A stretch of DNA of 30,276 nucleotides, from IMG/VR virus record IMGVR_UViG_3300010354_000380, positions 1 to 30,276 of that record. One strand, given 5' to 3'. Of this stretch, positions 1 to 30,276 are shown piece by piece. The notes beneath the pieces are model-generated. The model made no database searches and was not told the DNA's origin. It was given only the letters and a program-made list of their open reading frames with translations. The stretch comes from a virus. Numbering within the stretch: position 1 is the stretch's first letter; every line of letters begins with the position of its first letter. A program made the translations under genes and the position numbers.

Positions 1-34
1 GCCCCCCACCCCAACCCATTCTCTTCTCAAACCC

Positions 35-313
35 ATGCCTTCCTTCGTTATCAACACTGCCCCGATTTACCGTTCCTTCAGTGTTGACGAATCCAGCTCA
101 ATCGCCAACGTTGAGATTGATTCGAATTTCGTAGAAATCATCTTCCAGAGCAACACTGAAAAAGCCTATCTTTTCAAGGGCTCAGATAAGCTAATTCCCT
201 ACCTGACTGAGGTGATTAAATCACCCGATCTCCTGGGTCAATCGCTGGGGAGTTTGTATCACAAATGGAGGAAATCTGGAGATCTTGAGGAAATCGTATT
301 CCCTGAAGATTGA
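35..313 (+). CDS. Small KTSC-like domain protein (92 aa)
   Basis: The product is a 92-residue soluble protein without signal peptide or membrane segment. Residues about 19-80 (SSSIANVEIDSNFVEIIF, then a YLF motif, then a Leu-rich helix and LYHKW) match the pattern of the KTSC family: a Ser-rich start, a beta strand carrying x-V-x-I/F-x, an aromatic patch and a C-terminal helix. KTSC domains are small and of poorly known function; some occur beside RNA or phage proteins. The ATG at 35 has no clear Shine-Dalgarno sequence and the 34 upstream bases are C-rich. Codons are clearly richer in C and G at third positions than in the structural genes downstream, which could mean a different origin. A strong terminator follows 22 bases after the stop, so the gene ends a transcription unit that begins left of the window. 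The family assignment is tentative. Confidence 0.65.
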   Translation: MPSFVINTAPIYRSFSVDESSSIANVEIDSNFVEIIFQSNTEKAYLFKGSDKLIPYLTEVIKSPDLLGQSLGSLYHKWRKSGDLEEIVFPED

Positions 314-334
314 AAAAATAAGAATACTTTCGAG

Positions 335-362
335 GGGGCACATTCTGCCCCTTTTGTTTTTG
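335..362 (+). terminator. Rho-independent terminator after the KTSC-like gene
   Basis: A perfect 6-bp GC-rich stem (GGGGCA at 335-340 with TGCCCC at 346-351) and a 5-base loop (CATTC) are followed at once by a T-rich run (TTTTGTTTTTG). It lies 22 bases past the stop of the 92-aa gene and separates it from the AT-rich non-coding region. Confidence 0.85.
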
Positions 363-503
363 TATTTTTTTTCTGGTTTGTTATACAACTACCTAAATGT
401 GTTGTTTTATTACTATACAGAACACCTATGATTACAAGGTAATTAGAATACACAACTAATCATAATTACTCATGTATTAGAATAATCGTGTAATTTATGT
501 TAT

Positions 504-587
504 TTGTTATTCTTTATATTCTCTAATAAATGTGTAAACTGTAAATAATAACAATTGAATAATATTAGAGAATATAAAGAATAACAA
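504..587. repeat. 25-bp perfect inverted repeat
   Basis: The 25 bases at 504-528 (beginning TTGTTATTCTTTATATTC) are the exact reverse complement of 563-587, separated by a 34-base spacer. The right arm is also the first unit of the downstream direct-repeat array, so the left arm is an inverted copy of that unit. No T-run follows, so it does not look like a terminator. Confidence 0.85.
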
Positions 588-770
588 TATAATTGTAATT
601 ACATAATATAAAGAATAACAATATAATTGTAATTACATAATATAAAGAATAAACATGTAATTACGATTAGAAATTAATTATAATAACAGTGTAATCGTAT
701 GTGTGAGTATAAAGAATAAACATCTAATTACGATTGCAAAGTATAAAGAATAAACAGTTAATCGTAATTT
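571..770. repeat. Direct-repeat array, about 34-bp period, core TATAAAGAATAA
   Basis: The exact 12-mer TATAAAGAATAA starts at 573, 607, 641, 708 and 742. The steps are 34, 34, 67 and 34, so one decayed unit is implied near 675. The units at 571-604 and 605-638 are identical over 34 bases. Later units keep the core and diverge in the flank, which carries variants of TAATTACGATT or TTAATCGTAATT. The inverted copy of the core lies at 507-518. The fixed spacing is like iterons or a tandem protein-binding array. The core also resembles an imperfect TATAAATA late promoter. Confidence 0.85.
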
Positions 771-794
771 AACGTTAATTATTATTAACGTTAA
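769..794. repeat. 11-bp perfect palindrome
   Basis: TTAACGTTAAT (769-779) pairs with ATTAACGTTAA (784-794) across a 4-base loop (TATT). It closes the repeat array and is itself built of two AACGTT-type sub-palindromes, which suits a dimeric DNA-binding protein as well as a cruciform. No poly-T follows. Confidence 0.7.
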
Positions 795-935
795 GCGTCC
801 CCCAAAAAAGTACCTTCTTTCTAAGCTATAAACGTTTCCCAGAGCCCTCTAAATAATTAAAGCGAAATTCAAAGTTAGATTTCGTGATTTTCAAAAAATT
901 TTTCCCAGAAAAAAATCGCAGAAAACCTTTTTACT

Positions 936-1190
936 ATGGAACACAAAATAGCATACAAAACAAACGATGGTTCTCTCAAGGAACAAGTATTTGATGATTT
1001 CAATGAGTTTGCCGATTTAATTGATAATATTGCAGGAGACCATTATGCGGGTGTCTCCCCAACCAATATTAATGTCGAGACAATTTATGATGGTATTGTA
1101 AAACAAGAGAAAGTTAGTTATGGATATGAACCAAGAGCTGAGGGAGATATTAATCTCCTTACAGAATCGAATCAAGAAGCTAGAGAATGA
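936..1190 (+). CDS. Hypothetical protein (84 aa)
   Basis: I do not recognise this protein. It is a small acidic soluble product (84 residues) with no signal peptide or membrane segment. It begins with a short beta-like stretch (HKIAYKTNDGS), then has an acidic helix (FDDFNEFADLIDNIAG) and a central SPTNINVETIYDG segment. The ATG at 936 follows a long AT-rich leader with only a weak purine stretch (AGAAAA) at Shine-Dalgarno distance. Its last 71 bases overlap the start of the next gene in another frame. It is the first gene of the tail cluster after the repeat region. Coding potential is judged from length, start context and its place in a tight run of + strand genes. Confidence 0.6.
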   Translation: MEHKIAYKTNDGSLKEQVFDDFNEFADLIDNIAGDHYAGVSPTNINVETIYDGIVKQEKVSYGYEPRAEGDINLLTESNQEARE

Positions 1191-1308
1191 CATCGAGGAC
1201 CTTTCAAATATGGAATTAATGTACAGACCACCCGATAGGGAGGATCATGTAAATATTGTCCAGTATTTGAATGAAATCGAAGAAAGAGTTAAAAATTTAG
1301 AAAAATAA
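1120..1308 (+). CDS. Small coiled-coil hypothetical protein (62 aa)
   Basis: The product is 62 residues. Residues about 3-30 (NQELREILISLQNRIKKLEN) and 45-62 (VQYLNEIEERVKNLEK) have heptad spacing of Leu and Ile, as in a short coiled coil, with a Pro-rich turn (YRPPDRED) between them. The ATG at 1120 has a purine-rich AAGAGAAAG stretch 5-15 bases upstream. A second in-frame ATG at 1126 is possible. The first 71 bases overlap the end of the 84-aa gene in another frame. The clear heptad pattern and the 6-base gap to the PAAR gene favour a real gene. Its function is unknown; small coiled-coil proteins of this kind are common among marine T4-like tail genes. Confidence 0.65.
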   Translation: MDMNQELREILISLQNRIKKLENDIEDLSNMELMYRPPDREDHVNIVQYLNEIEERVKNLEK

Positions 1309-1314
1309 CGAGTT

Positions 1315-1638
1315 ATGAAAGGAGTTGCAACATACACAGGAAGTGACACAGGAGGTAGTGGATCTTGTAACACACCTCCTTACACAGTTGGCGTAGGTCC
1401 TTCGAGGAAAGTGTTAGTCAATAAAAAACCTGTAATGGTACAGGATGATATTTTGACACCTGCTCCTGGTACAACTCCCAGCACTCCACCATCGCCTTGT
1501 TCCAGCCCCAGGAAGGTGGTTGCAAGCAGTACGAAGGTGTTCGTACAGGGCAAGGCTCTTGCGGTCTCTGGAGACCTCCTGAATGCCTCTACGAACATTC
1601 GTATTGCCACTGGATCTTCAAACGTTTTTGTGGTATAA
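1315..1638 (+). CDS. PAAR-like spike tip protein (107 aa)
   Basis: This is a PAAR-repeat protein, the counterpart of T4 gp5.4, which caps the central tail spike and sharpens it for membrane piercing. The 107 residues are typical PAAR length. The first repeat has paired glycines and GSCNTPPYTVGVGPSRKVLV followed by NKKPVMVQDD; the second has SSTKVFVQGKALAVSGD, then NASTNIRIATGSSNVFVV. This alternation of short strands, KV[LF]V and [ND]xKx[AV]xVxxD is the family hallmark. The Pro/Thr/Ser-rich middle (TPAPGTTPSTPPSPC) contains Cys, and Cys or His residues near the tip can bind a metal in this family. The gene is far richer in G and C than the wedge genes. It starts 6 bases after the previous stop, and its position just ahead of gp25 suits a tail-spike role. 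Confidence 0.85.
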   Translation: MKGVATYTGSDTGGSGSCNTPPYTVGVGPSRKVLVNKKPVMVQDDILTPAPGTTPSTPPSPCSSPRKVVASSTKVFVQGKALAVSGDLLNASTNIRIATGSSNVFVV

Positions 1639-1664
1639 TACGGGGGTACTTTGAGGTTATTCAC

Positions 1665-1805
1665 ATGGCAAAGCGTCCTTCACTTAGTGGAAAAGTCCAT
1701 ATTGAGTCTAAACCCAAGAAGACTCGTCAAGGACTTGGGAAACACACAAAATATGCTTCTTCGAGTCGGAATGGAGCTAAAAAAAGGTATCGTGGGCAAG
1801 GGTGA
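1665..1805 (+). CDS. Small, very basic conserved hypothetical protein (46 aa)
   Basis: The product is a 46-residue protein (MAKRPSLSGKVHIESKPKKT at the start, ending AKKRYRGQG). It is dense in Lys and Arg with hardly any acidic residues and has no hydrophobic core, so it may be disordered and bind nucleic acid or an acidic partner. I believe this short family recurs in marine T4-like phages near tail genes, but I do not know a function. The start is the ATG at 1665 with GAGG at 1653-1656, 8 bases away. The frame stays open upstream to 1497, but that part lies inside the PAAR gene in another frame and is not convincing. A terminator follows the stop directly, so this gene ends the transcript. 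Confidence 0.75.
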   Translation: MAKRPSLSGKVHIESKPKKTRQGLGKHTKYASSSRNGAKKRYRGQG

Positions 1806-1812
1806 GAACTTT

Positions 1813-1843
1813 GGGTGGCGTCGTTATGATGTCACCTTTTTTT
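1813..1843 (+). terminator. Rho-independent terminator
   Basis: GGTGGCGTC (1814-1822) pairs with GATGTCACC (1828-1836), a 9-bp stem with two G-U pairs and a 5-base loop (GTTAT). Seven T follow at 1837-1843. It lies 8 bases past the stop of the 46-aa basic protein and closes the PAAR transcription unit. Confidence 0.85.
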
Positions 1844-1931
1844 ATGGCGAATGGCGATCACATCTCTGAGACATGGGGATAGCAACCCCCTTAAAAAGTT
1901 CTGTTTAAAATTCCAAAGGAGAAAAACAGAT

Positions 1932-2132
1932 ATGGCTACAAGTCCAGTAGATAAAAGTAAAGATTTTAGAGATTCGGGAATGACATTAATTACAGAATTG
2001 TCTTCCGAATTTTGGTTAAGAAAAAGTAAAAAAGAAAAATATTATCAGTCTCCTAAAAATAGATTAGATAAACATTGTGGGGGCAAAGATGGGTTTGATG
2101 ATTATGTTGAAAGATTTGAGGAGGGCACATAA
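1932..2132 (+). CDS. Hypothetical protein (66 aa)
   Basis: This 66-residue charged protein begins MATSPVDKSKDFRDSGMTLI and ends DDYVERFEEGT. I do not recognise it. There is no signal peptide or membrane segment. The middle (SSEFWLRKSKKEKYYQSPKN) is basic and the end is acidic. The start is well supported: a strong AAAGGAG at 1915-1921 lies 10 bases before the ATG at 1932. The frame is open further upstream to 1851, but that stretch has no start with a ribosome-binding site and crosses the terminator outflow. The stop codon is embedded in the late promoter (2128-2135) of the gp25 operon. Its placement suggests a small accessory or assembly factor of the tail, which is only an inference. Confidence 0.75.
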   Translation: MATSPVDKSKDFRDSGMTLITELSSEFWLRKSKKEKYYQSPKNRLDKHCGGKDGFDDYVERFEEGT

Positions 2133-2135
2133 ATA
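2128..2135 (+). promoter_or_regulatory. T4-type late promoter before gp25
   Basis: CATAAATA at 2128-2135 matches the NATAAATA late promoter used by T4-like cyanophages (TATAAATA in T4 itself). It overlaps the stop codon of the 66-aa gene. Transcription would start near 2141, about 18 bases before the gp25 start. It is the only good match between the terminator at 1813 and gp25, so it probably drives the baseplate wedge operon. Confidence 0.6.
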
Positions 2136-2158
2136 AAGTTAAATAAATCCGTTTAAAT

Positions 2159-2551
2159 GTGCCAAATTTCAAAACATTTAAAGATCTGAGTATAACATTC
2201 AAGCCTCATCCAGTTACGGGAGATTTAATCACCGTAAAGGATGAGGCTGATATCAAACAATCTATAGTAAATTTAATTGTTACGAATAAGGGAGAAAGAT
2301 TTTTCAATCCTAATTTAGGTAGTTCTATTACAGAATTGTTATTTTCTCCCTTAGATTATGGCACAGCATCTTTGATTCAATCATACATTGAAAATACATT
2401 AAGGTCATATGAGCCAAGAATACTCATTGATTCTATAGAAACGGTTCCAAATTTTGATGACGATGGATTTGATGTTTCTTTAGAATTTCAAATTATGGGA
2501 AGGGAAGATATACCAGTAACAATTAATTTCTTTTTAGAGAGAACCCGATAA
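2159..2551 (+). CDS. 25: Baseplate wedge subunit gp25 (130 aa)
   Basis: This is the gp25-like baseplate protein, the sheath initiator that joins the wedge to the tail sheath and tube. At 130 residues it has normal length (T4 gp25 is 132). The family features are the TNKGERFFNPNLGSSITELL segment (residues 42-61), which corresponds to the usual N-x-GER/pdfGs pattern, and the EPR motif in RSYEPRILI (residues 82-90), which recurs in gp25 and contractile injection system homologues. The C-terminal strand FDVSLEFQIMG follows. The start is GTG at 2159, giving MPNFKTFKDLSITF. An overlapping ATG at 2157 is in another frame and ends after 10 codons. There is no obvious Shine-Dalgarno sequence, so translation may rely on the short late leader. 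The stop abuts the gp6 start directly. Confidence 0.93.
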   Translation: MPNFKTFKDLSITFKPHPVTGDLITVKDEADIKQSIVNLIVTNKGERFFNPNLGSSITELLFSPLDYGTASLIQSYIENTLRSYEPRILIDSIETVPNFDDDGFDVSLEFQIMGREDIPVTINFFLERTR

Positions 2552-4351
2552 ATGGTTTACACACAACTAGCTAATCTCGATTTCACTGAGATTAAATCGT
2601 CACTCAAAGAATATCTAAGATCTCAGACGGATTTTACTGGATATGATTTTGAGGGATCAACGTGGAGTCATTTATTAGATATACTTGCTTATAACACGTA
2701 TTATACAGCATTTAACACCAATATGGTGGTGAATGAGTTGTTTTTGGATTCGGCAACACTAAGAGACAATGTTGTTTTGATTGCGAAGCAATTAGGTTAC
2801 GTACCAAAATCAATTACGGCACCAAAAGCCACTGTAAATTTTGATGTAAATTTTTCTGGATCTGCTCCTTCTACAATATCATTAAAAAGAGGATCAGGTT
2901 TTGTAACCACATATGATAATAAGATGTATAGCTATGTGGTTACAAATGATTATAAAGTTACCGTTTCTTCAAATAAAGCAGAATTTAGAAACGTTCCTAT
3001 ACTTGAAGGTTCTGTTATTGTTGATTCGTATGTCGTCAATACAGCTATTTCTTCTCAAAAGTTTACCATTGACAACCCATCAGTCGATACAAATACTGTA
3101 ATTGTTAAGGTATTTCCATCCATTAACTCAACAAATTATGTTCTTTACGAACAAGCTAAAAATATTTTAAATGCGAATTCAACATCAAACATTTATTATA
3201 TTAACGAAATAGAAGATGAGAGATATGAAATTGTTTTTGGGGATGGAGTATTTGGAAGAAAGCTAGTTCATAATGAATATGTTGAAATTTCTTACTTAGT
3301 TACAAATGGTCCAGAAACAAATGGAGCAAAGGTATTTACATTTAGTGGTGTACTAGAAGATAGTACAGGAAATTCAAACTATTCTATCACAATCACAAAT
3401 GTATCTACTGCAGAGCCTTCAAATGGAGGAGAGGACATTGAATCTATTTCGAGTATAAAATATAATGCTCCTTTGAGTTTTGGAGCACAAAATCGTGCAG
3501 TAACTGCATCCGATTATGGAACAATTATAAGAAATATATACCCAGCAATTTCTGACATCATTGTTTATGGAGGAGAGGAAGCGTCTCCACCTGAATATGG
3601 TAAAGTAAAAGTAGCAATAAAACCAAAAAATTCATCGAAACTTTCAAATTACACTAAACAAGAAATTGTAAAAAAACTAAAGCCATATATGGTTGGATCT
3701 GTAACTTGTGACATCATAGATCCATCTATAGTATATGTTGAAGTAGACACTAGTATTTTTTACAATTCATTGAACACTACTTTAACACCAATCGAAATTA
3801 GATCGAAAGTATTAAGTTCAATCGAAAATTATTTAAATTTAGCTGATACAGAAAAATTTAATGGCAAATTTAGATATAGTAAATTTGTATCGGTAGTAGA
3901 TAATTCCGATAGTTCCATTTCTTCAAATGATACTAAGGTAACATTAAGAAAAGATTTTTATCCTTTACTGAACATAACGTCATATTATGAGCTATGTTTT
4001 CAAAATAGTTTTAATATTAGCTGTGATCATCCTTCAATAACATCAACTGCATTTAGAGTTGTCGAATATCCAAATGTTGATGTTTATTTGGAAGATAGGG
4101 GCGGGAAAATTGTACTATATAGAATAGCTTCTGGTGTTAATAATAAAATAGTTGTTAATCACAATGTAGGATCTGTAGATTATCATAAGGGTGAAATAAA
4201 ATTATACAATTTAACCATCATTAAAGGATCTTATAGTGATAACAAAATAGAAGTTAGGGTCAACCCAAGAAATAATGATATTAACGCTTCTAGAAATGTA
4301 TATCTAGATGTTGATATTGAAAAGAGTAGATTTGCTACATTTGCCGAGTAA
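2552..4351 (+). CDS. 6: Baseplate wedge subunit gp6 (599 aa)
   Basis: This is gp6, the main scaffold of the baseplate wedge, which dimerises to form the inner ring around the hub. It is 599 residues (T4 gp6 is 660). The N-terminus (LANLDFTEIKSSLKEYLRSQ, then GSTWSHLLDILAYNTYYTA) is the classic gp6 opening. Residues 229-260 have the baseplate-J signature FGDGVFGRKL followed by ISYLVTNGPETNGA. Residues about 305-360 carry the second conserved block (APLSFGAQNRAVTASDYGTI, then IIVYGGEEASPPEYGKVKVA). The C-terminal third is beta-rich and more divergent. Its ATG directly follows the gp25 stop (TAAATG), and the gp7 homologue starts 5 bases after its stop, so the three are translationally linked as subunits needed in fixed ratio. 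Confidence 0.94.
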   Translation: MVYTQLANLDFTEIKSSLKEYLRSQTDFTGYDFEGSTWSHLLDILAYNTYYTAFNTNMVVNELFLDSATLRDNVVLIAKQLGYVPKSITAPKATVNFDVNFSGSAPSTISLKRGSGFVTTYDNKMYSYVVTNDYKVTVSSNKAEFRNVPILEGSVIVDSYVVNTAISSQKFTIDNPSVDTNTVIVKVFPSINSTNYVLYEQAKNILNANSTSNIYYINEIEDERYEIVFGDGVFGRKLVHNEYVEISYLVTNGPETNGAKVFTFSGVLEDSTGNSNYSITITNVSTAEPSNGGEDIESISSIKYNAPLSFGAQNRAVTASDYGTIIRNIYPAISDIIVYGGEEASPPEYGKVKVAIKPKNSSKLSNYTKQEIVKKLKPYMVGSVTCDIIDPSIVYVEVDTSIFYNSLNTTLTPIEIRSKVLSSIENYLNLADTEKFNGKFRYSKFVSVVDNSDSSISSNDTKVTLRKDFYPLLNITSYYELCFQNSFNISCDHPSITSTAFRVVEYPNVDVYLEDRGGKIVLYRIASGVNNKIVVNHNVGSVDYHKGEIKLYNLTIIKGSYSDNKIEVRVNPRNNDINASRNVYLDVDIEKSRFATFAE

Positions 4352-4356
4352 AGTAC

Positions 4357-7300
4357 ATGTATAAGCCTAGTAGAAAAATTTCAACTTTAATTGAATCTCA
4401 ATTACCTAGTTTTATTTCAACAGAGTATGAAAATTTTTCGAAATTTTTAGGGAAGTACTATGAGCATTTAGAGTCTAAAGGTAATGTATTAGATATTATT
4501 AATAATATTACCACATATTTTGATGTTGATTATTACGATAGTAATACATTAACTGAATATACTACATGCACGTCTAGCTTTTCTTCATCGGCATCAAGTA
4601 TTTCTGTACAAGATGCTACATCGTTCCCAGAAGAAAATGGCTATATTAAAATTGATAATGAAATATGTTTTTATGAAAAAAGAACAGACAACGTATTTCA
4701 AAATGTAACTAGAGGAATAAGTGGAACTACAAAATTAGGAGATTTGTATCAAAAATCTAATTTTGTAGCATCTGAATCTGCTTCACATTTTCAAGGGGCA
4801 AAAGTATATAATTTAAGCAATTTATTTTTATATGCGTTAGTAAAGCATTTTGAAGATCAATATTTAAAATCATTTCCTAAAAAATCAATCAAACCACAGA
4901 TTGATAAAAAATTACTATTAAAAAATATAAAGCAATTTTATAGTGCAAAGGGAACTGAGTATTCGATAAAATTTATATTCAATTCTATAGTTTCACAAAC
5001 TTCTGACGACATTCCAGAAATTTTTTATCCTAAGGATCAAACGGTAAAAATTTCCACATCAGATTGGACAAATAACTATTCAATTAGAGTTAAATTGTTA
5101 TCAGGTAATATTAACAATTTAATTGGACAAACAATATCACAAACAGTAGATAATCAATTTGCTTCTGCTACTATTGACAATATATCACCAAAAAATGTAG
5201 CAGGAAAAATATTTTATGAATTAATTTTAGCACCAGAGTCTATTGTTGGCAAATTTGAAGTCTGTTCAAAAACTAAATTAAGAACAAGCTTGTCTACAAG
5301 TACATCTAGTAGAATTAATGTTTTTTCTACGTATGGATGGGATGATTCGGGGTTCTTATTAATTGATGACGAAGTTATTGAATATTCTGATAAAAATATT
5401 ACGCAATTTGTACAAAAATCTAGACAATCTCCAATTTCTCACGCAGAAAATGCGGAAGTATACAGCATAAAGCAAAAAATTGAATCTAATAATGTATCCT
5501 TTTTAATTTTAGGAGTAGCGTATAATTTAAATTTAACTGAAGATATTTTATATTGTTCAAAAAATGATAGTATTCAATTTAAAAATTTCGGAACTCAAAC
5601 CAAAGATACTATTGTCTACAATAAATTAACAGATTCTTTTAGGTGGTTGACTAGTAATTCTTCACCAGTTTTAGAAGAAGCTAATGTTCCTATACAACAG
5701 AAAATATCAAATTTTTCAGTTGACACATCTTCTGTTTTTCAAGATTCTGATTATTATTATATTTGCTCATCAGGAATTCCTTCCCATAGTATTTTAAAGG
5801 CAAATGTTAATATTTTACCAGAAGAGCAAAAAATTCTAAGATTAATTAAAAAAACTCCAGTATCGACAACAGAAATTTACAAAACTCCTTTTAGAGATGT
5901 AGGAATTTTTCTAAATGGAGTTTTGGCATATGGCAATAAAGACGACACATTTATTACCTATGGAAAAATTGTTTCTTCAACAATAATTGATGCTGGAATA
6001 GGATACACCAATCCGCCATATGTTCTAATAGATGGTCAGCCAAATAAAGCAACAGCAACGATTGCTGGTGGTAGACTAGAAAAAATTGAAGTGACAACTA
6101 ACGAGACATTCTCATTTACTCCAACAATCGAAATTGTTGCAGGAAGAAAGGCTACAGCTAGAGCTGTAGTTACTGGAGATACGATTTCTAGTATAAGAGT
6201 TATCAATCAAGGTGAGTATTATTCTGCTCCTCCTAGAGTAGTAATAACCGATTCTACAGGAAAAGGAAAATTTGCAGAATATAAAGCAATTTTAAATGCT
6301 TATGGTCAAGTCATTAGATTTGAACAAATCAATGCAGGAAAATTTTATAGTCAGGGGACAGTAACGGTAACATTACTTGAAGACGCTAGAGGTTCGGAAG
6401 CACAAGCAAAATTAGAATTAAGAAAATGGTATAAAAATAGATATTACATTAATTCGTCATATTTAGACAATTCTAATGGATATTTGTTCCAAAATTATGA
6501 ATCAATTGATTTGGATATTAAAAAATACGGTTATGGATATGTAGCAAATCCGAAAAGATTAAGATATCAACTTTCAGACAATTTACAATCAAATTTAACA
6601 GAAACTACAGTAAAAACACATTCTCCAATTTTAGGATATGCCTATGATGGAAACCCAATATATGGTCCATATGGATATTCTTCTCCACTAGATAACACAT
6701 CGAATATAGTTAGGTTAGAATCTGGTTACACACAAAATGTTTCTAGATCAGAAGGACCTTCGACATCCACATATCCTCTTGGGTATTTTACTGATGATTT
6801 TTCTTGGAATGCCTCAGTAAATGTGGGGAAAACAATTTTAGATAAAAATAATGGAAGATTTTGCGTAACTCCAGAATATCCAGAAGGAACATATGCATAC
6901 TTCATAACAATAAATTCATCAAATCAGCCAGTATTTCCTTATATTATAGGAGAAAATTATTATTCTTTCCCTGTTGAACTGAATTATACAACAAGTATAT
7001 CTCAAAATAATTTACCTTCGAATGCAAAGAAAGTTTTTTCTCCACCAGATGAACTGAATGGTTTAGGTTCGGTTATGGTGGTGAATGATGTTTTACCAGG
7101 AACAATAACTGATGTTAACATAGAAGATTCTATTGATACATTCAAAGTAGGAAATAAAATATACGTAAATAATGAAAATACAGAAGGCGAAAATTTCCAA
7201 GCAGTTATTTCCGAAGTAGAAGGTAAAGAAATTACATCAATACAATCAGTACAAGTAAAATCATTACTGATTAAGACTCAAAATATTGTATACATTTATG

Positions 7301-10300
7301 AAGGTGACACAATTACTCAACAATCCACAGGAGCAACTGGAATTGTGGTTGGGGATGTTTTTGATTCAAATACAATAGTATTACGAAATGTAAGTGGAAC
7401 TTTTAATCAAACTAATTTGATATCATCAAATATCAATACAATAAAAATTATTACTCAAGATAATTGCAATTTTTCTGCAGGAGAAACTTTATATTTAACT
7501 AATAATGATAACGACATCATTGCAACAGGGGTAATATTAAATTCAATTTCATCTCAGAACACATTAAAAATTAAAGTATTATCTGGAACATTTACAAATT
7601 CAACTACTCATTATATAAAAAGTTCGAGTTTAAATGACAGTACTGGAATTTTTATAAGCTCGGTAGAGTCATTAAGTAAAAATAAATCAATTTCAGAATT
7701 GAATGATAAAATAGCCATAGTAACCACGAATGAAAACCATGGATTGTCCATAGGAGATACAATAAACGTTGATATTACACCAAACGATACTCTTACAGAA
7801 ACATTATATTATGTTAGGAAAAAACAATATCAATCTATATTATTAAACCCACCAACTATAAATTGCCAAATAAATGATACTGGAATAGGGAGATATGAAT
7901 ATTTAAATGGTGGATATGATTATGCTACTGGAACATATGAAGATGTTGAACTAATATTTAAAGATCAAACAAAAATTAGATATGGAATTGGCAAAGAAGG
8001 TGATGTAAATAATGCAAGAGTTAATATAACTGTTAATAATATAAATGGCTCTAATAGAGGAATAGCAAAGATAACAGCAATTACGCAAAAAGGATCTGGG
8101 TATAAAAAAGGAGATGTTTTAACTGTATCCGATAATAGTCTATCCCGTTGGCAAAGTAGTTTATCTACTCAAAGATTAATTGTTGTTGTGGATCATGTTG
8201 CATTTGCCAAAGAAGAAACTATTTTATATTTAAATAATGTACAAAATATTTCAATTAATGATATTGTATTAATCGATGAAGAAAAATTAAAAGTTTTAAC
8301 TATAGATGAACCCTCAAAATTAATTTCTGTTCAACGAGGAATTGATAATACTGCGGTAGTAGATCATTATCAAGCATCAAAATTAAGTTTGGTTGATCCA
8401 AAATATAATTTCACAAAAAATTACAGACCATTAGGAGTTTCTGCAAATAATCCATATGTATCTGAATTAAAAGATAATACTTTAATAGTAAATTATGATT
8501 ATAGTGTTACAACTCCTAATACAATACAAAATAATAGTAGTTTTTACGACAATAGTTCTCCAGCAAAACTTGTTAGTATAAAACAAGCTTATTCAACAAA
8601 TTATCAATTTGAATTTTCAAAAAACAACATTTCGAACTTTGTCAATAGTCCAATTATAGATTTAAAGAAATATTACAAGTATAAATTTGATACTAGTCAT
8701 TCTTCATTAAATCAATCATACTTTAGCGTTTCTTCTGGTGTCAATGGTAATATAATTCCTATTGAATTTTATTCTAATGATATAGAGCCAGGATATCCTG
8801 GTTCCTTTTCTACTTTAAAAATAGGATTTTCAAATAATTTTTACATAAATGGCACATCAATATTAAAAAATGATAATACAGCATATTCAAAATATTATTA
8901 TTACGATAAAAAAGGTCAAGTAAAAGCATTTAATGGATATTTTAATTTAATCAATGATCCATTACAAGGATTACATACGATTTTATATAAATCAGGCACT
9001 AGATTTGTATACAATTTAGTTGAATTACCAGATTATGATGGCTCTGGAACATGTAAATACACAACAACTTCAAAAACAGCCATCGGGAAAATTACTAAAA
9101 TTTCTATTTTAAATCGTGGAAAAAATTATTATAAACTTCCTGTTGTAATTGGAGCGGAAGTAGCGTCAGAATATGAATGTAAAATTAATCCAATTTATGA
9201 TAGTATAAACAAAAATATAAATTCAGTAGAAATATTAAATTTTGGACAAAACTATCAAAATCCAATCGTTACTGTTGATGGAGATGGAAATGGGGCCAAA
9301 TTTGAAATAATTACAGAAGCTGGGAAAATAACAAAAATAAAAGTAATAAATAGCGGGAAAAATTATACATTTAAACCTACATTAAAAGTAGTAGAATCTA
9401 ATATTAAAGTATTTTTAGATTCTGATAATTTAGGAAAACCAAAAGATATAAAAATAATTGATAACGGTTATGGATACGGTAATGATAATTCTACTACTCA
9501 AAAAGCAAGTTTCCCATTAATTTTATTTTTAAAAGATTTTGGTTCAAATACTTTTTATCCTGGGGAACAAATTGTGCAAACTGCTTTAGTACAAGGACAG
9601 ATTAAAGAAATTTGTTCTGGTATTGTTACTAATGATGGGTGGAGAGATGGCAGTAATATTTTAAAATTGAAGGATGTGATAGGTATTTTTGATAATTCTT
9701 TACCAATAAAAAGTAAACTAACAAATAATACAGCAAATATAACTAAAATAATACAGAATAAAGTTGATGTTAATTTAAAATATTATTTTGACAATGTTGG
9801 ATACTTTAATTCTGATAAAGGAAAAATAAATGAATTTTCTCAAAATATTACAGATTCTTATTATTATCAAGATTATTCATATGTAATTAAATCGAAAACA
9901 CAATTCAATGAGTGGAAGGATGTAATCAACATAAGTACTCACCCAGCAGGATTTAAACTATTTGGAGAGTTGTCTGTAAAAAATGATGCTGATGTCAAAA
10001 TGGAAGATTTTAATTCTTCCAAAAAACATATTGAATCAATCAGTTATATAAATGTTGCATCGAATACACTAAAAAAATGTTTGCTTGCTGAAATAAAAAA
10101 AGAAACAGAATTTTTATTAAAATCACAAATTTCAAATAATGAAAATTTAAATCTGGAAAGAGGATTTGGTTCTATATCAATAGATACATTTAATAACACA
10201 GAAACGATATCTAGAGAACTAATTTTAACTCCAAAATTTGATGGCACGTATGATTCTACTGGAAATTTAGTAGGAACTAAAACATTTACATTATTGGATA

Positions 10301-12141
10301 AAAAAACTAGACTAGCAGTATCGCCATACAATGAACAGGAATTAGTTATAACTTTGGATGGTATTTTACAAGAACCAAAAAAAGCTTTTAAAATATCTGG
10401 AAATCAAATAATTTTTTCCGAGCCACCATTAGGAGAAAGAACAGAAAAATTTGGAAAAAATAATGACGAAGTAGTTAGTTTACCTTCGCAAAAATTTTAC
10501 TGTAAAGCATTTAAGTTTAAAGATAACACATTAAATTCAAAATATTTGAAAAAATTTAAAAATATTTCATCCGAATTTGATGGAGTAAAGCAAGAATTTA
10601 ATTTGTATTATGAAAATGGAGATATAGTAAAATCAGATGCTCAAGAAAAATTATTGGTATGTTTAAATGGAGTTTTACAAAAAGCTAAAAAATATTATAA
10701 TGATCCATCAAAAAATTCATATTTTATAGAAAGAAGCACAAATAATCAAATAACAGATAAGATTGTTTTTAGTTCTGCTCCAGCATTTAATGATAGTTCG
10801 GATTTGAATAAAAGAACTGACACAAAAGAAAATTGTTTTATATACAGTATAGGTTCATATGAACGTTTGACGATTGACAAAACTTTAATTCCATATAAAA
10901 AAAATGGACCATATTTAATAGTCAATGAAGTTTCAGATACAGTAACCCAAATAGATAATGAATTATATCCGTTAGTTTTTGTTGATGGTGTTTTACAAAT
11001 AAGAGGAGAATCTTACGAAATAAATGGCGCTACTATAACTTTTAGTAAACCATTGAATTATTATATTTCAGAATCTGGAGAAGACATATATTCTGATGTT
11101 TCTATTATTATTCCATATGGAAGAGAATTGGAAAAATCATTAACTCTATATGATTTTGAGCCAGATACTTATTATAACACAATACTGATTACATTGCAAG
11201 GAACAAGTATATACACAACAGTAAATAACATTTATACTGCATTAAATGATTATGATAATGTTTTAGTATATCAAGGTAGTGATTTATTTGGAGAATTAAA
11301 GTATATTTCTGGCTCGGGTAATTCTGTTACTATAACAGCAATAAATTCTTTAAATTTAAATAGAGAAATTTTTGATAATTCCACTCCAATAAAATTTGTC
11401 ATTAATGGAACTGACACGACAATAAGTGGCACATACACAATTACATTTGATTATGTTAAGGATATTGATGGAAATAAAATATTACAATATGGAGCTTATA
11501 CTGGAAGATCTTTATATGGAACAAATTACAAACAAGAAATAGAAGAAAGAAGAAAATTAAAACGAATTTGTAAGATATATCCAGGAGATTTTATAAAAAT
11601 AGATGGCGAAGACGAGTTTAGAAAAATTACTTCGATTTCAAATGATGTGAGACCAAAAAATAATATGCCAAATACATATGCATCATCAGAAATATACACC
11701 ACCGCATTATGCACAAATTATAATGGAATATCTAAAGGAGAAGGATTGAGTGTAAGTGCAGATATATCTAATGGAACAGTTACTTCATTAAAATGGAATA
11801 AAACAGAATTAGAATTATATCTTCAAGAAAATCTTTTATTGCAACCAACAGCATATGGATATTACACAAATCCAATATTACAGTTTATACCTATAGATGG
11901 AAATGGAGGAGGAGCTAAAGCAGAAGTAATAGTTCATGACGGTGCTGTTCTTGATGTTGTGTTAATAAATGGAGGATCTGGTTATACAGATAATCCAATT
12001 GTAAAAGTTGCTAGAGGATTTGTTATAAAAAAACAAAATCCCAGAAAGATGACAGCCAAAATACATACAGCTTCGATAAGCACATATGCAAATACTACAT
12101 TAAGAATACGAATAGTAACTACATTTACAACAGAGGAATAA
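4357..12141 (+). CDS. 7: Giant baseplate wedge protein, gp7 homologue with inserted modules (2594 aa)
   Basis: This sits where T4 encodes gp7 (1032 aa), the wedge subunit that clamps gp6 and gp25 and carries gp8 and gp10. Residues 1-65 and 154-300 resemble the T4 gp7 C-terminal region as I remember it: a helical start (FISTEYENFSKFLGKYYEHL), the FYSAKGTEYSIKFIF segment at 194-208 and LIGQTIS at 255-261. A later gp7-like block is at 1833-1872 (DSYYYQDYSYVIKS, then W and HPAGF). Between and around them are beta-rich modules. RG-type modules lie near 70-153, 305-372 and 1275-1346. GY-type repeats lie near 539-692, 1576-1712 and 2498-2555. SGA-type modules lie near 975-1075. A YHYH-like domain lies at 755-866 (GYAYDGNPIYGPYGY). 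Three tandem DG[VI]LQ-type repeats of about 104 residues centre on 2001, 2104 and 2210. The gp7 assignment rests on gene order plus remembered motifs. Codons are strongly AT-biased and no frameshift is seen. Confidence 0.8.
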   Translation: MYKPSRKISTLIESQLPSFISTEYENFSKFLGKYYEHLESKGNVLDIINNITTYFDVDYYDSNTLTEYTTCTSSFSSSASSISVQDATSFPEENGYIKIDNEICFYEKRTDNVFQNVTRGISGTTKLGDLYQKSNFVASESASHFQGAKVYNLSNLFLYALVKHFEDQYLKSFPKKSIKPQIDKKLLLKNIKQFYSAKGTEYSIKFIFNSIVSQTSDDIPEIFYPKDQTVKISTSDWTNNYSIRVKLLSGNINNLIGQTISQTVDNQFASATIDNISPKNVAGKIFYELILAPESIVGKFEVCSKTKLRTSLSTSTSSRINVFSTYGWDDSGFLLIDDEVIEYSDKNITQFVQKSRQSPISHAENAEVYSIKQKIESNNVSFLILGVAYNLNLTEDILYCSKNDSIQFKNFGTQTKDTIVYNKLTDSFRWLTSNSSPVLEEANVPIQQKISNFSVDTSSVFQDSDYYYICSSGIPSHSILKANVNILPEEQKILRLIKKTPVSTTEIYKTPFRDVGIFLNGVLAYGNKDDTFITYGKIVSSTIIDAGIGYTNPPYVLIDGQPNKATATIAGGRLEKIEVTTNETFSFTPTIEIVAGRKATARAVVTGDTISSIRVINQGEYYSAPPRVVITDSTGKGKFAEYKAILNAYGQVIRFEQINAGKFYSQGTVTVTLLEDARGSEAQAKLELRKWYKNRYYINSSYLDNSNGYLFQNYESIDLDIKKYGYGYVANPKRLRYQLSDNLQSNLTETTVKTHSPILGYAYDGNPIYGPYGYSSPLDNTSNIVRLESGYTQNVSRSEGPSTSTYPLGYFTDDFSWNASVNVGKTILDKNNGRFCVTPEYPEGTYAYFITINSSNQPVFPYIIGENYYSFPVELNYTTSISQNNLPSNAKKVFSPPDELNGLGSVMVVNDVLPGTITDVNIEDSIDTFKVGNKIYVNNENTEGENFQAVISEVEGKEITSIQSVQVKSLLIKTQNIVYIYEGDTITQQSTGATGIVVGDVFDSNTIVLRNVSGTFNQTNLISSNINTIKIITQDNCNFSAGETLYLTNNDNDIIATGVILNSISSQNTLKIKVLSGTFTNSTTHYIKSSSLNDSTGIFISSVESLSKNKSISELNDKIAIVTTNENHGLSIGDTINVDITPNDTLTETLYYVRKKQYQSILLNPPTINCQINDTGIGRYEYLNGGYDYATGTYEDVELIFKDQTKIRYGIGKEGDVNNARVNITVNNINGSNRGIAKITAITQKGSGYKKGDVLTVSDNSLSRWQSSLSTQRLIVVVDHVAFAKEETILYLNNVQNISINDIVLIDEEKLKVLTIDEPSKLISVQRGIDNTAVVDHYQASKLSLVDPKYNFTKNYRPLGVSANNPYVSELKDNTLIVNYDYSVTTPNTIQNNSSFYDNSSPAKLVSIKQAYSTNYQFEFSKNNISNFVNSPIIDLKKYYKYKFDTSHSSLNQSYFSVSSGVNGNIIPIEFYSNDIEPGYPGSFSTLKIGFSNNFYINGTSILKNDNTAYSKYYYYDKKGQVKAFNGYFNLINDPLQGLHTILYKSGTRFVYNLVELPDYDGSGTCKYTTTSKTAIGKITKISILNRGKNYYKLPVVIGAEVASEYECKINPIYDSINKNINSVEILNFGQNYQNPIVTVDGDGNGAKFEIITEAGKITKIKVINSGKNYTFKPTLKVVESNIKVFLDSDNLGKPKDIKIIDNGYGYGNDNSTTQKASFPLILFLKDFGSNTFYPGEQIVQTALVQGQIKEICSGIVTNDGWRDGSNILKLKDVIGIFDNSLPIKSKLTNNTANITKIIQNKVDVNLKYYFDNVGYFNSDKGKINEFSQNITDSYYYQDYSYVIKSKTQFNEWKDVINISTHPAGFKLFGELSVKNDADVKMEDFNSSKKHIESISYINVASNTLKKCLLAEIKKETEFLLKSQISNNENLNLERGFGSISIDTFNNTETISRELILTPKFDGTYDSTGNLVGTKTFTLLDKKTRLAVSPYNEQELVITLDGILQEPKKAFKISGNQIIFSEPPLGERTEKFGKNNDEVVSLPSQKFYCKAFKFKDNTLNSKYLKKFKNISSEFDGVKQEFNLYYENGDIVKSDAQEKLLVCLNGVLQKAKKYYNDPSKNSYFIERSTNNQITDKIVFSSAPAFNDSSDLNKRTDTKENCFIYSIGSYERLTIDKTLIPYKKNGPYLIVNEVSDTVTQIDNELYPLVFVDGVLQIRGESYEINGATITFSKPLNYYISESGEDIYSDVSIIIPYGRELEKSLTLYDFEPDTYYNTILITLQGTSIYTTVNNIYTALNDYDNVLVYQGSDLFGELKYISGSGNSVTITAINSLNLNREIFDNSTPIKFVINGTDTTISGTYTITFDYVKDIDGNKILQYGAYTGRSLYGTNYKQEIEERRKLKRICKIYPGDFIKIDGEDEFRKITSISNDVRPKNNMPNTYASSEIYTTALCTNYNGISKGEGLSVSADISNGTVTSLKWNKTELELYLQENLLLQPTAYGYYTNPILQFIPIDGNGGGAKAEVIVHDGAVLDVVLINGGSGYTDNPIVKVARGFVIKKQNPRKMTAKIHTASISTYANTTLRIRIVTTFTTEE

Positions 12142-12145
12142 TAAA

Positions 12146-12679
12146 ATGCCAATAAAAAGAACTTTTTCTTCTTGTTATTATGGAACATTAAAAAATAACA
12201 ATCAATTATTGTCATCCATAATTTCTTCAAAAAAATGTGACGATCTTAATGTAATTTTACATAATCAAAAATCCGAACGAGTGCCATCGTTAACAAGTAC
12301 AAATAGCAAGTATATTGGCAAATCTTATTCTTTCAAAATTAGTAACTTAAATTTTAATGTAGAAGATTCATTAAAAACAAAGTCCATAATAACAAATTAT
12401 CATAGCGTATCAAGTTCCAATACAGTATTGAATTCTTTTATTTCAGAATCTTTTCGTTGTTTGGGAACATATTTAGAATTGCCATTATCAGAAGAAGATA
12501 CAATTTTATATGTAAGTAATACAGCCAATTTTCCAGAAAAAGGTGTCTTATTGGTTGGAGATGAATTGGTATCATACGAAAGCAAAAGTTTTGATAGATT
12601 TTCCAAAATAACTAGAGGTTATGACAATTCAAAAATAAAATCCCATCAAGGTGGCGAATATATTAGAACTATTCTATAG
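12146..12679 (+). CDS. Hypothetical structural protein with RG-type beta module (177 aa)
   Basis: This 177-residue protein lies between gp7 and gp8, starting 4 bases after the gp7 stop. Residues 1-100 are Ser/Asn/Lys-rich and unrecognised. Residues about 105-177 form a beta module with the pattern EDTILYVSNTANFPEKG, LLVGDELVSYE, ITRGYD and a final His-x-Gly-Gly-x-x-x-x. The same pattern occurs three times in the gp7 homologue and is common in phage structural proteins. The N-terminus has no signal peptide. Position and shared module point to a virion component of the wedge, perhaps a small adaptor between gp7 and gp8; this is inference. No T4 equivalent is known at this point in the order. 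A tandem late promoter follows its stop directly. Confidence 0.85.
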   Translation: MPIKRTFSSCYYGTLKNNNQLLSSIISSKKCDDLNVILHNQKSERVPSLTSTNSKYIGKSYSFKISNLNFNVEDSLKTKSIITNYHSVSSSNTVLNSFISESFRCLGTYLELPLSEEDTILYVSNTANFPEKGVLLVGDELVSYESKSFDRFSKITRGYDNSKIKSHQGGEYIRTIL

Positions 12680-12683
12680 ACCA

Positions 12684-12697
12684 TATAAATATAAATA
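12684..12697 (+). promoter_or_regulatory. Tandem overlapping T4-type late promoters before gp8
   Basis: Two exact TATAAATA copies overlap by two bases (12684-12691 and 12690-12697). Transcription would start at about 12697 or 12703, leaving a 23-29-base leader with an AAAGAG ribosome-binding site at 12712-12717 before the ATG at 12726. They are the best late-promoter matches inside the wedge block and give gp8 its own late transcript. Confidence 0.8.
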
Positions 12698-12725
12698 ATA
12701 CAGGAATTTTTAAAGAGACTTTTAA

Positions 12726-14621
12726 ATGGCTGCTATAATTTCAGAAAAATTTAGAATTTTTAATGCTCAACAATTTTTAAATTCTTTGGGCGATGATTAT
12801 ATAAATGAAACTAATTCCAGTATAGTTACTGGATCAGGATCTGAACTGTCCAGAATGTATTTTTTTATTGGTAGACCACAAGATTGGGATACAACTCTAG
12901 AAATTTTTAGTAAATCTGCTACAGCATTTACTACTTCTGATACTGTATATATTGGTTCGAATTTAGGTTCAGCATCATTCAAAGCTAATGTAAGAAGAGT
13001 TAATGAAAATAGTTTAGTTTTATATAATGTTATTGGTTCATTTAATGCTTCTTTTGGCACTCAAATTAAAGCTTCAAATGGAACTTCAGATACTGGAGCG
13101 ACAGCTTTAACAGGAGTTTACAGATATTCCGATGAAAATGTTCCTGTAACTCCAGCTGATAGCCAGCAAGAAAAATTTAATTCTTATAGTGATTTGATAG
13201 CAGCAAAAAGAATCACTTCAAAATATTGCAGAACAGTAATTACAAGATATAACTGGAATTTGATCACAAATCCAAAATTTGATATGTGGAAGCCAGATTA
13301 TCTGGAGTCATATAGTGGGTTGCAAGTTGGAAAATCTACTGCAACATCAGCTTCTTCATTTTATGATTCGAAGTACTATGTTGTCAATTCAAATTATGAA
13401 GTATTTAAATGCTTATACAATGGCGAAAATGAAGCAAACCCAACTGGAAGAAATGCAACATACGAGCCTCTAACTACTCCAGCTAGTGGTCAGGGAAGTT
13501 ATGATTCATCAAGAAAAATATTCACAGAACCATCTGGAACTGCTGAATATATTTGGAAATATATGTATACAATTCCAACTGATGATGTATTAAAGTTTCT
13601 ATCAACTGATTTTATTCCAATTGTAGAATCCACCAATGCTTCTAGAACATCGGTTGTTTCTTCTGCTGTGGATGGTTCTATTGATGTAGTCTTGACGAGA
13701 GATGATGGATCTGGTCTTTCTGACGGAACCCGTTATGCTCCTATCGTTGGAGATGGAACTGCTGGGGTGGTTCAAATTACAATTTCCTCAGGAAAAATTA
13801 CTAAAGCAGTAATACACAACCCAGGAAGAAATTATACATATGGATATGTTCCATTAGTGACTGGAAGTGGCTCTGGATCTTCTGCAATTGGTCTATGGGG
13901 AAGTGTAAATATTACCGATCCAAACAATCCTACATTTAGTTCAAGTGTAACTGTCGCTGCAAACGCTACTGGAAGTCTAGAACCTGTTATTTCACCACAA
14001 GGTGGTCATGGTTCAAATCCAGAACAAGAACTAAATGGTAAGAGAATCATGATTAATGTGAGATTGACATCAACTGAATTTACAAGTGGAGAAACTACAA
14101 AAGATTTCCCAGTTGATAACGATTTCAGAAGAATTGGAATTATCAAAGATCCAATGAATTTTGGAACTACTACATTATCAACTGCATCTACATTAAATGG
14201 TTTATATGCTGTAAAAATTCAAGGAGCAACTGGCAATTATCAGGTAGATGAAATCATTGAACAAACAAATAATGGTAATAAATCTTACGGTAGAGTTGTT
14301 TCTTGGGTACTAGATTCGAATAGTACAACCGCAGGAGTGTTAAAGTATATTCAAATTCCAGATGAGCACAATTTCCAATATAAAGTAAGATCATTTGAAT
14401 CTAATGCAAATGCTATTACTGGAAAGTCTTCTTTAACTTCGGGAACAATTAACACTGGTCTTGCTGATAATACAGTTCTACTTGGCTGTACATTTGTTGA
14501 TGGTATGGCTAATCCAGAGATTAAAAGAAACTCTGGAGAAATCATATACATAGAGAATAGAAAGAAAATAACAAGATCTAACGATCAAATCGAAGATATT
14601 AAATTAGTAATTGAATTTTGA
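12726..14621 (+). CDS. 8: Baseplate wedge subunit gp8, enlarged (631 aa)
   Basis: This is gp8, a dimeric baseplate wedge protein that bridges gp7 and gp10 in T4. It is nearly twice the T4 length (334 aa). Conserved blocks run colinearly with T4 gp8 as I remember it: EKFRIFNAQQFLNSLG (residues 7-22), FFIGRPQDWD (46-55), the GTAEYIWKYMYTIP block (271-284), NDFRRIGIIKDPMNFG (465-480) and the terminal NSGEIIYIENRKKIT with DQIEDIKLVIEF (602-631). The extra length is beta modules between blocks. An SGA-type module lies at about 75-120, and a GY-type repeat at 349-392 (VIHNPGRNYTYGYVPLVTG). Both kinds also occur in the gp7 homologue. The start has an AAAGAG site and a tandem late promoter upstream. 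The next gene starts 35 bases after the stop. Confidence 0.93.
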   Translation: MAAIISEKFRIFNAQQFLNSLGDDYINETNSSIVTGSGSELSRMYFFIGRPQDWDTTLEIFSKSATAFTTSDTVYIGSNLGSASFKANVRRVNENSLVLYNVIGSFNASFGTQIKASNGTSDTGATALTGVYRYSDENVPVTPADSQQEKFNSYSDLIAAKRITSKYCRTVITRYNWNLITNPKFDMWKPDYLESYSGLQVGKSTATSASSFYDSKYYVVNSNYEVFKCLYNGENEANPTGRNATYEPLTTPASGQGSYDSSRKIFTEPSGTAEYIWKYMYTIPTDDVLKFLSTDFIPIVESTNASRTSVVSSAVDGSIDVVLTRDDGSGLSDGTRYAPIVGDGTAGVVQITISSGKITKAVIHNPGRNYTYGYVPLVTGSGSGSSAIGLWGSVNITDPNNPTFSSSVTVAANATGSLEPVISPQGGHGSNPEQELNGKRIMINVRLTSTEFTSGETTKDFPVDNDFRRIGIIKDPMNFGTTTLSTASTLNGLYAVKIQGATGNYQVDEIIEQTNNGNKSYGRVVSWVLDSNSTTAGVLKYIQIPDEHNFQYKVRSFESNANAITGKSSLTSGTINTGLADNTVLLGCTFVDGMANPEIKRNSGEIIYIENRKKITRSNDQIEDIKLVIEF

Positions 14622-14656
14622 TAATTAAAATAACATTAAATTGCTAGAATTGTAAA

Positions 14657-17600
14657 ATGCCACAGAAGACTAATATCAGCGTACCTCCGTATAGCGATGA
14701 TTTTTCTATAGATAACAATTTTTATAAGGTTTTATTTAGACCTGGATATGCTATTCAGGCGAGAGAATTAAATACAATTCAATCAATTTTACAAAACCAA
14801 ATTGAAAATCACGGAAAATTTCAATTTAAGCATGGGGACTTAGTAGTTCCAGGAGAAGTTAATCTAATAACTAGATTAAATTACGTAAAGTTATCTTCTG
14901 TATCTGAAGTAGCAGTTAATGAAAATAATGTTATCACATATAAAAAATATGATATAAAATTATTGGTAGGTCAAAAACTAGAGGGTATTAATTCTGGTGT
15001 TGTTGCTATTGTAGAAGAAGCATTATATGGTTCTGAAACAGAATCCGATGTTTTATACGTAACGTATATAACAAGTGGAAATTCAGCGAATGAAAAATGT
15101 TTTAGACAAGGTGAAACTTTGTCTGTTGTAGACGGAATTAATACCCCTCTTCTTGTTGTTGGAACTGATGGCAGTGTTTCCCCTACTTCAATAGAAGTAA
15201 TAGATCCAGACACCCAATCGATTAAGTTTTTAGATAGTCCTGCATTAGGATTTGGAACAGGAGTTAAAGTTGAAAGTGGTGTTTATTTTGTAAATGGAAC
15301 TTTTGTTAATAATGAAGAGCAATTAATTATTGTTGATAAGTATTATGATAAGCCTTCGGCAAAAATAGGATTTAACGTAGAAGAATCCATAATAACTCCA
15401 GATGAAGATAATACATTATATGATAATTCTAGAGGATTTTCAAACTTTGCTTCTCCTGGAGCACATAGATTAAAAATAGATTTAAATCTGGTATCGTTGC
15501 CATATAATTCATTAACTGGATCTAATTTTATTCAACTAATTTCTATAAAGAATGGGGAAATTCAAAAATTAATAAAACCAACCCAATATAGTTTATTAGA
15601 AGATACTTTAGCTAGAAGAACATATGATGAATCTGGAGATTATGTAGTAAATCCATTTTCAATTGATATTAGAGAATATTATCAAAAAGATGGTAATTTT
15701 GGAGTATATGCTAAAGGAGAAGATAATTTAGTAAATGGAATTTCAGAAACAGATGCTGAGAGTTCTTTACTAGCTTCTATTTCTCCAGGTAAAGCTTACG
15801 TAAAAGGATATGAAATTTTAAATAACGAAACAAAATATTTAAAATTAGATAAAGCCAGAGATACTATTACATCAGATAATAATACTTTAAAGTCAACTGG
15901 TGGTACTACATTCACAATTTCGAATGTTTATGGTTCAATTCCATTAAATTCCGAGGGATCTGATTTAACAGCTTATCCCACAGTATTTTTACATAATGTA
16001 TTTTCTGACGGCAGTAATGGTTCAAATTCTATCAATAACGAAACTTCATACAAGGCAACTACAAATAGAAGAGGAAATAGTTTTAGTATAGATGATGGCA
16101 TAAAAACTGTTTATGTTTACGTAACAAATACTACAACACCGATTGGTTATTTTAATCAATTAAATTATTTTGATAAATTAAATGAACTTTATTTAACTAT
16201 ATCAAGACAAGGTGGCATTCCAACTGCCGTATCTAAATTAAAAGTAATAGCAGTATCAAAAGTAACTAGACAAGAATATTCTCCAGAAATACAATTACTG
16301 GAATTAACTGTTATTGGCAAGAAAAACATATTAGATGAATATTTAAAAGAATATGATTTAGAAGCCAGCGGTAAAATTAGAGAATTATTTTTCACAGAAG
16401 CTGATGCTTTAGCAAATACAAATAAATTAGGTAATGTAATTGATTATAATGAATCTATTACTCCTATAGTTGGATTAGCAAAAGCAAATGATTTTTCTGT
16501 TGCACAAATTGGTCCTGGATTTAATGAGAATACCGATATTGTTATTTCTAAAGGTAGAACAACATCAAGAAAAGATGGTGTAATAACATTAAGAATATTA
16601 AATGCAGGAACAGGATATTCAGATTCAACGACAGATTTGTCTCCAGGTTATCAAACAACAACTACATCAACTATAGGTTCTGGATTAAAAATAAAAGTTA
16701 AAACTTTTAGCGGTAATATAACAGATATAACTATAACGGACCCAGGAACAAATTATAAAGAAGGAGAAATAATTACAATTCCTGGAGGAGCAAACAATTC
16801 AACTGCAGTAGTAACTCAAATATCTAGCGCAATTTATAATACTGCATTTAATTTGTCTTATTTTAATCCAGTATTTTTTACTCGATTAATTTTAACAGAA
16901 AAAAAACCAGACGACTCTACAAAATTTGCAGTTGGTCAATATATATTTGGTGGCAAAAGTGGAGCATATGGTGTTATTGAAGGCACAAACACCACATCAT
17001 ATTCAAGCGGGAATAAGTTATTCATAAGATTATTGTATGGCTCATTTTTACCAGGAGAAACAATTTTTGATGAGTCAGGAAATTCTTTAAAAATAGCAGA
17101 GGAAAATACTTTATCTCATTTTGTAGTTGTAAACAGAGGAACTGGATACACTTCTCCCCAAATTGTTGTTGACGGTGTGAAGTATGATAGTTCTCAAATA
17201 AAATTAGAAAATGATGGTGGTTCAATTTATGCTGCAAGAATTGTAAATGCTGAAGTAAAAAATAAACAGTATATTCAACCTCCTGTAGTAAATGCTACCA
17301 CAACAGGAACTGTAGGAGCAGAATGTAAAATAACTGCTATCTTAAATAAGAATACAGTTTTAACTTATAGTCCAGAAGATGTAAAATCATTTTATTCACA
17401 ATATGGTTCTGGAAATAGTTACAAATTTACGGCTGATGTAGAAGTAGAAAAAAATGAATATCGTAACTTATCACAAGTTACTAATTTTACTTTTTCTGGA
17501 GCTATTGGTCAAAAATATTTAGAGTGCGATAGTTTTGTTGGAGATGCTTCTATTAATTTAATACAAGGAGATTTGATAATATTTACAGATTCAAACTCTG

Positions 17601-20600
17601 TAGCTGTAAAAGCAATTGTTCAATATGCAACAGCACCAGAAGGAACAAAAAAATCTAGAATTTATTTAGATAATGCATTAAAAATCAATGTAGTAAATTC
17701 TTCTATAACAAGAATCAGACCAAAAATATCCAATGCTTCTGCTGGTTCTCTAATTTATCCAACTGGATCTACTGGATTGAAAACTTTATCAAAAACTTCA
17801 GATGATTCAAACTTTAAATATTATATAAGAAAAGATTTTGTAACTACTGGTTCTTCAAATGGTAATTTTATAACATTCTCTGCACAATTAGATTATGGTA
17901 CACAAAGATTTGCTACGTTTAATAACGATACATTTTTAGTAACTGTTTTAAATGGCGGCAGTTCTCCATTAGTTTCTACTGGAGATATTCTTTACATAGA
18001 TTCAAAATATGTACAACAACAGTCAGCTACATCATCCACATCTGGAATAACTACGGGAAGCATTACATTAAATTTACCAAATGGATTTTTTGGTAATATT
18101 TCAAGCAATTTTCCAAAATTAAAATTAACGGCAACCGTAGAAATTACAAAAGGAAAACCAAAATTAAAAACCGCAATAAAAAACAAAAGAGTTATAGTGA
18201 AAACGAGTGGTGACAAAATAATTCCAATTCGTGGTCAAGATTATGACTCAGAAGATATACAAACTTTATCATATTCTGATGTTTATAAATTGCATTATGT
18301 TTACGAAGGATCTGCAACTACTCCACCTATAGTAGATTTAACTGGGAAATTAATTTCAGGAACTGATTTAACTGAGTATTTTACATTTGATGATGGCCAA
18401 AGGGATACAGTATATGATGTATCAAGACTTGTATTAAAATCAGGATATAATCCACCAACAGGTCAACTTATAATAGGATTTGATTATTTTGACCATTCAC
18501 AAGGAGATTACTGCACTGTTGATTCGTATCTTCATGAATCTGGAGTAGAAGAATTAGAAATTCCATCATTTAATTCTTCTGTTCATGGAAATGTTTATTT
18601 AAGAGACGTAATTGATTTTAGACCAAAAGTTGATTCTACTTCCATAATTTCGGGATTTCAAAATCAAACATTCTTAGGGTCGATAAACTATATTAGTTTT
18701 TCTGGAGAAGGCGGATCATTCTCTCCAACTCCAGCTTCCGATAAAAATATCGAATACACTTTTTCGTATAGTAAAGCACAATATTTGGATAGAATAGATA
18801 GTATTTTTCTAAATAAATCTGGAAACTTTATTTTAAAGAAAGGAAGTTCTTCTTTAAATCCAGTTACTCCAGATTCAATTGAAGATTCTATTAGAATATG
18901 CAATATACATGTTCCTGCATTTACATATTCCAATAAAGATGTAAAAGTAATTCCAGTAGATAATCGTAGATATACGATGAGTGATATTGGAAAATTAGAA
19001 AAAAGAGTAGAAAGATTAGAATATTATACTACATTAAGTATTTTAGAGCAACAAGCTTTAAATACACAAATCAAAGATCAATTTGGATTTGAAAGATTTA
19101 AATCTGGATTTGTAGTAGATAATTTCGAAACTCACTATATTGGTGATATATCATCAGATGATTATAAATGCTCTATAGATACCCAACAAGCTGTTTTAAG
19201 ACCTCAAGTTTCTGAAAATTGTTTTAATCTTGTTGAACTATTCAAAAGAGATGACCAAAGACAGAATTTAAACTATCAATTATCTAATGATGTAGTTACA
19301 CTACCATACACAAATAAAGTTTTTGTGGAAAATAAATATGCATCAAAAACTATAAATCCAAATAATTTTACAGCAGTTCAAAGTGTTGGAGATCTTATTT
19401 TAAATCCAACCGTTGATATGTGGTACAACAAAGATGTAGCTCCATTAGTAACTAATAACAATACTAAACTATTTTCTATATTCTTATCCACAAAAGATAT
19501 CAAGGATAAGTTTTCTTCATTCTACAATTCATTCTTAGTTAGTTGGATTGGAGTTAATAGATTATTCTACAATATAAATTCTCTATCCAACATCAACTCA
19601 CAGCAAATATCATCAACAGTACAAATTGCATCAACTAATACATCATCAAATATAAGTCCTCAAAATAATGAAACTGCTAAAGGAGTAGAAACTACAACAA
19701 ACAATAATAATTCTGTAATTTCTTCATTACAATATTTTATCCGTTCTGTACCTGTAAAATTTGCTATTACTAGATTAAAGCCATTAACTAAAGTATACGT
19801 TTTTATGGACGGAAAAGATATTAGTAGATGGGTAATACCAGACTCTAATTTCACAGGAATTGCAGGAAATTCATTAAGCTCATTTGGGGCAGATTTGATA
19901 ACAAATCAAAATGGCAATCTTAGTGGTTTGATTGTGATGCCTGCAGGAAAACCACCAGAAAAAGGATCTCAATGGACAGGTAATGTACAATTTATTAATT
20001 ATGATGATTCTGCAAATGAAGAATATTTTACAACTGGTATAAAAACAATTATATTTACATCAAGCAATTTAAATGCAGATAAAAACATAGTTGATACATA
20101 CGCAGAAACCAAGTATTATTCTATTGGTAACTTACCAGAAAATCCAGCGTCAATTACATCAACCATTCCAGCATATTTTAAAGCCAACGAAGGAATACAG
20201 ATAGTAGATTCGAAGTATCAAAATAAAGAAAAACCAAATCCACTATGCCAAACATTCAAAGTTCAAAACTATGAAGGTGGTGTATTTGTTACAGGTATAG
20301 ATTTATACTTTGCTAAAAAAAGTAATACTATACCAATAAGAGTATACTTAACAAATGTAGATTTAAACAAGCCAGGAAAATATATTGTTCCTGGATCAGA
20401 ATCTGTATTGAATCCAAATACTTATTTAAAAGTAACAGTAAATCAAACATGCAAAGTTAAAGTAAATGAATTGGTAGAGGGATCCAGTAGCGGAATTAAA
20501 GGAAATTTAGCACAAGTATTAGATAAAAATAATGTTGTTTTAACTCCAGATACACAAAATTTAATAAGTCTTTCAAATGATCAAGTATATACCTTTGTAT

Positions 20601-23002
20601 TAGATTCTATATCAGGAAATGTTACAGAAAAAGGAATTTCGTATTCAGAAAATGAGCAATTAAAAACTGATTACTTGACCAATTTTAATGTAGCAAACAA
20701 TAAAAATTGTACGATCACTATTGCTAAAAAATCTGGCAAAATTATTGACTTAAGAATATTAAATTGTGGAGCTAATTATAACTCTGCTTTAATAAGCATA
20801 GAAAGTCCTCAATTGCCTGGTGGTTCTACTGCAACAGGTTCGGTAAAGGTCTCTAATGGCAAAGTATATTATACAGAATTATCTACTTTCGGAAATGGTT
20901 ACACAGAACCACCATCAGTAATAATTAAAGGAGTTGGATCTGGTTCTGGAGGAGCAGTAATTGAATCAGTAATTGATTACGATACTCCATCAGTAATCAT
21001 GGGAGTTTCTGTAGACGAAACTTCTGCTTCTATTCCTACTAGATTTAATTTTGATTATCCAGTATATTTACAAAATGAAACTGAGTATTCTTTGGCAATA
21101 GAGACTGATAGTAATGAGTATTCTATTTGGGCTTCGACTTTAGCAAATGAATCAACAGATGGCCAATCAATAGTATCTAATCCTTCCTTAGGAGCTGTAT
21201 ATAAATCACAAAATACTGATGCGTGGACAGAAGATTTATTAGAAGATATTAAATTTACTTTATACAGGGCAGAATTTGATATTACTAAATCTTCAACATT
21301 ATATTTAACTAATCAAGATTTGGGATTCGAAAAATTAAAATCAAATCCAGTTGAAACATATTCTTTATCTAATTCTGATGCTACATCACAATTATTTAAA
21401 AATAATAATAGTATAGTTAAAATACACCATAGAGATAATGGTTTTGAAGATACTGAAAAATCTTATGTATTTTTCAAAAATATTGAAACAGTTGGAGGAT
21501 TTAGTTCTACTGTAATGAACTCTACTTTATTTGAAGTATTTAATGTTGGGTTGGATTCATACAATATTACTGGTCCAACAAGAGCAAACGCAAACTCATT
21601 TGGCGGAGGAACTTTCGTATTTGCTTCTCATAATAAAAAATACGAAAAACTATATGCAGATGTAAATTACATACAACCACCAAATACTGAAGTTGATAGT
21701 TATATAAAAACTACAAATGTAATTCCAGTAGATTCTAAAACTTCAAATTATCTTTCTTATTCTCAAGATAGTGATTACAATAAAACATTTTTAAATAAAC
21801 AACAATTTTTTAATAATCAAAAAGTATTGTGTTCTAGAATAAATGAAGTATTGAATGATATAGATCAATCTTTGGTTTACAAATTTAATTTAAATTCATC
21901 AAAATCTCACTTATCTCCATTAATTGATTTAAGAGTTTCTTCTGTTAAACTTTCTACAAATAGAGTGGAAAATACAACGGGATATGAAAATAGATATGGA
22001 AGAAGGAATCAAATAATTAATTTATATCCTGTTTACAGTATAAAAATAACAGGAAATAGCAGTACAGCAGTAACATTAAATCAAAATGTACAAGGTGTAA
22101 TTACTGGTGCAAGAGGAAGAGTAGTAGCATACACAGCAAATCCAAATACGATTCGAGTTAAAGTTACTTCAACAAGTACATTTATCGAAAATGAACGTTT
22201 AATTTTTTCAAATCAATCTGCTTTAAATAATGTTAGTATTTTACCAGACGGAATTGTAAAAAATACGTTTACGTTTACTCCAGGTTCTTATGTTGTAGCA
22301 TTCAATCCATCAGATCTTACTAAAAAGTATGACAATAAAATAGATGGTAAAATAGAATATTGGGATGATAAAAATCAACAACTAATAATATCATCGAATA
22401 AACAACCAATTAATGATAATTACACAAGTCCAGCAGTAATTGGTAGTTCATATGCTAGAAATTCTGATGTTTCAATTCAAACTGCAGATATTTTAAGAGT
22501 TGGTGATTTACTTTACTACGATGGAATAGTAACAGGAACAGAAGCTCTTGCTGAAATTAGTTCAGTAGCATACACAACTGGAGTGGATTATTCATCAGAT
22601 GTTTCTTCTAAAAATAGTTCAAATTTATCAAAATATACTACTAAACAAATAACAATAAATTCGGCTGGTACAGCAATTGATGTTAGATTAACAGCAAATA
22701 TAAAAAATATTTCCAATATCAAAGTGTTGTATAGATATAAAACAATTTCTTCACAATTAAATTTTGATGACATAGAATGGAAGTATTTTAATGCAGATGG
22801 ATCGCCAAATGAATTAGTATATATTTCTCCATTGAATGCATTGTCTGGGGATTTTGAATCCCAAGAAGCATATCAAGAATTTAAATATAGTGTTTCTAAT
22901 TTAGAACAATTTACATCTTTTGCAATTAAAATTGTGATGAATAGTGATGATCCAGTGTACGTTCCAAAAATACAAGATATAAGAGCAATAGCATCATATT
23001 AA
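14657..23002 (+). CDS. Giant DUF4815-type virion structural protein (2781 aa)
   Basis: This 2781-residue protein opens with a DUF4815 domain: DDFSIDNNFYKVLFRPGYAI, QARELNTIQSILQNQIENHG and FKHGDLVVPGEVNL (residues 13-70). That is a signature of large tail proteins in marine myoviruses. Later blocks include RDVIDFRPKVDS (near 1317), a coiled coil (LEKRVERLEYYTTLSILEQQ, near 1445), a beta domain starting VYVFMDGKDISRWVIPDS (near 1710), and a domain near 1860-1920 (TFKVQNYEGGVFVTGIDLYF, then PIRVYLTNVD). The end, FAIKIVMNSDDPVYVPKIQD followed by IRAIASY, is also typical. GY-type repeats occur near 640-720, 820-900 and 2029-2105, and SGA-type modules near 100-165, 756-805 and 2475-2520. Following gp8, it may replace T4 gp9-gp10 functions in holding fibres; this is inferred from position. 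There is no nearby late promoter or strong Shine-Dalgarno sequence. Confidence 0.9.
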   Translation: MPQKTNISVPPYSDDFSIDNNFYKVLFRPGYAIQARELNTIQSILQNQIENHGKFQFKHGDLVVPGEVNLITRLNYVKLSSVSEVAVNENNVITYKKYDIKLLVGQKLEGINSGVVAIVEEALYGSETESDVLYVTYITSGNSANEKCFRQGETLSVVDGINTPLLVVGTDGSVSPTSIEVIDPDTQSIKFLDSPALGFGTGVKVESGVYFVNGTFVNNEEQLIIVDKYYDKPSAKIGFNVEESIITPDEDNTLYDNSRGFSNFASPGAHRLKIDLNLVSLPYNSLTGSNFIQLISIKNGEIQKLIKPTQYSLLEDTLARRTYDESGDYVVNPFSIDIREYYQKDGNFGVYAKGEDNLVNGISETDAESSLLASISPGKAYVKGYEILNNETKYLKLDKARDTITSDNNTLKSTGGTTFTISNVYGSIPLNSEGSDLTAYPTVFLHNVFSDGSNGSNSINNETSYKATTNRRGNSFSIDDGIKTVYVYVTNTTTPIGYFNQLNYFDKLNELYLTISRQGGIPTAVSKLKVIAVSKVTRQEYSPEIQLLELTVIGKKNILDEYLKEYDLEASGKIRELFFTEADALANTNKLGNVIDYNESITPIVGLAKANDFSVAQIGPGFNENTDIVISKGRTTSRKDGVITLRILNAGTGYSDSTTDLSPGYQTTTTSTIGSGLKIKVKTFSGNITDITITDPGTNYKEGEIITIPGGANNSTAVVTQISSAIYNTAFNLSYFNPVFFTRLILTEKKPDDSTKFAVGQYIFGGKSGAYGVIEGTNTTSYSSGNKLFIRLLYGSFLPGETIFDESGNSLKIAEENTLSHFVVVNRGTGYTSPQIVVDGVKYDSSQIKLENDGGSIYAARIVNAEVKNKQYIQPPVVNATTTGTVGAECKITAILNKNTVLTYSPEDVKSFYSQYGSGNSYKFTADVEVEKNEYRNLSQVTNFTFSGAIGQKYLECDSFVGDASINLIQGDLIIFTDSNSVAVKAIVQYATAPEGTKKSRIYLDNALKINVVNSSITRIRPKISNASAGSLIYPTGSTGLKTLSKTSDDSNFKYYIRKDFVTTGSSNGNFITFSAQLDYGTQRFATFNNDTFLVTVLNGGSSPLVSTGDILYIDSKYVQQQSATSSTSGITTGSITLNLPNGFFGNISSNFPKLKLTATVEITKGKPKLKTAIKNKRVIVKTSGDKIIPIRGQDYDSEDIQTLSYSDVYKLHYVYEGSATTPPIVDLTGKLISGTDLTEYFTFDDGQRDTVYDVSRLVLKSGYNPPTGQLIIGFDYFDHSQGDYCTVDSYLHESGVEELEIPSFNSSVHGNVYLRDVIDFRPKVDSTSIISGFQNQTFLGSINYISFSGEGGSFSPTPASDKNIEYTFSYSKAQYLDRIDSIFLNKSGNFILKKGSSSLNPVTPDSIEDSIRICNIHVPAFTYSNKDVKVIPVDNRRYTMSDIGKLEKRVERLEYYTTLSILEQQALNTQIKDQFGFERFKSGFVVDNFETHYIGDISSDDYKCSIDTQQAVLRPQVSENCFNLVELFKRDDQRQNLNYQLSNDVVTLPYTNKVFVENKYASKTINPNNFTAVQSVGDLILNPTVDMWYNKDVAPLVTNNNTKLFSIFLSTKDIKDKFSSFYNSFLVSWIGVNRLFYNINSLSNINSQQISSTVQIASTNTSSNISPQNNETAKGVETTTNNNNSVISSLQYFIRSVPVKFAITRLKPLTKVYVFMDGKDISRWVIPDSNFTGIAGNSLSSFGADLITNQNGNLSGLIVMPAGKPPEKGSQWTGNVQFINYDDSANEEYFTTGIKTIIFTSSNLNADKNIVDTYAETKYYSIGNLPENPASITSTIPAYFKANEGIQIVDSKYQNKEKPNPLCQTFKVQNYEGGVFVTGIDLYFAKKSNTIPIRVYLTNVDLNKPGKYIVPGSESVLNPNTYLKVTVNQTCKVKVNELVEGSSSGIKGNLAQVLDKNNVVLTPDTQNLISLSNDQVYTFVLDSISGNVTEKGISYSENEQLKTDYLTNFNVANNKNCTITIAKKSGKIIDLRILNCGANYNSALISIESPQLPGGSTATGSVKVSNGKVYYTELSTFGNGYTEPPSVIIKGVGSGSGGAVIESVIDYDTPSVIMGVSVDETSASIPTRFNFDYPVYLQNETEYSLAIETDSNEYSIWASTLANESTDGQSIVSNPSLGAVYKSQNTDAWTEDLLEDIKFTLYRAEFDITKSSTLYLTNQDLGFEKLKSNPVETYSLSNSDATSQLFKNNNSIVKIHHRDNGFEDTEKSYVFFKNIETVGGFSSTVMNSTLFEVFNVGLDSYNITGPTRANANSFGGGTFVFASHNKKYEKLYADVNYIQPPNTEVDSYIKTTNVIPVDSKTSNYLSYSQDSDYNKTFLNKQQFFNNQKVLCSRINEVLNDIDQSLVYKFNLNSSKSHLSPLIDLRVSSVKLSTNRVENTTGYENRYGRRNQIINLYPVYSIKITGNSSTAVTLNQNVQGVITGARGRVVAYTANPNTIRVKVTSTSTFIENERLIFSNQSALNNVSILPDGIVKNTFTFTPGSYVVAFNPSDLTKKYDNKIDGKIEYWDDKNQQLIISSNKQPINDNYTSPAVIGSSYARNSDVSIQTADILRVGDLLYYDGIVTGTEALAEISSVAYTTGVDYSSDVSSKNSSNLSKYTTKQITINSAGTAIDVRLTANIKNISNIKVLYRYKTISSQLNFDDIEWKYFNADGSPNELVYISPLNALSGDFESQEAYQEFKYSVSNLEQFTSFAIKIVMNSDDPVYVPKIQDIRAIASY

Positions 23003-23003
23003 A

Positions 23004-23192
23004 ATGACTTATTTGAAAGTAGAGGGTCACGAAAATTTATATCGTGACCCAAATACAGGAGCGATTATAAGTAAACAGTCCACACAAAAACATATTGTTT
23101 CTGAAACAATTATGCATATGATGTCGGACATAAATATGTTAAAGAACGAAATAAAAGAAATAAAATCGTTACTTAAATTATTATCTGAATAA
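23004..23192 (+). CDS. Small conserved coiled-coil protein (62 aa)
   Basis: This is a 62-residue protein. The N-terminal part, YLKVEGHENLYRDPNTGAII, is a pattern I associate with small proteins after giant tail proteins in marine T4-like phages. The C-terminal half (MMSDINMLKNEIKEIKSLLK) is a clear heptad coiled coil. Function is unknown; a small oligomeric assembly factor or fibre-attachment piece would fit. It starts one base after the stop of the 2781-aa gene, so the two are translationally coupled. A 9-bp perfect stem-loop lies inside the coding sequence at 23024-23050, which is unusual in such AT-rich DNA. Confidence 0.85.
   Translation: MTYLKVEGHENLYRDPNTGAIISKQSTQKHIVSETIMHMMSDINMLKNEIKEIKSLLKLLSE
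23024..23050 (+). other. Intragenic 9-bp hairpin
   Basis: GGGTCACGA (23024-23032) pairs perfectly with TCGTGACCC (23042-23050) across a 9-base AT-only loop. No T-run follows, so it is not a standard terminator. It lies 20 bases inside a small gene just after the very long DUF4815 gene, so it could slow ribosomes or protect the mRNA end. It could equally be a by-product of the conserved peptide it encodes. Confidence 0.5.
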
Positions 23193-23202
23193 TATTATTT
23201 TT

Positions 23203-24177
23203 ATGGACTGTTTTGTAAAATTTGCTTCTGAAAGAGGAGGTACAATAGCTCCTTTAGTAATTCCACATAAAGATTTATCTGGACCTGCTTTAACTAATCC
23301 TTCTGTTTTGGTTTTGCAGGATAAAATTTATGTAAATTTAAGAAATATTAACTACACATTATATCATTCCGAAATAAAAAAATTTGAGCATATTTGGGGT
23401 CCTCTGGTTTATATACATCCAGAGAATGAAGTAAAATTAAAAACAACTAATATTATTTGCGAATTAAATGATGATCTTAGTATAAAAAATTATGCCACCA
23501 TTGATACTTCGTTATTAGATAAACCACCACTATGGGAATTTATCGGATTAGAAGATGGTAGATTAATTAATTGGAATAATACTCTTTACTTGTGTGGAGT
23601 TCGTAGAGATACTACAACTAATGGCGAAGGGAGAATGGAATTATCTGAAATAACATTTGATGGAAAAGAAGCAAAAGAAATTTCTAGATTTAGAATACCA
23701 ACCCCAGGAAATAAAGAATCTTATTGTGAAAAAAATTGGATGCCAATTTTAGATACAGAATATCATTATGTAAAATGGACAAATCCAACTGAAATTGTAA
23801 AGGTAGATAAAGATAACAGTACTTGCGAAACTGTTTTGCATAAAAATTATATTCCAGGAATGAGAGACTGGAGGGGAAGTTCTCAGGTAGTTAAGTGGAA
23901 AAATAATTATATCTGTTTAATTCATGAAACAGATTTGTTTAGAAGTGAGTGTGGTAGAAAAGATGCTACTTATAGACATAGATTTATAGTTTGGGATTCT
24001 GAGTGGAATATAATTAAATATTCAAAGTCATTTTCATTCATGAATGGAGAAATAGAATTTTGTTGTGGCATGGATAAATTAAACAATGATTTTTTAATCA
24101 CATTTGGATATCAAGATAATGCAGCTTATATTTTAAAAGTTTCGGAGAACATAGTTGAGGATTTTATCAATGAATAA
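23203..24177 (+). CDS. GH130-like five-bladed-propeller glycosidase or phosphorylase (324 aa)
   Basis: The 324 residues show the repeated blade pattern of the GH43/GH130 beta-propeller fold. Key pieces are an N-terminal NPSVLVLQDKIYVNLR blade, IGLEDGRLINWNNTLYL (residues 115-131; compare G-x-E-D-x-R of GH130, where the Asp is catalytic), EKNWMPIL, DWRGSSQVVKW (near 221-231), TYRHRFIVWDSEW, and EFCCGMDKLNNDFLITFGYQ with D-N-A-A-Y-I-L-K-V. Known GH130 enzymes phosphorolyse or hydrolyse beta-mannosides. The substrate here is unknown, and it may be a non-catalytic glycan binder. No signal peptide is present, so it acts in the infected cell or in the virion. The start is the ATG at 23203, 10 bases after the previous stop, without a clear Shine-Dalgarno sequence. 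Its last 8 bases overlap the methyltransferase gene, so the two proteins probably act together. Confidence 0.75.
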   Translation: MDCFVKFASERGGTIAPLVIPHKDLSGPALTNPSVLVLQDKIYVNLRNINYTLYHSEIKKFEHIWGPLVYIHPENEVKLKTTNIICELNDDLSIKNYATIDTSLLDKPPLWEFIGLEDGRLINWNNTLYLCGVRRDTTTNGEGRMELSEITFDGKEAKEISRFRIPTPGNKESYCEKNWMPILDTEYHYVKWTNPTEIVKVDKDNSTCETVLHKNYIPGMRDWRGSSQVVKWKNNYICLIHETDLFRSECGRKDATYRHRFIVWDSEWNIIKYSKSFSFMNGEIEFCCGMDKLNNDFLITFGYQDNAAYILKVSENIVEDFINE

Positions 24178-25417
24178 TACGCCAATAGTAAATTTTGCTT
24201 TCGATACAGAAAATCCAATAGTTAATTATGATTGTGGATATTGGTATGAAGTACAAGGGCATTATGCTCCAGCTTTAACTTATTATTTAAGAGCAGCTGA
24301 AAGAACAGAAGATATTAATTTTTCTTATATCTGTTTAATAAGAGGGTTTTATGCGTATGAAAAGCAAGGAAATAGAGATGTTACTGCAAAAAGTTTGCTA
24401 TATCAAGCATTATGTATTTTACCAAAAAGACCAGAAGCTTATTTTATATTAAGTAAATATTACGAAGGTAAAGGAGAATGGATGAATGCATATTCTTTTG
24501 CTTGCTTAGGATTGGAATGCAGTGATTTTTCCAACACTTCAGGATACTCAGTTCCAGAATATCCTGGGATTCATGGGTTAATATTTCAAAAAGCTATTTC
24601 TGCTTATTGGTGGGGTAAAGGAGAAGAAACTCGAAAGTTACTTCAAATTTTAGTAAATGATTATTGGAATGTATTGGATGATAATTATAAAACGTCTATA
24701 GAAAATAATATTGTAAACTTAGGTGTCGGTCCAAAAGAAGTAGCATACGTTCAATACGACAAAACAAAATTAGAAAAATATAAATTTAAATTTGACGGAA
24801 TAGAAAATATAGAGTCAAATCATTCACAAACTTATCAAGATATGTTTGTTCTTTCTGTTTTTAATGGAAAGCAAAATGGAACGTATTTAGAAGTTGGTGG
24901 TGGTGATCCATTCTGGGGAAATAATACTGCATTATTAGAAAAAAATTATAACTGGTCTGGCGTATCAATAGAAATTAGCAAAGATTTGTCTGATAATCAC
25001 ACAAAATATAGAAATCATAAAATATTAAATGAAGATGCTACAAAAATTAATTATAAAGAATTGCTACGAGAAAATTTTGATTCAAATATAATTGATTATT
25101 TGCAATTAGATTGTGATCCAGCAAAAACCACTTTTGATATTTTACTTTCTATTCCATTTGAAGAATATAAATTTGGAGTTATTACATACGAGCATGATTA
25201 TAGTATAGATGTGTCTAGATCATATAGAGAAAAATCAAGAAGATATTTATCTTTATTGGGATATGAATTATTAGTTAATGATGTTGGTCCAGTTGATTGG
25301 TTTAGTTTTGAAGATTGGTGGGTACATCCAGATTTGGTAGATAAAGATAGAATACAATTAATGAAAAATAAAATAGATAAAATAAATCAAGTAGAAAATT
25401 ATTTTTTAAATAAGTAA
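24170..25417 (+). CDS. TPR plus FkbM-type SAM methyltransferase fusion (415 aa)
   Basis: The N-terminal half (residues about 10-190) is helical with TPR-like repeats: CGYWYEVQGHYAPALTYYLR, KSLLYQALCILPKRPEAYFI, LSKYYEGKGEWMNAYSFA. The C-terminal half is a Rossmann methyltransferase of the FkbM (Methyltransf_21) type. SQTYQDMFVL leads in. Motif I is YLEVGGGDPFWGNNTALLEK (239-258), followed by GVSIEISKDL, LNEDATKINY, IIDYLQLDCDP and a C-terminal YLSLLGYELLVNDVGPVDWF strand pair. FkbM enzymes methylate sugars and other small acceptors. I choose the ATG at 24170 over the upstream TTG at 24155 because GAGG at 24157-24160 sits 9 bases before it. The gene overlaps the glycosidase by 8 bases. Together they suggest processing and capping of a glycan, either on the virion or at the host surface; this is inferred. 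Confidence 0.8.
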   Translation: MNNTPIVNFAFDTENPIVNYDCGYWYEVQGHYAPALTYYLRAAERTEDINFSYICLIRGFYAYEKQGNRDVTAKSLLYQALCILPKRPEAYFILSKYYEGKGEWMNAYSFACLGLECSDFSNTSGYSVPEYPGIHGLIFQKAISAYWWGKGEETRKLLQILVNDYWNVLDDNYKTSIENNIVNLGVGPKEVAYVQYDKTKLEKYKFKFDGIENIESNHSQTYQDMFVLSVFNGKQNGTYLEVGGGDPFWGNNTALLEKNYNWSGVSIEISKDLSDNHTKYRNHKILNEDATKINYKELLRENFDSNIIDYLQLDCDPAKTTFDILLSIPFEEYKFGVITYEHDYSIDVSRSYREKSRRYLSLLGYELLVNDVGPVDWFSFEDWWVHPDLVDKDRIQLMKNKIDKINQVENYFLNK

Positions 25418-25418
25418 A

Positions 25419-25589
25419 ATGGATTTAATTAAAACTAAAGAAAATTTTAAAACACAGCTTACAAATGTAAAAGAAAAAATTGTAGATCTACAAGAACAAT
25501 TAGAACAAGCTAAAGAATATAAACTCAAGTTAATTGGAGGATTGGAAACATTAGAATTGTTAGAAAAAGAATCTGAGTTAATAGAATAA
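25419..25589 (+). CDS. Small coiled-coil protein (56 aa)
   Basis: This is a 56-residue protein beginning MDLIKTKENFKTQLTNVKEK, then IVDLQEQLEQAKEYKLKLIG and ending in GLETLELLEKESELIE. Leu, Ile and Val fall on regular heptad positions through most of the length, so it should be an almost continuous helix forming a coiled coil. The ATG at 25419 comes one base after the methyltransferase stop. There is no separate strong ribosome-binding site, so translation is probably coupled. The gene closes the operon: a terminator hairpin follows 16 bases after its stop. Function is unknown; oligomerisation or chaperoning of a neighbouring fibre protein would suit a short coiled coil. Confidence 0.8.
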   Translation: MDLIKTKENFKTQLTNVKEKIVDLQEQLEQAKEYKLKLIGGLETLELLEKESELIE

Positions 25590-25605
25590 ATAATATAAAT
25601 TTATC

Positions 25606-25641
25606 AAACCCCTTCTTATAAATAGATAAGAAGGGGTTTTT
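25606..25641 (+). terminator. Rho-independent terminator with 13-bp stem
   Basis: AAACCCCTTCTTA (25606-25618) pairs perfectly with TAAGAAGGGGTTT (25627-25639) across an 8-base loop, and five T (25637-25641) follow the GGGG. It ends the operon that closes with the 56-aa coiled-coil gene. The loop and inner stem contain the late promoter of the next operon, and the right arm contains its ribosome-binding site. Confidence 0.88.
25617..25624 (+). promoter_or_regulatory. T4-type late promoter inside the terminator loop
   Basis: An exact TATAAATA lies at 25617-25624. By T4 spacing, RNA would start near 25630, inside the right arm of the terminator stem. The new transcript therefore lacks the left arm, cannot form the hairpin, and begins with AAGGGG (25631-25636), which lies 10 bases before the ATG at 25647 and can serve as the ribosome-binding site. 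Confidence 0.8.
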
Positions 25642-25646
25642 CAGCT

Positions 25647-25985
25647 ATGGCTGCAGTCAGAATTAATTTACAATTAGATCAAGGAGCAGATTTTTCTGCA
25701 ATTTTTAATTTAACAGATGGTGTTAAATTATTAGATTTAAATGATTATGACGTAGAAGCTTATTTTGGATATAATTATTCTACGGATAATAAAATTAGTT
25801 TTGACGTGAATATTTTAGATGCTGTAAATGGAAAGGTAGAATTACTTTTGACTTCAACTCAAACATCACAATTAAAATTACCTAGATATGTTTATGACAT
25901 TGTGGTGACATCTTCCGAAGAACTTGGAAATAAAAAAATTAGAATCGTAGAAGGCATTTTAGAAGTTTCCCCTGGAGTATCCTGA
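25647..25985 (+). CDS. Small beta-sandwich-like fibre-associated protein (112 aa)
   Basis: This 112-residue protein shows the pattern LQLDQGADFSAIFNLTDG, LLDLNDYDVEAYFGYN, GKVELLLTSTQTSQLKLP, RYVYDIVVTSSEEL, RIVEGILEVSPGVS. This alternation (GADF, LDL..Y, L[LS]T..QT, YVYDIV, EG.LEV.PGV) is a known small phage beta-domain type usually encoded just before tail fibres, seemingly of Ig-like or fibre-base type. I know no assigned function. It begins 10 bases after AAGGGG in the terminator arm. Its stop overlaps the start of the collagen-like gene (TGATG), so the two are translationally coupled. A likely role is a base or attachment piece for the fibre; this is inferred. Confidence 0.85.
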   Translation: MAAVRINLQLDQGADFSAIFNLTDGVKLLDLNDYDVEAYFGYNYSTDNKISFDVNILDAVNGKVELLLTSTQTSQLKLPRYVYDIVVTSSEELGNKKIRIVEGILEVSPGVS

Positions 25986-28900
25986 TGGCAGAATATACAG
26001 TTCCTGTAAGCACTGGTACAAGTGAAACAACCGCTTCAACTGGAGGTGATGTTCAATATAATGCGACTGTAGCTGGAACGGGAGAAGCAACAACAGGTAC
26101 AGTTTTACAAGGAACTCAAGGTATACAAGGTACTCAAGGTATACAAGGAACTCAAGGACTTGATGGATTACAGGGATTATCTGGTTCTCAGGGTTTAATA
26201 GGATTAACAGGTGTCCAAGGAAGTCAGGGTACTCAAGGATTTAAAGGGAATACTGGCAATCAAGGAACACAAGGAACAGACGGTGCTCAAGGAATTAGGG
26301 GTACGGTAGGATCTCAGGGAACAGACGGAATACAAGGTCAAAGAGGATTAGTTGGAACTCCTGGATCGCAAGGTAGTCAAGGTATTCAGGGTAGACAAGG
26401 AACTCAAGGTTTTAGGGGATCTCAAGGACTTAATGGATTACAAGGTAACCAAGGAGTTCAAGGAAGACAAGGAACTCAAGGGATTCAAGGAGAACGTGGA
26501 TTAATTGGATTTAAAGGTGATACTGGTTCACAAGGTTCTCAAGGTATTCAAGGTGAACTAGGTATACAAGGACCTTATGGATTACAAGGATTAACTGGAT
26601 CTGGTGCTCAAGGTTCTCAAGGTACTGATGGTATTCAAGGATTTTATGGATCACAAGGAATACAAGGTGGTATAGGAATCCAAGGAGAACGTGGAGTACA
26701 AGGTAATAGAGGATTTATAGGAGATGTTGGATCCCAAGGAATTCAAGGACAAAAAGGATTAGTTGGAGAGCCAGGAACTCAAGGATTACAAGGAGTTAGA
26801 GGTCCAGTTGGTTCTGGTGGATTACAAGGAACTCAAGGAATACAAGGTCAACGAGGTATTGGATTACAGGGATCTCAAGGTATTCAAGGTGATCTTGGAA
26901 TACAAGGATTCAAAGGCTCCCAAGGAATACAAGGAGAAAGGGGGCTTAAAGGTGATACTGGTACACAAGGAACTACTGGTATTCAAGGATTTTATGGGAC
27001 ACAAGGATCAACTGGTGCTGGTGCTCAAGGTTCTCAAGGTACTGATGGTATTCAAGGACCCGATGGATTACAGGGAGCACAAGGACAAAGAGGTTTACAA
27101 GGTTTACAGGGAATTCAAGGAGCACAAGGAAATCAAGGAACAACTGGACAATCTGGAGCCGATGGCTCTCAAGGAGCGAGAGGTTTTACTGGCACAACAG
27201 GGTCTCAAGGATCTCAAGGTGTTCAAGGAAATTTAGGAAACCAAGGAATCCAAGGTGTTAAAGGAGCATTAGGAGAACAGGGTATCCAAGGATTTACTGG
27301 CACCCAAGGGCTTACTGGTATCCAAGGTAGACAAGGAATTCAAGGAGAAAAAGGATTTACTGGAAATACTGGTTCTCAAGGTTCTTCTGGTATTCAAGGA
27401 CTTACAGGATCTCAAGGTTCCAGAGGATTGCAAGGAATTGAGGGTCAAGGTGCTCAAGGAATTCAAGGAGCCAAAGGAAATGTAGGTAATGATGGAATAC
27501 AAGGTATTCAAGGACAAAGGGGACTTATTGGAAGTCCTGGTCCTCAAGGATTAACTGGAATACAAGGTGATTTAGGAATACAAGGACCTAGAGGACCACA
27601 AGGACTTCAAGGAATTATTGGTATACAAGGCAATCAGGGAGTTCAAGGTAGACAAGGAATTCAAGGTGAAAAGGGAATTCAAGGTGATTATGGTATTCAA
27701 GGAGCACAGGGAATCCAAGGTCCACAAGGATCTCAAGGAACTACAGGAATTCAAGGTAGACAAGGAACTCAAGGTTCTCAAGGTCTACATGGACAATTTG
27801 CTGGACAAGGCATTCAAGGACCTCAAGGACCTCAAGGTAACGAAGGAAGACAGGGAATTCAAGGAACTCAAGGTTTAAGAGGAATTCAAGGAGAAAGAGG
27901 ATTTCAAGGTACTCAAGGAATTCAAGGTAGACAAGGAATTCAAGGAACCAGGGGTATTCAGGGAGAAGAAGGGCTACAAGGAATTCAAGGTTCTCAAGGA
28001 GTTCAGGGAGTTCAAGGGCGCCAAGGAATTCAAGGCGAAAGAGGGATTCAAGGAAATCAAGGAACTCAAGGTATTCAAGGAAGACAAGGACCACAAGGAA
28101 CTACAGGTATTCAAGGAAATCTTGGAAATCAAGGTATTCAAGGAAATCAAGGACCTCAAGGTACTATTGGTATCCAAGGACCTTATGGTGTACAAGGAGC
28201 AACTGGAAGTTTTGGTGGAGCAACATTTGATTATACTTTTTCATCAGATATTGAAAATACAAATCCAGGTTCAGGAAAATTAAAATTAAATTCAGTAAGC
28301 TTTAGTCAAAGCACCTTATTGTATATCAGTCAATTTGATGATCAATCAAATTCTAATTATAATTTCTTGCTAACTATTGATGATTCAAGTTCTTCTATTC
28401 GTGGTCATTTCACAATTAGACCAAAATCTGATTCTACGAAGTTTGCAATTTTTGCTATAACTAATGATATTTCATATAATTCAGTTGATAATTATTTTGC
28501 AGTTCCAATATCTTACTTATCTGGAGATAATTCATATTTAAATAATGAAGATGTTTTAATTACTTTTGCAAGAACTGGAGATATAGGTCCAAGTGGACCG
28601 CAAGGATCCCAAGGTACTACTGGTATTCAAGGACCTTATGGTGTACAAGGATCAATTGGCGCTGGCATTCAAGGTCCTCAAGGTCTTCAAGGTACAGATG
28701 GTATTCAAGGAAGACAAGGAGTACAAGGATCTAGAGGATTTACAGGAAATACTGGTATTCAAGGAATTCAAGGAGATCTTGGAATACAAGGATTTTATGG
28801 TAATCAAGGAACTCAAGGAATTCAAGGTGTTCAAGGACCTCAAGGTACATATGGAACCCAAGGATTTCAAGGTATTCAAGGACTTCAAGGTAGACAAGGA

Positions 28901-30276
28901 ATACAAGGAGAACAAGGTATTCAAGGCAACCAAGGTACTCAAGGACTAAGAGGATTTACTGGAGACATTGGACCACAAGGTATTATTGGACTAACTGGTA
29001 TTCAAGGTAATACTGGTATTCAAGGCAATCAAGGTACTCAGGGTGTTCAAGGATTTCACGGAATAATTGGTAGCATTTCTTTGGATGTATCTAGTTATGG
29101 AGTTTCTGGATATCTATTACAAGGATCAAATACGTTAAATCCAAAAATAATTTTAGCAAGAGGAATTACTTATTACATTAATGTAAATGCTAGTGGTCAT
29201 CCTTTTTGGATAAAAACAACAAAAACTAATGGAACTGACAATGCATATACTGAAGGAATTTTAAACAATGGCGAAGATTCTGGATTAATTACTTTCCAAG
29301 TACCTCAAACTGCTCCTGATATTTTATATTATAACTGTCAATTCCATTCATCTATGAGTGGTACTATAGAAATCAATGATTTAGGAGAATTAGGACCTCA
29401 AGGAGCACAAGGTATCCAAGGCATTCAGGGTCTTCAAGGTGTTCAAGGAGAAAGAGGTATACAAGGCGCTCAAGGCATTCAAGGTAATCAAGGAACTCAA
29501 GGAATAAGAGGACAGCAAGGAATTCAAGGAGAGTTTGGTACACAAGGATCTCAAGGAAGACAAGGCATACAAGGAGTCCAAGGAGAAAAAGGTATTCAAG
29601 GTAATACTGGTATACAAGGTAATGAGGGATTACAAGGAGTCCAAGGAGAATCTATTCAAGGTATCCAAGGATTACAGGGATCACAAGGAACTACAGGTAT
29701 TCAAGGCGCACAAGGTTTTGTTGGTATTCAAGGTTTTGATGGTGCTCAAGGACTTCAAGGAAATCCTGGAATTCAAGGTCTTCAAGGAGAAGAAGGAAGA
29801 GGTCTTAATATATTAGGTTCTGTTGATGGAGTTTCTGAATTACCTGGATATCCAATAACATATATGGGATTAATTGGAGATGCATATATTGTTAGTGATA
29901 GTGGATCTTTGTTTATTTGGAATGGAAGTTTTTGGGAAGATGTTGGTCAAATTGTTGGTCCACCTGGAGATATTGGACCACAAGGTATACAAGGAGGACA
30001 AGGAATAAGTGGTGCATTCGTAGGTCAAGGTGTTCAAGGTCCAAGAGGATTTCAAGGAATTCAAGGTCTACAAGGAAATCAAGGTCTTCATGGAGAGTTT
30101 GCAGGACAAGGTGTTCAAGGACCTCAAGGTGTACAAGGTAATATAGGAATACAAGGTAGTACTGGATCTCAAGGATCTCAAGGATTGCAAGGAGCACAAG
30201 GAACTCAAGGAATACAAGGACAAATTGGTACACAAGGTCTTGATGGATTATTTGCTGGTCAAGGGGCGCAAGGTCC
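25985..30276 (+). CDS. Collagen-like fibre protein with three globular inserts (partial, over 1430 aa)
   Basis: The ATG at 25985 overlaps the previous stop by one base. I checked the frame at intervals; it stays open to the window end, so the 3' end is missing. After a Ser/Thr/Gly-rich head (residues 1-42) come Gly-X-Y collagen repeats: 43-739, 866-1029, 1137-1271 and 1326 onward. Gln dominates the Y position (GIQGTQG, GPQGLQG) and Pro is rare, so stability does not rest on hydroxyproline. Globular insert 1 (740-865) begins GATFDYTFSSDIENTNPGSG, a known phage module. Insert 2 (1030-1136) is cupredoxin-like with His1072, Cys1118, His1121 and Met1124. Insert 3 (1272-1325) has GDAYIVSDSGSLFIWNGSFW, a small module common in phage fibres. 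Trimeric collagen-like rods are typical of fibres or decorations that contact the host. Internal near-identical repeats invite recombination. Confidence 0.88.
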   Translation, partial: MAEYTVPVSTGTSETTASTGGDVQYNATVAGTGEATTGTVLQGTQGIQGTQGIQGTQGLDGLQGLSGSQGLIGLTGVQGSQGTQGFKGNTGNQGTQGTDGAQGIRGTVGSQGTDGIQGQRGLVGTPGSQGSQGIQGRQGTQGFRGSQGLNGLQGNQGVQGRQGTQGIQGERGLIGFKGDTGSQGSQGIQGELGIQGPYGLQGLTGSGAQGSQGTDGIQGFYGSQGIQGGIGIQGERGVQGNRGFIGDVGSQGIQGQKGLVGEPGTQGLQGVRGPVGSGGLQGTQGIQGQRGIGLQGSQGIQGDLGIQGFKGSQGIQGERGLKGDTGTQGTTGIQGFYGTQGSTGAGAQGSQGTDGIQGPDGLQGAQGQRGLQGLQGIQGAQGNQGTTGQSGADGSQGARGFTGTTGSQGSQGVQGNLGNQGIQGVKGALGEQGIQGFTGTQGLTGIQGRQGIQGEKGFTGNTGSQGSSGIQGLTGSQGSRGLQGIEGQGAQGIQGAKGNVGNDGIQGIQGQRGLIGSPGPQGLTGIQGDLGIQGPRGPQGLQGIIGIQGNQGVQGRQGIQGEKGIQGDYGIQGAQGIQGPQGSQGTTGIQGRQGTQGSQGLHGQFAGQGIQGPQGPQGNEGRQGIQGTQGLRGIQGERGFQGTQGIQGRQGIQGTRGIQGEEGLQGIQGSQGVQGVQGRQGIQGERGIQGNQGTQGIQGRQGPQGTTGIQGNLGNQGIQGNQGPQGTIGIQGPYGVQGATGSFGGATFDYTFSSDIENTNPGSGKLKLNSVSFSQSTLLYISQFDDQSNSNYNFLLTIDDSSSSIRGHFTIRPKSDSTKFAIFAITNDISYNSVDNYFAVPISYLSGDNSYLNNEDVLITFARTGDIGPSGPQGSQGTTGIQGPYGVQGSIGAGIQGPQGLQGTDGIQGRQGVQGSRGFTGNTGIQGIQGDLGIQGFYGNQGTQGIQGVQGPQGTYGTQGFQGIQGLQGRQGIQGEQGIQGNQGTQGLRGFTGDIGPQGIIGLTGIQGNTGIQGNQGTQGVQGFHGIIGSISLDVSSYGVSGYLLQGSNTLNPKIILARGITYYINVNASGHPFWIKTTKTNGTDNAYTEGILNNGEDSGLITFQVPQTAPDILYYNCQFHSSMSGTIEINDLGELGPQGAQGIQGIQGLQGVQGERGIQGAQGIQGNQGTQGIRGQQGIQGEFGTQGSQGRQGIQGVQGEKGIQGNTGIQGNEGLQGVQGESIQGIQGLQGSQGTTGIQGAQGFVGIQGFDGAQGLQGNPGIQGLQGEEGRGLNILGSVDGVSELPGYPITYMGLIGDAYIVSDSGSLFIWNGSFWEDVGQIVGPPGDIGPQGIQGGQGISGAFVGQGVQGPRGFQGIQGLQGNQGLHGEFAGQGVQGPQGVQGNIGIQGSTGSQGSQGLQGAQGTQGIQGQIGTQGLDGLFAGQGAQG
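26111..30276 (+). repeat. Collagen-coding repeat DNA (9-nt period, CAAGG-rich)
   Basis: The DNA consists of 9-nt units in the form GGN NNN CAA, with many exact 12-24-nt matches such as GGAATTCAAGGT or GGTATTCAAGG. It is interrupted at about 28202-28588, 29072-29392 and 29800-29950 by normal coding DNA for globular inserts. The regularity leaves long open frames in other frames and on the - strand, which are not genes. Confidence 0.9.

Follow-up and report, generated by a model that had tools for sequence, protein, structure and literature searches.

The window analysed here, which is the whole of an IMG/VR virus record (30,276 bases) from a marine T4-like bacteriophage, includes a hairpin on the + strand in which the parts of a transcription terminator, a T4-type late promoter and a ribosome-binding site (RBS) are fused directly upstream of a tail fibre assembly-like gene. 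This fused anatomy was confirmed, all the parts named in the original prediction being found in place, and the element probably marks the boundary of a late operon, stopping transcription that arrives from upstream and sparing RNA begun inside the hairpin. The structure consists of a perfect stem with a left arm, AAACCCCTTCTTAT, at nucleotides 25606 to 25619, a loop, AAATAG, at 25620 to 25625, and a right arm, ATAAGAAGGGGTTT, at 25626 to 25639. It is the longest perfect stem of the window and has 14 bp; it had been described as perfect, which it is, and as 13 bp long, which it is not. The late promoter motif TATAAATA (25617 to 25624) extends from the last bases of the left arm into the loop, as had been proposed. 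The right arm includes the Shine-Dalgarno (SD)-like sequence AAGGGG (25631 to 25636), the last G of which is found 10 nt before the ATG at 25647, and the T5 run at 25637 to 25641 would act both as terminator tail and as SD-to-ATG spacer. The late transcription start is predicted at nucleotide 25630 from the sequence and the T4 rule, according to which the late promoter occupies positions −13 to −6 (PMC1524935).

Three U at the start of the T-run are taken up by the outer three A-U pairs of the stem, and therefore the structure is, as a terminator, more aptly described as a stem of 11 bp, CCCCTTCTTAT/ATAAGAAGGGG, followed by U5. Read in this way it has the organization of a rho-independent terminator, a GC-rich stem with a U-run immediately behind it. 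The hairpin was absent from the output of a generic terminator scan, probably because the stem reaches into the U-run, and an Rfam search of the window gave no match. When the window was shuffled 200 times with dinucleotides preserved, 6 shuffles produced a perfect stem of at least 13 bp with a loop of 3 to 8 nt, and no such stem exceeded 13 bp. Spacers with at least four T between the SD sequence and the start codon are otherwise rare (39 of 799 ORFs, and 2 of the 44 that have AAGGG). Two features count against the terminator reading: the U-run is short, five U and then C, and the stem starts 16 nt past the upstream stop codon, a place at which termination can be repressed by ribosomes in E. 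coli, in which a terminator several bp after a gene was reported to be almost fully repressed (PMC4824070).

In the window AAGGGG is the only SD-like stretch between the stem and the start codon. With an assumed anti-SD sequence, the predicted late leader had a duplex energy of −7.6 and the stretch that follows the T-run one of +1.2, in agreement with the earlier claim that AAGGGG is the only good RBS of the gene at 25647. The folding calculations gave AAGGGG an unpaired probability of 0.001 or less in read-through RNA versus 0.40 to 0.95 in RNA starting at 25628, 25630 or 25631, so that in the predicted folds the RBS is paired in the former and free in the latter, as in phage T4 gene e. According to the mechanism that we propose, a polymerase coming from upstream would transcribe both arms, and the hairpin and the U-run would release RNA polymerase. 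Read-through RNA that escaped would have AAGGGG paired in the stem, and the gene at 25647 would be poorly translated from it. The phage late RNA polymerase, assumed to include a gp55-type sigma factor, would start near 25630 from the TATAAATA located inside the hairpin, and the late RNA, devoid of the left arm, would form no hairpin, would not be terminated by it and would have an exposed RBS at its 5′ end.

The element lies between two genes of the + strand. The small upstream gene (phrog_580, 25419 to 25589) ends with its stop codon 16 nt before the stem. The downstream gene (25647 to 25985), which codes for a 112-amino acid L-shaped tail fibre assembly-like protein (phrog_1084/phrog_3304), is followed by a collagen-like tail fibre gene (25985 to 30276) whose start overlaps the previous stop and which runs off the contig. 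The annotatable genes of the window are T4-type structural genes, namely baseplate wedge genes at 2159, 2552 and 12726 and virion protein genes at 12146 and 23004. No PHROG or Pfam family matched the genes at 23203 and 24155; the annotation searches excluded two giant genes at 4357 and 14657. Homologues in named phages, as found with the 25647 gene or its homologue L116, showed about 31 to 47 percent protein identity, and the named relatives are mostly phages of Synechococcus, Prochlorococcus, Pelagibacter and Methylophilales.

The motif TATAAATA is found three times in the window, always on the + strand, while shuffles led to an expectation of 8.5 copies on both strands. All three copies are intergenic, in a region (2159 to 30276) where intergenic DNA accounts for 159 of 28118 bases, and all three precede late genes on the coding strand, as expected of T4-type late promoters. 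The other two copies overlap each other (TATAAATATAAATA, 12684 to 12697, + strand) before the baseplate wedge gene at 12726 and form a double late promoter candidate that has no hairpin. All cyanophages sequenced up to the time of one report have g55 (PMC2984593), and the T4-type late promoters of cyanophages (NATAAATA) resemble the window element in their motif and in their place before late genes (PMC2984593, PMC1524935). On the other hand, late promoters of cyanophages and other T4-like phages lie mostly outside hairpins, whereas that of the window element lies inside one: a terminator-type hairpin was found at only 2 of 210 TATAAATA sites from 11 named T4-like genomes and the window. A general enrichment of hairpins at late promoters was rejected, the mean hairpin energy at 151 sites being hardly lower in register (−1.07) than in the mirror register (−0.92).

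Protein scans and searches, one of them seeded with a protein taken from a pattern hit, gave 95 phrog_1084 loci with usable coordinates; loci with less than 62 nt upstream were dropped, and the comparison set consisted of 71 distinct 60-nt upstream regions. Fifty-three of these have TATAAATA on the coding strand, 13 have a variant (NATAAATA or CTAAATA) and 5 have neither. In 11 of the 71 regions, the window included, TATAAATA is part of a strong hairpin; we refer to these as class A, one member of which, L230, was scored by the script as having no T-run although T7 is visible. Another 13 regions (class B) have an RBS-hiding hairpin with the structure CACAC-TTTCCTTATAAATA...AAAGGAG...GTGTGA-ATG and no T-run, and 29 have TATAAATA and no clear hairpin. 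Not one strong hairpin without TATAAATA was found among the 71 regions, so that relatives keeping the stem without the motif, the case that the original prediction had named as its refutation, did not appear; stem and motif are kept together. The late promoter is thus what is shared at phrog_1084, with two different hairpins built on top of it. The hairpin is lineage-specific, and its conservation in all phrog_1084 orthologues was rejected. Loci L223 to L230, which were found by protein rather than by pattern, all have T6 or T7. The phrog_580 and phrog_1084 genes overlap by 20 to 32 nt in S-CAM1, S-CAM3 and AG-345-P14, and are separated by a gap of 47 to 57 nt, filled by the element, in the window and ten class A loci; the difference may be read as the gain of a boundary.

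Two other arrangements were observed at this gene. The class B hairpins, present in 13 distinct marine relatives (L240, L242, L257, L261, L266 and others), place a T4 gene e-like structure before a tail fibre assembly gene. In 8 distinct upstream regions (L231, L233, L234, L247 and similar ones) TATAAATA ends 5 to 6 nt before the phrog_1084 start codon, and the late mRNA is therefore predicted to be leaderless or nearly so.

Fourteen class A elements, 11 located before phrog_1084 and 3 before the adaptor gene described below, were aligned, representing 10 distinct stems with 12 pairs. Changes were counted on an alignment with trimmed arms (A4); another alignment (A2) had placed the right arm of L226 to L229 wrongly, and that of the gp5-type elements (A3) was inspected only. 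The motif TATAAATA was invariant in all 14 elements, and changes on both sides, compensatory in the right arm, were found at 3 of the 12 stem pairs, in 7 cells. The covariation score was 0.180 versus 0.069 for shuffled alignments, none of 500 reaching the observed value, and it was 0.048 or less when the arms were slid by 1 to 3 columns. Covariation is taken as support rather than proof, since ten related sequences are few and kinship inflates such scores. Conservation in relatives, as judged from the sequences, excludes a coincidence of hairpin and promoter.

A wider scan was carried out with the pattern CCCTTN{0,12}TATAAATAN{0,14}AAGGGNTTTT and, as control, with the same pattern carrying the reversed motif TATTTATA; both scans are conditioned on motif and T-run. 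The forward pattern (CCCTT..TATAAATA..AAGGGNTTTT) was found at 77 loci and the reversed-motif pattern at 46. The gene that follows is gp5, phrog_1084 or a head-tail adaptor at 68 of the 77 forward loci (52, 9 and 7, respectively) versus none of the 46 reversed ones, which precede other genes, many having zinc-finger-like or GIY-YIG-like N-termini as judged by eye. A first, looser pattern was rejected as proof: it was found in 91 stretches versus 112 with the reversed motif, and long stems with a nearby start were equally frequent (20 of 80 versus 20 of 83). By eye, the 17 distinct elements found at the 52 gp5 loci were sorted into five types of stem sequence. Every one of the 17 has its G-run 8 to 10 nt from the ATG, and the late 5′ end predicted by the T4 rule falls 0 to 2 nt before AAGGG. 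Same-strand tRNA genes are located within 600 nt upstream at 20 of the 48 gp5 loci that have at least 300 nt of upstream sequence, the other 4 of the 52 being too short. In the cultured phage Melnitz-3 the element follows tRNA-Leu and precedes the gp5 OB-domain gene; the predictions published for Melnitz comprise 15 late promoters and 6 terminators, and the available text of its description makes no mention of a promoter-terminator fusion (PMC9004378). The head-tail adaptor is the Ad2 gene (phrog_211), and in L417 the element before it directly follows a phrog_580 gene. A similarity search with the window element against named phages returned no close DNA relative (20 records, E values of 0.07 or higher), and one with a gp5-type element and 150 nt of the gene returned six records, four or five of which matched only within gp5.

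The reversed-motif hits include structures of their own. Genes of a family of about 520 to 550 amino acids (L169, L183, L463, L466 and others), the main one among the reversed hits, have GC-clamped hairpins upstream that carry TATTTATA, together with a T-run 10 to 14 nt before the ATG; its one member tested in a PHROG search, L169, had no match. A terminator-like hairpin, TCCCTTTTAYGTRTATATTTATATRTAAAAGGGATTTTTTATG, is found directly before ORFs of about 290 amino acids with zinc-finger-like starts (L458, L462, L485 to L487, L491, L492 and L495). The right arm of this hairpin could be an RBS, and the ORFs are possibly mobile endonuclease genes.

The location of the RBS varies among the relatives. 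Across the window and the 17 distinct gp5 elements the G-run lies 8 to 11 nt from the ATG, and no alternative SD candidate was found outside the hairpin in the window and the scored gp5 types. Among the ten other class A relatives examined, six (L222, L226, L228, L295, L437 and L417) have a second SD-like site past the T-run, with duplex energies of −3.0 to −4.2, and an arm G-run 16 to 21 nt from the ATG; L223, L230 and L416 have the arm RBS only, at 13 to 14 nt, and L438 has it at 12 nt plus a very weak alternative. Thus the hiding of the RBS in read-through RNA, as originally proposed, agrees with the predicted folds of the window and cannot be generalized to these six. The constant core would be terminator plus late promoter, the T-run and a TATAAATA inside the hairpin being common to class A and gp5 elements; RBS hiding fits the window and gp5 and appears to be optional elsewhere. 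Since in class B the RBS part occurs on its own, with no terminator part, the window element joins two functions that are separable.

The original prediction also held that the fibre operon is insulated so that it is expressed only late. Baseplate and virion genes predominate among those annotated upstream (23203 to 25417 is unassigned), and incoming RNA should therefore itself be mostly late. What stands of that proposal is the operon boundary and not the timing, and the element is better read as insulating one late operon from another. A role in timing is more plausible around gp5 in relatives, because tRNAs and small genes are located upstream there.

It is unlikely, in our judgment, that the element is a terminator and late promoter only, in which the hairpin would end the upstream operon, the promoter inside it would save space, AAGGGG would be a mere GC clamp and translation of read-through RNA would be uncontrolled. 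The second SD-like sites and distant arm G-runs of six class A relatives, as well as the retention of the T-run in class A, are what this explanation predicts; the G-run spacing in the window and in 17 of 17 distinct gp5 elements, and their lack of another SD candidate, argue against it. An improbable explanation is that the hairpin is only a switch of the T4 gene e type, hiding the RBS in RNA started upstream and missing from late RNA, with the T-run as a spacer and no termination taking place. The geometry is the same as that of T4 e, the hairpins of the 13 distinct class B relatives hold both TATAAATA and the RBS but lack a T-run, and there are published precedents (PMC3014915; PMC2988022). 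However, the rarity of T-rich SD spacers noted above, and the T6 or T7 of L223 to L230, which were found by protein, are at odds with a spacer role.

Two further explanations appear very improbable. The inverted repeat might act at the DNA level, where a cruciform or a bound protein would make the late promoter easier or harder to open; judging from sequence only, the promoter would be at the loop tip and single-stranded in an extruded cruciform. However, only a role in RNA accounts for the polarity of the T-run, the SD spacing and the orientation of the gene, and most late promoters of T4-like genomes have no hairpin. It is equally improbable that a terminator and a late promoter, both of the ordinary kind, came to overlap by chance because the intergenic gap is short: signals do crowd where intergenic DNA is so scarce, but covariation around an invariant TATAAATA and the difference between forward and reversed patterns at late genes speak against it. 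The self-exempting terminator at a late-operon boundary thus continues to be the reading that we prefer.

RBS hiding by a hairpin that holds a late promoter is established. In T4 gene e the late promoter is in the 5′ strand of the hairpin and the RBS is hidden in upstream RNA, with an effect of about 100-fold; RBS-hiding structures are also listed for T4 soc, 49 and I-TevI (PMC3014915), and further late promoter/RBS hairpins were described for I-TevII, I-TevIII, segB and Aeh1 mobE (PMC2988022). As in T4 e, soc, 49 and I-TevI, the window element has the late promoter in the 5′ strand or loop and the RBS in the 3′ strand, and its predicted late RNA lacks the 5′ strand. The T4 e hairpin, which refolded to −12.3 kcal/mol, has no T-run after the stem, whereas the window hairpin, whose outer arms are GC-rich and which ends in a U-run, should therefore also terminate. 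In the T4 e type it is early or middle transcripts that run into the gene and are poorly translated; the genes annotated upstream of the window element look mainly late. Some relatives of the window element differ from the T4 e type also in having an RBS candidate outside the hairpin.

The promoter-early stem-loops (PeSLs) of Arbiol 2010 and Comeau 2014 reportedly have early promoters and border swapped novel genes, and are said to exist as many similar copies per genome that mediate gene shuffling. They are composite terminator-promoter motifs of T4-like phages (PMC4503421), and the window element resembles them as a composite of a short terminator stem-loop and a promoter between phage genes. 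In PeSLs the promoter is early and adjoins the stem-loop, whereas in the window element a late TATAAATA lies inside it, before core structural genes. The element was found once in 17 of 18 records and twice in the other one, several of these records being fragments; this gives no sign of dispersal, and a mobile repeat was rejected. Searches of the openly licensed literature turned up no account of a terminator hairpin that holds a late promoter. Each piece is known from phage T4, and the combination looks new.

There is about an even chance that such self-exempting terminators represent a distinct class of late-operon boundary in marine T4-like phages, one that would stop and silence upstream RNA and spare RNA started in the loop, is conserved before gp5, tail fibre assembly and head-tail adaptor genes, and would need no regulatory protein beyond the late machinery to divide an operon, in about 50 nt, into two that are insulated from each other. 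If so, a single 36-bp sequence would set operon boundary, start and translation together, and compact phages would obtain insulated late operons without extra proteins. This would explain independent dosage of structural genes inside long same-strand arrays, would show the mechanism of T4 gene e, so far known for lysis and endonuclease genes, to serve core tail and neck genes of marine phages as well, and could provide a small one-way valve for genetic design in laboratory systems.

Elsewhere in the window, a 622-base gap (314 to 935) includes AT-rich tandem repeats of 34 and 67 bases and the palindrome TTAACGTTAATTATTATTAACGTTAA at nucleotides 542 to 794, perhaps a replication or regulatory region.

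Follow-up and report, generated by a model that had tools for sequence, protein, structure and literature searches.

A Cupredoxin-Like Domain with a Predicted Type 1-Like Copper Site in a Collagen-Repeat Fiber of a Virus of Aquatic Bacteria

INTRODUCTION

Blue-copper domains usually sit outside the cytoplasm, in lipoproteins or exported proteins, and in cupredoxins such as amicyanin and plastocyanin the second His ligand lies on the face that docks the partner protein. In T4, gp9 connects the baseplate to the long tail fiber. Structural metal in a phage fiber has been described for T4 gp37, in which iron is held by HxH motifs, and the tails of marine phages have been considered as iron carriers under a "Ferrojan Horse" idea (PMC11705849). 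A search of an open library for cupredoxin- or plastocyanin-like domains in phage tails or virions gave no paper on such a domain. Here we describe a cupredoxin-like domain within a phage collagen fiber. Its family is already present in databases under positional names (phrog_677), and the domain is frequent on tails of marine cyanophages, although it seems to have gone unrecognized so far as a probable copper site.

RESULTS

The DNA analyzed (the window) is a virus record of 30,276 nt (IMGVR_UViG_3300010354_000380, positions 1 to 30,276) with a T4-like baseplate block inside it, consisting of gp25- and gp6-like proteins and then a gp8-like wedge protein (Table 1). The best matches of the gp6-like protein were to marine Kyanoviridae phages (58 to 60% identity), and the owner of the fiber is a virus of aquatic bacteria. 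Other proteins of the tail region were also noted. The PAAR-motif protein beside the baseplate genes is likely the baseplate tip. The YHYH domain of the long gp7-like protein is a module to which no function is assigned, and two BFVD proteins named YHYH also hold a cupredoxin-like domain of the fiber type. The gp8-like protein was covered over its whole length by phrog_438, while the best stretch of the Pfam Phage-Gp8 match comprised its last 34 residues only.

Table 1. Positions of the fiber, its cupredoxin-like domain, and neighboring features in the window
Feature	Position	Strand	Remarks
PAAR-motif protein	1315-1638	+	PF05488, E=1.2e-9
gp7-like long baseplate protein	4357-12141	+	YHYH domain (PF14240, E=6.4e-25) at residues about 747-853
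gp8-like wedge protein	12726-14621	+	631 residues
DUF4815 protein	14657-23002	+	2,781 residues; DUF4815 E=2e-50; tail region
Small protein adjoining fiber	25647-25985	+	phrog_3304 match, E=7e-20 (L-shaped-tail-fiber assembly family)
Collagen-repeat side fiber	25985-30274	+	3' open, runs past window end; Pfam Collagen E=6.2e-160
Inserts between collagen repeats	residues about 747-864, 1032-1133, 1274-1324		the cupredoxin-like domain is the second insert
Cupredoxin-like domain	29069-29389	+	fiber residues 1029-1135; core strands about 29072-29377
His1072	29198-29200	+	predicted N-terminal His ligand (G-HPF-WIKT), just ahead of strand 46-49 (domain numbering)
Cys1118	29336-29338	+	predicted Cys ligand, end of strand 85-90 (domain numbering)
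His1121	29345-29347	+	predicted second His ligand, ligand loop
Met1124	29354-29356	+	predicted axial Met ligand, ahead of strand 97-103 (domain numbering)

The domain interrupts the G-X-Y repeats of the fiber, the last of which was found at residue 1031 and the next at residue 1134, giving an insert of ~100 residues. The four candidate ligands bear the residue numbers given in the initial annotation, which were correct on the translated fiber. Cys1118 is the single Cys among the 1,430 residues of the fiber, and the motif C-x2-H-x2-M occurs once across all six reading frames of the window. When the domain sequence was shuffled, the full four-residue pattern arose in 2 of 200,000 shuffles, although conservation of the ligands among relatives (see below) is much stronger evidence than this count.

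Amicyanin has the same C-x2-H-x2-M spacing; its sequence was checked against PDB 1aac. The initial annotation had compared the spacing partly to plastocyanin and partly to CuA sites; the type 1-like ligand set held, whereas the likeness to plastocyanin, which has C-x2-H-x4-M, did not. The CuA comparison falls because CuA requires two bridging Cys residues, and with one Cys in the entire fiber a CuA site was rejected. The fiber was also found to contain no HxH motif of the T4 gp37 iron-site type, and such an iron site was likewise rejected.

Single-sequence searches of Pfam, PDB sequences, and NCBIfam with the window domain alone gave no useful match, and no Pfam or NCBIfam cupredoxin model scored above its cut-off for the domain. 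The amicyanin model TIGR02657 weakly matched 10 of 51 family members (best E=0.001), the window domain itself having no NCBIfam match, and Pfam Copper-bind (plastocyanin/azurin) weakly matched 11 of the 51 (best E=0.0071), below the cut-off and with a different spacing. Alignment by hhalign to single amicyanin and plastocyanin sequences was confined to the C-terminal ligand stretch, with low probability. The family profile reached the C-terminal cupredoxin of 9cck at a marginal E of 0.016, with C, H, and M aligned exactly (Y-x-C-x2-H-x2-M-x-G-T-I), and auracyanin B at an E of 0.023, also marginal. The phage family phrog_677, in contrast to these models, matched the window domain at an E of 1.4e-23 over profile positions 310 to 410 of 412 and matched all 94 sequences of family alignment A2. 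The domain is a cupredoxin by its predicted fold (see below) and ligand set that lies outside CuA and below the curated amicyanin and plastocyanin cut-offs.

A structure prediction, which the initial annotation had suggested together with an alignment of relatives, was made with AF2 from an alignment of 94 sequences (window, viral contigs, and bacteria). The model (pLDDT 95.6, pTM 0.88) has eight strands and the Greek-key beta-sandwich expected of the cupredoxin superfamily, and it sets the ligand-bearing segments as in cupredoxins. His44 (domain numbering) precedes strand 46-49, Cys90 ends strand 85-90, and His93 and Met96 precede strand 97-103, so that the modeled first His is ahead of strand 4 and the other ligands occupy the loop connecting strands 7 and 8, in the order and placement of type 1 copper ligands. 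This topology is consistent with the four side chains coming together at one site. When the model was compared with the PDB by Foldseek, cupredoxin-fold proteins were found throughout the 50 matches listed, with E values down to 1.1e-5. The top matches were AcoP, rusticyanin, laccases, auracyanins, copper nitrite reductases, and pseudoazurin, and rank 50 among the matches listed was a cupredoxin-fold clotting-factor structure. Since the TM-scores against solved cupredoxins were moderate (0.46 to 0.63) and the rmsd was high, the domain is regarded as a divergent member. On the strength of the model, the insert almost certainly has a cupredoxin fold. In BFVD, giant viruses resembling pithoviruses and marseilleviruses also have small proteins, named "beta-sandwich," that match the predicted fold (A0A481Z6J5 and A0A481YVH3).

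The four residues were then followed through the relatives. H, C, H, and M were present in 23 of 23 copies in which the four positions were aligned (22 phage records). A motif-independent profile search of whole phage records found all four in 26 of 27 complete copies, the remaining copy having F, A, V, and M. At 90% non-redundancy all four were present in 128 of 144 copies, a share that is inflated by loci found with patterns containing ligand residues. In 15 of the other 16 copies Cys and the second His were both gone, and the sixteenth had lost just one ligand. The ligands are seldom lost singly and nearly always together, and the free loss of Cys or His that the initial annotation had named as a refutation did not occur. 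Where the site exists, all four persist down to ~31% mean identity, and where they are replaced the substitutions are core-filling (Y/N, A/S, N, and L). A tree suggested seven changes between ligand-bearing and ligand-free states; few branches were well supported, and because the supported branches force one change only, joint loss is reported as a pattern, with no claim of significance.

When 50 viral contigs were searched with the profile, divergent ligand-free copies surfaced, frequently within a distinct protein of great length. One such group (L237 to L245, e.g., L237:79-414) consists of separate proteins of ~3,000 to 4,700 aa, often on the same contig as ligand-bearing copies. Six aligned ligand-free copies gave a cupredoxin-type model of lower confidence (pLDDT 75.7), the best PDB matches of which were rusticyanin and plastocyanin. 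The existence of these copies shows that a metal-free form of the domain can be of use, a point against the copper reading. The nearest relative of the window domain (75% identity) lies on contig L001, the gp6 of which is also 75% identical. The same L001 fiber has a second, ligand-free copy (L001:4513-4827) ~300 bases past the point equal to the window end at 30276, and the window fiber probably has one there as well.

A tblastn search of annotated phages found a relative encoded in 291 of 50,697 records, nearly all of them Synechococcus or Prochlorococcus phages, and IMG/VR contained hundreds of contigs with the domain. The suggestion that such a domain would be unusual in a phage was therefore not borne out. 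In cyanophage gp9, the "baseplate wedge tail fiber connector" (phrog_677), T4_gp9_10_N is N-terminal and the cupredoxin-like domain is C-terminal. Other carriers include proteins annotated as tail fibers, a subtilisin-like virion protein, and Autographiviridae tail proteins, and PSSM2_028 of P-SSM2 is a second collagen fiber carrying the domain. The module is widespread and is placed by phages on baseplate and fiber proteins. Neither T4 nor Pelagibacter phage HTVC008M gave a match to the domain. Its presence in virions is supported by its place at the gp9 C terminus, by the S-SCSM1 carrier, annotated "virion protein" in its record, and, for the virion proteome as a whole, by a paper in which mass spectrometry gave 45 virion proteins (PMC9602691).

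A second cupredoxin-like domain with longer loops was also observed, which has the His segment as well as C-x2-H-x2-M but with a wide separation between them. It was found in the wedge protein of the baseplate that is encoded after cyanophage gp9 (L224, L236, L222, and L221) and as a tandem partner domain in alphaproteobacterial proteins (L091 to L108).

Cellular relatives were sought in a single scan of bacterial and archaeal genomes with one degenerate pattern, which returned 25 loci in Flavobacteriaceae, PS1-clade and other alphaproteobacteria, an Acidobacteria protein, and others. These relatives are lipoproteins or apparently exported: CHRD domains were present in the two Flavobacteriaceae proteins scanned, and the Acidobacteria protein, of 160 residues, looks exported. 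The one-pattern scan gave no cyanobacterial match. Because the nearest relatives found by it were exported Bacteroidota and alphaproteobacterial proteins, capture from a host plastocyanin, as initially proposed, was unsupported and was rejected.

DISCUSSION

The evidence points to a cupredoxin-like domain carrying a complete type 1-like ligand set, as the initial annotation had claimed, now backed by the AF2 fold, the PDB matches, and conservation in relatives. The best overall explanation, which we consider reasonably probable, is a virion-surface cupredoxin with a type 1-like mononuclear site that would hold one copper per chain, the domain perhaps serving in docking. As separate parts of this reading, use of the site for metal is predicted with good confidence from the ligand pattern and model, and copper is probably the metal, with somewhat less certainty. 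A docking role is a tentative proposal. While still in the host cytoplasm, the fiber would fold into a collagen-type trimer that presents three copies of the domain. Copper, which is scarce in the cytoplasm, would be loaded after lysis from the water or the host surface. The ion may then lock the C-x2-H-x2-M loop and shape the His-bearing face, through which the domain would act as a metal-organized docking knob in the manner of amicyanin and plastocyanin with their partners. Metal-organized docking fits best because the second His of cupredoxins is on the docking face and because of the position of the domain on fibers and gp9. Electron transfer is less likely since no partner is visible, and we know of no redox partner or receptor for the domain.

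That the four residues are a chance pattern within a collagen insert has nothing in its favor apart from the short motif itself. The shuffle count, conservation in hundreds of relatives, and the predicted fold all argue against it, and with its probability close to nil it was rejected, conservation and fold together ruling it out. It is unlikely, although the most credible of the alternatives, that a different soft metal ion (Zn, Fe, or solely Cu(I)) acts as a structural staple steadying an exposed domain which, having one Cys, can form no disulfide within the chain. Phage fibers with structural metals are known, the HxH iron of T4 gp37 being an example (PMC11705849), but a cupredoxin fold bearing His, Cys, His, and Met at the spacing of amicyanin is the classic arrangement for copper, and HxH is absent from the fiber.

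Slightly less likely still is a metal-free virion in which the fold is retained for its sturdiness, as decoration or as a scaffold for binding, the ligands serving the fold or being relics. Beta-sandwich decorations are frequent in phages and the ligand-free group is still predicted to have the cupredoxin fold; however, persistence of the four ligands to such low identity wherever the site is present, and joint losses with core-filling replacements, are the behavior of a metal site and not of independent fold residues. Transposed to copper, the Ferrojan Horse idea would have the bound ion lure a host surface copper-uptake protein. This would parallel what has been discussed for iron in the tails of marine phages (PMC11705849) and would suit the location on baseplate and fiber proteins, but we consider it very improbable: no receptor is known, the domain is shared by phages that infect different hosts and by exported proteins outside phages, and so buried a site would be hard to strip of copper.

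The type 1-like copper site thus remains the preferred reading. A much broader proposal, for which we would claim little likelihood, is that many marine T4-like cyanophages have working blue-copper sites on baseplate and fibers, with ligand sets switched whole between copies and copper aiding host recognition or triggering. If copper does bind, a module found widely in the structure of cyanophage tails would be a metalloprotein, phages of the main ocean photosynthesizers would be linked directly to copper chemistry in a way akin to the iron idea elsewhere, and a region of gp9 annotated by position alone would gain a fold likely to bear function. Ligand-bearing and ligand-free copies, often in one contig, provide a natural experiment on the purpose of the metal.

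Compared with known systems, the domain shares with amicyanin and the type 1 blue copper proteins the eight-stranded cupredoxin fold, the order and spacing His...Cys-x2-His-x2-Met, and the Gly two residues past Met. Unlike them, it scores below curated cut-offs and is embedded in a fiber rather than being a periplasmic electron carrier, and its copper is predicted. AcoP, rusticyanin, auracyanin, and the C-terminal cupredoxin of the N. maritimus copper oxidase (9cck) are the best fold and profile matches but differ in their identity of about 14 to 17%, longer domains, and known redox function. The HxH iron sites of T4 gp37 share the idea of a fiber-held metal, whereas fold and ligands differ. 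The gp9 C terminus and PSSM2_028 belong to the same domain family and have the same four residues, PSSM2_028 also having collagen repeats, although both are different carrier proteins with annotation that mentions neither a cupredoxin nor a metal site. The exported bacterial proteins (Flavobacteriaceae CHRD lipoproteins and PS1-clade and Acidobacteria proteins) have the same ligands at about 50% identity and differ from the phage carriers in being cellular and apparently exported.
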